Origin: Gallaecimonas kandeliae
Lineage (GTDB): Bacteria; Pseudomonadota; Gammaproteobacteria; Enterobacterales; Gallaecimonadaceae
Assembly (NCBI RefSeq): GCF_030450055.1
Contig: NZ_CP118480.1
Location: 2,445,415-2,509,414, forward strand
DNA length: 64,000 bases
Direction: 5' to 3'
Shown: piece by piece, positions 1 to 64,000 of the stretch
How the letters are laid out: each line of letters begins with the position of its first letter
How positions within the stretch are numbered: the stretch's first letter is position 1
Program-made: the position numbers and the translations under genes
The notes under the pieces: model-generated
Told to the model about the DNA's origin: nothing
Databases searched by the model: none
What the model saw: the letters and a program-made list of their open reading frames with translations, nothing else

Positions 1-1
1 C

Positions 2-367
2 GCCCTGGCCAGGGTTCGCCAGGATGAACGACAGGAACTGGCCAGGCGCGACAAGGCCTACCGCGGCAGCCGCCCCTGGCCCAGCCTCAAGGGTAAGACA
101 GTGATACTGGTGGACGACGGCGTCGCCACAGGCGCCACCATGCTGGCCGCCGTCAAGGCCGCCCGGGGCCAGGAGCCGGCCGCCATCTGGGTAGCGGTGC
201 CGGTGGCGCCCATGGATACCCTCCACAAACTCAAGGCGGCCGCCGACCAGGTGGTCTGCCTCGCCGCCCCGGAGCCCTTCATGGCCATAGGCCAGTGGTA
301 CCGGGATTTCTCCCAGACCGAGGACGAAGAGGTGCTGGCCTTGCTGGACGAAGCCTGGAACCGCTAA
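2..367 (+). CDS. phosphoribosyltransferase family protein, 3' part
   Basis: The frame is open from the first bases of the window, so the start lies outside. The visible 121 residues contain the PRPP-binding signature VILVDDGVATGATM (about visible residues 34-47), with the acidic pair and the Thr-Gly-Ala-Thr loop that bind PRPP. The tail (VCLAAPEPF..WYRDFSQTEDEEV) resembles the stand-alone predicted phosphoribosyltransferases of COG1926 rather than Apt, Hpt or Upp. The substrate cannot be told from this. The gene ends in a hairpin shared with the convergent gsk gene. Confidence 0.8.
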   Translation, partial: ALARVRQDERQELARRDKAYRGSRPWPSLKGKTVILVDDGVATGATMLAAVKAARGQEPAAIWVAVPVAPMDTLHKLKAAADQVVCLAAPEPFMAIGQWYRDFSQTEDEEVLALLDEAWNR

Positions 368-378
368 GCCCTGCCCCA

Positions 379-408
379 ATAAAAAAGCGCCGTAAGGCGC
401 TTTTTTAT
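379..408. terminator. bidirectional intrinsic terminator
   Basis: Inverted repeat AAAAAAGCGCC / GGCGCTTTTTT around a TAA loop lies between the convergent phosphoribosyltransferase and gsk genes. There are T-runs on both strands, so it can stop both transcripts. It overlaps the gsk stop codon. Confidence 0.85.
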
Positions 409-1709
409 TGGTCCCAGTAGACCTCTTCGAGGCTGTCTTCCCGCTCCGGCAGGCCCCGCGAGAGCCGAGGGGAGTGCTGCACCAGCACCTCGTAGCTGAC
501 GCGGTTGGCGTACTTGCTCACTTGGGACAGGGAGGAATAGGCCAGGAACTGGGCCACATGCTTGGAGCTGTTCGGCACGTTGAGGCGGTGGTAGTCGTTG
601 GCCGCCATGTCATGCAGTACCGCCGCCAGGGCGCCGTCGCCGGCGCCGTTGGTGTTCTTGATGCGGTCAGGCCCGCCCATGTAGGGGGAGATATGGGTGT
701 AGACCTTGACCGGCTGCTGGCAGTCTGCCTTGCGCATGGGCCTGGAGAATTCGAAGCGGTTAAACTCGGGGATGGCCCCCGGCAGCAGCTGGCGGCTGGT
801 GTCGCGCTTCTGATCGTCTTCCACGTGGGCGGCCAGGTAGAGGCCGACGGGGCCGGCCGTGCAGAGCACCATGTCGGTCCAGTCCAGCACCTGCTCGCAG
901 GCCAGCAGGGGATCGCTGTGACCGGTCAGGGCCAGGGCCTCGTCCTCGTTCATGGCGACGACGGTGACGTTGTCACGGATGAACTGCTGCCACCAGTCCT
1001 TGCGGTCTTCGACGATGAACTTAGTGCCCATGGTCAGCACCACGGGCACACCGGCCTCCTTGGCCCAGGCCACGGCCTGCATGGTGGTGTCCTTCATGGG
1101 CTCGTGCGCGTCGCAGCGCACCAGGTAGGCGGAGATCACCAGGGCCGAGCCGGTCTGGATCAGGGTCTTGTCCAGGTGGCTGACGTCCAGCAGGTTCATC
1201 ACCCCTTTGTTGATGGCGAAACTGCGCTCGCCGTCCGGGGCTATCAGGGTGATGCACTGGCCGATGGAGCCCGCCGCCGGCTGCAGGTAGTTGAGGTCCA
1301 CCTTGGAGGAGGTGTTGCACAGGTAGCGGTAGGAGGAACTGCCGACACGGATGCTCTCGTTCATCACCCCGAACAGCACCGATCTGTCGTCGGACAGCAC
1401 CGAGTAGTTGTGCAGGGTATTGCCTATGGTGCCGCCGGCGTACTCGGAGACGATGAGGTCGTTCTCGGTCAGCTCCTTGTAGATGGCCTCGGCCTTGGCC
1501 GGCTCGATCAGCATGGAGTGGCCCTTGGACAGGCCGTACTTGGCCAGGAAGCTCTCAGGCACATGGGCTTCGATGTCCACCAGCACCTGGTCGATACCGC
1601 AGATATGGCTGGCGATGGGCTTGTTGAGCGGTGACAGTTCGCTCAGCAGGGGATCGCGGGACTCAACCGGGAAAAAGTGCTTACTCTTGCGCTGGCCAGG
1701 GAATTTCAT
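405..1709 (-). CDS. gsk: inosine-guanosine kinase
   Basis: Phosphorylates inosine and guanosine with ATP in purine nucleoside salvage; cytoplasmic, PfkB/ribokinase family. The 434 residues equal the length of E. coli Gsk and are colinear with it from MKFPGQRKSKH to LPEREDSLEEVYWDQ. The PfkB anion-hole/catalytic motif NGAGDGALA lies near residues 355-362. The N-terminal AGGTIGNTLHNYSVL stretch matches the family substrate-binding region. In E. coli gsk also lies downstream of adk-hemH, so the neighbourhood supports the call. About 166 bases separate it from hemH, leaving room for its own promoter. Confidence 0.96.
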   Translation of the reverse strand: MKFPGQRKSKHFFPVESRDPLLSELSPLNKPIASHICGIDQVLVDIEAHVPESFLAKYGLSKGHSMLIEPAKAEAIYKELTENDLIVSEYAGGTIGNTLHNYSVLSDDRSVLFGVMNESIRVGSSSYRYLCNTSSKVDLNYLQPAAGSIGQCITLIAPDGERSFAINKGVMNLLDVSHLDKTLIQTGSALVISAYLVRCDAHEPMKDTTMQAVAWAKEAGVPVVLTMGTKFIVEDRKDWWQQFIRDNVTVVAMNEDEALALTGHSDPLLACEQVLDWTDMVLCTAGPVGLYLAAHVEDDQKRDTSRQLLPGAIPEFNRFEFSRPMRKADCQQPVKVYTHISPYMGGPDRIKNTNGAGDGALAAVLHDMAANDYHRLNVPNSSKHVAQFLAYSSLSQVSKYANRVSYEVLVQHSPRLSRGLPEREDSLEEVYWDQ

Positions 1710-1875
1710 GTGCTTTTCTCAAGGACCCTTTTTGAGGCGGGCGATAGTAGCAGAAGCCAAAGGCTAACTCACCGTCTTCATTTTAGGAAAACGATTGCCT
1801 TCAAAAAGGCATGGCACACCGGCCAAATTTGGCCCTGCCCTCCTCCAAAAAATCAGGGAAAACAGGGCCTTGAGA

Positions 1876-2961
1876 TCAGGCCTTGGCGCCCAGCGCCACG
1901 GCCCTGGCGGCGCTGGCGCTAAAGTCCTCTTCGCCGCTGCCCAGCCAGCCCCCCAGGTTCTGCACGATCAGCTGATCCAGGGCGTCCAGGTGGGCCGGGT
2001 TGGCGTTGAGGGCGGGGATGTATTCGAAGCGCTCGCCGCCCCCGGCCAGGAAATAGCCGCGGTTCTCGACGGCGATCTCCTCCAAGGTCTCCAGGCAGTC
2101 GGCCGAGAAACCGGGGCAGGCCAGCTGCACCGACTTGACCCCGTCCTTGGCCAGTTGCTTGAGGGTGGCGTCGGTGTAGGGTTTTAGCCACTCGGCCTTG
2201 CCGAAGCGGGACTGGAAGGTCACCAGCAGCTCGGCCTCATCCAGCCCCAGGCGCTCGCGCAGCAGCCGGGCCGTCTTCTGGCAATGGCAGTAGTAGGGGT
2301 CGCCCAGCTTGAGGTTGCGCTTGGGGATGCCGTGGAAGGACAGCAGCAGCTTCTCGGCCCGGCCGTGCTGGGTCCAGTGTGCCTCTATGCTCTGGGCCAG
2401 GGCCTCGATATAGGGGCCAAAGTCGTGGTAGCTGGCCACGAAGCGCAGGGAGGGCAGCCAGCGGCGCCGGACGAGGTCGGTATTGACCTTGTCCAGGGTG
2501 GAAGCGCTGGTGCTGGCGCAGTACTGGGGATAGAGGGGCAGCACCAGCAGCCTGTCCACGCCCTGGTCCAGCAGCTGCTGTATGGCGGTATCGATGGCCG
2601 GGTTGCCGTAGCGCATGGCAAAGGCCAGCACCAGTTGGTCGCCGAAGCGGGCCTTGAGCCGTTCGGCCAGCCCCTTGGCCTGGTCCTCGGTGTGATAAAG
2701 CAGCGGCGAGCCGCGCTCCGTCCAGACCTGCTGGTAGGCGTGGGCGGACTTCTTGGGTCTGGTATTGAGGATGATGCCGTTCAAGATAAGCCACCACAAA
2801 GGCCTTGGGATCTCCACCACCCGCGGATCCCAGAGGAATTCCTTGAGGTAGCGGCGCAGCGCCTTGGGGGTGGGGGCGTCGGGGGTGCCGAGGTTGGTGA
2901 TCAGCACCCCAATCTTGGGGGGCTGGCCGTGCTGGAACTGGGGACTTCCCTGGTAGCGCAT
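1876..2961 (-). CDS. hemH: ferrochelatase
   Basis: Inserts Fe2+ into protoporphyrin IX, the last step of haem synthesis; peripheral membrane protein. The motif GVLITNLGTPDAPT near the N terminus, the FHGIP motif carrying the catalytic His, and the C-terminal CPGFSADCLETLEEI carrying the conserved Glu are all visible. I chose the internal ATG (MRYQGSPQF), giving 361 residues, because homologues in related marine bacteria start there. The longer frame begins at a GTG at 3018 that runs into the adk terminator and lacks a good ribosome site. No strong Shine-Dalgarno precedes either start, so the start remains moderately uncertain. Confidence 0.94.
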   Translation of the reverse strand: MRYQGSPQFQHGQPPKIGVLITNLGTPDAPTPKALRRYLKEFLWDPRVVEIPRPLWWLILNGIILNTRPKKSAHAYQQVWTERGSPLLYHTEDQAKGLAERLKARFGDQLVLAFAMRYGNPAIDTAIQQLLDQGVDRLLVLPLYPQYCASTSASTLDKVNTDLVRRRWLPSLRFVASYHDFGPYIEALAQSIEAHWTQHGRAEKLLLSFHGIPKRNLKLGDPYYCHCQKTARLLRERLGLDEAELLVTFQSRFGKAEWLKPYTDATLKQLAKDGVKSVQLACPGFSADCLETLEEIAVENRGYFLAGGGERFEYIPALNANPAHLDALDQLIVQNLGGWLGSGEEDFSASAARAVALGAKA

Positions 2962-3027
2962 AGGAGGCTCTCGAAACCTTGATGCCCCTTCTACGGGGCC
3001 AAGTGACTGATTGCCCACAAGGATACG

Positions 3028-3057
3028 AAAAAAAGGCCCCTTGTCGGGGCCTTTTTT
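3028..3057. terminator. intrinsic terminator after adk
   Basis: Stem AAAAGGCCCC / GGGGCCTTTT with a four-base loop (TTGT). The T-run on the minus strand follows adk, and the hairpin separates it from hemH. Confidence 0.85.
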
Positions 3058-3058
3058 C

Positions 3059-3778
<720 letters not shown>

Positions 3779-3781
3779 TTA

Positions 3782-3814
3782 AGAAAAGGTTAAGGGCGGC
3801 CGAGGCCGCCCTTA
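3782..3814 (-). terminator. terminator after htpG
   Basis: Ten-base-pair stem AAGGGCGGCC / GGCCGCCCTT with a two-base loop. On the minus strand it is followed by a mixed T-rich tract (ACCTTTTCTT). It lies 34 bases past the htpG stop. Confidence 0.7.
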
Positions 3815-3847
3815 GTTTGTCTCAAAATGTCATGGATGCGGGCTTTT

Positions 3848-5698
3848 TCAGAGGCTGCCCAGCATCAACTTGTTGAGACGCTTCACGAAGCCGGTGGGGT
3901 CTTCCAGGCTGCCGCGCTCGGCCAGCAGGGCCTGGTCGAACAAGAGGCCGACGCTGTCGTCGAAGGCTTCCCCTTCGCGGCTTTCCAGGGCCTTGACCAC
4001 GGGGTGCTCGGGGTTGAGTTCGAAGACGTAGTTGACGGTGGGGGCGCTTTGGCCGACCGAGGCCAGCAGCTTGGCCATCTGGCTGGACATGCCGTGCTCG
4101 CTGGTCACCACGCAGGCCGGGGACTCGGACAGGCGGTGGGTGAAGCGCACCTCTGTCACCTGCTCGCCGAGGCTGTCCTTGACCCTCGCCAGCAGCCCTT
4201 CCAGGGCCTTCTCGGCGTCCTTCTCATCCTCGCTCACCTCGAGATCCAGCTCGCCGCGGGTGGCGGACACCAGCTGCTTGCCCTGGTACTCGGTGAGGTG
4301 GCTCATCATCCAGTCGTCGATGCGCTCGGACAGCAGCAGCACTTCATAGCCCTTCTTGCGCAGCACCTCCAGGTGCGGGCTGAAGCGGGCGGCGTTGAAG
4401 CTGTCGGCCACAACAAAGTAGATCTTGTCCTGGCCTTCCTTCATGCGGCCGACGTAGTCGTCCAGGCTCACCAGGTGCTCGGTGTCGTCATGGTGCGTGG
4501 AGTGGAAGCGCAGCAGGGCGGCGATGGCTTCGCGGTTGGCGAAATCCTCGGCCGGGCCTTCCTTGAGCACAGTACCGAAGTTCTTCCAGAAGCCGGCGTA
4601 CTCCTCGGGCTTGTCCTTGGCCAGCTTTTCCAGCATGCCCAGCACCCGCTTGCTGATGGCGCCCTTCATGGACTGGGTCAGCTTGGAGTCCTGCAAGATC
4701 TCGCGGCTGACGTTCAGCGGCAGGTCGGCCGAGTCCACCAGGCCTTTGACGAAGCGCAGGTACTGGGGCAGGAAGACTTCGGCGTCGTCCATGATGAAGA
4801 CGCGCTTCACATAGAGCTTGAGGCCGTGCTGGCGCTCGCGCTGGTAGAGATCCCAGGGGGCGTTCTTGGGGATGTAGAGCAGGGAGGTGTATTCGTGCTT
4901 GCCCTCGACCTTGTTGTGGCTCCAGGTCAGGGGCTCGCCGAAGTCATGGGAAATGTGCTGGTAGAAGCTGATGTAGTCTTCGTCCTTGACCTCACTCTTG
5001 GCCTTCATCCACAGGGCCGTGCCCTGGTTGATGGCCTCGAAGGCCCCTTCCTCGCCCTCTTTCTTGGCGTCCTTGTAGAGTTCCACCGGCACGCCGATGT
5101 GGTCGGAATAGGTGTGGATCACCTGCTCCAGCTTCCAGCTGTCCAGGAAGCCTTTTTCTTCCTCTTTGAGGTGCAGGATGATGTCGGTGCCGCGGCCCTG
5201 CTTGTCGCTGGGGCCTGTCTCGAAGGTGCCTTCGCCCCGGGAGCGCCACAGCACAGCCTCTTTCTGGCCGGCGGCACGGCTGTGCACTTCCACCTCGTCC
5301 GCCACCATGAAGGCGGAGTAGAAGCCGACCCCGAACTGGCCGATCAGCTGGCTGTCCTTGGCGGCGTCGCCGGACAGGTTCTGGAAGAAGGCCTTGGTGC
5401 CGGACTTGGCGATGGTGCCGAGGTGTTCCACCACCTCGGCTTCGGTCATGCCGATGCCGTTGTCGCTGATGGTGAGGGTGCCTTTGTCCTTGTCGGCGCG
5501 CACGCGCACCTTGAGATCACCATCCCCTTCGTAAAGCTCGGCGTGCTCCAGGGCCTTGAAGCGCAGCTTGTCGGCGGCGTCGGCGGCGTTGGAGATCAGT
5601 TCGCGAAGGAAGATGTCCTTGTTGGAATACAGGGAGTGGATCATCAGCTGCAGCAGCTGCTGCACTTCGGTTTGAAAGCCGTGGGTTTGGGTGGTCAT
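3848..5698 (-). CDS. htpG: molecular chaperone HtpG (Hsp90)
   Basis: Cytoplasmic ATP-dependent Hsp90 chaperone. An N-terminal GHKL ATPase domain ([11 protein letters not shown] near residues 31-41, DNGIGM near 80) is followed by the middle domain with the conserved NVSREILQ stretch and a C-terminal dimerisation domain. I place the start at the internal ATG ([14 protein letters not shown]), giving 616 residues. It has a GGAAAG ribosome site, and the open frame upstream runs back into the heat-shock promoter. The family is usually 620-635 residues. Heat-shock control is indicated by the sigma-32 promoter at 5737-5762. Confidence 0.97.
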
Positions 5699-5736
5699 CT
5701 TTCCACAGTCCTCTTGTGTTGCGGGCTGGCAGAAAG

Positions 5737-5762
5737 ATGGGGACGGCCTCAAGGATTTCAAG
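5737..5762 (-). promoter_or_regulatory. sigma-32 heat-shock promoter of htpG
   Basis: Read on the minus strand: -35 CTTGAAA, a 13-base spacer, then -10 CCCCAT followed by CT. This matches the RpoH consensus in all key bases. Transcription would begin near 5730, giving a leader of about 32 bases before the htpG ATG. Confidence 0.85.
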
Positions 5763-5883
5763 GCTCAGGAAATGAAAAAGGGTGAACCTCGAAGCAGGAG
5801 CACGGCTCCTGTGCAGGTGAACGCCCGGCCCTGGACGGCCGGGCCGGGCCCGGCGCCAGGGAGGGCTTGGTGTTCACTTTAGG

Positions 5884-6483
5884 TCAGAGCGGCTGGCGCC
5901 CACTGAAAGAATGGGACAATGTAGTACCGTCCACATACTCCAGTTCGCCCCCCACGGGCACCCCGTGGGCGATGCGGCTGACCTTGACGCCGTGGCGCCT
6001 GGCCATCTGGGCCACATAATGGGCTGTGGCGTCCCCTTCCACCGTCGGGTTGGTGGCGAGGATGAGCTCCTGCCATTGCTCACGGCCCAGCAGGGCGTCC
6101 AGCTTGTCCAGCTCCAGCTCGGCCGGGCCTATGCCGTCCAGCGGCGAGAGGTGGCCCATCAGCACGAAGTAGCGGCCGGCAAAGAGGCCGGTCTGCTCTA
6201 TGGCCATGACGTCGCCTGGAGTCTCCACCACGCACAGCTGGCCGGATTCGAGCCGCCTGGAGTTGGCACAGATGCCACACTTGTCCTGCTCGGTGAAGGT
6301 CCGGCAGTCGCCACAGTGGCCAATCTTTTCCAGGGCCTGTTGCAGGCGGCCGGCCAGCTTCAGGCCTCCTTGCCTGTCCCGCTCCAACAGGTGGAAGGCC
6401 ATGCGGGTGGCGGACTTGCCGCCGACCCCGGGCAGGACACGCAAGGCTTCGATAAGCTCACGCAGGAGCGGGCTGAACTCCAT
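5884..6483 (-). CDS. recR: recombination mediator RecR
   Basis: Part of the RecFOR complex that loads RecA on SSB-coated gaps. 199 residues. The N-terminal helix-hairpin-helix ([17 protein letters not shown]), a zinc finger with C57, C60, C69 and C72, and a Toprim domain ([28 protein letters not shown]) are all in the canonical order. It starts three bases after the ybaB stop and belongs to the dnaX-ybaB-recR operon, the conserved gammaproteobacterial arrangement. Confidence 0.97.
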
Positions 6484-6486
6484 GGC

Positions 6487-6816
6487 TTAGAAGGGGAACT
6501 GCATGCCGCCGGGCAGCTTCATGCCGCCGGTGACGCCCGCCATCTTGGCCTTGGACTCGGTCTCGACCCGGCGCACGGCGTCGTTGATGGCGGCGGCGAT
6601 GAGATCTTCGAGCATCTCCTTGTCGTCTTCCATCAGGCTGGGATCGATCTCGATGCGGCGCACATTGTGGTTGCCCAGCATGGTGACCTTGACCAGGCCG
6701 GCACCGGCTTCGCCAGTGACTTCCATGGTGGCGATCTCTTCCTGGGCCTTTTGCATGCGCTCCTGCATCTGCTGGGCCTGCTTCATCAGGTTGCCCATTC
6801 CGCCTTTACCAAACAT
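6487..6816 (-). CDS. ybaB: YbaB/EbfC nucleoid-associated protein
   Basis: Small dimeric DNA-binding protein of 109 residues. It has an N-terminal coiled-coil helix rich in Gln/Met ([18 protein letters not shown]), the central [19 protein letters not shown] strand region typical of the family, and a Gly-rich tail ending in GGMQFPF. It lies nine bases after dnaX and directly before recR, the standard operon. The precise role, thought to be nucleoid organisation or a link to recombination, is not shown by sequence. Confidence 0.95.
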
Positions 6817-6825
6817 CGTCTTACC

Positions 6826-9162
6826 TCACATGATCGGGCGGACGCTGTCCGCCACCAGTTCTGCATCAAACAGGGTTATGAATTCGCCTACCCTGGGATC
6901 TTGGGCCAGGGATGCCTCGGCATGGGCCTGGCAGCTTGCCAAAATACGGTTGGAGAGCGCAAGGGGGCTCTCCCGCCCTTCTGGGTGTTCGGCCACCTGT
7001 ACTTGGAGCTGGCCCTCATGGAGCCCGGCCTGGGCCAGGGCGTCGGCGAGATCCTCCAGGTTACGCGCCAGGTGCTTCTGGGCCGGGGTCAGCAGCAACA
7101 GCCAGTCCTGGCCTTGCGGCTGCCAGACCGAATTGAGCGCCAACTGGCGCACGAAGCCCCCTATGGGGAGCTGCTCGCAGCATTCGAACCAGAAACGGTC
7201 ATCTTCGCGGGCCTCCGCCAGGGCCTTGGTCACCCCGGGGTAAGGGGCGCCCTTCGGGCTCCCCAAAGAGTCCCCCGAAGGAGTGCCCGCTGGGCCGCCG
7301 ACGCTGTCCTCGCCCAAGGCGCCTGCCGGCGCGCCAGATGCTACCTCTTCATGCCTGGCTGCAGCTCCGTTTGCCGCGGGCCCGCCCGCCAGGGGTTGGC
7401 CGGGGGCCGGAGCATCGAAACGCTGCGGTACCGGGGCTAACTCGGCCAGGGTCGCGGCCTGGGGTTCGTCTTCCAACCAGGGGGGCACCAAGCCCTCGCT
7501 GATCGGCTGGGGTTCGTCATCGAGCCAAGGGGGCGCATCGTCCCAGCCGGCCTCGACCAAAGCGGGAGCTGGCTGGGGTTCATTCTTTACTGGGGCCGGC
7601 ACGCTCTGCGCGGCAGGGCGGCGCTCCACCGGCTTGGGCACCGGCGCGGCTTCAGGCTTTTTTGTGCCGTCGCCCTCCTGGCGGGCCTTGATGGCTTGGC
7701 GGGCCGCCAACATCTGGTCCGTGGGGTTGGCCGGCGCCGGGGCCTTGGCGTCCACCACCGGCTGTTGCGCCGGTTGAGGGGCTGGTGCCGAAGGACTCAC
7801 CGCCTCACCCTGGGGCCTGAAGCCCTGAGCCTCGGCCATGGCCATCAGATGGGCCTGCTGGGCGGCCAGATCGTCCTCGTGGACTACCGGCGGTGCCTGC
7901 ATGACAGGCCGTGGCGCCGTCGCAGGCGATGGCGCCGGTTCGATTTCCGGTGCCGGCGCCTGGGCTGGGGTCGCCATCACAGGGGCTACCGGTTCGACCA
8001 CGACAGGTTTTAATTCTGCTTGCTGCGCTGCAGGCATTGCCTGCAGCCTGGGCAGCGGCGCCTTGGCCCTGGGAGCCGGCACCGGCTGGGCCTGGTTGTC
8101 GATATCGAAGGCCAGCATCCGCAGCAACGTCATTTCCAGGGCCATGCGCGGATCGGGGCAGAACGGCAGGTCGCGGCGGCCGTGCAGCACCATCTGGTAG
8201 AAGAGCTGCAATTGCTGGGGGCTCAGGGCGGTGGCCAGTTGCTCGGCCGCCTCTTCCTGGGTGCCCGGCAACTGCTGGGCTATGGCGGCCTGGTGCAGCA
8301 AGGTCAGCAGATCCCCCAGCAGCCCGTGGTAGTCGGGCGACATCATGGCCACCTGCTCTATGGCGGCCAGCAGCGTGGCCCCCTCCCCTGCCACCACGGC
8401 CGCCAGCAAGTGCTCGGCGTGGCGGTTGTCGAGGGTGCCCAGCATGGACTGGACGTTGTCCAGCAGCACCTGGCCGTTACCGTGGGCTATGGCCTGGTCG
8501 GTGAGGCTCAAGGCGTCACGCATGGAGCCGTTGGCGGCCTTGGCCAGCAGTTTGAGGGCTGGCGCCTCGAAGCCCAGCTGTTCTTCACCCAGCACATAGC
8601 TCAGGTGGTTGCTGATGAGCTCGGGGCTCAGGCTCTTGAGGTTGAACTGCAGGCAGCGGGACAGGATGGTGACCGGCAGCTTCTGGGGATCCGTCGTGGC
8701 CAGCAGGAACTTGACGTGCTCCGGCGGCTCTTCCAGGGTCTTGAGCAGGGCGTTGAAGGAATGCCGGGACAGCATGTGCACTTCGTCGATGAGGTACACC
8801 TTGTAGCGGCCGCGACTGGGCCTGTACTGGACGTTGTCGAGGATCTCGCGGGTGTCTTCCACCTTGGTGCGCGAGGCGGCATCCACCTCGATGAGGTCGA
8901 CGAAATTGCCGCGCTCTATCTCCAGGCAGGTGCTGCATTGGCCGCAGGGGGTGGGGGTGACGCCCGTCTCGCAGTTGAGGCTCTTGGCGAAGATCCGCGC
9001 CAGGGTCGTCTTACCGACACCGCGGGTGCCGGTGAAGAGGTAGGCGTGGTGCAGGCGGTTCTGGGCCAGGGCATTGTTGAGCGCCCTCACCACGTGTTCT
9101 TGGCCCACCAGCGCCGAGAATTGCTGGGGCCGCCACTTACGCGCCAGTACCTGATATGCCAT
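6826..9162 (-). CDS. dnaX: DNA polymerase III subunits tau and gamma
   Basis: Clamp-loader ATPase and organiser of the replisome. Domain I carries Walker A GTRGVGKTT (about residues 45-53), the zinc-binding Cys cluster of CETGVTPTPCGQC..C, and the DEVH Walker B (LIDEVHML). Domains II-III follow to about residue 370. A long Pro/Ala-rich linker leads to the tau-specific C-terminal domain (about 650-778) that binds DnaB and the polymerase. A programmed -1 frameshift after codon 502 would make a 503-residue gamma form. The full frame is 778 residues, longer than the 643 of E. coli because of the linker. Confidence 0.97.
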   Translation of the reverse strand: MAYQVLARKWRPQQFSALVGQEHVVRALNNALAQNRLHHAYLFTGTRGVGKTTLARIFAKSLNCETGVTPTPCGQCSTCLEIERGNFVDLIEVDAASRTKVEDTREILDNVQYRPSRGRYKVYLIDEVHMLSRHSFNALLKTLEEPPEHVKFLLATTDPQKLPVTILSRCLQFNLKSLSPELISNHLSYVLGEEQLGFEAPALKLLAKAANGSMRDALSLTDQAIAHGNGQVLLDNVQSMLGTLDNRHAEHLLAAVVAGEGATLLAAIEQVAMMSPDYHGLLGDLLTLLHQAAIAQQLPGTQEEAAEQLATALSPQQLQLFYQMVLHGRRDLPFCPDPRMALEMTLLRMLAFDIDNQAQPVPAPRAKAPLPRLQAMPAAQQAELKPVVVEPVAPVMATPAQAPAPEIEPAPSPATAPRPVMQAPPVVHEDDLAAQQAHLMAMAEAQGFRPQGEAVSPSAPAPQPAQQPVVDAKAPAPANPTDQMLAARQAIKARQEGDGTKKPEAAPVPKPVERRPAAQSVPAPVKNEPQPAPALVEAGWDDAPPWLDDEPQPISEGLVPPWLEDEPQAATLAELAPVPQRFDAPAPGQPLAGGPAANGAAARHEEVASGAPAGALGEDSVGGPAGTPSGDSLGSPKGAPYPGVTKALAEAREDDRFWFECCEQLPIGGFVRQLALNSVWQPQGQDWLLLLTPAQKHLARNLEDLADALAQAGLHEGQLQVQVAEHPEGRESPLALSNRILASCQAHAEASLAQDPRVGEFITLFDAELVADSVRPIM
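7652..7679 (-). promoter_or_regulatory. dnaX: programmed -1 frameshift signal in dnaX
   Basis: On the minus strand the slippery heptamer A AAA AAG (7663 to 7657) is in the correct phase (codons ACA AAA AAG). An AGGAGG element (7679 to 7674) lies exactly 10 bases upstream, as in E. coli dnaX. After a -1 slip the next codons are GCC and TGA (stop at 7654-7652). Gamma would then end Lys-Lys-Ala at 503 residues. The downstream sequence is very GC-rich and could fold, but I could not define one clear stem. Confidence 0.88.
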
Positions 9163-9250
9163 GCCGTCTTCGTCTCAAGCTGTCCTGGCCATCATGCTAA
9201 CACAGCAAAGGCCCAGCAGGCAGACCGCCGCCCTTTGGCGGCGGCCGGCA

Positions 9251-9802
9251 TCAATGCCCTTCGAACTGCACCAGGTCGAAGATGGCGATGCCCTGTTTTT
9301 CCAGGCGCTGGATACCGCCCAGCTCCGGCAGGGAAACGATGAAGGCGGCCTGGCTGGCGTCGCCACCCAGCTCCCGCACCAGCTTGGCGGTGGCTTCGAT
9401 GGTGCCGCCGGTAGCCAGCAGGTCGTCCACCAGCAACACCTTGTCACCTGGGACTATGGCGTCGGTGTGGATCTCCAGCATGTCCTGGCCGTACTCCAGC
9501 TCGTAGGTCTGGGACAGGGTCTGGCGGGGCAGCTTGCCGGGCTTGCGCACCGGCACGAAACCGACGCCCAGGGCCAGGGCCAGGGGCGCGCCGAAGATGA
9601 AGCCGCGGGCCTCGGCGCCCACCACTTTGGTGAAACCCTGATCTTCGAAATGCTCGGCCAGCGCCGTGATGCTCTCGGCAAAAGCGCGAGGGTCCTGCAT
9701 CAGGCTGGTCACGTCACGGAAGAGGATGCCCGGCTTGGGGTAGTCGGGGATGGACTTGATGGCGGCTTTGATCAACGCCAGGCTGTCTTGGTTCATGCTC
9801 AT
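9251..9802 (-). CDS. apt: adenine phosphoribosyltransferase
   Basis: Converts adenine and PRPP to AMP; cytoplasmic purine salvage. 183 residues with the family opening [20 protein letters not shown], the EARGFIFG substrate loop and the PRPP motif [13 protein letters not shown] near residues 125-137. It lies 88 bases upstream of dnaX and downstream of ybaN, the same order as E. coli. Confidence 0.97.
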
Positions 9803-9862
9803 TTTTCACACAGTGCCTAAGCCAAAGCGCCAAAGGGTAAGGTCTTTTGCCGCTCCTGGCAA

Positions 9863-10237
9863 TCAGGGGCTGTCTTCTTCCACGACCGGCAAGCGGTAAA
9901 GGTAGCCAAGCACGGCCACCATGATCGCCAGCAGCATCAGCTTCAAACCCAAGCGCGGCACCAGCCACATGGACAGGCTGAAGGTCACCAACATCATGGC
10001 CACGGCCCTGTTGCGGTAACGGCGGCGCAGGCCGCGGCTGTTTTCCCAATCCCTGACCATCTGCCCGAACCAGCGATTCTGGCGCAGCCACCGGTGGCAG
10101 CGGGGCGAGCCCTTGGCGAAGCACCAGGCCGCCAGCAGGATGAAGGGGGTGGTAGGCAGCAGCGGCAGTGCTATGCCGAGGATCCCAAGGGCGATGGCCA
10201 GCCAACCGGCAGCCAGGTAAACAAAACGCAGTACCAT
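9863..10237 (-). CDS. ybaN: YbaN family (DUF454) inner membrane protein
   Basis: Small membrane protein of unknown function, 124 residues. An N-terminal hydrophobic segment (about residues 5-36, with the family LGIALPLLPTTPFILLAAWCFAKGSPR pattern split by the LPTTPF turn) is followed by a charged loop (WLRQNRWFGQMVRDWENSRGL) and two further hydrophobic stretches near residues 78-112. Position immediately upstream of apt matches E. coli. The call is to family level only. Confidence 0.92.
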   Translation of the reverse strand: MVLRFVYLAAGWLAIALGILGIALPLLPTTPFILLAAWCFAKGSPRCHRWLRQNRWFGQMVRDWENSRGLRRRYRNRAVAMMLVTFSLSMWLVPRLGLKLMLLAIMVAVLGYLYRLPVVEEDSP

Positions 10238-10249
10238 TTTTTATCCATA

Positions 10250-10276
10250 AAAAAGCCACGCCTGGGCGTGGCTTAG
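10250..10276 (-). terminator. terminator of the hvf/buf-like operon
   Basis: Ten-base-pair stem AAGCCACGCC / GGCGTGGCTT followed on the minus strand by a run of T. It lies 16 bases after the stop of the 38-residue ORF, and no other minus-strand gene ends here. It therefore marks the end of the operon that begins at 12487. Confidence 0.85.
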
Positions 10277-10291
10277 TTCAGCGCCTCTCTG

Positions 10292-10408
10292 TCAGGAGAA
10301 GTGCTTAACCAGGGTCAGGAGCACCGGCAGAGTCGGCAGGCAAAGCACGGCCAGGATGCCAATGGCGTGCTTGATGTTGAAAGCTTCTTTGAAATGCTGT
10401 TCGGCCAT
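10292..10408 (-). CDS. 38-residue single-span membrane peptide
   Basis: A short gene not obvious from ORF length. The ATG is preceded by AGAGGAG at a good distance. The product is MAEQHFKEAFNIKHAIGI followed by a hydrophobic helix rich in Leu/Val/Pro (about residues 15-34) and a KHFS tail. It follows the DUF2063 gene by 63 bases and is followed after 16 bases by an intrinsic terminator, so it is the last cistron of the HvfA-like operon. I do not recognise a family. It could anchor or assist the maturation enzymes, replacing the DoxX protein often present in such loci, but that is inference. Confidence 0.7.
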   Translation of the reverse strand: MAEQHFKEAFNIKHAIGILAVLCLPTLPVLLTLVKHFS

Positions 10409-10471
10409 GGGGTACTCCTCTGAATAGGTGGCGGCATTCTACCCAATGGATTGATGCAGATCAATTTTTGT

Positions 10472-11206
10472 TCAATTTTTCCGCAATACCGCCTTGCTGC
10501 CGAGGTCGGCCAGGGTTTCTTGCAGGCCAGGCGCAAGCTCCTCTTCCTTCATGCCCAGCCAGGCGGACAGGGCGGCCTTGAGCTCCGCCAGGCGGATGCC
10601 GGGGCGCTGCACCACCAGCTCCAGCAGGGCGGCGGTGGCGGCATTGAGGACGGTGAAACCTATGCCGTCCCGCCAGTCCCGGTAGACCAGCAGGAAGAGG
10701 GGGCTCTCCAGGGGCTCAGTGGGCCTGAAATCAATGCTTATCTGGTGCACCGGCCAAGGGTAGGCGGCCAGCCTGGCGGCGCCGGAAAAACGCAGCGCCG
10801 TCCCGTCATGCAGTTCCCCCAGCGGCTCCCCTTCTTCCTCGGCGCGGCCCACTTCCAACTCCAACCACTCGTAATGGGCAAGCTCGCGGATAAAGGGCGG
10901 ATCGCAGTCCCCGGACTGGAAGGCCGGGGAGTCCAGGTAGTCGAGGAAGGCGCCGCTGATGTCCAAAAAAAGCGGGCTCTTGCAGTCATGGTCGGCATAG
11001 AAGCGCCGGGCCAGGGCCTGCCAGTCGGGGCCCTGGTAGAGGCTTTTGAGCACCGGGAAGGCCGAGGCCAAAAAGCCTTCGACGTTGTTGAAAAAGAGCC
11101 GCCGGTAGATGGCCAGGCGCCGGTCTTCAATACCGGCCGGCGCAGGATGTTGTTGCGGGTCGCGAATATGGGCCATCAAGGCCTCTTGCAAGGCGCGAAA
11201 GTCCAT
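10472..11206 (-). CDS. DUF2063 family protein, MNIO partner (HvfC/BufC-like)
   Basis: 244 residues. The N-terminal domain (about 1-100: [41 protein letters not shown]) is the DUF2063 domain that accompanies DUF692 enzymes and helps present the precursor peptide. The remainder resembles the variable C-terminal part of the family and ends in a predicted winged-helix-like stretch (LRLAELKAAL pattern). The ATG overlaps the stop of the DUF692 gene by one base (TGATG), implying translational coupling and a joint complex. Function is known for the family; here it is inferred. Confidence 0.88.
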   Translation of the reverse strand: MDFRALQEALMAHIRDPQQHPAPAGIEDRRLAIYRRLFFNNVEGFLASAFPVLKSLYQGPDWQALARRFYADHDCKSPLFLDISGAFLDYLDSPAFQSGDCDPPFIRELAHYEWLELEVGRAEEEGEPLGELHDGTALRFSGAARLAAYPWPVHQISIDFRPTEPLESPLFLLVYRDWRDGIGFTVLNAATAALLELVVQRPGIRLAELKAALSAWLGMKEEELAPGLQETLADLGSKAVLRKN

Positions 11207-12039
11207 CAGGCCACCTGCCTTAGCGCCTGCTGCTGGCGGGCATGGATCTCACCCACCTCCGCCAGCAGCTTGTCCAGGGAGGGGATGTTGAAGTCCCTTT
11301 CCAGCAGGGTGGGAAAGACGCCGTGGTATCGGTAGGCCTTTTCCAGCAGTTCCCAGACAGGGGCTATGACGTCGGCGCCATGGGTGTCGACGATAAGATC
11401 AGGCGCCTCCTGGTGGTGGCCGGCGATATGGCCGCAGGCGATGCGGTGGCTGGGCAGCGCCTTGAGGAAAGCCTCGGCATCGTAGCCGTGGTTGATGGCG
11501 TTGACGTGGATGTTGTTGACGTCCAGCAGCAGCTGGCAGTCCGCTTCTTCCAACACCGCCTTGATGAAGTCGCTCTCCGCCATCTCCTGGCCGGGGGCGG
11601 CGTAGTAGGAGACGTTTTCCAAGGCCAGGGGCCGCTCCAGCACCTGCTGCACTTCCCTGACCCGGGCGGCCACATGGCGCACCGCTTCTTCGGTGAAGGG
11701 AATGGGCATCAAGTCGTAGAGATGGGCGTTGCCGGAACAAAAGGAGAGGTGTTCCGAGTAGAGCCGTACCTGGTGCAGATCCAGGAACGCCTTGAGTTCC
11801 TTGAGGAAAGCCCTGTCCAAGGGGGCCGGGCCGCCGATGGAAAGCGACAGGCCGTGGCAGTTGACGGTGTGCTGTTCGGTCAGGGCCCGGAAACGGCGGC
11901 CCAAGGGGCCACCGAGGCGCATCCAGTTTTCGGGGGCCACCTCCAGGAAAGCAAGAGGCTCGGGCAAGGCCTGCCCTTCCAGCTCCCCCATGAAATCCCG
12001 GCGCAGCCCAAGGCCGGCCCCCTGTACGGAAAAAGTCAT
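11206..12039 (-). CDS. DUF692 multinuclear iron oxidase (MNIO), HvfB/BufB-like
   Basis: 277 residues from the ATG at [13 protein letters not shown]; the open frame upstream overlaps the precursor gene and contains its terminator. TIM-barrel MNIO with the expected metal-ligand motifs in order: [49 protein letters not shown] and LERDF. Members oxidise Cys residues of ribosomal peptides to oxazolone/thioamide or thiooxazole groups that bind copper. The partner precursor (12083-12487) and DUF2063 protein flank it. The substrate assignment is by context. Confidence 0.92.
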
Positions 12040-12052
12040 CTCAGCCCCCAAA

Positions 12053-12075
12053 GAAAAGGCGGGCCGAGGCCCGCC
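12053..12075 (-). terminator. intercistronic hairpin/attenuator between precursor and MNIO genes
   Basis: Perfect eight-base-pair stem GGCGGGCC / GGCCCGCC with a two-base loop. On the minus strand it is followed by TTTTCTTT. It lies in the 43-base gap between the precursor stop and the MNIO start. It should end most transcripts after the precursor, giving more substrate than enzyme. Confidence 0.75.
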
Positions 12076-12082
12076 GCCAGAC

Positions 12083-12487
12083 TCAGATGGCGCTGCCGCA
12101 CTGGCCTTCTTCGTGGGCCTTGGTGCCCTCGCCGCAGTTGCCTTCTTTGGCCTTGGCATCGCTCATGGCCTTGCCCTTGTCGCCGCCACAGTTGCCTTCC
12201 TTCTTGGCCTTGGCATCGGCCTTCATTTGGGCTTTGTCGTCGGCCTTCATCTTGGCCTTGTCGCCGCCGCACTGGCCTTCTTTGGCCTTGCTGGCCTGGG
12301 CCTTGCCTTCTTCGGCCGCGCTGCCGCCGCACTTTGCCTCACCACACTTGGCCTCCAGGCTGGAAACCTGGTAGCCCTTTGCCAGATCCAGCATGGCAAA
12401 GGGGGAAGCCTGGGCCTCGGAGGCCGTGGCCAGTGAGCCAACGACCAGAGCGCCCAGCGCCGCCGCGACAGTGTTACGTGCTTTCAT
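12083..12487 (-). CDS. HvfA/bufferin-like Cys-rich RiPP precursor
   Basis: 134 residues from the ATG at [12 protein letters not shown], with an AAGGAA ribosome site. A Sec signal peptide (about residues 1-28, ending ATASEAQA) is followed by a low-complexity Lys/Ala/Asp-rich chain. All six Cys (48, 53, 73, 100, 118, 130) sit in near-identical motifs: EAKCG twice, then EGQCG, EGNCG, EGNCG and EGQCG. This is the repeated EGxCG signature of periplasmic HvfA/bufferin substrates of DUF692 oxidases, which bind copper after modification. A simple metallothionein is the alternative, but the neighbouring MNIO genes argue for a RiPP. Confidence 0.88.
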
Positions 12488-12648
12488 GTGATATTCCTTT
12501 TCGTACTTGACTGAGGTTGCGACATGGATGGCCGGTTGCCAGTTTGTCATGTCAGGTCACAGCAACAGACCCGACCCATCCCTTATCTCTTTCATTCGCC
12601 ATCAAATACCGTACACTTGCCGCCCGGTTTTGTCTCGAGGTTCGGGTG

Positions 12649-13575
12649 ATGCGCGTATTGCTGGCGCCGATGGAAGGGGTGGTCGACCACCTGATGCGTG
12701 AGCTGCTGACGGCAGAAGGCGGCTTCGATCTCTGCGTCACCGAATTCCTGCGGGTGGTGGAGCAACTGCATCCGGCCCGGAGCTTCTACAAGGTTTGCCC
12801 TGAACTCCACAACGGCGCCCGCACTGCCAGCGGTGTGCCGGTGCGCATCCAGCTGCTGGGCCAGTCTCCCCAATGGCTGGCCGAGAACGCCGTGCGGGCC
12901 GTGGAGCTGGGCTCCCCCGGCGTGGACCTCAACTTCGGCTGCCCGGCCAAGACGGTGAACCGCAACAAGGGCGGTTCTGTGCTGCTCAAGGAGCCGGAGA
13001 CCCTCTATGCCATCATCTCCGAGGTGCGCAAAGCGGTACCGGCCGCCTTCCCCGTCACCGCCAAGATCCGCCTCGGCTACGACGATGCTTGCCTGATGCT
13101 GGACAACGCCCGCGCCGTGCAAAACGCCGGCGCCAGCGAGCTCTGTATCCATGCCCGCACCAAAAGAGACGGCTACCGCCCCCCGGCCTACTGGGACCAG
13201 ATAGCCCGCATCAAGGACGTGGTGTCCCTGCCCATCATCGCCAACGGCGAGATCTGGACGCCGGAGGATGCCAGGCGCTGCCAGGCAGAATCCGGTTGCG
13301 TGGATCTGATGCTGGGCCGAGGCGCCCTGGCCTGCCCCAGCCTTGCCGCCAGCATCAAGGGCCTGACGGCCAAACAGCCCTGGTCTCAGGTCAGGGAGCT
13401 GCTCAAGCGTTATTCGCGCTTCGAGATCCAAGGCGACAAGGGCCAGTACTATCCCAACCGCCTCAAGCAGTGGCTGCAGTTCCTGCGCCTGCAATACCCC
13501 GAGGCCCAGGCCCTTTTCGATAGCGTCCGCACCCTCAAAGACAAGGACCAGATGCTCGATTGCATCGGACCTTGA
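12649..13575 (+). CDS. dusC: tRNA-dihydrouridine(16) synthase
   Basis: FMN enzyme that reduces U16 in the D-loop of tRNAs with NADPH. 308 residues starting at MRVLLAPMEGVVD (GAGG ribosome site). The motifs LNFGCPAKTVNRNKGGSVLL (split as NFGCP and GGS), the Cys acid catalyst in GCPAKTV, and the FMN-phosphate loop IIANGEIW..DLMLGRGAL match DusC rather than DusA or DusB, as do the length and the RGAL ending. It is divergent from the precursor gene at 12487, with 161 bases between. Confidence 0.93.
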   Translation: MRVLLAPMEGVVDHLMRELLTAEGGFDLCVTEFLRVVEQLHPARSFYKVCPELHNGARTASGVPVRIQLLGQSPQWLAENAVRAVELGSPGVDLNFGCPAKTVNRNKGGSVLLKEPETLYAIISEVRKAVPAAFPVTAKIRLGYDDACLMLDNARAVQNAGASELCIHARTKRDGYRPPAYWDQIARIKDVVSLPIIANGEIWTPEDARRCQAESGCVDLMLGRGALACPSLAASIKGLTAKQPWSQVRELLKRYSRFEIQGDKGQYYPNRLKQWLQFLRLQYPEAQALFDSVRTLKDKDQMLDCIGP

Positions 13576-13642
13576 TGCAGGTCAGCAAAGCCGCCCCAGC
13601 CAGGCCCTAGACTGGGTGCTCCAAAAACGAGGGGATGCATCC

Positions 13643-13975
13643 ATGCCTGATTTCCAATTGGCACTGGTTAAGGAACAAGAGCAGCTCCAGCAGAAGATCA
13701 AGGTGCGCCTGATCGAGATGGGGGCCTCCAGGAACCTGCTGGACGCCCTCGACAGCCAGGGATTGGACGGCATAGGCGCCAGCCTGGCCCTGTTGCCGGA
13801 CCGCCAGCTTTACGGCCTCTGCCAGCGCCTTGGCCAAGTAGAGGCGGCCCTGTGCCAGCTCGACCTGGGGCTGTTTGGGATCTGCTCAGACTGCGACGGC
13901 GAGATAGAGGTGGAGCGGCTGGTGGCCGACCCTGCCGAGCAGCGTTGCAGCACCTGCAGCCACAGGCAGGTTTAA
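13643..13975 (+). CDS. DksA/TraR-type zinc-finger protein
   Basis: 110 residues from the ATG after GAGGGG. An N-terminal coiled-coil-like helix (LVKEQEQLQQKIKVRLIEM) and a C-terminal C-X2-C-X17-C-X2-C zinc finger (CSDC ... CSTC) are the hallmark of DksA/TraR proteins, which bind the RNA polymerase secondary channel. The conserved DxxDxA tip motif of true DksA is not evident, so it may be a TraR/YbiI-like relative without full DksA activity. The gene lies between dusC and the pheA leader. Confidence 0.8.
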   Translation: MPDFQLALVKEQEQLQQKIKVRLIEMGASRNLLDALDSQGLDGIGASLALLPDRQLYGLCQRLGQVEAALCQLDLGLFGICSDCDGEIEVERLVADPAEQRCSTCSHRQV

Positions 13976-13983
13976 AAAGCTTG

Positions 13984-14007
13984 CCATGCCGCCAGGGGCC
14001 CGGCATG
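13984..14007 (+). other. hairpin upstream of the phe leader
   Basis: Inverted repeat CATGCCG / CGGCATG in the 63-base gap between the zinc-finger gene and the leader peptide. There is no T-run. It could overlap the leader promoter (TTGCCA at 13981, 17-base spacer, CATGCT), a weak match. Confidence 0.35.
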
Positions 14008-14038
14008 CTGGGGTCATCAAGCATCCTGGGTTTGCACC

Positions 14039-14110
14039 ATGACCAACACCGCCGCCCTGTTCTTTTTCGTGTTCTTCGCTGCCCGCAAGGGAGGCGACGG
14101 CGCTGCTTGA
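14039..14110 (+). CDS. pheL: phenylalanine-rich leader peptide of pheA
   Basis: A 23-residue peptide with five Phe codons in six (FFFVFF, residues 8-13), ending in TGA at 14108-14110. It precedes pheA by 63 bases with an attenuator in between. Ribosome stalling at these codons under Phe starvation would favour the antiterminator and let pheA be transcribed. E. coli pheL is 15 residues with FFFAFFF. The sequence differs but the logic is the same. Confidence 0.88.
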   Translation: MTNTAALFFFVFFAARKGGDGAA

Positions 14111-14160
14111 ATCGAATTCAGTCAAGTCCGAAGGCCTCCCACCCAGGGAGGCCTTTTTCG
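14089..14160 (+). promoter_or_regulatory. phe attenuator: antiterminator and terminator
   Basis: The terminator stem AAGGCCTCCC (14131-14140) pairs with GGGAGGCCTT (14146-14155), loop ACCCA, followed by TTTCGTTTT. The left arm GCCTCCC (14134-14140) can instead pair with GGGAGGC at 14089-14095 inside the leader peptide gene, just after the Phe codons. The two GGGAGGC copies compete for the same partner, which is the expected switch. Confidence 0.85.
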
Positions 14161-14173
14161 TTTTGGAGGCAAA

Positions 14174-15316
14174 ATGGATCTTAATCAGTTAAGGCAGGAC
14201 ATCGAAAAACTCGACCAGGACCTGCTCGGCTGCCTGGCCAGGCGGCGCCAAATCGCCTTGGAAGTGGCCAAGACCAAGGCCGAGCGCCAGGGGGCCGTCA
14301 GGGACCAGGAGCGGGAAGCCAGTTTGCTGCTCAGGCTGATGGACCAGGGCAAGGCCCTGGGACTGGATCCGGCCTACCTGACCCGGCTCTACCAGATCAT
14401 CATCGAAGACTCGGTACTGCTGCAGCAGGCTTGGATGCAACAGGGCCAGGAGCAAGGCGCCCTGCTCATCGCCCATCTGGGCCAGCCCGGCACCTATTCG
14501 CACCTGGCCGCCCAGGGCTACGCCAGCCGCCGCCAGCGCCCCTTCCAGGGCCTGTCCTGTGAGTCCTTTGCCGACATAGTGAAAGCCGTGGAAGAAGGCC
14601 GCGCCCCCCTCGGCATCTTGCCCATCGAGAACAGCTCCTCGGGCTCCATCAACGAGGTCTACGACCTGCTGCGCCACACCCACCTGCATATCGTCGGCGA
14701 GACCTACCTGCCGGTGGACCACCACCTGCTGGTCAAACCCGGTCTGGCGCTGGAACAAATCAAGGCGGTCCACGGCCATCCCCAGGCCCTGACCCAGTGC
14801 TCCCATTATCTCGGCAAGCTGGAGGTGCACCAGCAGGCCTGCGCCTCCTCGGCCCATGCCATGGCCCTGGTGGCGGCAAGCGACGAGCCCCTGGCCGCCA
14901 TAGGCCCGGAAAGCGGCGGCGCCCTCTACGGCCTGGTGGCCCTGGCGCACCAGCTGGCCAACCAGGACCAGAACCAGACCCGCTTCATCCTGGTCAGCCG
15001 CGACGCCCGGACTGTACCGGCCCAGTTGCCGGCCAAGACCAGCCTGATCATGGCCACCCACAACACCCCGGGCGCCCTGGTGGACGCCTTGCAGGTGCTG
15101 CGCCAGAACGGCATCAACATCGCCAAGCTCGAATCCAGGCCCATGCCGGGCAACCCCTGGGAAGAGCTCTTCTACGTGGATCTGGCCATCAACGACCAGA
15201 GCGAGGCCTGGCAGCAGGCCAGGCAGCAACTGGCCGCCATGACTCGCTTCACCAAGGTGCTGGGCTGCTACCTGGACGAGCGGGTCAAGCCGACCCGCCC
15301 TCCCCTGCCCCAATAA
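14174..15316 (+). CDS. pheA: chorismate mutase / prephenate dehydratase (P-protein)
   Basis: Bifunctional enzyme turning chorismate via prephenate into phenylpyruvate for Phe synthesis. 380 residues. The chorismate mutase domain (about 1-90) begins MDLNQLRQDIEKLDQDLLGCLARRR. The prephenate dehydratase domain (about 103-280) has GTYSHLAA, LPIENSSSGSI and the TRF motif (QTRFILVSR). The ACT domain (about 295-370) has the GALVDAL and ESRPMPG motifs used for Phe feedback binding. The ribosome site is TTGGAGG. Expression is controlled by the attenuator upstream, and a strong terminator follows. Confidence 0.98.
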   Translation: MDLNQLRQDIEKLDQDLLGCLARRRQIALEVAKTKAERQGAVRDQEREASLLLRLMDQGKALGLDPAYLTRLYQIIIEDSVLLQQAWMQQGQEQGALLIAHLGQPGTYSHLAAQGYASRRQRPFQGLSCESFADIVKAVEEGRAPLGILPIENSSSGSINEVYDLLRHTHLHIVGETYLPVDHHLLVKPGLALEQIKAVHGHPQALTQCSHYLGKLEVHQQACASSAHAMALVAASDEPLAAIGPESGGALYGLVALAHQLANQDQNQTRFILVSRDARTVPAQLPAKTSLIMATHNTPGALVDALQVLRQNGINIAKLESRPMPGNPWEELFYVDLAINDQSEAWQQARQQLAAMTRFTKVLGCYLDERVKPTRPPLPQ

Positions 15317-15319
15317 CGA

Positions 15320-15342
15320 AAGCCCCTGCAGGGGCTTTTTTT
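15320..15342 (+). terminator. terminator after pheA
   Basis: Palindrome AAGCCCCTGCAGGGGCTT followed by seven T, four bases after the pheA stop. Confidence 0.88.
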
Positions 15343-15527
15343 GCCACTGTATAGACCGGGGACATCGCTGACAGGTGTGCGGAGATATGGCTAATGGTGA
15401 TGTTGAATTTAATTTATAAAATTGTTTGGCCAGCATCTTTCTTGACGTTTTTCTGTCTCTTTCAAAAGAATGGGCAAGTCCCCAAATTTCAGGAGATCGT
15501 CATAAGAATGGCATCTTCAATCGACCA

Positions 15528-15557
15528 ATAAAAAAGGCGGCCCTGAGGCCGCCTTTT
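15528..15557 (-). terminator. terminator after the first TonB-dependent receptor
   Basis: Stem AAAAGGCGGCC / GGCCGCCTTTT with loop CTGA and a T-run on the minus strand, 14 bases past the receptor stop. The remaining gap to the pheA terminator (about 185 bases) is AT-rich and I see no gene in it. Confidence 0.85.
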
Positions 15558-15571
15558 CAATCTCCAATCGC

Positions 15572-18199
15572 TTAGATGCGCCAGCTCAGCTTGGCGTAAG
15601 CGTAGGTACCCAGAACGTCGTAGACTTCCGGTACTGTGTTGGCGTTGGAGTAGTGCGGCACGAACTCCGGATCTTGGTCGAACAGGTTGTCCACACCCAA
15701 GGTCACGGTAGCCTTGTCGTTGAAGTGATAGCTTGCAGAGACGTCGTGGTAGAACACAGCGTCGGTCTTGAAGCTCTGCAGCTCCAGATCCTTCATGCCG
15801 TCGATGAAACGGACACGCCAGGAGGCATCCCACTTGTCGCCGCTCAGCTTCAGGCTGGCGTTGTGCTTCCACTTGGCATAGGCGCCGTTGTCACCGCTGA
15901 TGGTACCGGCGTACTCGCGGCCATCCTGCTTGAAGGAATCCAGGTAGCTGGTATCCCAGGTGACAGTCCAGCCCAGGCCCAGGGCGTCGAAGGCATAGCG
16001 CATGTTCAGGTCGACACCCTTGCTCTTCTGCTCACCGACGTTGGTCAACGGACGAACCATGTGGTTGATCTTGTTGGACAGAGAGCTACGGCTCAGCTCC
16101 AACAGGTCACAGGCCGCAGTCTCACCGGCATAGCAACGGTCCAGATACTGCTGGCCATCGATGCGGACAATGGCGTCGGTAACCTTGATCTCGTAGTAGT
16201 CGAGGGTGGCGGAGAAGCCGTTGATGAAGCTCGGGCTCCAGACGGCACCCAGGGTCAGGGTGTCGGCCTGCTCGGGCTTCAGCTCTTTGTCGGACAGCCA
16301 GGTGTTCTCGATCTGGTTATCGAACTCGTAAGTGGTATCACCGATCTCGGCGTTACACTTCTGATACAGAGTGGTGCTGGGATCTTTGGAACCGTAGCCA
16401 GAGCAAGGATCGTCCAGGTAGTCGAAGCTACCGACGTTACCGCCGTACAGTTCGGAAACTGTGGGGGCGCGGAAGGCGGTAGAACGCACGCCACGCAGCA
16501 TCAGGTCGTCGTTCAGGCGCCAGGTCAGACCCAGTTTCCAGGTGCTGTCATTGCCGAAGGTGGAGTAGTCGAAGTAGCGGATGGCCGCTTCAACAGACAG
16601 ATCCTTGGCCAGGAAGACGTCGGACAGCAGCGGCACGGCGAATTCGGCGTAAACCTGGGTGGTGTCGTAGCTGCCAGAAGTGGGATCCTGCTGGGACTGG
16701 GCGCTGTCACCGGCGACGGTCACGGCGTCAGGCTGGAACCAACCGGATTCACGACGGTACTCGGCACCGGCGGCGAAGCCCAGCATACCGGCAGGCAGCT
16801 CGAACAGGTCACCGGAGATGTTACCGGCAACGACGTTCATCTCGTTACCACCGGTAGAGGTATCGGTGTAGTTGACGTAGTCCAGCAGGTCCTGGCTCAG
16901 CTGGCCTTCGGGTACGAGCCAGTTACCGCAGGGTACACCGTTCTCTCCGCAGATGTCGGGATTGGTGGTTTCCGCCAGTTTGCGGGTGTTCTGCAGGTTG
17001 TGAACCTTGCTGACAGAGTCATTACGACCCCAGGTGTAGGACAGGTCCCAATCCAGGCCGTTATGGATGTCCAGGGAGCCCTGAGCGCCCAGCACGAAAC
17101 GGGTGGTGTCCACTGTCTGCTCGTAGCCACGGGGGCCGGCATCGGTCATTCGACGAGCGTACTCGACCTTCTGACCGTCGAAGGGGGTGCTCGGATCGTT
17201 TACGGTGATCTCCACGCCGCTGACGGGGGAAGGTGCCAGTTGCTGGCTGGACATACGCTTGGTATGGAAGAACTCGGTAAACAGCTGGGTATCGTCGGTC
17301 AGCTCGTAATGGCCGCTACCGAAGAGAGAAGCGCGCTTCTGGGGGGTGTACAGGTATTGGAAGGGTACGTAGTTGTACCTGCTTGTGGCTTCCACCCATT
17401 GCTGGCTGCCCTGGTCGAATTCGTAATCTTTGCCGCCGAAGCTAACGAGACCACCGGGGATGACGGCACTGCCGCTGCCACAGGCACCTTCGGCATTTTT
17501 CTTGCGAACGCAGGAAGACCAGTCGCGCTCGCTCTGCTTGGCCAGGCCGCGGTCCAGGTAGCTGGCGCCGATCACGATGTTGCCGCGGTCGAAGCTACCA
17601 CCCATCAGCATGCTGATCTCGGCGGTGTTGGCGTCGCCCTCTTTGGTGCCGCCGTAGCTGGCATCCATCTGCAGGCCTTCGAAGTCCTTCTTGGTGATGA
17701 TGTTGATAACACCGGCGACGGCGTCAGAACCGTAGACGGCGGAGGCGCCGTCCTTCAGCACTTCGATGCGTTCGATCATGGCGACGGGGATGGAGCTCAG
17801 GTCGACGGAGGCGTCGGCACCGGAACCGGAGTTCACCATGCGGCGGCCGTTGACCAGCACCAGGGTACGGGCTTCGCCCATGCCGCGCAGGTTGACGCGG
17901 GAAACACCTTCACCACCGTTATTGGTGGAGGAACCGGTAGGAGCGCCGGCGCTGAAGGTGCTTTGGGACAGCACGTCGGCTACTGAGGTGTAGCTGCCGG
18001 CGGCCAGGTCCTTGGCGGAAATAACGGAAACCGGGCTAGCGGTTTCCATGTCGGTACGCTTGATGCGAGAGCCGGTGACTTCGATGCGCTCCAGATCGGA
18101 ACCGTCATCGGCAGCAAGAACAGGCATGGTGACCGCAGCGGAAGCACTGGCGAACAGTGCCCAGCTGACAGCTTTGGAAGTAATGGTTTTTGACATCAT
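15572..18199 (-). CDS. TonB-dependent outer membrane receptor (copy 1)
   Basis: 875 residues. A signal peptide (about 1-29, ending MPVLA-A) is followed by ERIEVTGSRIKRTD, a TonB-box/plug-entry motif shared with the two receptors at 24612 and 27873. The plug domain (about 45-165: VADVLSQ, LRGMGEARTLVLVNGRRM, IEVLKDGASAVYGSDAVAGVINIIT) precedes the 22-strand barrel. The protein ends in YAKLSWRI, close to the usual barrel-final strand. It belongs to the large Oar/Caulobacter-like class associated with peptide or glycan uptake. The ligand is not evident. It lies downstream of the TonB operon but has its own promoter and terminator. Confidence 0.93.
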   Translation of the reverse strand: MMSKTITSKAVSWALFASASAAVTMPVLAADDGSDLERIEVTGSRIKRTDMETASPVSVISAKDLAAGSYTSVADVLSQSTFSAGAPTGSSTNNGGEGVSRVNLRGMGEARTLVLVNGRRMVNSGSGADASVDLSSIPVAMIERIEVLKDGASAVYGSDAVAGVINIITKKDFEGLQMDASYGGTKEGDANTAEISMLMGGSFDRGNIVIGASYLDRGLAKQSERDWSSCVRKKNAEGACGSGSAVIPGGLVSFGGKDYEFDQGSQQWVEATSRYNYVPFQYLYTPQKRASLFGSGHYELTDDTQLFTEFFHTKRMSSQQLAPSPVSGVEITVNDPSTPFDGQKVEYARRMTDAGPRGYEQTVDTTRFVLGAQGSLDIHNGLDWDLSYTWGRNDSVSKVHNLQNTRKLAETTNPDICGENGVPCGNWLVPEGQLSQDLLDYVNYTDTSTGGNEMNVVAGNISGDLFELPAGMLGFAAGAEYRRESGWFQPDAVTVAGDSAQSQQDPTSGSYDTTQVYAEFAVPLLSDVFLAKDLSVEAAIRYFDYSTFGNDSTWKLGLTWRLNDDLMLRGVRSTAFRAPTVSELYGGNVGSFDYLDDPCSGYGSKDPSTTLYQKCNAEIGDTTYEFDNQIENTWLSDKELKPEQADTLTLGAVWSPSFINGFSATLDYYEIKVTDAIVRIDGQQYLDRCYAGETAACDLLELSRSSLSNKINHMVRPLTNVGEQKSKGVDLNMRYAFDALGLGWTVTWDTSYLDSFKQDGREYAGTISGDNGAYAKWKHNASLKLSGDKWDASWRVRFIDGMKDLELQSFKTDAVFYHDVSASYHFNDKATVTLGVDNLFDQDPEFVPHYSNANTVPEVYDVLGTYAYAKLSWRI

Positions 18200-18714
18200 G
18201 ACATCGTTCCCTTTGGCGATATTTTGTTCGCATTAGGATTTGTGGTTGTTTTCTTGGTTTTAAAAAACCGCATTGATACTTAAACAGCGCCACATTAATG
18301 TCAACGCAACAACGGGATGCAAAAAAGTTAAAAACGTTAACCAAAGGTCACCGCTACAACAATAAAATATCTCCGCTTTGATGAAAAATGGGTGACGACA
18401 GAAAAACATCCTTTTTAGGCAATGGCTTAGCAAAAAATAGCGTCTATCGATAAAGTTTCAACCGACATTAAAAAACTTATGTCTCAGGCGCGTTTATGAG
18501 ATCAACATCACAAAAAACCGGCCAAATCACTGCATCACAAACAAAATAAAAACAAGCACGCAACTTTTGAAAAATAAAAAAAACCCTCCAGCATCAACTA
18601 AATAAAATATCACTAAAGGAAAAACGCAAGCCACGTGAATAAAGCGGCAATAGATAGTTTTTTGTTATTTAGTAAAGACAACTGAAGCGAAAGGAAAGGT
18701 TATTGAGAGGAATT
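18200..18714 (-). other. AT-rich gene-free region upstream of receptor 1
   Basis: About 515 bases, strongly AT-rich compared with the flanking genes, with many A-runs. It holds the receptor promoter (see 18276-18304) and no credible ORF or RNA gene on either strand. The A-tracts suggest curved DNA or binding of a nucleoid protein. Confidence 0.5.
18276..18304 (-). promoter_or_regulatory. putative sigma-70 promoter of receptor 1
   Basis: On the minus strand: TTGACA, 17-base spacer, AAGTAT. The -35 is perfect and the -10 weak. It would give a leader of about 70 bases before the receptor ATG. Confidence 0.5.
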
Positions 18715-18738
18715 AAAAAAGCCCCCGAAGGGGCTTTT
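18715..18738 (-). terminator. terminator of the TonB operon
   Basis: Stem AAAAGCCCC / GGGGCTTTT with loop CGAA and a T-run on the minus strand, starting one base after the stop of the TPR gene. Confidence 0.88.
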
Positions 18739-18739
18739 A

Positions 18740-20005
18740 TCAGAACTGAACACCTTTACGTGTTGCTTCATCCTTGACGTAGGATTCCCAGCTGGTAGCC
18801 GTCTTCTTGGTATCATCGAAGCCCTTCGCCAGGCGAAGCTGCTTGATGGCACCTTTGTAGTCGTGCTTGAAGAAGTAAGCCTGTGCCAAGGCCAGGTAAG
18901 CCCTGCCAGGTTGAGACAGGTTGCCTGCATCGATGGCCTTGTTCAGGGCCACAATGGCTTTCTCATACTTCTCCTGCTCCAGCAGCAGGTTACCCTGCTT
19001 CAGGAAGTGCTTACCGTCCTTACCAGCCTCACCGGCACGACCATAGTATTCAATGGCCTTGTCCAACTCCTTGGCGTTGTGCCAAGTGTTGGCCAGTATC
19101 GCAAGAGAGCTCTCGTCTTCCGGAATAAGACCGGCTTTCATGAACTTCTCTTGGATGATAGCGGACTTGTAAGGAATGTCCTGGCTAGCATACAGCTGGG
19201 CAAGAACCTTGCCTTCGTTTTCCTTGGTCAGGAAACCTTGCTTGTAAGCCAGTGCATAGGTAGCGAGCGCCTTATCTGAGTCGTTGACCAGCATGTAGGT
19301 CTGACCCAGTTGCAGCCACCACTGCTTCTCCTTGGGATCCAGCTTCACCAGCTCTTCCAGAACCGGAACCATCTGCTTGTACATCTTACGGTCAAAGAAG
19401 GCCGCCAGTTTCAGCACATAGGGGTTCTTGTTCGGTTTTTTGTAGAGCTTGATGGCCTTGTCTGCAAAGGGCACTACCTTATCCAGCTCTTTCATCTGGT
19501 AGTAGGCCTGAGCCATCATGGTGAAAACGTCTGCACTTTCCTTACCGGAAAAGTCCATCCACTTCTGCAGGTAGGTCAAGGACTCACGCCATTTCTCACG
19601 CTGCTGAAGCATCTGGCCGACCTGGCGCAATACGCCTTCCTGCTCAGTCTGGTTCAGAGCGCCAGAGTCTGCAGCACGTTTGAGGTACTGCAGGGACTGG
19701 TCCCACTTTTCTTGGTAATAGTAAATGGTACCGATGAAGCGATCGACGTAGGCCTTGTCGTAACCGTCGTGGGGCGACATGTCCTGCAGGATCTTCAAGG
19801 CACCGGCATAATCCTCTTTGCTGAAGAGGTCATAGGCCTTGGTGACGGGACGCCCGGCGGACTCGGACAGAGCCTGAGTCTTACGCTTCGGAACCTCCTT
19901 TACCTGCACCACATTGTCATCTGCCAGCGCGGACTGCGGCAGGGTGACTGCGCCGGCCAGTGCCAGCACAGCCAGTAAAGAAGAAGCGAGCTTTTTCATC
20001 TTCAT
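18740..20005 (-). CDS. periplasmic TPR protein of the TonB operon
   Basis: 421 residues. A signal peptide (about 1-28, MKMKKLASSLLAVLALAG.. ending SALA-DD) is followed by a chain of tetratricopeptide repeats (for example YDLFSKEDYAGALKILQDM, YYYQEKWDQSLQYLKRAA, QGNLLLEQEKYEKAIVALNKA, AQAYFFKHDYKGAIKQLRLA). It is the last gene of the TonB2-type cluster; its ATG overlaps the tonB stop (TAATG). Homologues accompany TtpC/ExbB2/ExbD2/TonB2 in Vibrio, Shewanella and relatives. A scaffold role in the periplasm is inferred. Confidence 0.88.
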   Translation of the reverse strand: MKMKKLASSLLAVLALAGAVTLPQSALADDNVVQVKEVPKRKTQALSESAGRPVTKAYDLFSKEDYAGALKILQDMSPHDGYDKAYVDRFIGTIYYYQEKWDQSLQYLKRAADSGALNQTEQEGVLRQVGQMLQQREKWRESLTYLQKWMDFSGKESADVFTMMAQAYYQMKELDKVVPFADKAIKLYKKPNKNPYVLKLAAFFDRKMYKQMVPVLEELVKLDPKEKQWWLQLGQTYMLVNDSDKALATYALAYKQGFLTKENEGKVLAQLYASQDIPYKSAIIQEKFMKAGLIPEDESSLAILANTWHNAKELDKAIEYYGRAGEAGKDGKHFLKQGNLLLEQEKYEKAIVALNKAIDAGNLSQPGRAYLALAQAYFFKHDYKGAIKQLRLAKGFDDTKKTATSWESYVKDEATRKGVQF

Positions 20006-20643
20006 TACTTTTTACCCTCCAGTTTGAAGTCCAGCTGGACTGTCAGACCAGGTTGTTTAACAGGCTTGCCGTCAACGATCTTCGGCTTGTACTTCCACTT
20101 GGCCAGCGCACGCTTGGCTTCGCGGTCGAAGATACGCTTGGGTTCGGCGTCGATGACTTCGATGTCCTCAACACCGCCGACTTCGTTGATGGTGAAGCTC
20201 AGTTTTACCCAACCTTCACGACCGTCACGGGCCGCTTCCACAGGATACTTGGGATCCATACGGAAGATGGGGGTTGCTTCGCCATCACCACCCACGGGAC
20301 CACCGATAGAGGGTGCACCACCGATAGCAGGGCCACCTCCACGGGAGGAGAAGTCCAACTTGGGCAGATTCAGATTCTCCATAGGCGTTTGCGCCTTGGG
20401 AGTATCATCTGGAATCGCCTTCATGGGCTTTGGCGGCTCCTTCGGCGGCGGCGGCTTCTTGGGCAACTCCCGCGTCTTGTTCTGGGGAGGCGTTTCCTGT
20501 TTGTCCATGGAGATGTCGATAACAGGGGCGTCAGCGCTAGGGTTGAAGCGCTTGGCACCGCCGGAAATCAAGTAGGCCATGAACCAAATCAGGGCAAACG
20601 TGACCACAATCCCCAGCAATATACTTGCTATGGATCTAGCCAT
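20005..20643 (-). CDS. tonB: TonB energy-transducing protein
   Basis: 212 residues. An N-terminal membrane anchor (about 5-27, IASILLGIVVTFALIWFMAYL) is followed by a short Pro/Lys-rich spacer (ELPKKPPPPKEPPKPMKAIP) and a TonB C-terminal domain (about 120-212: FRMDPKYPVEAARDGREGWVKLSFTI ... RALAKWKYKPKIVDGKPV). The short spacer and the YPVEA..REGWV motif fit the TonB2 class. It links the ExbB/ExbD proton motor to TonB-dependent receptors such as the three encoded nearby. It lies two bases after exbD. Confidence 0.95.
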   Translation of the reverse strand: MARSIASILLGIVVTFALIWFMAYLISGGAKRFNPSADAPVIDISMDKQETPPQNKTRELPKKPPPPKEPPKPMKAIPDDTPKAQTPMENLNLPKLDFSSRGGGPAIGGAPSIGGPVGGDGEATPIFRMDPKYPVEAARDGREGWVKLSFTINEVGGVEDIEVIDAEPKRIFDREAKRALAKWKYKPKIVDGKPVKQPGLTVQLDFKLEGKK

Positions 20644-20645
20644 AA

Positions 20646-21050
20646 TTAACTCCCAGGTGTTGCAGCCACGGAGATCTTGTCGATACCCGCTGCCTTGACT
20701 TGGTCCATAACCTGGACGACAACACCATGCTTGGTATCTTTATCGGCCTGGATCACGACGCTGGATTCGGGTTGCTCAGCCAACATACGTTCTACGTTGG
20801 CACGAACACGCTCGACATCCACGACGCGTTTTTCCATGTGGACTTCGCCATTGGCGGAAACACCAATAAAGATATTGGCAGACTTCTTCTTGGTAGCCGT
20901 AGCCGCCGTCGGGCGGTTTACGTCAATACCAGACTCTTTGACAAAAGAGGTGGTTACGATGAAGAAGATCAGCATGATGAACACGATGTCGAGCATCGGA
21001 GTCATGTCAATGCTGGCTTCTTCCTCTTGCCGTACACGTTTACGTGCCAT
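20646..21050 (-). CDS. exbD: ExbD/TolR biopolymer transport protein
   Basis: 134 residues. An N-terminal cytoplasmic stretch (ARKRVRQEEEASIDMTPMLDIVFIMLIFFIVTTSF) contains one membrane helix with the essential Asp of the MLDIVF motif (about residue 20) that carries protons. The periplasmic domain ends DKISVAATPGS. It is the third component of the TonB2 motor, between exbB (13-base gap) and tonB. Confidence 0.96.
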   Translation of the reverse strand: MARKRVRQEEEASIDMTPMLDIVFIMLIFFIVTTSFVKESGIDVNRPTAATATKKKSANIFIGVSANGEVHMEKRVVDVERVRANVERMLAEQPESSVVIQADKDTKHGVVVQVMDQVKAAGIDKISVAATPGS

Positions 21051-21062
21051 AGCGACTCTCTC

Positions 21063-21590
21063 TTAGTGATGCGGCATGCTATCGACAAGGCGATGGCTTG
21101 CAACTTTAACCTTGGCCTCAAGACGGGAGCTGAAGAACACCCCGGACAAGGCCGCGACCATGCCCGCCATGGTGGGGACAGTGGCCATGGAAATGCCGGA
21201 TGCCATCAGTCGGGGGTTACCCGTACCCGTATTCGCCATGATCTCAAACACGTGCACCATACCGGTTACCGTGCCCAAGAGCCCCATCAGCGGGCAAACC
21301 GCCACCAGGGTCTTGATGAGTTGCATGCGCGCGTTCAACTGTTCATTGGCTTGGGAGATCCATGCCTCACGGATTCTATGCGCGTACCAGGATGTGGTGT
21401 CCTCCCGAGCGTCCCATTTACCCACAACCTCTTTTGCCAGTTTAGGAAAAGCGGATGTGACGTACATGTAACGTTCGATCATCAGAACCCACATGATGCA
21501 CAATACGAGGGCCAGCCAGTAGAGGACTATGCCCCCCGTATTCATAAAATCCCTGACAGATTCCCAAAGCTCTATCAGGAAGAGCATCAT
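21063..21590 (-). CDS. exbB: ExbB/TolQ proton channel protein
   Basis: 175 residues with three predicted membrane helices: about 20-38 (GGIVLYWLALVLCIMWVLMIERY), 95-115 (LVAVCPLMGLLGTVTGMVHVFEIM) and 130-152 (MATVPTMAGMVAALSGVFF). The short form is typical of ExbB2. Its ATG overlaps the stop of the upstream larger MotA/TolQ/ExbB protein by one base, so two ExbB-like channel subunits are made together. Confidence 0.94.
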   Translation of the reverse strand: MMLFLIELWESVRDFMNTGGIVLYWLALVLCIMWVLMIERYMYVTSAFPKLAKEVVGKWDAREDTTSWYAHRIREAWISQANEQLNARMQLIKTLVAVCPLMGLLGTVTGMVHVFEIMANTGTGNPRLMASGISMATVPTMAGMVAALSGVFFSSRLEAKVKVASHRLVDSMPHH

Positions 21591-22948
21591 TACTTAGACT
21601 CCTTCTCCGCGTGTTCCGCGATAAGACCGGTGGCCTGCTCCTCGATGAGGTGGATCAGGGACTGGCTACGGGAGTACACGATGGAGTGCAGGAAGATCAG
21701 CGGCAGAGCAGCAACCAGACCCAGTACGGTGGTTACCAGAGCGGTAGAGATACCGCCGGCCATGATCTTCGGATCACCGGTACCGAACAGGGTGATGGAT
21801 TGGAAGGTCGCGATCATACCGGTAACGGTCCCCAGCAGACCCAGCAGCGGGGCTACGGCAGCCAGTACCTTGATGATGGCAACGCCACGCTCGATGCGGG
21901 GAGTTTCCTTCAGGATGGCTTCGTCCAGTTTCAGCTCCAGGGTTTCAACGTCAACGTTACGGTTGTTTTCGTAAACCTTGAGGATGCGACCCAGGGGGTT
22001 GTTGTCGCTGGGAGTGTCGGACTTGAGCTGTTTGCGAATAGCAGCGCTGATGCCGCCCAGAACGAACAGACGCTCCAGAACGATCAGCAGGCCCAGACCC
22101 AGTACGCCGGTGATGATGTAACCGACGGTACCACCTTGATTGTAACGCTCAAGCAGAGTCACTTTCTGCGTCATCAGGGTCAGGATGGTGCCACGAGAGG
22201 GGTCGACGAAGAGGGCAGAGTAGCCAGACTTGTTCTTGGCATAATCGGCAACAGAGTCGGTAATGTAAGACTCAGGCTGACGAGACAGCTCGCTGATACC
22301 ACCGGCCTCGGCGTTGTAGACCAAGAACTCTTTGTCGTTCATCAGGTTGAAGGTACCCACGCGGGTCACTTCCATCTGCTTCTTCTCACCGGAAGTGGTG
22401 GTTACGGTAGCAGGGAACTTGACGACTTCACCAGAAGCGGTCATTTCCTTTTGCAGGGCGAACCACAGGTCTTCCAGCTGGGGCATCTCAGGCAGTTCTT
22501 TGCTCTGAGCCAGTTCGCTCATTTCCTTATCACGGCCAGGGTACTGGGCAGAGATAATGGAAGTTTGGAAGCGGGAGTTGGCATCGCCAGCGACCTGACG
22601 AACCACACCGAACATTTCACCCATGTTGCCTACGGCCAGGGTCAGCTTCTCTTCCAGCTCAGCCAGAGTCTTCTCGTTGTCAGAAAACTGGGCTTCCAGC
22701 TTCTTGCCACGAGCCTGTTCGTCGGCCAGATCACGCTTGGCCTTGCTCAGCAGGGCCTGCTTGTCGGCGCGCTCGGACAGGAACTCCTGCTCACGCTCTT
22801 TGTTGATCTTGCCATCAGAGAGGCGATCTTTTTGAACCTGTTGCAGCAGTTGCTCCAGGGTCTTGGCCTGGGGAGCAGCTGCCATTACCGGCTGGGCAGC
22901 CAGCATAAGACCCGCAGCCAGGGCCACGCTCTTCAGTACGGTTTTCAT
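21590..22948 (-). CDS. TtpC-type MotA/TolQ/ExbB protein with periplasmic extension
   Basis: 452 residues, far longer than ExbB. A signal-like N terminus (1-23, ending VMA-AAP) precedes a coiled-coil periplasmic region (about 28-115, rich in Glu/Lys/Gln), then a domain of about 150 residues. The C-terminal MotA/TolQ/ExbB channel has helices near 265-285, 355-375 and 400-425 (VAPLLGLLGTVTGMIATFQSI). This is the architecture of Vibrio TtpC, required for TonB2 function. It overlaps the DUF3450 gene by four bases (ATGA). Confidence 0.92.
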   Translation of the reverse strand: MKTVLKSVALAAGLMLAAQPVMAAAPQAKTLEQLLQQVQKDRLSDGKINKEREQEFLSERADKQALLSKAKRDLADEQARGKKLEAQFSDNEKTLAELEEKLTLAVGNMGEMFGVVRQVAGDANSRFQTSIISAQYPGRDKEMSELAQSKELPEMPQLEDLWFALQKEMTASGEVVKFPATVTTTSGEKKQMEVTRVGTFNLMNDKEFLVYNAEAGGISELSRQPESYITDSVADYAKNKSGYSALFVDPSRGTILTLMTQKVTLLERYNQGGTVGYIITGVLGLGLLIVLERLFVLGGISAAIRKQLKSDTPSDNNPLGRILKVYENNRNVDVETLELKLDEAILKETPRIERGVAIIKVLAAVAPLLGLLGTVTGMIATFQSITLFGTGDPKIMAGGISTALVTTVLGLVAALPLIFLHSIVYSRSQSLIHLIEEQATGLIAEHAEKESK

Positions 22949-23727
22949 TCGGCAGACTCCGGCGCTTCGATGGGCAGTTTCATGAGGTTCGGGGCAGCTT
23001 GGCCACGAGCCAGTTTAACCGCTTCACGGATAGAGGTGATGTATTCGTCACCCACCTTCTCCCAGGCTTTGGTTTCTTTGTTCCAGAACCAGGCATTCTT
23101 CTGGTCCAGGGACATAGCCAGGAAGGCCACACGGCCAACGTGAACGAAGTCTACAGAGAGTTGCTTGCCGTCAACCGGCAGTACGCCCTGGTAGGCGGAG
23201 CTCTTGGAACCGTATTCCACTTCGATCTGGTAGGCCTCAAGGATGCGGCGGTACTTCTCGGAGGTGGAGACAGCAGAGTCTTCCATCATGTCCTTGAGCT
23301 TCTGAACGCGCTGGGTACGCTCTTCCTTCTCGAAAGGAATATCCAGGGCGACGAATTTCTCAAGGGTATCGATCATCTTGTACATCAGCGGCACGACGCC
23401 TTGCTGCGTCTTGGTGATGTTGTTGATCTGCTTGTTATAACGACCCATTTCGGCCTGCTGACTCTCAATCAGCTTGGCGATGTGGTCATTGTAGATTTTC
23501 AGGTTGTCGTTCTCGGCAACGGTGGAGCGGTACTCACCGATGAGATCACGAGTCTGATCTGAAAGCTTGTCTATCTTGGCCTGTGAGGCCGCGGCGGCGT
23601 CATTGATATTTTTCTCAACGTCTTGAGAAGAGACAAGAGGATCGGCCGCAAAAGCGGCGCTACCGGCGAACATAAAGGCACCGGCAAGGGCCGCAGCGAG
23701 TGTGCTTCTCTTGCTTAGTCTGGACAT
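22945..23727 (-). CDS. DUF3450 periplasmic coiled-coil protein
   Basis: 260 residues from the ATG at MSRLSKRSTLA; the longer frame would need a TTG. A signal peptide (about 1-28, ending AAFA-AD) leads to a coiled-coil region (about 35-100, AAAASQAKIDKLSDQTRDLIGEY...) and a globular C-terminal part with QVEYG-like and FVHVGRVAFLAMSLD motifs typical of DUF3450. It is the first gene of the DUF3450-ttpC-exbB-exbD-tonB-TPR operon, the conserved TonB2 arrangement. Its biochemical role is not known to me. Confidence 0.9.
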   Translation of the reverse strand: MSRLSKRSTLAAALAGAFMFAGSAAFAADPLVSSQDVEKNINDAAAASQAKIDKLSDQTRDLIGEYRSTVAENDNLKIYNDHIAKLIESQQAEMGRYNKQINNITKTQQGVVPLMYKMIDTLEKFVALDIPFEKEERTQRVQKLKDMMEDSAVSTSEKYRRILEAYQIEVEYGSKSSAYQGVLPVDGKQLSVDFVHVGRVAFLAMSLDQKNAWFWNKETKAWEKVGDEYITSIREAVKLARGQAAPNLMKLPIEAPESAE

Positions 23728-23872
23728 AGTTCCCAACCAACGTCTTATCGTTATAGATCCCTACTCACCTAAGGGCGGTAGGAGTTCGGAGGATTGCACG
23801 CCAGGCACAGTGCGCCCGGGGTACACCAGCACTGGATAATTCCAGATAAGTAACAGGGTGTCAACACGGCCC

Positions 23873-23902
23873 AAGCCCGCTCCCCAGTAAGGAAGCGGGC
23901 TT
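23873..23902 (-). other. hairpin at the end of the oxygenase gene
   Basis: Stem AAGCCCGCT / AGCGGGCTT with a 12-base loop directly at the stop of the 2OG oxygenase gene. No T-run follows on the minus strand, so termination would be weak. About 145 bases then lead to the DUF3450 start. Confidence 0.45.
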
Positions 23903-24552
23903 CACGACGTCAGCCGACACCAGGAATTAAACGCAATTGTGATCCGCTTCCCATTCCCAAAAAATGGCGTGACCTCATGATTCAAGTATGAGGGGAAGAG
24001 CACCAGGGTTCCAGGCGAGGTAGGCAAGTTAATGGATCCCGTATTGAAAGGTGCCTGCAGACCGCTGTTACCAGGGTCCAAGAACATGTTCGCACCCGGC
24101 TTGGTGTCGAGGAAGCGCAGCACACCATTGTCCTTTCGACCTTCATCAGGCTGGCCATCATCGACAAAATAGACACCGGACCAGGAAGACATCGGATGAG
24201 TGTGAGCAGAGATATATCCGCCCGATTCTGTGATGTGGAACCAAGCTTCGTTCTGGATCACCAGCTTGGCCATGGTGGCATCATCATAGCCGTTCAAGGT
24301 TTTTATGAGCGTCGCTAAGGCCTTCATGCAGATGTTACGAAGTGTCTTGATAGCAGGCTGCTCCCAGCCAAACAGATCCAACTCGCTCTCGAAAATGCCT
24401 ACCTGGATAGTCTGGGTTGGGACTGGGTTGCGGTACTTGTGCGGGTCTTGTTCCGCCTCAAGGATAACCGCCTTCAGTTCCTCATTCAGCGCTTGAGCAT
24501 TGTCTACCTGATGCAAACAAAGTGGCGAAGCAAAAATGGGGGTAATTTTCAT
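23902..24552 (-). CDS. putative 2OG-Fe(II) oxygenase, TIGR02466-like
   Basis: 216 residues from the ATG at MKITPIFASPLCLHQ (AAGGAAAA ribosome site); the longer frame needs a TTG. The pattern AHTHPMSSWSGVYFVDD, then VLFPSYLNHEVTPFFGNGKRITIAFN gives the His / distal His / Arg layout of the double-stranded beta-helix oxygenases. The family is often encoded beside large TonB-dependent receptors and tryptophan-halogenase-like genes in marine bacteria. Its substrate is unknown. It begins 18 bases after the terminator of receptor 2, so it is probably expressed by read-through. Confidence 0.82.
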   Translation of the reverse strand: MKITPIFASPLCLHQVDNAQALNEELKAVILEAEQDPHKYRNPVPTQTIQVGIFESELDLFGWEQPAIKTLRNICMKALATLIKTLNGYDDATMAKLVIQNEAWFHITESGGYISAHTHPMSSWSGVYFVDDGQPDEGRKDNGVLRFLDTKPGANMFLDPGNSGLQAPFNTGSINLPTSPGTLVLFPSYLNHEVTPFFGNGKRITIAFNSWCRLTS

Positions 24553-24569
24553 CGCGTTTTCCTTCAATA

Positions 24570-24597
24570 AAAAAAGGCTGCAGAGCAGCCTTTTTTA
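24570..24597 (-). terminator. terminator after receptor 2
   Basis: Stem AAAAAAGGCTGC / GCAGCCTTTTTT with loop AGA and T-runs both ways. On the minus strand it lies between the receptor stop (24612) and the oxygenase ATG (24552). Confidence 0.88.
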
Positions 24598-24611
24598 TTG
24601 CCTTCAGAGGC

Positions 24612-27362
24612 TTAGAACTTGGCGCTTACGCGGAAGTACACGAAGCGATCCAGGTTGGCCCTGTAGGTGGTGACGTCGAAGTTGTTGGAGGACAGCTCGT
24701 CATCCTCAGACTCCGGAGTCGGCTTCTTGTTGAAGATGTTGTCAACGCCCAGAGTGAACTGGAGGTTGTAATCTTGCCAGAAGTAGCCAGCCTGTACGTC
24801 ATGATAAACCACGGCAGCCGGGTTGCTCAGGTAGAAATCGTCTTCAGCATAGGGCTGGTCGATAGTCATGGCGCTGATGTAGCGGGTTTCCCAGCTGGCA
24901 GACCAGGCATCGTAGTTCCAGTCAATAGACAGGTTGGCCTTGACGCGGGGGAAGCCACCCTCGGCAGTGTCACCAAACTCCATGCCAGCACGTTTGATCT
25001 TCTTGCTGCCACCCTGCGGGTCAACCACGGTATCAGTGAAGTCATCTACATAGTTGCCGTCCAAGGCAATCTTGAAGTCACCGAAGCCAGTGCCGAAGCG
25101 GTAGGCAGCGGTGAAATCGTAGCCCTTGGCACGGGTCTTACCGGCGTTCTGCAAGCCGTCCTGCAGGTCGGTTACGTCGCCGGTAGTGGCGTCGCGGGTG
25201 ACCAGATTACAGAGAGTAGTGCCGGTATCGGCACAGGTGTTGAGGATAAGCTGAGTCGACAGACGGGTGATGGTGTCCTTCACCTCGATGTCGTAATAAT
25301 CGACAGTGACGTCGAACCCATCCAGCCAGCTGGGGTTGTACACGGCGCCCACAGTGAAGGAGTCGGAAGTTTCCGGCTTCAGGTCGGGGTTGGCGACGCG
25401 CACGGCACGGATCTGGGAGTTAGCCTGATGATAGGTTGTAGGAACACCGGCACAGCCAGGCTTACCAGCACCACCGTCATTACAGGGGTCGTTCAGGGTA
25501 TCGAAAGAGTCTGTCTGGCCCTGATACAGGTTAGAGATGGACGGTGCACGGAAGCCTTGGGCCTTGGTGGCGCGCAGCAACAGGTCATCCATCGGACGGT
25601 ATTCGATACCCACCTTGGTGGTGGTCTTGGAACCGAAGGTGCTGTGGTCAGAATAACGAGCGGCCAGTGACAGGTTCAAGCTATCGATGACAGGTACGGA
25701 GAATTCCGCGTAAGCTTCTTTGATGTTGAAACCACCGGCGGTAGCACTACGCTGGCTACCAGAAGAGGAACCGTTTTGAGTCAGCGGCTCGGGAGTGTCG
25801 TAACCAAACTCATCACGGCGCTCTATGCCGAAAGCGCCTTGGACATAGCCGGCAGGCAATTCGAACAGATCGCCAGTCACGTTGGCGGTCCAGTCGCGCA
25901 GGGTCTGACCAGAGTTATCAACACCTGTATAGGTGATGTAGTCGACCATATCCTGGGTGATGGAACCGACGCCGCCGAACAGGTTCAGGGGCACACAGCC
26001 GGCAGTGGCGTTGCACTTGTCAACAGGGCCCAGGGCCGTTTTGATGGCGTCGAAGTTCAGCAGGCCAGTGGTGGTATCGGTGGAGGTGGACTTACCGTAG
26101 ATGTAGTTCACATCCCAAGTCCATGAGGTATCACCGAAAGAGCCGCTCAGGCCGGTGGACCAACGGTAGGTGTTGACGTCCTGACGGAAGACACGGTTAC
26201 CCGCTTCGATCATACGGCGCTGGATACGCACGTTGCCAGTGTAAACATCACCCGGGTTGTTAGCACCATCGGCCCACAGCGTGGTGCCCCAGATGTTGTA
26301 GGGGTTAGAGGCATCGACGTTGACGGAGCCAGGGATGATACCGAACTGAGAACCGATGGTCAGCGGCATGGCGGCCAAAAACTGGCTGGACTGACGATTG
26401 GTGAACAAGAAGTCGGTGTTCAGGCGGACACTGTCGGTGATGTCGTAGTTGCCCAGGGCGTAGACACTCTTACGATCCTGCGGGGTCTGCAGATAGTTGG
26501 CAGGGGCGTAGTTGTAGTAGTCGTCGCCAGTGAAGGCCCTGAAGTCGCTTGATTGCTTGCCATCTTCACCTGTAGTCAGGGTGGCAACATGCGGCATGTT
26601 GGAGCCAGGAATGGCGTCAAAGTTGGTGAAACGGCCCTGAGGGGTAGTGGAGCTGTAGCCGTACTTGGAGATATCACGGTCACCAGCCCAGGTCGGATCC
26701 TGAGTCACGTAGGAAGCAGCGATCAGCATGTTGCCTTTTTCGCCGTTGGAACCCACGGTGAAATCGTAGGAGCGAGTAGTGCCGTCCTTCTTGGTCAGGT
26801 TGCGGCCCCAGTAGGCAGTAGCCTCGGCACCGTCGAAATCATTCTTGGTGATGATGTTTACAACACCGGCGATAGCATCGGAACCGTAAACGGCAGAAGC
26901 ACCGTCTTTCAGGACTTCAATACGTTTAACGGCAGCCAGCGGGATGGTGTTCAAATCAACAGAAGCATCGACACCACCACCACCGATACCGTTGATCATA
27001 CGGCGGCCGTTCAGCAGGACCAGTACACGCTGAGAGCCCAGGTTGCGCAAGTCGATGTTGGTGGCACCGGTACCGCCGTTGTTCACGGAGGTGTTAAGAG
27101 CAGAACCTGCACCCGGCAATTCTTGAAGCAGATCGCCCAGGCTCTGAATACCGGTTTTCTGGATAGCAACCTGGTCGATAACAGTTACCGGAGAAGCGCC
27201 CTCGATATCGGTGCGCTTGATGCGAGAACCGGTAACTTCGATACGTTCAACAGACTGATCACCATCCGCAGCGTAGGTGGGGATGGCGGTAATAGCAGCG
27301 GTGGTTGCACCAGCAAGCATTGCCCAGCGAACAGAGTTCGCCAACTTACTATTGCGATACAT
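24612..27362 (-). CDS. TonB-dependent outer membrane receptor (copy 2)
   Basis: 916 residues. A signal peptide (about 1-31, ending PTYA-AD) is followed by ERIEVTGSRIKRTD. The plug domain (about 45-170) has LGDLLQELPGAGSALN, LRNLGSQRVLVLLNGRRM and KDGASAVYGSDAIAGVVNIIT, followed by a barrel ending YFRVSAKF. Extra Gly/Asn-rich extracellular loops fit an Oar-like receptor for bulky ligands. It shares the same plug blueprint as copies 1 and 3 but its loops differ, so ligands probably differ. A likely promoter lies at 27456-27485. Confidence 0.93.
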   Translation of the reverse strand: MYRNSKLANSVRWAMLAGATTAAITAIPTYAADGDQSVERIEVTGSRIKRTDIEGASPVTVIDQVAIQKTGIQSLGDLLQELPGAGSALNTSVNNGGTGATNIDLRNLGSQRVLVLLNGRRMINGIGGGGVDASVDLNTIPLAAVKRIEVLKDGASAVYGSDAIAGVVNIITKNDFDGAEATAYWGRNLTKKDGTTRSYDFTVGSNGEKGNMLIAASYVTQDPTWAGDRDISKYGYSSTTPQGRFTNFDAIPGSNMPHVATLTTGEDGKQSSDFRAFTGDDYYNYAPANYLQTPQDRKSVYALGNYDITDSVRLNTDFLFTNRQSSQFLAAMPLTIGSQFGIIPGSVNVDASNPYNIWGTTLWADGANNPGDVYTGNVRIQRRMIEAGNRVFRQDVNTYRWSTGLSGSFGDTSWTWDVNYIYGKSTSTDTTTGLLNFDAIKTALGPVDKCNATAGCVPLNLFGGVGSITQDMVDYITYTGVDNSGQTLRDWTANVTGDLFELPAGYVQGAFGIERRDEFGYDTPEPLTQNGSSSGSQRSATAGGFNIKEAYAEFSVPVIDSLNLSLAARYSDHSTFGSKTTTKVGIEYRPMDDLLLRATKAQGFRAPSISNLYQGQTDSFDTLNDPCNDGGAGKPGCAGVPTTYHQANSQIRAVRVANPDLKPETSDSFTVGAVYNPSWLDGFDVTVDYYDIEVKDTITRLSTQLILNTCADTGTTLCNLVTRDATTGDVTDLQDGLQNAGKTRAKGYDFTAAYRFGTGFGDFKIALDGNYVDDFTDTVVDPQGGSKKIKRAGMEFGDTAEGGFPRVKANLSIDWNYDAWSASWETRYISAMTIDQPYAEDDFYLSNPAAVVYHDVQAGYFWQDYNLQFTLGVDNIFNKKPTPESEDDELSSNNFDVTTYRANLDRFVYFRVSAKF

Positions 27363-27825
27363 AGTTTTCTCCCTGGACCATTTTCATGGCTTCTTGTTTC
27401 GTACTTGCAATGTCTTGCAAGTCATTGTTATTGGGTCTAGCCCAACCGTCGACCAACTATAAACATACGAAACGATGACAGTCAACACCACGTTCACAAC
27501 ACTAACAACACCAGCAGAACCGCGCCATTACTGCGCAACCGTAGCGTCAACTCAGGTAACAAGGGCCATGTTTTGTATCAACAAACAGTGTCGTTGATTA
27601 CTACCCAGCCCCGGTCGCGGGGCTCAGGGTGCCGACAACCTAGGGCTGGAGACTAGGCTCTGCCAGTACAGAGCAGTCACTTGCTCGCAGCTATATTTGC
27701 AGAACTTATGGGACATTAATGAAGGGTTACATACGAGGACAGCTGAGGCTACTTCTGTAATGGTGGCGGGTGCGTAAAGCCTTCAACGAGTAAGAGGGCA
27801 AGAAAGTTCCGCATCAAGACCCTTT
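27363..27825 (-). other. gene-free region upstream of receptor 2
   Basis: About 460 bases between receptors 2 and 3. It contains the receptor 2 promoter; the rest (27490-27820) shows no ORF with a ribosome site and no convincing RNA structure. Confidence 0.5.
27456..27485 (-). promoter_or_regulatory. putative sigma-70 promoter of receptor 2
   Basis: Minus strand TTGACT, 18-base spacer, TATAGT, about 90 bases before the receptor ATG. The match is good, although the spacer is one base longer than optimal. Confidence 0.55.
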
Positions 27826-27828
27826 AAA

Positions 27829-27854
27829 TAAAAAAGGCTACCCGAAGGTAGCCT
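27829..27854 (-). terminator. terminator after receptor 3
   Basis: Stem AGGCTACC / GGTAGCCT, loop CGAA, followed on the minus strand by a T-rich run; 18 bases past the receptor stop. Confidence 0.82.
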
Positions 27855-27872
27855 CTCATTCAGCGCACCGGT

Positions 27873-30704
27873 TTAGAACTTGAAGTTCACACCAGCGAAG
27901 AAGTAACGGCCCGTTACGTCATAGGCCTCAGGGGCAGTGTTAATACCGGTAGAACCATAGTTCGAACTTTGGTTAAGGACAGGCGGCTTCTTGTCGAAGA
28001 CGTTCCTGATACCTACGTTGAACATAGTCTTGTCGCTCAAAGCGTAGGTGGCGTTGAGGTCGTGATACCAGACAGCTTTGATACTGTTGTACTTGACCAG
28101 TGGGTTGCCATCGGTGAAGTTGAGGTTGCTACCGTCATTAGAGTCAACTACATGACTCCAATAGCGCATCCGCCATGCCACAGAAAAATCATCGAAGCTG
28201 TAAGACAGATTCAGGTTGGCCCTGTTCCTGGGATACAATACTTCACCTGTGTAGTCGGTTGTTTCGCCACCACCGATGGGGGTCTGCTTGTATTCAAACA
28301 GGTGGTTCCACTTCAGCTCGGCTTTGAAAGCACCAGGCCCCATGTCAGCGGTATAAGTCGCCTCAACATCCAGACCGCGGGTTTTGATGTTGTTTTCGTT
28401 ACCGGTGCCGGTATTGACCTCGGTCAATACACCGTTAGAGTCGCGAATGGCGTTGCCGTTACAGTTTTGTGAGAAATCGGTCGAGGTGAAACAGCGAGTC
28501 AGAACCACGTTGCGAGAGGTGGTACTGATAGCATCGTCGACCTTGATGTCATAATAATCTGTGGTCATGGACAGGCCGTCCATCACCTGCCAGATAAAAC
28601 CACCACTCCAGGTCTTGGCTGTTTCTTCCTTAACGTCAGGGTTACCACCTTGATAACCACCGGTACTCTGCACTTCAGCCTGAGTCAGGTTAAATGCACC
28701 TTCAGCAGCAATCCTGGCAGCAACAGCGGGAATGGACCGACAATTATCGGCAACAATACCCGTAGTCGTCGCGGTAATACCGTTACAGGGGTCCACGACA
28801 GTGGCGAAGTTCTCCCCTCTGCCGGCATAGAGATCCGAAATATTGGGAGTCCGGATCGCTCTAGCGGCTGATGCACGCAGCTTGAAATTGTCTACCGGCG
28901 AATACTCGACCCCAGCGTTCCAGGTGGTCTGGCCGCCAACTATGCTGTGATCGCTATAGCGTGCAGCAAGATCCAATTCCAGTTTCTCGATAACCGGCAG
29001 CACGAATTCCAAATAGTAGTCGTTGGTGTGGATAGAACCGTCAGTAGGCTCCGCAGCATTGGTGGATGAAGCACCTGTTTGAGCCAACTCGCCTGGATTG
29101 AAACTGCCTTTTTCCAATCGGTGTTCAATACCAGCCGCCATAGACATGGCACCGCCAGGCAGTTCCAAGGGCAGTTCCCCGGTAATACCTGTAGCTACCA
29201 CGAATTGTTCGGCAGCACCGTTGGCTTTGGAAGGCACCCTAATATAATCCACTGCTGCTTGGGAAACGGTGCCAGCACCGAAGAAATTGAGCGGTACACA
29301 GCCTTGCAGGCGAGCCAGCTCATTGCGACAAACCAAGTTGCCACTGCCATCGTCGATGACATCCATGGCCGTTGCCGCCCTTTCGACGTTGATCTGGCCG
29401 CCATCGAACTGGTCTTGCTTGGTGCGTCCCCAGGTCAGATAGCTGTCCCATTCCCAGTTATCATCAATGCTGTAGTTGACCCCTGTAGCCACCCTGACAG
29501 TGTCTCGTGTTACATCGGTGGACCTGGGCCCAAATTCCACCATTCGGCGAACAAAGGCGCTGACTTGATTGAGGTTGGTAATACCGGCAGCCACCAGTTG
29601 CTGGCGAAGTGCATCAGGGACCAAGGGTGAGTTGACATCCATGCCACCGGTGCCATTTCTGTCCTTCAGCCAGACGTTGTTAATGATGTCCAGCGGTGTC
29701 GGTTCTATGGTGGAGTTGATTGTCTTCGAAGAGTTCCAGTTTAACTCCGTCCAAAGCTTGGTATTGTCGGTCACGTTCTGGTAGATACCTGCTGCTGCAT
29801 ATTTCCGCTCAATGGGGATAACCAACTGGCGATAATCAGCCCTATTAAAGCCGCCGGAATAGGGGGTCCCATCGGCGTTGACAGTGTGGCTTTTACCTCC
29901 CGAGTCTTTATAGCTGATCCGTCCCTGAGGTGGATAAGAGGAGAAGAGGTTGTCAACCACCTCATTACCGTTGTCATCCAGGAATATTGCCTGGTCATAT
30001 TTTGAAAAGTTACGGTCAGAGGACTTCAAGCCATTATCTTTGTCGTAGCCGACAGACACCCAAGCGTTACCACTGGACCAGTTGCCGCCTGTAGTGATAT
30101 TAACGGTGTTTTGCTCGCGATCGCTGTGGTCAGAAATTCCCGTCTGCAGGTCAACCTCAACGCCCTCAAAGTCCTTGCGGGTGATGATGTTGACTACGCC
30201 AGCCACGGCATCTGAGCCGTAGATGGCTGATGATGCGCTTTTCAATATTTCAATGCGCTCAATAAGCGCCGTCGGGATAGCGTTCAAGTCCACCGCATAG
30301 CCGGTAGATGGATCGACACCGGAAACGAAACGGCGTCCGTTAACCAGAACCAAGGTTCTTTCCTGGCCAAGGTTTCTCAAGGCGGTGGTATTAAGGCCGA
30401 CAGTGGTGGTGGAGAAAGTACTGTTGGACTGATCCGATGCGGCGATGGCTACCGGTGACTGTTTCAATATATCGCCGACGTTGATGGCACCTGTTTGCTT
30501 AATGTCCTGGCGGGTAATAACGGTCACAGGTACCGGTGTTTCAAGATCAGTCCTCTTGATACGGGACCCCGTCACCTCAATACGCTCGACATTTCCTTTA
30601 TCTTCCTCATCAGCTGCATAAGCAGCCGATGTCGCTATTGTTGATGAAAGACCTACAAAGAAAATGCCACTGACAGCTTTGGCAATGCGGTTTTTGCGAT
30701 ACAT
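27873..30704 (-). CDS. TonB-dependent outer membrane receptor (copy 3)
   Basis: 943 residues. A signal peptide (about 1-31, ending AAYA-AD) is followed by ERIEVTGSRIKRTD. The plug (about 50-175) has VGDILKQSPVAI, LRNLGQERTLVLVNGRRF and SASSAIYGSDAVAGVVNIIT; the barrel ends FFAGVNFKF. It is the longest and most divergent of the three paralogues; base composition is slightly more AT-rich than the surrounding core genes. It is divergent from dinG, with about 180 bases between. Confidence 0.93.
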   Translation of the reverse strand: MYRKNRIAKAVSGIFFVGLSSTIATSAAYAADEEDKGNVERIEVTGSRIKRTDLETPVPVTVITRQDIKQTGAINVGDILKQSPVAIAASDQSNSTFSTTTVGLNTTALRNLGQERTLVLVNGRRFVSGVDPSTGYAVDLNAIPTALIERIEILKSASSAIYGSDAVAGVVNIITRKDFEGVEVDLQTGISDHSDREQNTVNITTGGNWSSGNAWVSVGYDKDNGLKSSDRNFSKYDQAIFLDDNGNEVVDNLFSSYPPQGRISYKDSGGKSHTVNADGTPYSGGFNRADYRQLVIPIERKYAAAGIYQNVTDNTKLWTELNWNSSKTINSTIEPTPLDIINNVWLKDRNGTGGMDVNSPLVPDALRQQLVAAGITNLNQVSAFVRRMVEFGPRSTDVTRDTVRVATGVNYSIDDNWEWDSYLTWGRTKQDQFDGGQINVERAATAMDVIDDGSGNLVCRNELARLQGCVPLNFFGAGTVSQAAVDYIRVPSKANGAAEQFVVATGITGELPLELPGGAMSMAAGIEHRLEKGSFNPGELAQTGASSTNAAEPTDGSIHTNDYYLEFVLPVIEKLELDLAARYSDHSIVGGQTTWNAGVEYSPVDNFKLRASAARAIRTPNISDLYAGRGENFATVVDPCNGITATTTGIVADNCRSIPAVAARIAAEGAFNLTQAEVQSTGGYQGGNPDVKEETAKTWSGGFIWQVMDGLSMTTDYYDIKVDDAISTTSRNVVLTRCFTSTDFSQNCNGNAIRDSNGVLTEVNTGTGNENNIKTRGLDVEATYTADMGPGAFKAELKWNHLFEYKQTPIGGGETTDYTGEVLYPRNRANLNLSYSFDDFSVAWRMRYWSHVVDSNDGSNLNFTDGNPLVKYNSIKAVWYHDLNATYALSDKTMFNVGIRNVFDKKPPVLNQSSNYGSTGINTAPEAYDVTGRYFFAGVNFKF

Positions 30705-30882
30705 GGTGTTGCTCCCTGCTACGGTTTTCTCTAATTAAGCTCACGGCAAAACTACAGCCATATTTCTGAAGCAAATTAACAGTAGTTCAAATCCGAAATT
30801 TTTCCTCATTTCAAAATGTTACCACTTGCAATTCGCTGGGCGCTTTCTACACTGTCGCCCTCCCCATCAGCCACTGAATGCC

Positions 30883-32871
30883 GTGCTTTCCGAGAAAATA
30901 AAGAATGAAATCAAACACTTTTACCGACAGCTCGGCGAGCAGTCAGCACAGTTCCGCCCCCGCAAGGGCCAGCAGTTGCTGGTTGCAGAAGTGGCAAAAA
31001 CGCTGGGAGGCGACTACCACCGCCAGCAGCGATTGTTAATGGCGGAAGCCGGTACCGGGGTGGGGAAATCCCTTGGTTACCTCTTGGGGGCCCTGCCGGT
31101 GGCCCGGCATCATAAGCGGAAGGTCGTAGTGGCGACGGCCACTGTGGCCCTACAGGAACAGCTGATAAAGAAGGACATCCATCAACTGGTCAGGGCCGGC
31201 CTCAAGGTCGAAGCCCGGCTGCTGAAGGGACGGCAGCGCTACTGCTGCCTCCACAAGTTGAAAGCGGCGGCAAGCGAGGCGGACCTCTTCGGCCAGGCCA
31301 GCTTTTATCAAAAGCTCCTAGATACCTACCTGAAAGGAAAATGGGACGGTGACAGGGACAGCTGGCCCCAGGCCATAGCACCGGAGCGCTGGCACGGCAT
31401 CGAAAGTGACCGCCTTGGCTGCAGTGGCAAGCACCATATCCAATGCCCCTACTGGCAGGTGCGGGACAAGGCCGAGCAGGTGGATCTTTGGGTGGTGAAC
31501 CACCATGTACTGCTCAGCGACCTTGCTCAAGGCGGTGGCACATTGCTGCCGGCGCCAGACGACTGTTTCTACATCATCGACGAAGCCCACCACCTGGCCG
31601 AAAGCGCCCGCACCTTCATGGAAGAGCACAGCCGCCTGCTTGCCGACAAGGAATGGCTGACCAAGCTGCCCGGTTGGCTGGACGAGCTGCAGGGCCTGAT
31701 GAAAAGGGACGGCCTGGTAGGCCCTGCCATGGCAGCCCAGGAGCTGGCATTGGAACTGGCCGGGGGCCAGCAGGGGGTCTACCAATGGCTGGGCCGCCAA
31801 CCTTTCGCCCAAGAGGCCAACTACCGCTTTCCCGAGGGCAAACTGCCGGATTGGCTGAAAAATGTCGCCGAAGACCAACACGCCGCCGCCCAGAAGCTCA
31901 ACGGCAAGCTGCAGCAACTGCTGAGCCAGCTGGACGGCGATATCGCTCCCAAACTGCTGCCGCTGCAAGAGCACCTGCTGACGGCCATGGAAGGGGCCGA
32001 GCGGTTGCAAAAGCTTTGGGGGGCCTTGGCAGCGGAGCAGACAGTGCCCTGGGCCAAATGGCTGGAGCGCAGCGACAAAGACATTACCCTCAGCGCCGCC
32101 CCTATAGAAGTGGCATCCCAGCTCAGGCACAAGCTCTGGGAGCCTTGCGCCGGTGCCGTGCTGGTGTCCGCCACCCTGCGCAGCCACCAGGGTTTTACCC
32201 ATGCCGCTCGCGAGCTGGGGCTGAACCATTTCGAAGGCTGCCAATACAGGGCGCTGCCCTCCCCCTTCGACTACCCGGCCCAGGCCAGGCTCGTCATCCC
32301 GAAGATGCAGGCCGAGCCCGCCGATCCCCATTTCACCGACGAATTGGCCAGGGTGTTGCCAGACTGGTTGCCGGCCGACCAGGCGTCCCTGGTGCTCTTT
32401 GCCAGCTACTGGCAGATGGAAGCAGTGCTGGAGAAAGTGGCCAAGCGCCTGCCCCACCCGCCCCTGGTGCAAGGCAGGGAAAACCGCCAGGCCATGCTGG
32501 AGGCCCATGCGCTGCGGGTCAAGAACGGCCAAGGCTCCATCCTCTTCGGCACAGGGGCGCTGGCAGAAGGTCTGGACCTCAAAGGGGAGCTGCTCACCAA
32601 CCTCATCATCACCAAGCTGCCCTTCGCCGTGCCCGACGATCCGGTCAGCCAGGCCCAGGCCGAATACATCGAAAAGAAGGGCGGCAACGCCTTCAGCACC
32701 CTGGCCCTGCCCCAAGTCGCCCGGCGGCTGGTACAGGCCGCCGGGCGCCTGCTGCGCTCCGAGTCGGACTATGGCAGGATAGTGCTCCTCGACAGGCGCC
32801 TGGTCAGCCGCCGTTATGGCCGCCAGCTGCTGGACGCCCTGCCCCCCTTCACCCGGGAGATCCATAAGTGA
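30883..32871 (+). CDS. dinG: DinG-type iron-sulphur DNA helicase
   Basis: XPD-like superfamily 2 helicase, 5'-3', thought to resolve R-loops and D-loops. 662 residues from the GTG at LSEKIKNEIKHFYRQ; upstream the frame opens only with a TTG. Walker A is AEAGTGVGKS, the DEAH box is FYIIDEAHHLAES, and motif VI QAAGRLLRS is present. Cluster Cys candidates are RYCC, LGC and IQCPYW. Compared with E. coli the second region reads C-X7-C with His residues where another Cys would be, so the ligand set may differ. First gene of a five-gene overlapping run. Confidence 0.9.
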   Translation: MLSEKIKNEIKHFYRQLGEQSAQFRPRKGQQLLVAEVAKTLGGDYHRQQRLLMAEAGTGVGKSLGYLLGALPVARHHKRKVVVATATVALQEQLIKKDIHQLVRAGLKVEARLLKGRQRYCCLHKLKAAASEADLFGQASFYQKLLDTYLKGKWDGDRDSWPQAIAPERWHGIESDRLGCSGKHHIQCPYWQVRDKAEQVDLWVVNHHVLLSDLAQGGGTLLPAPDDCFYIIDEAHHLAESARTFMEEHSRLLADKEWLTKLPGWLDELQGLMKRDGLVGPAMAAQELALELAGGQQGVYQWLGRQPFAQEANYRFPEGKLPDWLKNVAEDQHAAAQKLNGKLQQLLSQLDGDIAPKLLPLQEHLLTAMEGAERLQKLWGALAAEQTVPWAKWLERSDKDITLSAAPIEVASQLRHKLWEPCAGAVLVSATLRSHQGFTHAARELGLNHFEGCQYRALPSPFDYPAQARLVIPKMQAEPADPHFTDELARVLPDWLPADQASLVLFASYWQMEAVLEKVAKRLPHPPLVQGRENRQAMLEAHALRVKNGQGSILFGTGALAEGLDLKGELLTNLIITKLPFAVPDDPVSQAQAEYIEKKGGNAFSTLALPQVARRLVQAAGRLLRSESDYGRIVLLDRRLVSRRYGRQLLDALPPFTREIHK

Positions 32872-32923
32872 CCCAAGCCTTGACGCTCCCCCGCCAGCGC
32901 GGCCATGCAGGAGCGCCCAACAG

Positions 32924-33694
32924 GTGACCGACCTGGTACTGCAACCCGATGTGTGGATCTGGCTGCCCCTGGTGGCCTTTGCCGCCGGCTTTATCGACGC
33001 CATCGCCGGTGGCGGTGGCCTGCTAACGGTGCCGGCGCTGTTGACGGCCGGCCTGCCGCCCCACCTGGCCCTGGGCACCAACAAGTTGGCGGCCACTTTC
33101 GGCTCCTCCACCGCCTCCTGGACCTTTTTCAAGAAGCGCCTCTTCGACCCGCAGCTTTGGAAGACAGCGGCTATCGGCACCTTGTTGGGGGCCCTGTTTG
33201 GCGCCCTGACGGTAGACTGGCTCAAGGCCGCCTGGCTGGAAAAAGCCCTGCCTATCGCCATCTTCGGCGCCGCCCTTTACACATTGCTGATGCCCAAGGT
33301 CGAAGCCGGCCGCCGCCATCAGCCCCAGGGCAGCAGGCTCAAGCTCAAGCAGGGGATCCAGGGCTTCACTCTCGGCACCTACGACGGCGTTTTCGGCCCT
33401 GGCACGGGCGCTTTCTGGACCGTTTCCACATTGGCCATCTTCAAGCTGGACATACTCCACGCCAGCGGCGTGGCCAGGACCATGAACTTCCTGTCCAACT
33501 TCACCTCCTTGCTGACCTTCGCCATCCTCGGCCATATCCACTGGGGCCTTGGCCTGGCCATGGGCTCGGCATTGATGGTAGGCGCTTACCTCGGCGCCCA
33601 TTCGGCCATCCGCTTCGGTGGCCGTTTCATCAGGCCCATCTTCATCAGCGTCGTGCTGATCATGGCTGCCAAGCTGGCCTGGGAGGCATGGTGA
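32924..33694 (+). CDS. TSUP/TauE-SafE family permease
   Basis: 256 residues from a GTG preceded by AGGAG 10 bases upstream. Seven to eight hydrophobic helices with the family repeat motifs: AGFIDAIAGGGGLLTVPALL near the N terminus, LGTNKLAATFGSS, and GTYDGVFGPGTGAFW in the second half. The group exports or imports sulphur-containing or organic anions across the inner membrane; the substrate here is unknown. It resembles E. coli YfcA. It follows dinG by 52 bases and overlaps priC by seven bases. Confidence 0.9.
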   Translation: MTDLVLQPDVWIWLPLVAFAAGFIDAIAGGGGLLTVPALLTAGLPPHLALGTNKLAATFGSSTASWTFFKKRLFDPQLWKTAAIGTLLGALFGALTVDWLKAAWLEKALPIAIFGAALYTLLMPKVEAGRRHQPQGSRLKLKQGIQGFTLGTYDGVFGPGTGAFWTVSTLAIFKLDILHASGVARTMNFLSNFTSLLTFAILGHIHWGLGLAMGSALMVGAYLGAHSAIRFGGRFIRPIFISVVLIMAAKLAWEAW

Positions 33695-34266
33695 ACAGCG
33701 AACAAGCACTGCTGCGCTTGAAAACGGCCCTGGCCCGGCTGCTGGTCGATGCCCAACAGGCCGACGCCGACCGGGCCCGCGCCGGCCAGCTCGCCAAGCA
33801 CCAGGCCAAGGCGCTGTTCCCGGCCGGCCTTTTCCGCAGCAAAGGCCGCGCCCTGGTGCCCTATGTCGAGGAAATGCAGCAGGCGCTGGATGCGCTGGAG
33901 CGAGAAAGCGACGCCATCAGCCCCAGAGCCCTGGAAGCCCGCCTCGAACATCTGGGGGACCAGGCCACGGCCCTGGCCCGCGCCATCCAGCAATACAAGG
34001 TGGCGGACAACCTTGGCCGGGACAAGGCGCCTATCCTCAAGGCGGTGGTGGGGCGCTACAGGCCCCTTTATGAGAAGCTCAGCCAATACCGGGAGTTCGA
34101 GCAACGCCTGGAGCTGCGCATCCGCGATTTAAAAAATGACAGCTTCATGACAATGCAACATCAGGCTGAAATACTGCGCCAGTACCAACGCCTGGGGCGC
34201 TGCCGCCAGGCCATTACCGAACTGGAAGAACGTCTTGCGGCACTCGAAGCCGCCTGGAGGCACTAA
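33688..34266 (+). CDS. priC: primosomal replication protein PriC
   Basis: 192 residues, mostly helical, with the family features FPAGLFRSKGRALVPYVEEM and an Arg/Gln-rich second half (RYRPLYEKLSQYREFEQRLELRIRDL). PriC loads DnaB at stalled forks with SSB. The ATG overlaps the permease stop. In E. coli priC is next to ybaN, whereas here it has moved to a different operon, more than 20 kb from ybaN-apt. Confidence 0.85.
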   Translation: MVNSEQALLRLKTALARLLVDAQQADADRARAGQLAKHQAKALFPAGLFRSKGRALVPYVEEMQQALDALERESDAISPRALEARLEHLGDQATALARAIQQYKVADNLGRDKAPILKAVVGRYRPLYEKLSQYREFEQRLELRIRDLKNDSFMTMQHQAEILRQYQRLGRCRQAITELEERLAALEAAWRH

Positions 34267-34817
34267 TGCGTTTACTCCCCCTGCTCAGCCTGTCCCTCGT
34301 TACCTTGTCCCTGCACGCCGCCGAACTGAAGCTGGCCGAGCCCGTCTACGTCCACCAGTTGGACGGCCAGGAAGTGAAAAACTTCCTTTGGCAGAAGACC
34401 GACAAACTGAACCTGGCACCAGGCAAGCACCAGCTCAAGGTCAGCTACTCCAAGATCTTTGACGACGGCTTCGAGTCCTACACCAAGGTCAATACGGACG
34501 AGCGCTGGATCAGCATCCAGGTGCCGGCCGAAGGCAGCTATCTGCTGACCACGCCGCCCCTTGACGATCTTGAGGCCGCCCAGGCTTTTGCCGAAAAGCC
34601 CCAGTTCATCCTAAAAAGCGCCGCCGGCGACAGCCAGGCTGCCAAGGCATTGGCCGCTCCCGTGGCCGCCAAGCCGCAGCCCCGCCCCCAGGGTGAGATG
34701 ACCCAGCAGCTCAGCGCCACCGACCAGAACATGGCCGAGCAGCAGCTTCACTACTGGTACCAGCAGGCCGACGACGCCACCAAGGCCCGCTTCAAGGCGT
34801 GGCTGAAAGAGCACTGA
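34266..34817 (+). CDS. DUF2057 (YccT-like) secreted protein
   Basis: 183 residues. A signal peptide (about 1-18, ending SLHA-AE) leads to a domain with YVHQLDGQEVKNFLW, LAPGKHQLKVSYSKIFDDGFESY and a Pro/Ala-rich linker before the C-terminal helix QQLHYWYQQADDATKARFKAWL. It matches the DUF2057/UPF0319 family; no function can be read from it. The ATG overlaps the priC stop by one base. Confidence 0.85.
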   Translation: MRLLPLLSLSLVTLSLHAAELKLAEPVYVHQLDGQEVKNFLWQKTDKLNLAPGKHQLKVSYSKIFDDGFESYTKVNTDERWISIQVPAEGSYLLTTPPLDDLEAAQAFAEKPQFILKSAAGDSQAAKALAAPVAAKPQPRPQGEMTQQLSATDQNMAEQQLHYWYQQADDATKARFKAWLKEH

Positions 34818-35716
34818 TGCTGCCACTGGTCTACCACCCCAGTTACAGCTTTCCCCTGCCGGCCAACCACCGTTTCCCGGTCGGCAAATACGAACGGCTG
34901 AAAGCGGCCCTGGAGCGGGATCTGGCCAAGGTCCCGCACCGCTACTTCGCCGCCGAGCCCGACCCCCAATACCCCCTGCGCTGGCACTGCCCTGACTATG
35001 CCAGCGCCTTCCTGGCCCAGCGCCTGGAGCCAAGCATGGCACGCCGAATCGGCTTTCCCATGAGCGACAGGCTTATCGAGCGCACCTTGGCGGCCAACAA
35101 GGGCACCCTGCTTGCTGCCGAGCTGGCCCTGGAGCAGGGCCTGGCGCTGCACCTCTCCGGCGGCTATCACCACGCCCATTACGCCAAGGGTGGCGGCTTC
35201 TGCATCTTCAACGATCTGGCCATGGCCGCCCAGACACTGGTGGCCGGCGGCAAGGTGAAAAGGGTGCTTGTCTTCGACTGCGACGTGCACCAGGGGGACG
35301 GCACCGCCACCATGCTGGCCGGCCACCCCGACTGCATCAGCGTCTCTGTCCATGCCGAGCGCAACTACCCGGCCCGCAAGCCCGACTCGGACCTGGATGT
35401 CGCCTTGCCCGAAGGCCTGACCGACGGCCCCTACCTCGCCGCCGTCGAGGAGGCGCTGAGCCTTGCCCTTCGCTATTACCAGCCGGATCTGGTGCTCTAT
35501 GACGCCGGCGTCGACATCCATGCCGCCGACGAGCTGGGCCACTTCCAGGTCAGCAGCGCCGGTGTGCTGGCGCGGGACAAGCTGGTGCTGGGCCGCTGCC
35601 TGATGGATGACATCCCCGTCGCCGCCGTCATCGGCGGCGGCTACCAGAAGAACCTCGACGCCGTCGTCACTCTGCACCGGTTGTTGTTCCAGGCCGCCGC
35701 CGAATTGAGGCCCTGA
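34817..35716 (+). CDS. histone deacetylase family hydrolase
   Basis: 299 residues starting at MLPLVYHPSYSFPL, where ATG overlaps the upstream stop (TGATG). HDAC/acetoin-utilisation fold with active-site GGYHHAHY (tandem His), zinc ligands DCDVHQGDG and VLYDAGVDIHAADELG, and the GGGY tail motif. Bacterial members deacetylate acetyl-lysine or acetylpolyamines; the substrate is open. Last gene of the dinG-to-HDAC operon and followed by a terminator. Confidence 0.9.
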   Translation: MLPLVYHPSYSFPLPANHRFPVGKYERLKAALERDLAKVPHRYFAAEPDPQYPLRWHCPDYASAFLAQRLEPSMARRIGFPMSDRLIERTLAANKGTLLAAELALEQGLALHLSGGYHHAHYAKGGGFCIFNDLAMAAQTLVAGGKVKRVLVFDCDVHQGDGTATMLAGHPDCISVSVHAERNYPARKPDSDLDVALPEGLTDGPYLAAVEEALSLALRYYQPDLVLYDAGVDIHAADELGHFQVSSAGVLARDKLVLGRCLMDDIPVAAVIGGGYQKNLDAVVTLHRLLFQAAAELRP

Positions 35717-35730
35717 AGCCGGCCCAAAAG

Positions 35731-35760
35731 AAAAGGCGATGCTGAGGCATCGCCTTTTTT
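35731..35760. terminator. bidirectional terminator between HDAC gene and kynA
   Basis: Eight-base-pair stem GGCGATGC / GCATCGCC, loop TGAG, flanked by AAAA and TTTTTT, so it works for both convergent genes. Confidence 0.88.
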
Positions 35761-35775
35761 GTCTCTTGGCGGCTT

Positions 35776-35978
35776 CAGCCCAGGCTGAAACCCACCTTCT
35801 TCTTGATCGCCTCTGGCAACGCCAGCAGGGCGTGCTTGGGCAGGTGGGTAGGAGCTGGAGAAGGCGCTACGCCATCTCAGCCGAGGCTGAAACCCACCTT
35901 CTTCTTGATGGCCTCTGGCAGCGCCGGCAGGGCGTGCTTGGGCAGGTGGGTAGGAGTTGGAGAAGGCGCTACGCCATC
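35776..35978 (-). repeat. two tandem copies of the kynA 3' end, exactly 102 bases each
   Basis: Units at 35776-35877 and 35878-35979 repeat the last part of kynA (35980 onward). Each is 102 bases (34 codons) and in the same frame as kynA. Read on the minus strand each unit after the gene encodes a short novel lead (DGVAPSP[TA]PTH) then LPKHAL..LPEAIKKKVGFSLG and a TGA. About 67 bases per unit are nearly identical to the gene end, while the rest is diverged. The three stop codons fall at the same place in each unit. Confidence 0.9.
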
Positions 35979-37061
35979 TCAGCCGAGGCTGAAACCCACC
36001 TTCTTCTTGATCGCTTCTGGCAGCGCCGGCAGGGCGTGCTTGGGCAAAAGGTAAGTGGAGATGGCGTAGAGATCCTTGAAGAGGCGGTTGGCCTCGGTGT
36101 TGCGGCGCAGGTAGTCGGAGCCGCTGGAGCCGCCGGTGCCGATCTTCGAGCCCAGCATCCTTTGGACCATCAGCACATGGCGATAGCGCCAGGCCGTGAA
36201 CAGTTCGTCAATCTCCATCAGCGTGGTGAGCAGCTGGAAAGGCAGGTGGAAGAGCGGCTCGTCCCGGTAGAGGTTGATGAAGAGGGCCGACATCAGCGCC
36301 CTGTGGCTGAGGCTGAGCTGGCCTTCTTCGCGCATCTGCTTGTAATGGGCCTCGTCGAAGAGGGCGGCAAAGCGGGCACGGGTGCCGTCCAGCTCTTCGA
36401 GCTGCACCTTGAGGTCGTCGCCGTCGAAGGTGTTGCGGATGATGGCCTCATCGGAGTCCAGCATGGCCTGGGAGGCCTTGCGGTAGTGCTCCCAGAAGGC
36501 GAAACCGTCGAACTCCAGCAGCGGCAACCGGGCCAGCCAGCGGTCGAGCTGGCAGGTGAGGGTTTCCTGCTGCTCCAGATCCAGCAAGTACTGGCGATCT
36601 TCGTCCTTGAGACGGGCATAGAAGAACTGGCGGTCGGCCTCGGTGCGTTGGTCACGGCGCAGGCCAAGGCGGATCTCCAGCTCCTTGAACTGCACCGACT
36701 GGAAGCCGGAAGCCGGCACCAGGTAGTCGCGAAATTCCAGGAAGTCCTGGGGCGACATGGTCTCCAGCACGGTGATCTGTTCGTTGACGAGGCGCTGTAT
36801 GGCCGTGAAGCGCTTGAGGCGGTGCACTGTGGTGGCCAGAGCGCTGTCGTCCAGCGTCTCGCCTTCGAAGAGGCTCATCACCGAACGCAGTTCGTGGAGC
36901 ATCTGCTTGAACCAGAGCTCATAGGCTTGGTGGGTCACGATGAACAGCATCTCGTCATGGGCCGGGTTGCCATGGCGTTCGCTTTCCATGGCCTGGGCGT
37001 CCAGGAGCTTGTCCAGTTGCAGGTAGTCGCTGTAATAGCAGGCTTGGGTGTTCTTGCGCAT
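35979..37061 (-). CDS. kynA: tryptophan 2,3-dioxygenase
   Basis: Haem enzyme opening the indole ring of Trp to N-formylkynurenine, first step of the kynurenine route. 360 residues with Y/W-rich N terminus (YSDYLQLDKLLDAQ), FIVTHQAYELWFKQMLHELR (haem-distal His and substrate contacts), FREYL-like FRDYLVPASGFQS, and haem-ligand region WRYRHVLMVQRMLGSKIGTGGSSG. AAAGG ribosome site. It lies just downstream of the 4.5S RNA gene on the same strand. Its C terminus is duplicated downstream. nadA (quinolinate synthase) elsewhere in the window makes NAD from aspartate, so kynA here is likely catabolic. Confidence 0.96.
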   Translation of the reverse strand: MRKNTQACYYSDYLQLDKLLDAQAMESERHGNPAHDEMLFIVTHQAYELWFKQMLHELRSVMSLFEGETLDDSALATTVHRLKRFTAIQRLVNEQITVLETMSPQDFLEFRDYLVPASGFQSVQFKELEIRLGLRRDQRTEADRQFFYARLKDEDRQYLLDLEQQETLTCQLDRWLARLPLLEFDGFAFWEHYRKASQAMLDSDEAIIRNTFDGDDLKVQLEELDGTRARFAALFDEAHYKQMREEGQLSLSHRALMSALFINLYRDEPLFHLPFQLLTTLMEIDELFTAWRYRHVLMVQRMLGSKIGTGGSSGSDYLRRNTEANRLFKDLYAISTYLLPKHALPALPEAIKKKVGFSLG

Positions 37062-37126
37062 AACCTTTCTATGCCTGTGGCTGTTGTCGGGTGAAGGCTA
37101 CGCGAGGGGAGAAGAGAGAGCAAGGA

Positions 37127-37239
37127 GGTGGCTCCCTCTCCAGCCGCACCCCGGCACACGAGTCACCTGCTGTGGCTGCTTCCTTCCGGACCTGACCAGG
37201 TTCACAGGGTATCGTTGCGAGGGGACCGGAGAGGTCGCC
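37127..37239 (-). ncRNA. ffs: 4.5S RNA of the signal recognition particle
   Basis: About 113 bases. The strictly conserved apical part CAGGTCCGGAAGGAAGCAGC is present on the minus strand, with ACCTGG on its 5' side. The 5' end GGCGACCTCTCC pairs with the 3' end GGAGAGGGAGCC. The layout and length match E. coli ffs (114 nt). It targets ribosomes making membrane proteins through Ffh and FtsY. Exact ends are by alignment to E. coli from memory. Confidence 0.93.
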
Positions 37240-37246
37240 GAGCGCC

Positions 37247-37275
37247 ATTATCCATAAGCAGGCAGGGGGCCGCAA
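37247..37275 (-). promoter_or_regulatory. promoter of 4.5S RNA gene
   Basis: Minus strand TTGCGG, 17-base spacer, GATAAT, then seven bases (GGCGCTC) to the predicted RNA 5' end. The GC-rich discriminator is typical of stringently controlled stable RNA promoters. Confidence 0.7.
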
Positions 37276-37361
37276 GGAAGGACAGGCCGATTGCCCATAA
37301 ATGCAGCAAAGCCACTTGAGACGGCTACACTTTTTAACAAAATCACCCAGCTTGCCTGCCC

Positions 37362-37787
37362 ATGGATCTGCCACCCCCCACAGCTGTGCCCAAACAGGAA
37401 CTTCGGCTCTGTGTCGCCAAGGCGGCTCTCGACTTCAAGCTGGCCAGCTCCTTGTTGTGGGCCATCATCAAAGCCGAGGGAGGCAAGAAGGGCAGCATGA
37501 ACCTCAACAGCAACGGCACCCTGGATCTCGGCGTCGCCCAGATCAACTCCATCCACCTGCCCGAGATGCAGCAGTACTACCCCGACCTCAGCTTGAAGAC
37601 CTTGGCCTACAACACCTGCATCAATGTCCATGTGGCGGCCCGCCTCTTAAGGGAGCACCTCGACGAGACGGGGGGCGATATCTGGGAGGCGGTCGGCCGC
37701 TATCACTCGAAGACGGACGAGTACAAGAAACAGTACCAGCAGCGGGTCGTCAGCTACTGGTTGCAGTTCTCCAAGCCCAAGCCCTGA
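37362..37787 (+). CDS. SLT-domain lytic transglycosylase-like protein
   Basis: 141 residues. The core LLWAIIKAEGGKKGSMNLNSNGTLDLGVAQINSIHLPEM carries the catalytic Glu (AEGG) and the GxxQIN motif of the transglycosylase SLT fold; NTCINVHVAARLL follows. There is no recognisable signal peptide, which is unusual for a peptidoglycan enzyme. It resembles the small VirB1/IagB-like proteins. The start has no clear ribosome site, and a missed start or a cytoplasmic role is possible. It is followed by rluA after 34 bases. Confidence 0.78.
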   Translation: MDLPPPTAVPKQELRLCVAKAALDFKLASSLLWAIIKAEGGKKGSMNLNSNGTLDLGVAQINSIHLPEMQQYYPDLSLKTLAYNTCINVHVAARLLREHLDETGGDIWEAVGRYHSKTDEYKKQYQQRVVSYWLQFSKPKP

Positions 37788-37821
37788 TGTGCTAAGGTGT
37801 CGCCGGAATCTCGGAGACATC

Positions 37822-38478
37822 ATGCAGCCCCTTATCTACCAGCCCCCAACCGATCCCTGGCTCGACATCCTTTTCGAAGATGCCGACATGCTGGTCGTCA
37901 ACAAGCCGTCCGGCCTGCTCTCGGTGCCGGGCCGAGATCCGGCCCACCGGGACTCTGTCGTGAGCAGGGTCAGGGAACGCCATCCCGGCGCCGAAGCGGT
38001 GCACCGGCTGGATATGGACACCTCAGGGGTGCTGGTACTGGCCCTGACGAAGGCGGCCGAGCGCCACCTCAAGACCCAATTCCAGGACCGCCAGACCCAC
38101 AAGGGCTACCAGGCCCTGATCTGGGGCTGCCCGGAGCCAAGCTCGGGCCAGGTGGATCTGCCGCTCATCTGCGACTGGCCGAGCAGGCCCAAGCAGATGG
38201 TCTCTTTCGAGCTGGGTAAGCGGGCCCTTACCCACTACAAGGTCACCGAAAGGCTGGGAGACCATAGCCGGGTGGAGATGACTCCCGTCACGGGCCGCTC
38301 CCACCAGCTGCGGGTCCACATGCAGGCCCTCGGCTGCCCCATCCTCGGCGACCGCTTCTATGCCGAGGGCGAGGCCTTGGCGGCGGCCGACCGGCTGATG
38401 CTCCATGCCCACTGGTTGCAGATCCTTCACCCCAAGACAGGGGAAAAGCTGCGCCTCGTGGCCCCCCTGCCCTTTTAA
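37822..38478 (+). CDS. rluA: rRNA/tRNA pseudouridine synthase RluA
   Basis: Converts U746 of 23S rRNA and U32 of several tRNAs to pseudouridine. 218 residues from ATG with GGAG ribosome site. Motif I VVNKPSGLLSVPGRD, the catalytic-Asp motif HRLDMDTSGVLV (Asp near residue 65), HKGYQAL and the C-terminal PVTGRSHQLRVHM are complete. There is no S4 domain, matching RluA rather than RluC or RluD. Confidence 0.95.
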   Translation: MQPLIYQPPTDPWLDILFEDADMLVVNKPSGLLSVPGRDPAHRDSVVSRVRERHPGAEAVHRLDMDTSGVLVLALTKAAERHLKTQFQDRQTHKGYQALIWGCPEPSSGQVDLPLICDWPSRPKQMVSFELGKRALTHYKVTERLGDHSRVEMTPVTGRSHQLRVHMQALGCPILGDRFYAEGEALAAADRLMLHAHWLQILHPKTGEKLRLVAPLPF

Positions 38479-38518
38479 AGGCTCCCTGGCACCGCTCGTC
38501 GCCGGGGTTGTTGCACTG

Positions 38519-38554
38519 GTCGGACTTTCGCCACAACATAAGGCAAAGTCCGAC
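38519..38554 (+). promoter_or_regulatory. inverted repeat before the class V aminotransferase
   Basis: Arms GTCGGACTTT / AAAGTCCGAC, extended inside by GCC / GGC after a one-base bulge, with a nine-base loop. It lies 15 to 50 bases upstream of the ATG and has no T-run, so it is more likely a leader structure or operator than a terminator. Confidence 0.5.
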
Positions 38555-38568
38555 AAGAGCAGAGCGTT

Positions 38569-39690
38569 ATGCCATTCCAGTCCTTCAACCCGCCCCGCCG
38601 CATCCTGATGGGGCCAGGCCCCTCCGACGTCTATCCCCAGGTACTGGCCGCCCAGGCCCGCCCGACCATAGGCCACCTCGACCCCCTCTTCGTCGGCATG
38701 ATGGATGAGCTCAAGGCCTTGCTCCAATACGCCTTCCAGACAACCAACCCCATGACGTTGGCCCTCTCGGCCCCCGGCAGCGCCGGCATGGAAGCCTGCT
38801 TCGTCAACCTCGTGGAACCCGGCGAGAAGGTCATCGTCTGCCGCAACGGCGTCTTTGGCGCCCGCATGCTCGAGAACGTCAAGCGCATAGGGGCAGAAGC
38901 CGTCGTCGTCGACAGTCCCTGGGGTCGGGCCGTGGAGCCAGGCAAGGTCCAGGAGGCCATCAAGGCCCACCCGGACGCGAAAGTCCTCGCCTTCGTCCAC
39001 GCCGAAACGTCGACAGGGGCCCTCACCGACGCGGCCGCCCTCTGCGCCATGGCCGAGGAGGCAGGGCTGCTGACGATAGTGGACGCCGTCACTAGCCTCG
39101 GCGGCGTCCCCGTCAAGGTCGACGAGTGGGGCATAGACGCCATTTATTCGGGGAGCCAGAAGTGCCTTTCGTGCGTCCCTGGCCTTTCCCCCGTCAGCTT
39201 CGGCCCGAGGGCCGTCGAGAAACTCAAGAGCCGCAAGAGCCCAGTCCAAAGCTGGTTCCTCGACCAGAGCCTCGTCATGGGTTACTGGCAGGGGGACGGC
39301 AAGCGCAGCTACCACCACACGGCTCCCGTCAACGCCCTCTACGGGCTCCATGAGGCACTGCTGCAGCTCCATCACGAAGGATTGGAAGCGAGCTGGGCCC
39401 GCCACTGGGCCATGCACGAACGGCTGGCCGAGGGCCTCGAGGCGATCGGCCTTGAGTTTGTCGTGCCGAAGGAAGAGCGGCTACCCCAGCTCAATACCAT
39501 CCATATCCCCGCTGGTGTCGACGACGGCGCCGTCCGCGCCGCCCTCCTCAACGACTACAACCTCGAGATAGGGGCCGGCCTTGGCGATCTCGCCGGCAAG
39601 GCCTGGCGTATCGGCTTGATGGGCTATGGCGCCAGGCGCGAAAACATCGCCCTCTGCCTTGCCGCCCTCAAGGACGTCCTCGGCCGCTAA
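38569..39690 (+). CDS. class V aminotransferase (alanine-glyoxylate/serine-pyruvate type)
   Basis: 373 residues, PLP-dependent. The family motifs MGPGPSDVYPQVL near the N terminus, SAPGSAGMEACFVNL, HAETSTGA, VDAVTSLGGVPVKVDEWGIDAIYSGSQKCLS with the Schiff-base Lys (QKC), and WRIGLMGYGARREN at the end match alanine-glyoxylate or serine-pyruvate aminotransferases. Likely glyoxylate detoxification or serine metabolism. It stands alone between rluA and the Ada-AlkA gene. The ribosome site is weak. Confidence 0.9.
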   Translation: MPFQSFNPPRRILMGPGPSDVYPQVLAAQARPTIGHLDPLFVGMMDELKALLQYAFQTTNPMTLALSAPGSAGMEACFVNLVEPGEKVIVCRNGVFGARMLENVKRIGAEAVVVDSPWGRAVEPGKVQEAIKAHPDAKVLAFVHAETSTGALTDAAALCAMAEEAGLLTIVDAVTSLGGVPVKVDEWGIDAIYSGSQKCLSCVPGLSPVSFGPRAVEKLKSRKSPVQSWFLDQSLVMGYWQGDGKRSYHHTAPVNALYGLHEALLQLHHEGLEASWARHWAMHERLAEGLEAIGLEFVVPKEERLPQLNTIHIPAGVDDGAVRAALLNDYNLEIGAGLGDLAGKAWRIGLMGYGARRENIALCLAALKDVLGR

Positions 39691-39716
39691 AAGCTGCAAG
39701 ACCAGGTCCGAAAATG

Positions 39717-39741
39717 GCGAGCCAAGCCCGCCTTGGCTCGC
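39717..39741 (+). other. hairpin between aminotransferase and Ada-AlkA genes
   Basis: Perfect ten-base-pair stem GCGAGCCAAG / CTTGGCTCGC with loop CCCGC and no T-run. It may end the upstream transcript with Rho or protect its 3' end. Confidence 0.5.
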
Positions 39742-39774
39742 TATGATCTCCTCAAGATCCTTGGGGAGTGACAG

Positions 39775-41181
39775 ATGAAACTTGACGATGCCGCCTGCTA
39801 CCAGGCCCTTGTCAGCCGCGATGCCCGCTTCGACGGCCGCTTCTTTGCCGGCGTCCTAAGCACCGGCATCTACTGCCGCCCCGTCTGCCCTGCCCGCAAG
39901 CCCCTTGCCGACAACTGCCGTTTCTTCTCCAACGCCGCCGCCGCCGAGGCCGCAGGCTTTCGGCCCTGCATGAAATGCCGGCCCGAACGGGCCCCCGGCC
40001 TTGCGTGGAGCGACGGCAAAGAACGCCTTGCCCAAAAAGCCGAACAGCTCATCAAGAGCGGCGATTTTACGAGTCTCGAGGCGCTGGCCGAACGGCTCGG
40101 CGTCACCGACAGGCACCTGCGCAGGACCTTTCACGAGACCTTCGGCATCAGCCCCGTCGCCTACGCCCAGACCCAGCGGCTGCTGCTCGCCAAGAAACTG
40201 CTCTCCAGTACCCAGCTGCCCGTGACCCAGGTCGCCATGGCGTCCGGTTTCGGCTCCCTTCGGCGCATGAACAGCCTCTTTGCCGAACGTTATGGCCTCA
40301 GCCCAAGCCGACTGCGGGCCCAGGCCCCGAAAGGCGAAGCCCGCTTTCACCTCGGTTTTAGGCCGCCTTTTGCCTGGCACGACATGCTGGCTTTCCTGGC
40401 CGGCCGCGCCATCGAAGGGGTGGAGCTTATCGGGGGCGAGAGCTACAGCCGCACAGTGCGGCTTAGCTACCAGGGCCAATGGCACAAGGGCTGGCTCAAG
40501 ATGCAAAAGCACGCCGAGCGCCCCGAGCTGATCGTGACGCTTTCGGACTCGCTGCTGATGGCCGTACCTCCCGTGCTGGCCGGCCTGCGCCACCTCTTTG
40601 ACCTGGATGCCGATCCGACCGAGATCAAAGGGGCTCTCGGCGGGCTGGCAGCAGCCAACCCCGGCCTGCGGGTCCCCGGCGCCTTCGACGGCCTGGAGAT
40701 GGCCGTCAGGGCCATCCTCGGCCAACAGGTGACTGTCGCGGCAGCCCGCACCTTGGCTGGCCGGCTCGCCGCCCAAGGCGAGCCTTGCCAGGATGCCCCG
40801 GCCGGGCTCAGCCACTACTTTCCCGACGCCGAGGCATTGCTGGCCCTCGGCCAGGACAAACTGGGGGAACTGGGGGTGATCCGCAGCCGCGGCAAGGCCA
40901 TCTGCGCCTTGGCGGCGGCCATGATTGAGGGCCTGGAACTTGGCCCGGCGGCAGAGCCAGAGCCCACCATCAAGGCACTGGAAGCGCTGCCCGGCATTGG
41001 CCCCTGGACGGCCAGCTATATCGCCATGCGGGCGCTGCACTGGCCCGACGCCTGGCCCTATGGCGACCACGGCCTCAAGGTGGCGACAGGCCTTGCCGAT
41101 CCCAAGGCCCTGGCAGGCGCCATGGCCCCTTACAGCCCTTGGCGGGCCTATGCCACCTTGCATCTATGGAGCACCTTATGA
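39775..41181 (+). CDS. Ada-like activator fused to AlkA 3-methyladenine glycosylase
   Basis: 468 residues. The N-terminal Ada zinc domain has four Cys (C34, C38, C65, C68) with FRPCMKCRP; by analogy C34 accepts methyl groups from phosphotriesters. An AraC-type double helix-turn-helix follows (about 85-185, [21 protein letters not shown]). The AlkA domain (about 195-468) has [22 protein letters not shown] and the HhH-GPD motif [15 protein letters not shown] with the catalytic Asp in YGDHG. It joins alkylation sensing and base excision in one chain. The ribosome site is GGGGAG. ogt follows at once. Confidence 0.93.
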
Positions 41182-41201
41182 ATGCGACTAAGGAGAAAGC
41201 C

Positions 41202-41675
41202 ATGACAGTTGCCCTGCCCCTCGAGACCTCCCTTGGCCTGCTGCACCTGGTCGCCGAGAACGGGGCCCTGATCGGTGCCTGGTTCGACGACCAGAAGCAC
41301 TTTCCGGGCAACAGCCACTGGCAAGACGGCCGCCAGGAGCCGGTACTGCTGGAGGCGGCCAGGCAGCTGGGGGAGTTTTTCGCCGGTAAGCGCCGGGGCT
41401 TCGAGCTGCCGCTGGCGCCAAAAGGCACGGCCTTCCAGCAGTCCGTCTGGCAACAACTGCAGGCCATTCCCTTCGGGGAGACCCGCAGCTACGGCCAGCT
41501 GGCCAGCGCCCTCGGCAAGCCCAAGGCGGTGCGCGCCCTCGGCGGCGCCAACGGCCGCAATCCGCTCTCCATCATCATCCCCTGCCACAGGGTGATAGGC
41601 GCCAACGGCAGCCTCACTGGCTACGACGGCGGCCTCTGGCGCAAGGAGGCGCTGCTGAAACTGGAAGGCCAGTAG
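41202..41675 (+). CDS. ogt: methylated-DNA-protein-cysteine methyltransferase
   Basis: 157 residues from the ATG with AAGGAG six bases upstream; longer frames overlap the upstream gene. Suicide enzyme removing methyl from O6-methylguanine. The active-site motif PCHRVIG (about residues 126-132), the helix-turn-helix [25 protein letters not shown] and the C-terminal [15 protein letters not shown] are complete. It lies 20 bases after the Ada-AlkA gene and is likely co-induced by alkylation damage. Confidence 0.95.
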
Positions 41676-41687
41676 GGAACTGGCTAC

Positions 41688-42293
41688 TCAGGCCAGCTGG
41701 ATACAGTAGCTGACCGCTATCTCCCCCTCCTGGATGCGCCTGCGGATATGAGGATATTGCTGCAGGATAGACAGCAAGTCCTGTTGCAGGCGCACCACCT
41801 TCTCCCTTTCCTCGGCAAGCTCGGCCAGCAACGCCTCCTTGTTGCAGCCGATGGCCGCTACCTTGCGCATCAACGCCAGGATCAGCTGGTCCTTGATCTT
41901 GTCCTTGGTCCGCCAGTGCAGGTTGAGGATGAGGCGCTGGTCGATGCAGAGCAGTATGCAGTCCTCCACGGCATGGGCCTGGTAACTGCAGTCGTCGCCG
42001 AAAAACAACGCCTGCTCACCGACGAAATCGCCAGGCCCATGGGTGGCAGGCCCCTGCTCGTCGCCTTTGCTGCTGATGCGCACCCGTCCGGCCAGCAGTA
42101 TGTAGAGGGCACAATGGACGCTGTCCTTGTCGAGCAGGGAAGCCCCCTTGGCGGCGTGGAAAAAGGCAGATCCCTGCCTCGTGAGGGAGAGCTTCTCTTC
42201 CTGGGTCAGGGTTTCGAAGAGGGCGATCCGGTCAAGGATGGCGAGCATCTTGTTGTCAGGGTTCTTATGGAGTGGCCGCATGCTGGCATTCAT
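41688..42293 (-). CDS. cyclic-nucleotide-binding domain protein without DNA-binding domain
   Basis: 201 residues. A cNMP-binding beta-barrel occupies about 20-135 (ALYILLAGRVRISSKGDEQ, HGPGDFVGEQALFFGDDCSYQAHAVEDC). The C-terminal part is helical and coiled-coil-like (LAELAEEREKVVRLQQDLLSIL) rather than a Crp/Fnr winged helix. The phosphate-binding Arg expected in the GE...R cassette is absent (GEQALFFGDDCSYQA), so it may not bind cyclic nucleotides. The start is uncertain because no ribosome site is clear; the Met at 42281 is an alternative. Confidence 0.75.
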   Translation of the reverse strand: MNASMRPLHKNPDNKMLAILDRIALFETLTQEEKLSLTRQGSAFFHAAKGASLLDKDSVHCALYILLAGRVRISSKGDEQGPATHGPGDFVGEQALFFGDDCSYQAHAVEDCILLCIDQRLILNLHWRTKDKIKDQLILALMRKVAAIGCNKEALLAELAEEREKVVRLQQDLLSILQQYPHIRRRIQEGEIAVSYCIQLA

Positions 42294-42434
42294 TCGAAGT
42301 AAGGCTTGTTAAAACGAGGGGGAACAATGGGAAGTACGGATTTGGCCCATGAAACCCGCCACGAGGCGCGGCCTTTTGTCTGGCAATGGAGAGGCAAGAG
42401 CCCCTTTTGCAGGGCAATACAGAACCGCATAGAC

Positions 42435-42460
42435 GAAAAAGCCCGGTCAAAGACCGGGCT
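42435..42460 (-). terminator. terminator hairpin downstream of the hairpin region
   Basis: Nine-base-pair stem AGCCCGGTC / GACCGGGCT with loop AAA, followed by five T on the minus strand. It would end any transcript crossing the region from tRNA-Ser. Confidence 0.75.
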
Positions 42461-42727
42461 GATATGGCGGTGCAGGCGCAGTCCGGCAAGTGGGCAAAGC
42501 ACCGCTTTGCACCGGGCGAAGCGGGCGGCATCAATGCCGCCCTGGCCGGAGGATTCGGCATCTTGCAGAGCAAGATGAAATCCCAGCCGGAACCACATAT
42601 AGGACGTGAGAGGGGATGGACCAAAGCACTTCCTGTTCTTTGCCCTGCGGGCGCCTACGGCGGTCCCGGTTGCTCCTGCAACCGGTCGAACCCTGGGATT
42701 CGAATCGAGTCCCCCGTCTCCGACACG

Positions 42728-42772
42728 CCAAAAGCAAAAAGCCCGTCCTGAGGACGGGCTTTTTGCTTTTGG
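42728..42772. terminator. 45-base perfect palindrome, terminator of tRNA-Ser
   Basis: Two 22-base arms (CCAAAAGCAAAAAGCCCGTCCT and its exact complement, split here only in description) around one G. Its inner part is a typical terminator (GCCCGTCCT / AGGACGGGC with A- and T-runs), but the pairing extends much further than usual. It starts three bases past the tRNA-Ser CCA end. Confidence 0.85.
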
Positions 42773-42774
42773 TA

Positions 42775-42862
42775 TGGCGGTGAGAGGGGGATTCGAACCC
42801 CCGATACGTTGCCGTATACACACTTTCCAGGCGTGCTCCTTCAGCCACTCGGACACCTCACC
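42775..42862 (-). tRNA. tRNA-Ser (anticodon GGA)
   Basis: 88 bases on the minus strand, from GGTGAGG at the 5' acceptor to CACCGCCA at the 3' end with CCA encoded. Long variable arm typical of serine tRNAs (after CTGGAAAGT), T-arm GGGGGTTCGAATCCCCC, anticodon GGA within CTGGAAA. D-arm GTGGCTGAAGG. Confidence 0.96.
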
Positions 42863-42914
42863 ATATTGTGGTTACACCGCTTTCGCTCTGCGTTTAGCGC
42901 TGCAACGGGGCGCT

Positions 42915-42943
42915 ATATTAGGGGCAAGGTCGGAAGCGGTCAA
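42915..42943 (-). promoter_or_regulatory. promoter of tRNA-Ser
   Basis: Minus strand TTGACC, 17-base spacer, TAATAT, then a GC-rich discriminator (AGCGCCCC). The -35 lies inside a palindrome AAGCGGT-CA-ACCGCTT (42934-42949), a possible regulator site. Confidence 0.7.
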
Positions 42944-42993
42944 CCGCTTTTTCAATTCATTCAGTGCGTTCGGCGAGGTTTTGAGCAGATGGC

Positions 42994-43021
42994 AAAACGC
43001 CGCCCTGAGGCGGCGTTTTTT
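42994..43021. terminator. terminator after nadA
   Basis: Eleven-base-pair stem AAAACGCCGCC / GGCGGCGTTTT, loop CTGA, overlapping the nadA stop; T-runs on both strands. Confidence 0.88.
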
Positions 43022-44082
43022 CAGGCGTTGCCTTTCACCTTGAGCTTGAGCTCTTCGGCGAAATCCAGCATCCGGTTCAGCGGCACCATGGCCTTCTCGG
43101 CAAGGCTCGGATCCACATGCACTTCATGGGGGCCCAGGTTTTCCGCCGTCAGGGATTCGTAGATGGCCTGCAGGCCGTTCATGGCCATCCAGGGGCAGTG
43201 GGCACAGGAGCGGCAGGTGGCGCCCTCCCCGGCCGTCGGCGCCTCGATAAACTCCTTGTCGGGGCAGAGCTGCTGCATCTTGTAGAAGATGCCGCGGTCG
43301 GTGGCGACGATCAGGCGCTTGTTGGGCAGGGTCTGGGCCGCCTTGATCAGCTGGCTGGTGGAGCCGACGGCATCGGCCATCTCCACTATGCTGGCCGGCG
43401 ATTCCGGGTGCACCAGCACGGCGGCATCGGGATAGAGGGCCTTCATGTCTGTCAGGGCGCGGGTCTTGAACTCGTCATGGACGATACAGGCACTTTGCCA
43501 GAGCAGCATGTCGGCGCCGGTCTGCTTATTGATATAGCCGCCCAGGTGGCGGTCGGGCGCCCAGATGATGGGCTTACCGAGGCTGTCCAGGTGCTCCACT
43601 ATCTCGAGGGCGATGGAAGAGGTGACGACCCAGTCGGCCCTGGCCTTGACGGCCGCAGAGGTGTTGGCGTAGACGACGACGGTATGGTCGGGATGGGCGT
43701 CACAGAAGGCGCTGAACTCCTCGGCCGGGCAGCCCAGATCCAGGGAGCAGGTGGCTTCCAAGGTCGGCATCAGCACCCTTTTCTCTGGGCTCAGGATCTT
43801 GGCCGTCTCCCCCATGAACTTGACCCCGGCGACGATCAACGTCTTGGCCGGATGCGTCTTGCCGAAACGGGCCATCTCCAGGGAGTCGGAGACGCAGCCG
43901 CCGGTTTCTTCGGCCAGGGCCTGGATCTCCGGATCCGTATAGTAATGGGCCACCAGCACGGCATCTCGGGCCTTGAGCAGGGCCTTGATACGGGCCTTGT
44001 AATCGGCTTTCTGTTCGTCGCTCAAGGGCTTTGGCTTGGGCGGGAAAGGCAAGTCCAGGTTCACCTGGGGGATCTGGGTCAT
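43021..44082 (-). CDS. nadA: quinolinate synthase
   Basis: Condenses iminoaspartate with dihydroxyacetone phosphate to quinolinate in NAD synthesis; carries an essential [4Fe-4S] cluster. 353 residues with [19 protein letters not shown], the three cluster Cys regions ([21 protein letters not shown] and [12 protein letters not shown]), and [21 protein letters not shown]. Three pseudo-symmetric domains, as in E. coli NadA. Single gene with its own terminator, between the tRNA-Ser and tRNA-Lys genes. Confidence 0.97.
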
Positions 44083-44139
44083 GAGCTTGAAACCACGTTA
44101 CTGCTTGACTAGGGGCATTATACGCCCGGGCGCCCATAA

Positions 44140-44166
44140 CAAAAAACCCCGCAAAAGCGGGGTTTC
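44140..44166 (-). terminator. terminator of the tRNA-Lys array
   Basis: Nine-base-pair stem AAACCCCGC / GCGGGGTTT, loop AAAA, with a T-run on the minus strand, seven bases beyond the last tRNA-Lys. Confidence 0.88.
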
Positions 44167-44173
44167 TTGATGA

Positions 44174-44249
44174 TGGTGGGTCGTGCAGGATTCGAACCTG
44201 CGACCAATTGATTAAAAGTCAACTGCTCTACCAACTGAGCTAACGACCC
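44174..44249 (-). tRNA. tRNA-Lys (TTT), copy 1 of 4
   Basis: 76 bases, 5' GGGTCGTTAGCTCAG, anticodon loop CTTTTAA, T-arm CAGGTTCGAATCCTG, 3' CGACCCACCA with CCA encoded. Identical to the three other copies. Last copy before the terminator. Confidence 0.97.
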
Positions 44250-44352
44250 ATCTTGTTCTTCAATTGCCGTCCAGAGCTGCCAGTCATCCTGACGTTCTGT
44301 CCGGCTCGCCGTCCTGCCTCGCGTTCGATGCTGCGTATTCCTCGCATCTCAC

Positions 44353-44371
44353 CCAACTGAGCTAACGACCC
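44353..44371 (-). repeat. truncated tRNA-Lys 5' end, remnant 1
   Basis: 19 bases identical to the 5' end of tRNA-Lys (GGGTCGTTAGCTCAGTTGG); they stop after the start of the D-loop and continue into GTGAGATGCGAGG. The same junction recurs in remnants 2 and 3. Confidence 0.85.
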
Positions 44372-44425
44372 GAATTGTCTCTTGGGTATGCACCGCGAGG
44401 ATGCCGGGCCAAGCCCCTTGAATAA

Positions 44426-44501
44426 TGGTGGGTCGTGCAGGATTCGAACCTGCGACCAATTGATTAAAAGTCAACTGCTCTACCAACTGAGCTAACGACC
44501 C
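44426..44501 (-). tRNA. tRNA-Lys (TTT), copy 2 of 4
   Basis: 76 bases, identical to copy 1. The flanks (ATCTTGTTCTTC upstream on the plus strand view and AAGCCCCTTGAATA on the other side) are also repeated, so the whole unit of about 252 bases was duplicated. Confidence 0.97.
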
Positions 44502-44604
44502 ATCTTGTTCTTCATTTGCCGTCCAGAGCTGCCAGTCATCCTGACGTTCTGTCCGGCTCGCCGTCCTGCCTCGCGTTCGATGCTGCGTATTCCTCGCATC
44601 TCAC

Positions 44605-44623
44605 CCAACTGAGCTAACGACCC
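44605..44623 (-). repeat. truncated tRNA-Lys 5' end, remnant 2
   Basis: Same 19 bases and same junction as remnant 1, again followed by the shared spacer. Confidence 0.85.
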
Positions 44624-44678
44624 GAATTGTCTCTTGGATATGCACCGCGAGGATGCCGGGCCAAGCCCCTTGAATAGA

Positions 44679-44754
44679 TGGTGGGTCGTGCAGGATTCGA
44701 ACCTGCGACCAATTGATTAAAAGTCAACTGCTCTACCAACTGAGCTAACGACCC
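44679..44754 (-). tRNA. tRNA-Lys (TTT), copy 3 of 4
   Basis: 76 bases, identical to copies 1, 2 and 4; CCA encoded. Confidence 0.97.
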
Positions 44755-44857
44755 ATCTTGTTCTTCGATTGCAGTCCAGAGCTGCCAGTCATCCTGACGT
44801 TCTGTCCGGCTCGCCGTCCTGTCTCGCGTTCGATGCTGCGTATTCCTCGCATCTCAC

Positions 44858-44876
44858 CCAACTGAGCTAACGACCC
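44858..44876 (-). repeat. truncated tRNA-Lys 5' end, remnant 3
   Basis: Same 19-base 5' fragment. Here its upstream flank is ATCTTGTTCTG, like the flank of full copies, and it leads toward the spacer next to copy 4. Confidence 0.85.
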
Positions 44877-44971
44877 ATCTTGTTCTGTGTTGCCGAGCCC
44901 GACTTTCAGCCTGACTCCGGCTCGCCTCATCGGCGATTAAAAAAGCCCGCGCTGGCAGGCTTTAGGGTGTC

Positions 44972-45047
44972 TGGTGGGTCGTGCAGGATTCGAACCTGCG
45001 ACCAATTGATTAAAAGTCAACTGCTCTACCAACTGAGCTAACGACCC
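44972..45047 (-). tRNA. tRNA-Lys (TTT), copy 4 of 4 (promoter-proximal)
   Basis: 76 bases, identical to the other copies. It is the first transcribed and lies 11 bases after the -10 hexamer of the promoter at 45059-45086. Confidence 0.97.
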
Positions 45048-45058
45048 GACGGGCGCCT

Positions 45059-45086
45059 ATCTTACTGAAATTGACTGGCCGTGCAA
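45059..45086 (-). promoter_or_regulatory. promoter of the tRNA-Lys array
   Basis: Minus strand TTGCAC, 16-base spacer, TAAGAT, then GC-rich AGGCGCCCGTC before the first tRNA. The discriminator fits stringent control. Confidence 0.7.
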
Positions 45087-45135
45087 GAAGAAAATCACGG
45101 CCAGGCGCCGATTGCGCAAAAAGCCGACAAGCCGC

Positions 45136-45873
45136 TTAATGCTTGCCCAGGCGCTCCTTGGCCATGCGGGCGGAAGTGCTGTCCGGGTACTCCTTGATCA
45201 CCTTGTTGAAGAAGGCGGAAGCACCGGCCTTGTCCCCTTTATCCTGGGCGATGATGCCCAGTTTCAGCATGGCGTCGGCACGCTTGCTGGAGTTGGGGTA
45301 ATGGTTCACCACCTGGGTGAAGGACTGGATGGCATCATCCAGTTTGCGGTCGCTGTAATAGAGCTGACCCAGCCAATAATAGGCGTTGTCGATATAGGAA
45401 GACTTGGGAAAATCCTTCACGAAGGCTTTGAACGCCTCGGTAGCCTTTCCATAGTCCTTCTGTTTGAGCACCAATCCCACTGCCTGGTCATAGGCGTCAT
45501 TCTCGCTGAGGTTGCTTGAATAGGTGGGGCTGGTATCGGCTGGCGCGGCCGTGGTCGGCGCAGGCTGCTCGGCGGCAGGTGCCGACTGCATGCGAGCCAG
45601 TTCCTTGTAGATCTCCCGCTGCCTGTCCAGCAGCTGGTTGAGCTTGTGCTCGTGTTCCTCGGTAATGCCGCGCAGGTCGCGCAGGTCATCCTGCAAAGCA
45701 CTGATCTTTTGCAAGGTTTCCAGTTGTACCCTGTTACGGGATTCCAGTTGGGCTTCCAGGCGGGCAACCCGGGATTCCAAATCGCCACCGGCCTCCACAA
45801 CGGGCGCCGGCGCCGCATGAGCGGCGCCGGACAGGCCGACCAACAAGGCGAAACTTGTCAGCGGTTTATTCAT
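45136..45873 (-). CDS. cpoB: Tol-Pal system coordinator CpoB (YbgF)
   Basis: 245 residues. A signal peptide (about 1-20, ending AHA-APA) is followed by a coiled coil (about 30-95, LESRVARLEAQLESRNR...) used for trimerisation and TolA binding, and C-terminal TPR repeats (about 125-245: AYDQAVGLVLKQKDYGKATEAF, AYYWLGQLYYSDRKLDDAIQSF, DAMLKLGIIAQDKGDKAGASAF). It links outer membrane constriction with PBP1B activity. Last gene of ybgC-tolQRAB-pal-cpoB, three bases after pal. Confidence 0.96.
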   Translation of the reverse strand: MNKPLTSFALLVGLSGAAHAAPAPVVEAGGDLESRVARLEAQLESRNRVQLETLQKISALQDDLRDLRGITEEHEHKLNQLLDRQREIYKELARMQSAPAAEQPAPTTAAPADTSPTYSSNLSENDAYDQAVGLVLKQKDYGKATEAFKAFVKDFPKSSYIDNAYYWLGQLYYSDRKLDDAIQSFTQVVNHYPNSSKRADAMLKLGIIAQDKGDKAGASAFFNKVIKEYPDSTSARMAKERLGKH

Positions 45874-45876
45874 AAC

Positions 45877-46398
45877 TTAGTAGACCAGTACCGCGCGGCG
45901 GTTCTTGGAGAAGGCCTCTTCGGTATGGCCCGGATCCAGGGGCTTCTCTTCACCGTAGGAGACCAGGGTGATCTGGGAGTCCAGAACGCCCAGGCCCAGC
46001 AGGTACTGCTTGACGGCTTTGGCACGCTTCTCGCCCAGGGCGATGTTGTACTCGGGGGTGCCGCGCTCGTCAGCGTGGCCTTCGATCAGTACTTTGACAT
46101 CGGCGTGGTCACGCAGGTAAGCGGCGTGGGCTTCCAGCAGCTCGGCAAACTCGGGGCGGATCTCGTACTTGTCGAAGTCGAAGTAGATGATGTGCTCGCG
46201 GCGCATCTCTTCTTGGTGCTGGAGGCGCTGCTCTTCGGCGCTCATCACGGGCTGAACGGTACCGGTAACCACTTCCTGTTGTTGTTGCTGGTTGGCGGTC
46301 TTGCCGGCAGCTTCGGTCTGGGAGGTGGAGGAACAGGCTGACAGGGCCAGGATTGGCAGTGCCAACAGCATCCCTTTCAGAAGTTTATTGTGTTGCAT
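45877..46398 (-). CDS. pal: peptidoglycan-associated lipoprotein Pal
   Basis: 173 residues. The lipobox LALSAC gives acylated Cys22. A Gln-rich linker leads to an OmpA-like domain (about 65-173) with [39 protein letters not shown], where the conserved Asp and Arg bind diaminopimelate of peptidoglycan. Outer membrane partner of TolB in the Tol-Pal complex. Confidence 0.98.
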
Positions 46399-46441
46399 CG
46401 TCAGGTCCTTATGTTGCTAAGACTGCAAAAAATTATTGTTT

Positions 46442-47782
46442 TTACAAAAAGGGTGACCAGGCCGGAGCCTTCACCTGTCCCTGGCGGGCCGGCAGCCGGG
46501 CTTTGAAACGCCCATCTACCGACACTAGGCCCAAAACCTTCTGCCCCCGATAGAGCGTGGCATAAATAATCATGCTGCCATTGGGGGCCAGGCTAGGCGA
46601 TTCATCCAATTCTGTATTGGTCAGGACCTGCAGCGCACCGCTCTGAAGATCCTGACGGGCTATCCGGTATTCACCCTGGGTACGGTTGACCATGATCAGG
46701 TATTTTCCGTCCGGGCTTATCGAGCCCCCCAGGTTCTGTTCACCTTCAAATGTCAATCGTTTCACAGCTTTAGTAGCCAAATCTACACGATAAAGCTGGG
46801 GACGACCACCCCGCTCCGAGGTAAATACCAGCGCATCGGAATTAGGGTACCAGGAGGGTTCCGTGTCTATGGCATAGTGATCCGTCAGGCGGGTTATCTG
46901 CCTGGTGGCCAGGTCCATGATATAGATTTCAGGGTTGCCATCTTTTGACAAAACGAAGGCCATTTTCTTACCGTCCGGTGACCAAACGGGGTTGCCGTTG
47001 ATCATCGGAAAGGACGTCAATTTTTCACGATGTTGGTTGTAGAGATCCTGAATGAAAATCTCGGAAGCGTGGTTTTGGAAAGAAACGTAAGCCAGCTTGG
47101 AACCGTCCGGTGACCAGCTGGGTGACATCAGGGGTTCCTTGGCCTTGGTCACTACGGTTTCGTTGTAACCGTCGTAGTCCGCCACCATCAGCTTGTAGGG
47201 ATAGATGGGGTCGTTATCCACCACCACGTAGGCGATACGGGTCAGGAAGGCGCCGCGCTCGCCGGTCAGCTTTTCATAGACCACATCGCTGATGCGGTGG
47301 GCATATTGGCGGAACTGGTTGGCGCTGATCACGGCCTGGCGGGACTCGAGGATATGGGCGTCGGAACGCACCAGGCTGCCGTCGGCCTGGCGTTGGAAGT
47401 TGCCCCCGGTAACCTGGCCACGCAGCACGTCGACCAGGTCGAAACTCACCAGGTACTTGCCGTCACCATAGGGCTTGACCGAACCCACCACCACGGCCTC
47501 GACCCCTTTGCTGGCCCAGGCGCCGAAATGGATGTCGTCGCTGCTCCTCGGCTGCTCTGGCATGGCGCTGATGGGCAGGGGCGAGAACTTGCCGGAGTTA
47601 CGAAGGTCGTCCCCTATCACCTGGGCCGGCTGCATGGGCAACTGGCCCCCTTCAAAGCTGAAGGGCACTATGGCCACAGGCCGAGCCTGGTCCAGGCCGT
47701 CGGTAATGACGATATCCAATGCCGCTTGGGCACTTTGGCTCAGGGTCAAGAGGCCTAAAAAGATCAGGCTGAGAATACGCAC
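46442..47782 (-). CDS. tolB: Tol-Pal system protein TolB
   Basis: 446 residues. Signal peptide (about 1-20, ending SAQA-ALD), N-terminal domain ([21 protein letters not shown], which carries the TolA-binding region) and a six-bladed beta-propeller (about 180-446) with repeated [37 protein letters not shown] and SPDGKYL motifs that binds Pal. Periplasmic. 11 bases from tolA. Confidence 0.98.
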
Positions 47783-47792
47783 TGCTACCTCG

Positions 47793-48743
47793 TCAGAATT
47801 GTGGTTTCATGGTGATGTTCAATACCCGCATCTGAGCGAACACCTCGGGATCCTTGGATACCGGCAAGGTTTCCGCCTTCCAGACGGCGCGCTGGGCAGA
47901 CTCGAAGATGACCTGGTCGCCGGACACGAAGCGCACATCCAGCACCAGGCCACTGGGGGCCAGGGTGATCTGCAGTTTGGCCTCCTTACCGCGCATGCTG
48001 TCGTCCACGACCCAGTTGCGCTGTATGGCGTCGATGATCAGCGCCCGGAACTTGTCTATCTCGCTCAGCACCTGCTTTTGGCGGGCCTTGGAGCGGGCCG
48101 CGGCCTCGGCGGCCATCTGATCGGCCAGCTGCTTCTCGGCTTCTGCCTTCTTGCGCGCTTCCTCGGCCTTGCGTTTCTTCTCGGCCTCGGCTTTCTTACG
48201 GGCTTCCTCGGCTTTGCGTTTGCGCTCGGCTTCTTCCTTCTGGCGCTTTTCCTCGGCGGCCTTGGCGGCGGCCTCTTCCTTCTGGCGTTTGGCTTCGGCG
48301 GCCTTGGCCGCTTCGTCAGCCTGTCGCTTTTCTTCCAGCTTCTTCTGGCGGGCCAGCTCCAGTTCCTTGGCCTTCTGGGTTTCCTGGGCCTGGACGCGCT
48401 TGGCTTCCTCGGCCTGCTTCTGGGCCTCGACCTTGGCCTGCTCCTCGGCGGCGCGCTGGCGCTTGAGGTCGGCAATGCGTTTCTGCTCCGCCAGGCGCTG
48501 GTTTTCCAGGCGCTGCTGGCGGTCGGCTTCGGCCTTGCGCTCGGCGGCCTGTTCGGCCTTGATGCGTTTGACCTGCTCTTCCACCACCTTGCTGTCGACC
48601 GCCTTGGCGGTGATGGGTTCCCCTTGGGGCTGGGGCATCTCGGGCTTTTCCGAAAAATCCAGCTGCAAACCCAGGAACAGCAACACCAACGCATGCAGCG
48701 CTATAGACAGCCCCAGCGGCAGTCCCATGCCTTCTTTGCGCAT
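47793..48743 (-). CDS. tolA: cell envelope protein TolA
   Basis: 316 residues. An N-terminal inner-membrane anchor (about 8-28, [21 protein letters not shown]) is followed by a long Ala/Lys/Glu/Arg-rich helix (about 55-235, with repeats such as [15 protein letters not shown]) spanning the periplasm. A C-terminal TolA domain (about 235-316: [34 protein letters not shown]) is compact. E. coli TolA is 421 residues, so the helix is shorter here. Confidence 0.96.
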
Positions 48744-48745
48744 GG

Positions 48746-49183
48746 TTACTTCTTCTCCTCTGGCGGATCCGTCATCAGGCCTACGTCATCGACACCGGCC
48801 CCTTGCAGTGTCCCCATCAGCTGTACCACCTTGGCGTAAGGCACGGCGCCGTCGCCGCGGATCACCACGGGCGTGGCGGGTTCCACCTCACGCTGGGCCT
48901 TGACCACGGCGGCGACGGTAGAGACGTCGTCATAATGCTCGGCCTTCTTGGAGCCCACTTGCAGGAAGTACTGGCCATCGGCCGTGATGGAGATAACGGC
49001 CGCCGGCTTGGAGTCGGGCGGCAGGGGCTGGGAAGACTGCTTGGGCAGGTTGACCTTGACCCCTTGGGTGATGAGGGGTGCCGTCACCATGAAAATGATC
49101 AGCAGCACCAGCATCACGTCGATATAGGGAACGACGTTGATCTCGGCGACGGGGCGGCGCCTCTTGCGCGGCGCTGCTGTCAT
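48746..49183 (-). CDS. tolR: TolR membrane protein
   Basis: 145 residues of the ExbD/TolR family. The membrane helix contains the functional Asp in [20 protein letters not shown] (about residues 17-36). The periplasmic domain has [23 protein letters not shown] and ends in [13 protein letters not shown]. Proton-conducting stator with TolQ. The ATG overlaps the tolQ stop (ATGA). Confidence 0.97.
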
Positions 49184-49872
49184 GCGGCCTGGCCCCCGTC
49201 ATTGGCGAACACCTGGCGGTGCAGTATGGCGGCGAACTCTTCCTGGAAGTTGAGGTAGCCCTGCTCCAGCTTCTCCACGTTGTGGGAGAAACGGTTGTAG
49301 GCCATGACGGCGGGAATGGCGGCGAACAGGCCCATGGCGGTGGCGATCAGCGCCTCGGCGATGCCGGGGGCGACCATGGACAGGGTGGCCTGCTGCACGT
49401 TACCCAGGGCGATGAAGGAGTTCATGATGCCCCAGACGGTGCCGAAGAGGCCGATATAAGGGCTGATGGAGCCGACTGTGGCCAGGAAGGAGAGGTGGGA
49501 TTCGAGGTGTTCCACTTCCCGGTTCAGGGTCACCCTCATGGATCGGTCGGCGCCGTCCAGCACCGACTGGGGGCTGCGGCCGGAGTTCTTGGAGAGGCGG
49601 GCGAATTCCTTGAAGCCGGCGGTGAAGACCTTCTCCATGCCGCCCAGCTGGTCCTGGCGGGCATTGAGCTCGTGGTAGAGCTTGCCGAGGTCGACCCCGG
49701 ACCAGAACCTGTCCTCGAACTTCTCGGCCTGCCCCTTGGCCTGCTTGAGCACCTTGTGGCGCTGGAAGATCAGGGTCCAGGAGAAGATGGAAAAGCCCAG
49801 CAGGATCAGCATGACAAACTTGACCAGCAGGCTGGCCTGCCAGAAAAGACCAAAAAACGAAATTTCGTTCAC
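49180..49872 (-). CDS. tolQ: TolQ membrane protein
   Basis: 230 residues of the MotA/TolQ/ExbB family. Helices near 13-35 ([23 protein letters not shown]), 135-157 ([28 protein letters not shown]) and 170-190 ([28 protein letters not shown]). Proton channel of the Tol system. Overlaps ybgC by four bases. Confidence 0.98.
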
Positions 49873-50264
49873 CCTTTGAGCACTCCCAAAACCGCCTCGG
49901 GGATGGCCCTGGCCTTGCCCTTGGCAAGATCGACGCAGGCCACCAACACCTCGGCTTCACACAAAATTTGACCCCCTTCCCTGAGCAGCTGCTGGTGGAA
50001 CACCAGGCTGGCGCGCTTGAGCGTCGGCACTGTGCTCACCACCGTCAGCAACTCATTGAAGCGGGCCGGTAAATGGTTATCCATCTTAACAGAGCGGACC
50101 ACAAAGGCCAGGTCCAAGGCCAGCAGGCCGTCCTGCTCTATGCCAAATTCCCTCAACCATTCGGTGCGGGCCCTTTCGAAGAACTTCAGGTAGTTGGCGT
50201 GGTAGACAATGCCGCCGGCGTCCGTGTCTTCGTAATACACCCGAATGGGCCAATGGTGCTGCAT
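49869..50264 (-). CDS. ybgC: YbgC acyl-CoA thioesterase
   Basis: 131 residues, hotdog fold. The catalytic motif [29 protein letters not shown] at residues 10-38 is complete (given as its key residues Asp-Thr-Asp-Ala-Gly). Cytoplasmic thioesterase for short-chain or malonyl-CoA-type esters, thought to act with phospholipid synthesis. First gene of the Tol-Pal operon. Confidence 0.95.
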
Positions 50265-50280
50265 AAGGTCCTCATCATGG

Positions 50281-50303
50281 AAAAGGGGAGCTTAAGCTCC
50301 CCT
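50281..50303 (-). terminator. terminator after the prolyl oligopeptidase gene
   Basis: Perfect ten-base-pair palindrome AGGGGAGCTT / AAGCTCCCCT followed by TTTT on the minus strand, five bases after the stop. Confidence 0.75.
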
Positions 50304-50308
50304 GAACG

Positions 50309-52435
50309 TTAGCGGGTCTCACCCATGTTTTTTAGCAAAAACGCAAAGATGTCGGAAGCCTCGCGGATCTTCATGGCCGTGGGCTTGCCGGCACCGTGCC
50401 CGGCGTTGTGTTCCACCCTCAGGATCACCGGCGCCAGGCCTTGCTGATCGGCCTGCAAGGTAGCGGCAAACTTGAAGGAATGATAGGGCACCACCCTGTC
50501 GTCATGATCCGCCGTCATCACCATGGTGGCGGGGTAGGCCCGCTTCTTGAGGTTATGGAGCGGCGAATAGGCATAGAGGTAGGGGAAATCGGCGGCGTTG
50601 TCCGAACTGCCGTATTCGCTGGTCCAGGCCCAGCCGATGGTGAATTTCTGGAAGCGAAGCATGTCCAGTACCCCCACGGCAGGCAGCACGGCGGCGAACA
50701 AGTCCGGCCTTTGGGTCAGGGCCGCGCCCATCAGCAGACCGCCGTTGCTGCGGCCATAGGCCCCCAGCTTCTGGGGCCTGGTGTAGCCGGTTTCGATGAG
50801 GTACTCGGCGGCCGCGATGTAGTCGTCGAAGACGTTCTGCTTCTTCTCCTTCATCCCCGCCTGGTGCCAGGCCTCGCCATACTCGCCGCCGCCGCGCAGG
50901 TTGGGCACGGCATAGACGCCGCCCCGCTCCATCCAGGCGATGTTGGCCGGGCTGAAACGCGGGGTCAGGGAGATGTTGAAGCCGCCGTAGGCGTAGAGCA
51001 ACGTCGGGTTGGCGCCGTCCAGCTTGATGCCCTTCTTGTAGGAGATCATCATCGGCACCCGGGTGCCGTCCTTGGAGCGGTAGAAGACCTGCTCTGAGAC
51101 GAAATCGTCCGGGTTGTAGGCCAGGGCCGGCTGGCGATAGAGGCTGACCTGATTCTGCTCCAGGTCCAGCTTGTAGACGCTGGGGGCCTGGATGTAGGAG
51201 TTGAAGCTGAAGAAGGCCTCCTTGCTGTCCACCTGGCCATAGAGTTGGCTCACAGTCCCCTTGCCGGGCAGGGCCACAGTCCGCAGGTAGGTGCCCTTGA
51301 GGTCGTAGACCTTGAGCTCGGAAAGGGCGTCCTTCATGCCTTGAACCAGCAGCTTGTGATCAAAGAGGACCACACTGGCGATGGGGTTTTCCCCTTGGGG
51401 GATCAAGGTCTGCCAGTTGGCCTTGGCCGGCCGGCGGATATCGATGGCGATCACCTTGCCCCTGGGCGCATCCAGGTTGGTCTCGAAATAAAAACGGGGA
51501 CCTTCGTTGCCGATGAAGTTGTAGCTGGCCTCCAGGTTCGGCAGCAGCTCCACCACCTTGCCGCCTTCCTTCAGATCCTTGTAGAAAATGCGGTTACGGG
51601 AGTCTGTGCCTTTGGAGACATAGATGATGAGGTAGCGGCCGTCGTCTGTGACCTCGGTGCCAAAGCCCCAATCCTTGTGGTCGGGGCGTCGGTAGACGAG
51701 CAGGTCCTGGCTTTGGGACGTGCCGATACGGTGGTAATAGAGCTTCTGGTTGAAGTTGACCCCGGTCAGGGCCACACCGGCCTTGGGCTTGTCGTAACGG
51801 CCATAGAAGACGCCCCTGCCGTCCTTGTCCCACTGGGCCGTGGAGAACTTGATCCAGTCCAGCTTGTCGGCCAGGGGCTTGCCGGTGGCCACGTCCAGGA
51901 ACTGCCATTGCTGCCAGTCGGAGCCGGCCTTGGAGGTGCCGAAGGCCAGCAGCTTGCCGTCCTTGGAGACGCTGGTCCCGGACAGGGCTACGGTGCCGTC
52001 TGTGGAGAGACGGTTGGGATCCAGCAGCACCCGGGCCGCGCCTTCGGTACCGTCCTGCACATAGAGCACGTCCTGGGATTGCAGGCCGTCATTGCGGAAA
52101 TAGAAAAGGTTGGTGCCGCGGCGGAAGGGGCTGGAGAACTTCTCGTAGTTCCACAAGGCCGTGATGCGCTTTTCCAACTCGGCACGCACCGGTATGGATG
52201 CCAGGTACTGCTCGGCCAGGGCCTTTTCCTGGCTCACCCATTGGCTCACCTGGGGGCTGTCGGATTCTAGCCAGCGGTAGGGGTCGGCCACTTGAGTACC
52301 GTGATAATCATCAACCTGGTCAACGATATGGGCTTGGGGGTAGACCAGGGCCGAGGCAGCTTTGGGGGCCTGGACTGTCTGTTGGCAGGCGCCCAGCAAG
52401 GCGGCCATGGCGATGACGAGCAGTTTTCCTTTCAT
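50309..52435 (-). CDS. prolyl oligopeptidase (S9A), probable lipoprotein
   Basis: 708 residues. The N terminus MKGKLLVIAMAALLGACQQ has a lipobox (LLGAC, Cys17), so it is probably anchored in the envelope. A seven-bladed propeller (about 80-440) gates the alpha/beta-hydrolase domain. Catalytic Ser in GAYGRSNGGLLMGA, Asp in TADHDDRVVPYHSFK, His in EHNAGHGAGKP. It cleaves after Pro in short peptides. A possible promoter (TTGGAT, 16 bases, TAAGAT near 52570 on the minus strand) is weak. Confidence 0.93.
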   Translation of the reverse strand: MKGKLLVIAMAALLGACQQTVQAPKAASALVYPQAHIVDQVDDYHGTQVADPYRWLESDSPQVSQWVSQEKALAEQYLASIPVRAELEKRITALWNYEKFSSPFRRGTNLFYFRNDGLQSQDVLYVQDGTEGAARVLLDPNRLSTDGTVALSGTSVSKDGKLLAFGTSKAGSDWQQWQFLDVATGKPLADKLDWIKFSTAQWDKDGRGVFYGRYDKPKAGVALTGVNFNQKLYYHRIGTSQSQDLLVYRRPDHKDWGFGTEVTDDGRYLIIYVSKGTDSRNRIFYKDLKEGGKVVELLPNLEASYNFIGNEGPRFYFETNLDAPRGKVIAIDIRRPAKANWQTLIPQGENPIASVVLFDHKLLVQGMKDALSELKVYDLKGTYLRTVALPGKGTVSQLYGQVDSKEAFFSFNSYIQAPSVYKLDLEQNQVSLYRQPALAYNPDDFVSEQVFYRSKDGTRVPMMISYKKGIKLDGANPTLLYAYGGFNISLTPRFSPANIAWMERGGVYAVPNLRGGGEYGEAWHQAGMKEKKQNVFDDYIAAAEYLIETGYTRPQKLGAYGRSNGGLLMGAALTQRPDLFAAVLPAVGVLDMLRFQKFTIGWAWTSEYGSSDNAADFPYLYAYSPLHNLKKRAYPATMVMTADHDDRVVPYHSFKFAATLQADQQGLAPVILRVEHNAGHGAGKPTAMKIREASDIFAFLLKNMGETR

Positions 52436-52895
52436 GGTATTCCCTGTGCGATGAAGGCAGCCCAGGGACTATATCAAAAGGCCGGGAAGCCCCCACCTGC
52501 CCTCACCGATGAAAAACGGCCGTTAATGGCACGCCCAAACTGCAAGCTTATGCACGTAGGGATGAATTATCTTATGTTGCACGTTTTTTAATCCAACTCG
52601 CATCCATTTGATTTTTAATTGTTTTAAAAATAAAAAATGAACAAGTTGACGCGCACGGAAACTTGGATAGCCATTTGACATTAGTTTTTCTTATTAATTG
52701 ACGCAATTTTTCTCGGTTGAGGCGCCCAGGGGCTGTCCGCATAATGCGCAGCGTCGGATGGCGGCGCCAAGGACTTTGGGTGCCACAGGCTGTCCGACAC
52801 TTGTTTTGGTAGTGTGATTGATTGGCTCTTGCCCTTTGGGCATTGTCGACGTTGTTCTTCCCTGGACAAATTCCTTCCTTCAATGTGGTTGTTTG
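52436..52895 (+). other. AT-rich region with possible small RNA on the plus strand
   Basis: About 460 bases between the peptidase start and the terminator at 52896. The first 250 bases are AT-rich. A direct repeat GGCTGTCCG occurs at 52731 and 52788. No ORF has a good ribosome site. A plus-strand transcript must end at the hairpin that follows, so a small RNA is possible; I could not fix its promoter. Confidence 0.35.
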
Positions 52896-52924
52896 GCCCG
52901 AGACATTGTCTCGGGCTTTTTTTT
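52896..52924 (+). terminator. strong plus-strand terminator with no upstream gene
   Basis: Stem GCCCGAGA / TCTCGGGC, loop CATTG, followed by eight T. There is no T-run on the minus strand, so it does not serve tssA, whose stop is at 52941. Confidence 0.85.
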
Positions 52925-52940
52925 GCCTTTTTTCCGCCGC

Positions 52941-53996
52941 TCAGGAGGGCAGTATGCCCAGTAATGCCCAGAGGCGCCGCGCCTGGGGATCGCTGTCGAT
53001 CAACTCGGCCAGCAGCTGGTGGAGCGGTTTTCCCCCCCACTCCACGGCCCTTTGGATGAGATAGGGCACAGGGCTGTGGGGTTCGGCCCTGGCCAGGTAG
53101 CCGGCGATGACCGCCAGCTGCCGGTAGGCCTCTTCACGGCTGCCAGGTTCACCAAGCACCTTGGCAGGTACGGCTGCTGCTGTTTCGGTTTGGTCGGGCT
53201 GGGGAGCCGGGTCCGGCAAAGAAGGCTGCATGGCAAGAAACTCCCGCAACACCTGATCCGCTTGGGCCAGGGCGTTGCGCAGCTTGGTAAAGGTGGGGGC
53301 CTCATCGGCCATCTGCTCAGTGCACCAGCCCTGGAGGCGCTCCAACCAGGCTGAGGCGGCCGCCAGCTCCTGGGCGGCTTGGCGCATGGGCTCAGAAGGC
53401 CCGCTGCGCACCGTTTCGTGCAACTGCGCCAGTTCTTTCTTAGCCGCTTCCAGGTCGCCCTTGGCCCCCTTGCCACCGGCCGGTGGCAGCTGGCGTTGCA
53501 GCAGGGCCGACCACCCATTGAGGGTGAGTGCCTGGGGCGAGGGCCCATCCAGGCAAAGCAGCGGTACCTCGGCCGCCACAGCGGCGGCATAGTTGCTGTC
53601 CAGCCAGCCCAGGGCGCCGGCACGAAAACTCTGGTCGCCGTCCTCAGGCAGGGGGTAGAGCTGGTCCCAGAAGCGCTCACAGAGCTGGGCCACCAGGGCC
53701 AGGGCCGAACTGAGGCCGGCCATGCCGCCGCGGTGCAGCCAAGCCTCCCCCAACCAGGCGGCAACCATCAGATCCTTGCTTCGCGCTAAGAGGATATCCT
53801 GGCCCAGCTGTGCCACCTTGTCCCAATCGGCTCGCTTGAGCTCCGACTGCCAGACCCCTGTGGGCAGGCTCGGGTCCTCGGCCCGGCGCGCCTCCCGGAG
53901 CTGGTCATATTCCGGCTCGTAGCGCATCGGCACCCCACAGGGCGCCTCGCCGGGAAAAGGCTGCAACAGCGCAAGCAGGGCTTCGTCGTCCATCAT
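52941..53996 (-). CDS. tssA: type VI secretion protein TssA
   Basis: 351 residues. The N-terminal ImpA domain (about 10-130: LLQPFPGEAPCGVPMRYEPEYDQLREARR, WDKVAQLGQDILLARSKDLMVAAWLGEAWL) primes baseplate and sheath assembly. The helical C terminus (about 255-351) ends in YLIQRAVEWGGKPLHQLLAELI, typical of one TssA class. The ATG overlaps the tssM stop by four bases. Confidence 0.93.
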   Translation of the reverse strand: MMDDEALLALLQPFPGEAPCGVPMRYEPEYDQLREARRAEDPSLPTGVWQSELKRADWDKVAQLGQDILLARSKDLMVAAWLGEAWLHRGGMAGLSSALALVAQLCERFWDQLYPLPEDGDQSFRAGALGWLDSNYAAAVAAEVPLLCLDGPSPQALTLNGWSALLQRQLPPAGGKGAKGDLEAAKKELAQLHETVRSGPSEPMRQAAQELAAASAWLERLQGWCTEQMADEAPTFTKLRNALAQADQVLREFLAMQPSLPDPAPQPDQTETAAAVPAKVLGEPGSREEAYRQLAVIAGYLARAEPHSPVPYLIQRAVEWGGKPLHQLLAELIDSDPQARRLWALLGILPS

Positions 53997-56900
53997 GGCG
54001 CCTCCGTCTGGTCAGGTTCAGGCGCCGCCTCGGCGATGGCGGGCAAGACCGGAGCCTGGGTGGGGAATACAGGGGGAGGCAAGCGCTCCTTGCCGCCGGC
54101 GACGAAGCAGGCCAGGCGCAGAAACAGCTGGGCCTGGCTGGCATTGCCTTTGGCATTGCTGACCGGCACCTTGAGCTCCAGGGGGATGCCCTGCTGGGGC
54201 TTGCCGGCCGGTACCTGGTGGGCCCGGATCAGCCGCAGCAAAGACCAGTTGTCCTTTCTTTCCCAGACGGCCATGGCCCCCTCGATGCTGAGAGAGGGCT
54301 GGCCGGGATCTTCTAAGGGCCCCTGGGGGGCGTCCTTGGCCCAGCGCAGCGCCAGGGACAGGGGTTGGCCGGGGCGCCAGCGCAACATGCCCTGGGCCGT
54401 CGCCGGGTGCTGCAGGACCTGGCGGTCCGAGGCCAGGCGCCACTCGATCACCTGGTCGGCCCCCACTTCCCTGTCGCGGTCGGTACGCCAATCCACCGCC
54501 ACATCCACGCCCTCCCAGGCACCGGTGGTATCCCGGGTCAGCAGCGGCTTGAGCCAGGCCTCGGCCGTCGCCAGGCCGTCGAGGAAGGCCTGCGCCTGCT
54601 GGGATTGCCCCTGCCCTTGTGGCAGGCCGAAGCGGGCCATCGCCATGTCGCTGTCCAGCACCTGCAGGAAGGCGGCGGCCGCTTGGGGGCTGACCCCGGG
54701 CGCCGCCGGGTTGGCGGCAAAGGGGAAGCGCCCGGCCAGGTTTTGGTTGAAGGCTTGAGCCAGGCGATCGTAGGCGGCAACGCTGGCCTGGGCCCGCAGC
54801 ACCCGGCAGCGGCTGGCCATCATCTGCAGCAGGGCGCCGGCTTTCTGGGCAAAGAAATCGCCGCCCCCCGGCGCCACTATCTGGGCGAGGCTGGCCTGGC
54901 AGTTAGCCATGTCCATCGGATCCAGATCATGGTTGACCAGCCGCTCCAGGGCCACCAGGGAACTGGTCGCGCTCTTGGCCTTGTACTTCTCCAATTCGCT
55001 CGACAGCTGCTGCCATTGCTTGACCCTTTGCCAGTCCGCCTGGGTCAGGCTCCCCTCTTTGTCCGCCAGCCAGGCCACAGCGCCCTGCACCACACCGGCA
55101 AGGTCGGTCACGGCGCCTTGCTGGGCGGCCAGGTAGGCCTGCAGATCCTGGGGGCTGCCCGACTCGAAGGCGGTCAGGGCGGCACCGGTCTTGCCGTTCC
55201 ACCAATCAAAGCTGCCTTCCCTGGGTTCATAGAGGCCCAGCTCCGCCAAGGTGCCGTCGGCCCGCTGCAGCAGGTTCAGGGCCGCCTTCGTCACTTCCTG
55301 GGTGGTGGCGGCCGCCAGTTGCCGCTGGCCCAATTCGTCGAAGGCGGCCGCCAGGTTGGCCGCCTCCTTGATCAGGGTGCCCAGGCGCAGGGCCTCGTCG
55401 TGGAGGCTGCGGGGGAAGGCCTGCAGGTTGATGCCCTCCCCTTTGCTGCCGACCAGGGCCTGGAGCATGGCCTGGGCCGTACTGGCCTCGGCGGCCGAAA
55501 GCAGCCCTGCCCGGTAACGCTCAGGGGCCGATGGCAGATCCTTGTCACTGTATTTCTGGTAGCTCTGGAAGCTGGCCAGGGCGGCACCGGCGGTGTCCGC
55601 ATCCATCTGCTTGAAGGCCGCTTCTATCGCCTCTGTTCCCAATGCCTTGCCCTGGCGGGAGAAGGACTGGCCCAGCAGGGTCAGCAGGGCTGTGTCGAGT
55701 TTGCCGACATCGCCCTGCAGCTCGATACCGCCGCTGGGGGAAGACTGCAGCACTGCGGGCAGGGTGCCCTTGCGGCTCAGCCAGCGGTCGGCGAAGGATT
55801 GCTTGACGGCATCGGCATGGGCCAACACCTTGGAGACCGGCTGCTCACCCAGCAGCGCCAGGTGGCTGGCCCTGTCCATGGTGGCGGCAAAGCCCGGCGC
55901 CAGGTCGCGCCCCTTGGCCCCGCTCCAGGCGGCGTTGGCAGAGGTCACCAAGCGCCGCAACAGATCGATCTGTTCGGCCAGCTGCGCCAGGGATGCCCTG
56001 TCCACCTGGCTGCCGGCCTGCAACGCCTGCAGGCCCTTTTCAACCGCTTCGGCATTGATCACCAGATTGTTGTTGGCATAAAGGGTATCCAGCCAATGGT
56101 GCAACAGGGTGACGAAGCGGCTTGCCACCTGGGGTTGGAACTGCGCCAGATCCAGTCCTTGCCCGGGTCTGCCGGCCGTACGCTGCAACACCTTTTCCAC
56201 CAGGGACCTGTCGTTGAGCTTGCTCGGCATCAATTCGACCTTGAACAGGTGATGGGCCAGGTCGCCAGCCACATCCAGGTTGCCGCCCCCTTCCTCGAGG
56301 AGCTTGTTGAATTCCCTCGCCCTTTGCTCATGCTGGGCGGCTGCGTCCACCAATTGGGTGGCGCTGACCATGTCAGGCCAGCTTTCCGGCGACTGGGGCG
56401 AAGCACCACCGACGGCGGCACTGCCCTGTCCCATGCTCTGCAAGGTCTGGATCCGGTAACGCAGGCCGTCGGAGAAGGGCTTGAACAGCAGATCGCGAAA
56501 GCCGTAGCCCAGCACCACTTCGATCTGTCCGTCGTCGGAGGACCACAACGAGCTCGGCAACCAGCCGGAGGCCAGGTGCCAGTCCGGCACGCTGTGCAGG
56601 GCTGCGGCCACGGCACCCGTCGCCTCCCTGGCGGCGTCTTCGGAACCGGTGGCACCCTGGTATTCGGCACGGGCGGCGCTGAGACGCTCGATACCGCCGG
56701 CCAGGAGCCTCGCCTTGGGTACACCGCTATGCCAGGTCCAGAGCATGCCGCCGAGCCAACAGATCCCGACCAGGGCAGTACCGGTGAGCACGGCCCGGTG
56801 CCAGCGGGTACGCAGCGCCAAAATGCGGGGAATGGGCGTGGCCAGTCCCTGCTCAGCCAATATCCGCTTGCGCAGCAGCCGGCCGGCAAAGGCCAGTTCC

Positions 56901-57844
56901 AGCGGGGCTGGCGCCTCGTCCAAGGCGCTGAAGCCGGGTTCCGCTTCGGCCTTCGGCGCCTGGGCAGCCACCAGGTAGAGGCCACGCAGCGCCGGCGCTT
57001 CTCCCAGGGCGTTGCCGTGGAAAACGGGGTCGAGCAGGGATTGCAAGGGGCCGCGCAGCTCGCCCAGGTGGCGGGGCAACAGCACCAGGTTTTCATCGAG
57101 CTGGTCCTCCAGGGCGCCGAGTTCGGCGATGCCTTCTTGGAGCGAGGTCACCAGGTGGTCGACGGCCAAGTCGACCCAAGCCGGGCTGTAGCCGGCCCCC
57201 GGAGCCATAGTCGACGACCACCCCAGCATCAGGTCCCGGCCTTCCTTGGGCACCACCTTGACCAGCTCGTCCAAGCCCGGCACCTGCTCGGCTTCACCGA
57301 CCACCAGGTAGACCGGCAAGGTCAAGCCCAGCCGCTGCTGCAGATCGGTCAACTTCTTGTAGGCGCGCAGGCCGGCGGCGCCGGCTTCTTCGTTGCCCAA
57401 CAGGCACTTTGCCGACACCACCCAGACGATGGCGTCCAGGGGCCTGTTGGGGCGGGCGCGGGCCAGGCTGCGCAGCAGGCGGCGCCAATTCGACAGCTGT
57501 GCCAGGGCCCCCTCACCGTGGTTGAAGACGGCCGCGGGCACCACCAGGGCGGCGCCGTCGCCGCTGTACCACCAGCGGCCAAACCAGCTCCTGTCGCCCC
57601 CCGATGACAGCTTCCAGGCCCGGCAGAGGGCCTCGTTGTCCCTGTCCTGCTCGCCCACCACCAGCAACCAGGGCATCAGGTAGCGATCCCCCAGGCCCAC
57701 TTCCTCTTCGACGTGGCGCACGGCACCGCCGAAACGGCGCCACCCCAGATCGGCGCGGCGGCGCAGCCACCAGATGGCGAGGCCCAGCACCACCAGGATC
57801 AGCACCAGCAGCAGCACTATCCCGAGCGTCCCTTTGACTAGCAT
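53993..57844 (-). CDS. tssM: type VI secretion inner membrane protein TssM (IcmF)
   Basis: 1283 residues, with TssJ and TssL forming the membrane complex. The first helix is about 7-27, the second near 345-366 (AVLTGTALVGICWLGGMLW). The N-terminal cytoplasmic domain has WLLVVGEQDRDNEALCRAW at the place where TssM usually has a Walker A (GxxGxGKS/T), so the ATPase motif is lost. The DTAGRY-like Walker B region is also not visible. The periplasmic part with the C-terminal TssJ-binding domain follows. The family is 1100-1300 residues. Confidence 0.95.
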   Translation of the reverse strand: MLVKGTLGIVLLLVLILVVLGLAIWWLRRRADLGWRRFGGAVRHVEEEVGLGDRYLMPWLLVVGEQDRDNEALCRAWKLSSGGDRSWFGRWWYSGDGAALVVPAAVFNHGEGALAQLSNWRRLLRSLARARPNRPLDAIVWVVSAKCLLGNEEAGAAGLRAYKKLTDLQQRLGLTLPVYLVVGEAEQVPGLDELVKVVPKEGRDLMLGWSSTMAPGAGYSPAWVDLAVDHLVTSLQEGIAELGALEDQLDENLVLLPRHLGELRGPLQSLLDPVFHGNALGEAPALRGLYLVAAQAPKAEAEPGFSALDEAPAPLELAFAGRLLRKRILAEQGLATPIPRILALRTRWHRAVLTGTALVGICWLGGMLWTWHSGVPKARLLAGGIERLSAARAEYQGATGSEDAAREATGAVAAALHSVPDWHLASGWLPSSLWSSDDGQIEVVLGYGFRDLLFKPFSDGLRYRIQTLQSMGQGSAAVGGASPQSPESWPDMVSATQLVDAAAQHEQRAREFNKLLEEGGGNLDVAGDLAHHLFKVELMPSKLNDRSLVEKVLQRTAGRPGQGLDLAQFQPQVASRFVTLLHHWLDTLYANNNLVINAEAVEKGLQALQAGSQVDRASLAQLAEQIDLLRRLVTSANAAWSGAKGRDLAPGFAATMDRASHLALLGEQPVSKVLAHADAVKQSFADRWLSRKGTLPAVLQSSPSGGIELQGDVGKLDTALLTLLGQSFSRQGKALGTEAIEAAFKQMDADTAGAALASFQSYQKYSDKDLPSAPERYRAGLLSAAEASTAQAMLQALVGSKGEGINLQAFPRSLHDEALRLGTLIKEAANLAAAFDELGQRQLAAATTQEVTKAALNLLQRADGTLAELGLYEPREGSFDWWNGKTGAALTAFESGSPQDLQAYLAAQQGAVTDLAGVVQGAVAWLADKEGSLTQADWQRVKQWQQLSSELEKYKAKSATSSLVALERLVNHDLDPMDMANCQASLAQIVAPGGGDFFAQKAGALLQMMASRCRVLRAQASVAAYDRLAQAFNQNLAGRFPFAANPAAPGVSPQAAAAFLQVLDSDMAMARFGLPQGQGQSQQAQAFLDGLATAEAWLKPLLTRDTTGAWEGVDVAVDWRTDRDREVGADQVIEWRLASDRQVLQHPATAQGMLRWRPGQPLSLALRWAKDAPQGPLEDPGQPSLSIEGAMAVWERKDNWSLLRLIRAHQVPAGKPQQGIPLELKVPVSNAKGNASQAQLFLRLACFVAGGKERLPPPVFPTQAPVLPAIAEAAPEPDQTEAP

Positions 57845-57853
57845 CCCTTCACC

Positions 57854-58588
57854 TCATCTGACTCTCAGGAAATGGGAAAGGGAAGGCTCGACCTGGCCGG
57901 CCAGATCCCGCCACAACAAGTGTGAAAGCAGCAGCAGCGACGCCAGCACCGCCACTATCACCAGCCCCAGCCGCGAGCCGTCCGGCAACATGCGCCGTAC
58001 CGGCAGGCGGGCCGGCTTGACGACGGCGCCCTGCTCCAGGCTGATCCCCACCCGCTTGCGGCTGGCATCGCGGCGATAGACGAAGGCGAAGAGGGCACGG
58101 CGCCAGGCCTCGTGCTTGGCTGCGCCACCGTCCCCCCGCAGCCGGCCGCGAAAGCCGAGGGCCAGGCAGAGCAGGTAGACATTGGCCAGTTCCCGGGTCG
58201 CCGGCTCTTGCTCCCTGAGCAGTTTCTCAATCTCGTCGGGCAGCCGTTCGCCGGCGCTGCGCGAGCCGAAGAGCCGCGCCTCAAGAGGCGCCTCCCCCCA
58301 GCAGGCCCGGCCCGGCCAATCGGAGAACAAGAGGCTCTCATCGACCAGGGCCACGAAGGCAAACTGCACCGCCTCCACCTGGCGGCTTTCTGCCGCTCCC
58401 AGGGCCGCCGAGGCGAGACGCCCCAGGGTCCGGGTCAGGCCGGCCGCCGATTCGGCGAGGCTCGCCACCATCTCTTCGGCGGCGCAGGCACTGCCCAGCA
58501 CCGCCAGTTTGGCCTGCTGCCACTGCCCCAGCACCTCGACGAAGATGGCGGCCAGGGGGCTGCCGTAACCCGTCAGCCGCTCAGCCAT
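57854..58588 (-). CDS. tssL: type VI secretion protein TssL (DotU family)
   Basis: 244 residues. DotU-like cytoplasmic helical domain (about 70-170: EAVQFAFVALVDESLLFSDW, WGEAPLEARLFGSRSAGERL, YLLCLALGFRGRL) and one C-terminal membrane helix (about 205-226, LVIVAVLASLLLLSHLLW). Binds TssK and TssM. Overlaps tssK by eight bases and precedes tssM by nine. Confidence 0.93.
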   Translation of the reverse strand: MAERLTGYGSPLAAIFVEVLGQWQQAKLAVLGSACAAEEMVASLAESAAGLTRTLGRLASAALGAAESRQVEAVQFAFVALVDESLLFSDWPGRACWGEAPLEARLFGSRSAGERLPDEIEKLLREQEPATRELANVYLLCLALGFRGRLRGDGGAAKHEAWRRALFAFVYRRDASRKRVGISLEQGAVVKPARLPVRRMLPDGSRLGLVIVAVLASLLLLSHLLWRDLAGQVEPSLSHFLRVR

Positions 58589-59939
58589 TGGCCTCCTCCT
58601 GCCGCGCTCTGGCCTCGGTTTTCTCGTCCGGGACGAAGAGCATGATCTCCCAGGGCGGCTCTGTGGCGCCGGCAGGGCGGGCGATATGCAGCTGTTCCTT
58701 GGCGTCGAACCAGTCGGCGTCGACCCCCAGGCGGAAGAGTTCGGTGTCGTCGCCGACGCTGAAGGCCGCCCGCTCGTCGCGGCCGAGGGCGCGCCGCGGC
58801 AGGCCCCGCATGCGCTGCCTGGCCAGGGCCGGCAGGTGTGGCTCGGAAGCGATGATGGCCTGGGACAGCCAGTCCTGGGCCACGCCGTCGCCGCTGCCCT
58901 GGGGCATCCGCAGCCCTATCACCAGTTCCTTGGCCGGCGGTGGCAATTGGGAGAGATCGATGCTGAAACCGGACCTGGCCTGGCTGAAGGCCAGCACCTT
59001 GTAACCTTCGCGCACCCGTTCCAAGGCCGCTTCTATCCAGTCGACGACGGGGTCGAAGCAGGCCTGCATTTCCTGGTAGTCGAAGGGGCGGAAGGCCGGC
59101 ACCCCGGCGCCGGGGTTGAGGGCGGCCAGGGTACCGGCAACGCCAGCCAGCAGCACGTAGAGCTGGCTGGGGTGGTGGGTGCCGGTGTTGAGGGCGGCTT
59201 CCAGCTCCGGCAGCCGCTGCCAGAGCGCCGTCAGCAGCCGGGTGATCTCCGCCACGCTCTGATGGTCCCCCGCCCGGCTAGATGCCTGGAGGCGGCCTGA
59301 GAGGAAAACGCCCTTTTCCCGCAGGGCGGTGCAGAGCATGCCCAGGCGGCGGCCAAGCGGGGACTCGGGCGTCACCAAGGGGCAGGGCGGCAGGTAGGGG
59401 GCCCGGGCAAGGCCGCCGCCCTGCTGGCGCAGGCGCAGCAGCGGCAGCCGGATGAAATCGAGGTTGGCGCTGTCTGCCACCAGCCGCGCGGCCGGCCGCC
59501 ACACCGGCATGGGCGCAGCCCCTTCGCCGCTGGCCAGATCCGGTATAGCCTCGCTGCTGGCGGAGCGGAAACGGCCTGCGCCTGGGTCCAGGCGCCCGCC
59601 GCGATAGAGGGGCGGCACGGCCAGTTGCACCGTCACCGTCTTGTTGGCCGCGGCCTTGACGGCCTCGGTCACGTCCAGCTCCAAAGGCGCGTCCCGGCCT
59701 GACACCAGTCGCACCACCAGGCCGTCGGGCAGGAGGGCGTCCAGTTCGGTGATCCGCACCAGGCCGCTGACCAGGGCGCTCTCGTCCAGTTGCAGCGACA
59801 GCAGGCCCCAGAAGTGGGGCTGGCAAACGGCGGCGTAGTGGGCCGCCATGCCTTCGGCGCGCAGGGCCTGGACCTGGAAATGCTGCGGGAGCAGCGGCAT
59901 GCCGTCATGCCAGCAGACAGCGTCAGGGATTAATCGCAT
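58581..59939 (-). CDS. tssK: type VI secretion baseplate protein TssK
   Basis: 452 residues. The family opening VCWHDGMPLLPQHFQVQALR, GLLSLQLDESAL, and the shoulder/head domains with YLPPCPLVT and the C-terminal LFRLGVDADWFDAKEQLHIARP ending are all present. Connects baseplate to the membrane complex. The ribosome site is a perfect GGGAGGTGA. Confidence 0.95.
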   Translation of the reverse strand: MRLIPDAVCWHDGMPLLPQHFQVQALRAEGMAAHYAAVCQPHFWGLLSLQLDESALVSGLVRITELDALLPDGLVVRLVSGRDAPLELDVTEAVKAAANKTVTVQLAVPPLYRGGRLDPGAGRFRSASSEAIPDLASGEGAAPMPVWRPAARLVADSANLDFIRLPLLRLRQQGGGLARAPYLPPCPLVTPESPLGRRLGMLCTALREKGVFLSGRLQASSRAGDHQSVAEITRLLTALWQRLPELEAALNTGTHHPSQLYVLLAGVAGTLAALNPGAGVPAFRPFDYQEMQACFDPVVDWIEAALERVREGYKVLAFSQARSGFSIDLSQLPPPAKELVIGLRMPQGSGDGVAQDWLSQAIIASEPHLPALARQRMRGLPRRALGRDERAAFSVGDDTELFRLGVDADWFDAKEQLHIARPAGATEPPWEIMLFVPDEKTEARARQEEANG

Positions 59940-59952
59940 ACGTCACCTCCCT

Positions 59953-60420
59953 TTAATCCTTGTTGGCGACAAGGCGTATGTCCTTGGATTCCAAGCGAAG
60001 CTTGGCGTCTTCCAGGCCTTCCAGGCGCAGGCGATGGGCCCCGGGGGTCTGGTAGTCAGCGTAGACCAGGACCCCGACCGCCTCGTCCCCTTCGAAGGGA
60101 ACAGGGTCCACCACCAGCCGCTGGCCCGGCACCAGTTCGTAAGACCAGCTGTGCAGTTGCTGGGGGTAGTCGCGCAGGAACTGGGCCCGCTGTTCGAACC
60201 ATTTCGCCGCCGGCAACGCCAGCAAGGTCTTGAGCAGATCGGAGTCGGCGACCACCAGGATGTCGACCGCCACTGGGCTGTCGTTGTTGGCCTTGGGCAC
60301 CACATCCAGGGAGATGGTGGACAAGGGAGTCGAGGGGCTGAACATGGAACAGCCCGGCAAGGTGAGCAGCAGTGTCAACGCTGCCGCAACAGCGGTTCGA
60401 AGTCCTTTCGGCATGGGCAT
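59953..60420 (-). CDS. tssJ: type VI secretion outer membrane lipoprotein TssJ
   Basis: 155 residues. Signal peptide with lipobox LLTLPGC (Cys24), then a transthyretin-like fold with VAVDILVVADSDLLKTLLALPAAKWFEQ and VLVYADYQTPGAHRLRLEGL. Anchors the complex at the outer membrane by binding TssM. First of the leftward genes, 228 bases from divergent tssB. Confidence 0.93.
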   Translation of the reverse strand: MPMPKGLRTAVAAALTLLLTLPGCSMFSPSTPLSTISLDVVPKANNDSPVAVDILVVADSDLLKTLLALPAAKWFEQRAQFLRDYPQQLHSWSYELVPGQRLVVDPVPFEGDEAVGVLVYADYQTPGAHRLRLEGLEDAKLRLESKDIRLVANKD

Positions 60421-60648
60421 CCATCTGGCATAGGCACAAGGAAATCAGCGCAACCGGACTGCTGGGCAAGTTGCAGCCTAACTCTATTAAACTTTTGAAA
60501 CTTTGCAAATTTCCGCTTTGTCATCTAGACCTTTTGGGGCGCATGGACCAAGCGGCCAGGAGGTCGTTGTCCGCAATCTCAGGGTGGGAAGTCGGCGAGC
60601 TGCGAGACACTGTTCAAGGCGCCAGCAACGATACAACGGAGGTATGTA
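60421..60648. promoter_or_regulatory. divergent T6SS promoter region
   Basis: 228 bases between tssJ and tssB, AT-rich near 60480-60530. It must hold promoters for both arms. I see no clear -24/-12 (sigma-54) element and no strong sigma-70 pair. Confidence 0.5.
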
Positions 60649-61197
60649 ATGGCCGAAAGTACGCAGCACAAGTTGAGCCGGGTTCGTCCGCCCAGGGTGC
60701 AAATCACCTATGACGTGGAGATCGGCGACGCTATCGAGAAAAAGGAACTCCCCCTGGTGGTCGGCATCCTGTCCGACCTGTCCGGCAAGCCGGAAACGCC
60801 CCTGCCCAAACTGACAGAACGCCGCTTCGTGGAAATCGACCGCGACAACTTCAACGAAGTGCTGGCCTCCATTGGCCCCCGCTTGGCGCTGCAGGTGGAC
60901 AATGCCCTCAGTGACGACGGCAGCAAGCTCAATGTGGAGCTCAAGTTCAACCACTTCGACGACTTCGACCCCGTCAACATCGTCAAGCAGGTAACCCCCC
61001 TGCGCCGCCTCTTCGAGGCCCGCCAGCGGCTGCGCGACCTGCTGACCAAACTCGACGGCAATGACGACCTCGACAAGCTGTTGCAGGAGGTGGTCAGCAA
61101 CACCGAAGGCCTCAAGGAAATCAAGGACGCGCGCCCGGCCGAAGCAGAGGCCGAGACCGAGACAGCGGCCGCCGAAGACGCCGAACCCCAGGCTTGA
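60649..61197 (+). CDS. tssB: type VI secretion sheath protein TssB
   Basis: 182 residues. Small sheath subunit with RVRPPRVQITYDVEIGDAIEKKELPLVVGILSDLSG and FNHFDDFDPVNIVKQV, the conserved blocks of TssB/VipA. The tail is Glu/Ala-rich (ETETAAAEDAEPQA). Ribosome site GGAGG. Pairs with TssC. Confidence 0.97.
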   Translation: MAESTQHKLSRVRPPRVQITYDVEIGDAIEKKELPLVVGILSDLSGKPETPLPKLTERRFVEIDRDNFNEVLASIGPRLALQVDNALSDDGSKLNVELKFNHFDDFDPVNIVKQVTPLRRLFEARQRLRDLLTKLDGNDDLDKLLQEVVSNTEGLKEIKDARPAEAEAETETAAAEDAEPQA

Positions 61198-61227
61198 TCC
61201 CCAGCACGGAAGAATCAGGAGCACATC

Positions 61228-62709
61228 ATGGCTGACACAAAAGAAGAGGCAGCAGGCGGCGCCCAGACGGTATCCCTGAGCCTGCTCGATCGCATAGTCC
61301 AGGAAGGCCGCATGGCCCACGACGACATGCAACAGGCCTACGCCAAGGATCTGCTGGCGGAATTCGCCACCCAGGTTCTGGACGAAGGCATGGCCGTCGA
61401 CAAAGACACTGTGGCGATGATCAACCACCGCGTCGCCCAGATAGACGAGCTGATCAGCAAGCAGCTCAACGGCATACTCCACCACCCCGACATGCAGAAG
61501 CTCGAAGGCTCCTGGCGGGGCCTGCATTTCCTGGTGATGAACACCGAGACCAGCTCACGCCTCAAGCTGCGGCTGCTCAACGTCTCCCAGCAGGATCTGC
61601 TCAAGGATCTGGAAAAGGCGGTGGAGTTCGACCAGAGCGCCCTCTTCAAGAAGATCTACGAAGAGGAATACGGCACCTTCGGCGGCCATCCCTACAGCGT
61701 GCTGATCGGCGACTACGAGTTCGGCCGCCATCCCCAGGACGTGGCCCTGCTGGAGAAGCTGTCCAACGTGGCCGCCGCCGCCCACACCCCCATGGTCGCC
61801 GCCGCCAGCCCGCGCCTCTTCGACATGAACAGCTTCACCGAGCTGGCCGTGCCCAGGGATCTGGAGAAGATCTTCGAGAGCGCCGAGCTCATCAAGTGGC
61901 GTTCCTTCAGGGCCAGCGAGGACTCCCGCTACGTGGCCCTGGCGCTGCCGCGGGTGCTGATGCGCCTGCCCTACGGCCCCGACACCCAGCCCACCGAAGG
62001 CATGAACTTCGTCGAGGAGGTCAGCGGCACCGACCACAGCAAGTACCTCTGGGGTAACGCCGCCTACGCCCTTGGCCAGCGCATCACCAGCGCCTTCGCC
62101 AAGTACGGCTGGTGCGCCGCCATCCGCGGCGTGGAAGGGGGCGGTGCCGTCGAAGGCCTGCCGGCCCACACCTTCAAGACGTCGGCCGGGGATATCGCAC
62201 TCAAGTGCCCCACCGAGATCGCCATCACCGACAGGCGTGAAAAGGAGCTCAACGAACTGGGCTTCATCGCCCTGTGCCACAAGAAGAACAGCGATTTCGC
62301 CGTCTTCTTCGGCGGCCAGACCACCAACAAGCCGAAGCTCTACAACACCAACGAGGCCAATGCCAACTCGCGGATCTCCGGCATGCTGCCCTATGTGTTG
62401 GCCGCCTCGCGGTTCGCCCATTACATCAAGGTGATCATGCGCGACAAGGTGGGCAGCTTCATGACCCGCGACAACGTTCAGAGCTACCTCAACACCTGGA
62501 TAGCGGACTATGTGCTGGTCAACGACAACGCCCCCCAGGCAATCAAGGCCCAGTATCCGCTGCGCGAGGCCAGGGTCGACGTGACGGAAGTGCAGGGCAA
62601 GCCGGGCTCCTACAAGGCCGTGGTCTTCCTGCGCCCGCACTTCCAGCTCGAGGAGCTGACGGCCTCCATCCGCCTCGTCGCCGAGCTGCCGCCGCCGGCC
62701 ACGGCCTAA
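61228..62709 (+). CDS. tssC: type VI secretion sheath protein TssC
   Basis: 493 residues. Large sheath subunit (VipB) with LEGSWRGLHFLVMNTETSSRLKLRLLNVS, FGGHPYSVLIGDYEF, FRASEDSRYVALALPRVLMRLPYG and the C-terminal EVQGKPGSYKAVVFLRPHFQLEELTASIRLVAELP (conserved block split here by key residues). 30 bases after tssB with its own AGGAG site. Confidence 0.97.
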   Translation: MADTKEEAAGGAQTVSLSLLDRIVQEGRMAHDDMQQAYAKDLLAEFATQVLDEGMAVDKDTVAMINHRVAQIDELISKQLNGILHHPDMQKLEGSWRGLHFLVMNTETSSRLKLRLLNVSQQDLLKDLEKAVEFDQSALFKKIYEEEYGTFGGHPYSVLIGDYEFGRHPQDVALLEKLSNVAAAAHTPMVAAASPRLFDMNSFTELAVPRDLEKIFESAELIKWRSFRASEDSRYVALALPRVLMRLPYGPDTQPTEGMNFVEEVSGTDHSKYLWGNAAYALGQRITSAFAKYGWCAAIRGVEGGGAVEGLPAHTFKTSAGDIALKCPTEIAITDRREKELNELGFIALCHKKNSDFAVFFGGQTTNKPKLYNTNEANANSRISGMLPYVLAASRFAHYIKVIMRDKVGSFMTRDNVQSYLNTWIADYVLVNDNAPQAIKAQYPLREARVDVTEVQGKPGSYKAVVFLRPHFQLEELTASIRLVAELPPPATA

Positions 62710-62738
62710 CGCCTTAACTTCACCAGGAGCAACGGAAC

Positions 62739-63239
62739 ATGGATGCGATCATTCTCGACCTCGGCAGCGATATCAAAGGCGACTGCACGCTGGAAGGCTT
62801 CACCGACAAGATAGAGCTGATGTCCTACAGCCATAACGTCGCCATGCAGGTCACCAACGACGTCAGCAACACCGAACGGACCTCGGGCAAGCCCCACATC
62901 GGCGAGTTCACCGTCACCAAGTTCGTCGACGTCTCGACCCCGACCCTGAACGAATACTGCTGCGCCGGCAAGGACATCTCCGAAATGACGCTGACGGTAG
63001 GCCGCAACGCCGCCGAGAGCAACGGTCAGGTGATGCCCTTCATCGTCTACACCATGAACAACGTGGTGTTGTCCAACGTCAGCGTCAGCGGTGGGACCGG
63101 CGGCAAACCGGTGGAAACCCTGTCGTTTAATTTCACCAAGATCAAATGGGAAGTCACTTCCCAGAAATCGGACGGTTCCAAGGAAGGCACCGCGGCCTCC
63201 ACCTGGGATCTGGCAGCCAATAAAGTGATCACATCCTAG
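62739..63239 (+). CDS. hcp: type VI secretion tube protein Hcp
   Basis: 166 residues. Hcp beta-barrel that stacks into the inner tube: IILDLGSDIKGDCTLEGFTDKIELMSYSHNV, HIGEFTVTKFVDVSTPTLNEYCCAGKDI and FNFTKIKWEV are the family signatures. No signal peptide. AGGAG ribosome site. Confidence 0.96.
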   Translation: MDAIILDLGSDIKGDCTLEGFTDKIELMSYSHNVAMQVTNDVSNTERTSGKPHIGEFTVTKFVDVSTPTLNEYCCAGKDISEMTLTVGRNAAESNGQVMPFIVYTMNNVVLSNVSVSGGTGGKPVETLSFNFTKIKWEVTSQKSDGSKEGTAASTWDLAANKVITS

Positions 63240-63241
63240 GC

Positions 63242-63712
63242 ATGGCCAAAGGCCCTTCCACTGGGCTGGCTCCCCTGTTCGACCGGCTGGCGGACGACAG
63301 TCCCTTCCAGCCGGCCGAACGGCCGAGCGCCGCCGCCTTGGTGCACCAGGCCCTGGCCGAATCGGTCAGGGCCGAGCTGTCCAGGCTGCTCAACACCAGG
63401 CGCGACACCATTCCGCGCCGGGCCGAGCTGACCGTCATCGACTACGGGGTGGCCGATTGGACAGGCCTCTCTAGCCAGCGGGAGACGGACCGCCGCCGCT
63501 TCGCCACCAGCATAGTCCGAGCCATCACAGCCTTCGAACCCAGGCTGCAAAGCCCGGCCGTGGAGGTGGAGCTGCTGGAGCCGAAACGCTGGGCCCTCAA
63601 GATCCGCATCAGCGGCCACCTCTGGCTGCATCAGGAGCGTTGGCCCGTGGCCTTTGTCGCCGACGTGACCAAGGGGATGGAAACCAGGATCGAACATGAG
63701 CGACTCGATTGA
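63242..63712 (+). CDS. tssE: type VI secretion baseplate protein TssE
   Basis: 156 residues, gp25/lysozyme-like family. LFDRLADDSPF near the N terminus, then VRAELSRLLNTRRDTIPRRAELTVIDYGVADW and a final FEPRLQSPAVEV block. Two bases after hcp. It overlaps tssF by 17 bases. Confidence 0.94.
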   Translation: MAKGPSTGLAPLFDRLADDSPFQPAERPSAAALVHQALAESVRAELSRLLNTRRDTIPRRAELTVIDYGVADWTGLSSQRETDRRRFATSIVRAITAFEPRLQSPAVEVELLEPKRWALKIRISGHLWLHQERWPVAFVADVTKGMETRIEHERLD

Positions 63713-64000
63713 CGAGCTGCTGCTGGACTATTACCAGCAGGAACTGAGTTTCCTGCGCCTGGCCGGCAGCCGCTTTGCCGAAAACTACCCCAAGGTGGCC
63801 AGGCGCCTGGCCCTGTCCCAGGACGAATGCCCGGACCCCCACGTGGAACGGCTGCTGGAAGGTTTTGCCCTGCTGAGCGCCCGCCTGCACCGGAGCCTCG
63901 ACGACGAATATTCGCAGCTGACCGACGCCCTCCTCGAACAGCTCTACCCCTATGCCCTGCGCCCCGTGCCCTCGACGGCGATACTGCGTTTCGACCCCGA
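63696..64000 (+). CDS. tssF: type VI secretion baseplate protein TssF, 5' part
   Basis: About 101 residues to the window end. MSDSIDELLLDYYQQELSFLRLAGSRFAENYPKVARRL and HVERLLEGFALLSARLHRSLDDEYSQLTDALLEQLYP are the strongly conserved TssF N terminus (family length about 600). The start overlaps tssE. Confidence 0.95.
   Translation, partial: MSDSIDELLLDYYQQELSFLRLAGSRFAENYPKVARRLALSQDECPDPHVERLLEGFALLSARLHRSLDDEYSQLTDALLEQLYPYALRPVPSTAILRFDP

Follow-up and report, generated by a model that had tools for sequence, protein, structure and literature searches.

The closest described relatives of the locus analysed here are RiPP clusters encoding an MNIO (DUF692), a DUF2063 protein and a Cys-containing precursor. 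The oxazolin cluster HvfABC(X) of Haemophilus influenzae encodes a precursor, HvfA, that has six Cys and, in the available text of PMC13419390, carries them in three AEGKCGEGKCG motifs. The fontiphorin cluster FonABC and the captophorins combine an MNIO and a DUF2063 protein (PME1) with a repeat precursor, and diverse motifs around Cys are on record (PMC13097082, available sections). For the bulbicupramide cluster MmrABC of Microbulbifer, the available sections of PMC12538549 describe three genes, without DoxX, and a precursor with five to eight Cys in EGKCG units, arranged as paired cassettes with Lys. Characterised EGKCG products bind copper according to the same portions of these reports (PMC12538549, PMC13097082, PMC13419390). 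Finally, the bufferin clusters BufABC (Buf1/DUF2282, Buf2) likewise pair an MNIO and a DUF2063 protein with a Sec-exported Cys precursor.

We analysed a stretch of 64,000 nucleotides (the window) from Gallaecimonas kandeliae, whose genome is a single contig of 3.84 Mb. The minus strand of the window carries, in this order, genes for a precursor, an MNIO, a DUF2063 protein and a 38-aa peptide, followed by DUF454 and apt; dusC lies upstream in divergent orientation. The features of the locus are as follows.

12083..12487, minus strand: precursor peptide (HvfA-like), 134 aa, with six E[AG]xCG sites, a signal-like N-terminus and a leader
12058..12075, minus strand: terminator-like hairpin in the gap between precursor and MNIO, GGCGGGC-CTCG-GCCCGCC then TTTTCTTT
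11206..12039, minus strand: MNIO (DUF692, HvfB family), 277 aa; PF05114, NF003818
10472..11206, minus strand: DUF2063 partner (HvfC / PME1), 244 aa; PF09836, PF22106, NF050145
10451..10464, minus strand: FNR-like box TTGATctgcATCAA upstream of the 38-aa peptide
10292..10408, minus strand: 38-aa single-span membrane peptide with its own FNR-like box and hairpin, a neighbour judged to lie outside the RiPP operon

The MNIO start was set at 12039 by alignment with relatives; the in-frame ATG further upstream, at 12159, would make the gene run into that of the precursor. The one-base overlap between the MNIO and DUF2063 genes reported in the preliminary description is real: both share base 11206 within a TGATG. 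Other parts of the window were noted in passing. A block at 12585-12622, in the gap between dusC and the precursor and nearer to dusC, is conserved in five genomes of the genus (GGCAAGTTTACGG..., TTATTGAAAGA); the region 18000-32000 has a GC content of 0.49-0.56, compared with about 0.63 around it, and contains a TonB/ExbB/DUF3450 group, TonB-dependent receptors and a 2OG-Fe(II) oxygenase; and four tandem tRNA-Lys(ttt) genes and one tRNA-Ser lie at 42775-45047.

Profile searches confirmed the families that had been proposed for both enzymes. The MNIO scored 344 bits against PF05114 (cut-off 25) and 425.5 bits against NF003818 (HvfB; cut-off 360), which places it in the HvfB family. The DUF2063 protein scored 92.9 bits against PF09836 (cut-off 27.2), 72.4 bits against PF22106 (cut-off 27) and 272.4 bits against NF050145 (HvfC; cut-off 142), which places it in the HvfC family. 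Among solved structures, the closest to them are 3bww and 3dee, respectively. The precursor, on the other hand, gave no Pfam match at E values up to 1, DUF2282 included, and stayed below both HvfA models, reaching 26.8 against the equivalog NF050188 (cut-off 95) and 13.9 against the repeat domain model NF050137 (cut-off 19.5). Failure against NF050188 says little, since only one of nine precursors scanned passes it (that of genome G003, see below); NF050137 was passed by seven of the nine, the failing two being those of the window and of genome G001.

These results divide the earlier label of an HvfA/bufferin-like locus. Its HvfA/oxazolin side stands for the MNIO/DUF2063 cluster, while bufferin membership was rejected: the precursor has no DUF2282 match, the MNIO scores 267 against NF050167 (BufB; cut-off 310), and the Cys motifs differ, although the enzyme pair and a putatively Sec-exported Cys precursor are common to both. 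Methanobactin membership was rejected as well, with 40.6 bits for the MNIO against TIGR04159 (MbnB; cut-off 325). With HvfABC(X) the locus shares the gene order, the HvfB and HvfC families, the signal-like N-terminus and the six Cys, but it lacks an adjoining DoxX gene (HvfX), its precursor falls under the HvfA models, and one pair plus four isolated EG[QN]CG sites stand in place of three paired motifs. With FonABC it shares the MNIO, the PME1-type partner and a repeat precursor, and with MmrABC the set of three genes without DoxX; from both it differs in that its sites are mostly single and Lys-less. Also present is the combination by which captophorins are recognised (PMC13097082), a Cys-repeat precursor together with an MNIO-PME1 pair. 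We thus consider the cluster, with a probability of about 85%, to be a chromosomal RiPP operon of hvfABC type that belongs to the captophorin/oxazolin kind. Counting against this reading are the low precursor scores, the four isolated sites and the lack of a copper-related gene or recognised metal-regulator site among the neighbours and in the upstream alignment of the dusC-precursor gap from five genomes of the genus. The system itself is not new: the cluster can be recognised as one of a known kind, with a variant precursor.

The locus is conserved among relatives. An MNIO match was found in all five genomes of the genus (the window's and G001 to G004), in each with the precursor and DUF2063 genes adjoining, and the order precursor-MNIO-DUF2063 as well as the dusC and apt neighbours were kept in 5/5. 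The best 80 named loci by MNIO match, which include Shewanella, Pseudoalteromonas and Ferrimonas and, among those with apt, also Rheinheimera, had the DUF2063 gene in 80/80, apt in 41/80 and both dusC and apt in 35/80. Given this synteny and the retention of the enzyme pair in the genus and beyond, the cluster looks like a long-standing occupant of the dusC-apt chromosomal site that has been inherited vertically. A mobile origin was rejected, as a near search of a plasmid collection gave no match and the site is kept in all five genomes of the genus.

The preliminary description regarded DoxX as a usual component that was missing here and replaced by the small membrane peptide. Neither point held. 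No DoxX gene was found beside the cluster; the genome has four DoxX matches, all at other sites. Using a purpose-built model with three seeds, we detected DoxX-like frames in 8/91 loci with the window's type of MNIO, some of which stop early at contig ends, compared with 9/16 loci with other MNIO types, indicating that the model works and that absence is normal in this branch. The 38-aa peptide was rejected as a DoxX substitute because of its own FNR-like box and its distribution: within the genus it occurs in the window, G003 and G004, while none was detected in G001 or G002, where hvfABC is retained, and conversely G013 and G037 carry it between dusC and apt with neither MNIO nor DUF2063 in the 8 kb read. 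The small peptide gene, which also has a hairpin of its own, is thus independent of the RiPP operon. Found in 12/40 relatives searched, it belongs to a family of single-span peptides of 37-45 aa with the consensus FKxPFN..YF.GF...LIPTLPASL, located near dusC-apt in several families. A perfect TTGATnnnnATCAA lies at most 150 nt upstream in 19/32 copies read, and the gene is probably oxygen-regulated; in this reading the L137 peptide was taken out of frame. Pfam yielded only a chance melittin match (E 0.1, in 1/11 members) and NCBIfam no match, and the peptide looks like an undescribed oxygen-regulated small protein.

The precursor is where the locus departs from its relatives. All six Cys lie in E[AG]xCG motifs, as first noted in the preliminary description; shuffling the mature part 100,000 times never gave more than two such motifs. 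By eye, the N-terminus has n-, h- and c-regions of a Sec-like signal ending SEAQA/SPF, followed by a leader of the PF...GY type that is also seen in 58 of 61 named relatives among the matches listed. Six Cys are not in themselves unusual, and none of the six sites has lost Glu at -3, Cys or Gly at +1. In four of the six, however, Gln or Asn stands where canonical EGKCG has Lys, and these same four are isolated. This is the most distinctive point of the locus, and one absent from the preliminary description.

For comparison we assembled 61 precursors of named loci, obtained from 60 of the 80 loci with L042 added by hand and with L080 represented by a fragment only. Among the matches listed, these 61 contain 617 Cys, of which 528 are preceded by Lys, 597 are followed by Gly and 469 lie in pairs spaced by five residues. 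Isolated sites as such are not special: they are common, as shown by the many Shewanella precursors among the matches listed that carry mostly isolated EGKCG, and 8/38 apt-syntenic precursors listed have fewer than 70% of their sites paired. Every site has Lys in all 38 apt-adjoining precursors among these matches, one of them a fragment. Lys-poor precursors do exist outside the genus, 14 of those listed having Lys at or under about half of their sites, and 12 of these 14 come from Methylobacter, Methylococcaceae or Methylococcales. The latter resemble the window's precursor in Lys-poor sites such as EGACG, EGSCG and EMSCG, but those among the matches listed have no EGQCG/EGNCG arrays and lie outside the dusC-apt neighbourhood; single occurrences are EGQCG in L083 and EGNCG in L107, the latter not from the named Methylococcales. 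The unusual feature is therefore a Lys-poor precursor within a dusC-apt locus, one that has drifted from the usual repeat and is missed by current database models. In five loci of this survey (L053, L088, L090, L099 and L117, three of them Methylophaga), the place upstream of an HvfB-type MNIO is taken by a protein of about 250 aa instead of a CG-repeat precursor. These proteins are related to each other, have a signal-like start and a conserved LLCGCPI (for example L088, 3052-3804), and are possibly another kind of MNIO substrate; none of the three that were scanned matched Pfam above cut-off.

Within the genus the precursors differ in Lys and in pairing. All 16 sites of G003 have Lys and are paired; in G004 Lys is present at 8/8 and pairing at 2/8, in G002 at 9/10 and 2/10, in the window at 2/6 and 2/6, and in G001 at 0/4 and 0/4, such that G002, G003 and G004 together have Lys at 33/34 sites. 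A tree of DusC and Apt placed G003 outside the other four members (100/99) and paired the window with G004 (90/88) and G001 with G002 (88/85), the two latter values lying below the program's star. With moderate support, this topology suggests that most paired repeats were lost once, in the ancestor of the four species, and that Lys was lost twice within the genus. The MNIO+DUF2063 tree left the four species without a resolved order, with a long G001 branch (0.62, compared with 0.27-0.36 in the other four members of the genus).

Between the window and G004, the NG86 method gave dN 0.180 and dS 0.833 for the MNIO and dN 0.309 and dS 1.105 for the DUF2063 gene; on these two rows, in which dS is rough, dN/dS is well below 1 and both genes are under purifying selection. 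In the available text of PMC13097082, FonB Arg15, Arg16 and Phe250 are tied to substrate choice and Asp249 is catalytic. The corresponding MNIO residues Arg13, Arg14, Asp249 and Phe250, equated with those of FonB by motif, as well as the checked His, Glu, Asp and Asn positions, were kept in 66/66 MNIOs, and none of the 66 showed a change at the FonB-type specificity residues.

One other position varies. Position 178 (in NNIYVN) is Tyr in 80 of 85 MNIOs, His in the window, L042, L107 and L114, and Phe in G001. For four of these five the precursor is known, and each has at least one non-Lys site. In a first grouping, non-Tyr178 was found in 3/16 MNIOs with Lys-poor and 1/50 with Lys-rich precursors (p 0.041), and in a second, by any non-Lys site, in 4/19 compared with 0/47 (p 0.0054); both tests are post hoc and ignore kinship and the number of positions looked at. 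Tyr178 is kept in 15/19 MNIOs whose precursor has a non-Lys site. In the alignment MbnB has Phe and 3bww Tyr at this position, so Phe is evidently tolerated in a working MNIO. The association is a lead found after the fact. It could point to a natural switch of substrate code, in which the MNIO would act on E[AG]xCG sites that stand alone and have no Lys, and would have changed alongside its substrate, a reading that we regard as possible but doubtful.

The gap between precursor and MNIO contains a further feature. Terminator-like sites are no more frequent in the window than expected by chance (3 observed, 3.2 expected). A hairpin with a T-run was nevertheless present in this gap in 37/65 loci, compared with 1.3 expected from shuffles. 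Among the matches listed, 34/60 named loci had it, with control counts for the same 60 loci of 0 within an equal length of the MNIO gene, 2 upstream of the precursor and 1 after the DUF2063 gene. Opposite-strand hairpins were seen in the gap in 8/60 of the listed named loci, a count above zero because strong hairpins are nearly symmetrical. The hairpin was detected in 30/38 apt-syntenic loci compared with 4/22 others among the matches listed. Within the genus, the window, G003 and G004 have it, and at the threshold used none was detected in G001 or G002. We propose that it may serve as a leaky terminator that lowers the enzyme relative to the precursor. A terminator was not mentioned in the MNIO papers listed by the literature search, nor were hairpin, attenuation or stem-loop in the available text of PMC12452194 and PMC13097082.

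By analogy with the characterised systems, we infer the following working. Because of the leaky terminator behind its gene, the precursor would be made in excess. The DUF2063 protein (HvfC) would bind its leader and hold it in the cytoplasm, where the iron enzyme HvfB would oxidise each E[AG]xCG Cys to a 5-thiooxazole with loss of 4 H. The modified peptide would then be exported by Sec and, once in the periplasm, bind copper or a similar soft metal. In the window's lineage, the usual paired EGKCG-EGKCG repeat has shrunk to a single pair and four isolated sites, with Lys before Cys becoming Gln or Asn. The expected product is accordingly described as a periplasmic peptide with 5-thiooxazoles; both the Cys oxidation and the copper buffering would follow those of its relatives (PMC13097082, PMC12538549, PMC13419390), and copper is a reasonably probable main ligand. 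How many sites would be modified is less clear from the literature. In the available portions of the two reports, FonBC accepts Ala, Arg and Thr for Lys and rejects Phe and Glu, Gln and Asn are not among the replacements described, and a single-repeat peptide was left unmodified (PMC13097082); with MmrBC, exchanging one Cys of a pair for Ala did not prevent modification of the other, although a Cys in that setting is not isolated in the strict sense (PMC12538549). Given these mixed results, modification of all six sites is plausible, and no firmer than that.

A modified peptide might also serve a role other than copper buffering, be it with another soft metal, in redox or stress responses or in metal acquisition. 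The available text of PMC12452194 considers further metals in the case of bufferins and points to partner genes of a redox type, and that of PMC13097082 calls the physiological role of EGKCG peptides open. The neighbours of the operon, moreover, include no copper gene. As the characterised EGKCG products nonetheless bind copper in the reports cited above, we consider such a role rather unlikely.

Alternatively, the locus may be a decaying copy in which only the leader-proximal pair is still modified and the isolated Lys-less sites drift, the lineage needing little of the product; G001, with four sites, no Lys and no pair, would be the next stage. The single repeat that FonBC left unmodified agrees with this, as do the faster G001 enzyme branch and the lower Cys number of the Lys-poor precursors (6 and 4, compared with 8, 10 and 16 in their congeners). 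Against it, Glu, Cys and Gly are kept at all six sites, the active-site positions of the MNIO are intact, dN/dS is well below 1, and mostly isolated sites are carried by many Shewanella precursors too. On balance we find this decidedly unlikely. It is highly improbable that the precursor stays unmodified as a Cys-rich periplasmic protein resembling metallothionein, with the adjoining MNIO pair serving a different substrate: the genome's one MNIO match leaves room for other substrates of that enzyme, but the order precursor-MNIO-DUF2063 is kept in 5/5 genus loci and the leader resembles those of known substrates.

For an hvfABC-type operon of the captophorin/oxazolin kind, these findings bear on the family in several ways. 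The precursors of the window and of G001 escape the HvfA models despite a canonical locus, so that cluster counts made with a precursor model are too low. The hairpin in the precursor/MNIO gap suggests a simple route to more substrate than enzyme. The single-repeat result with FonBC raised the question whether 5-thiooxazoles can form without Lys and paired repeats, and the genus provides a natural setting in which to test it. If the switch in substrate code were true, the five species would be a ready-made series for studying how an MNIO reads the residue before the Cys.
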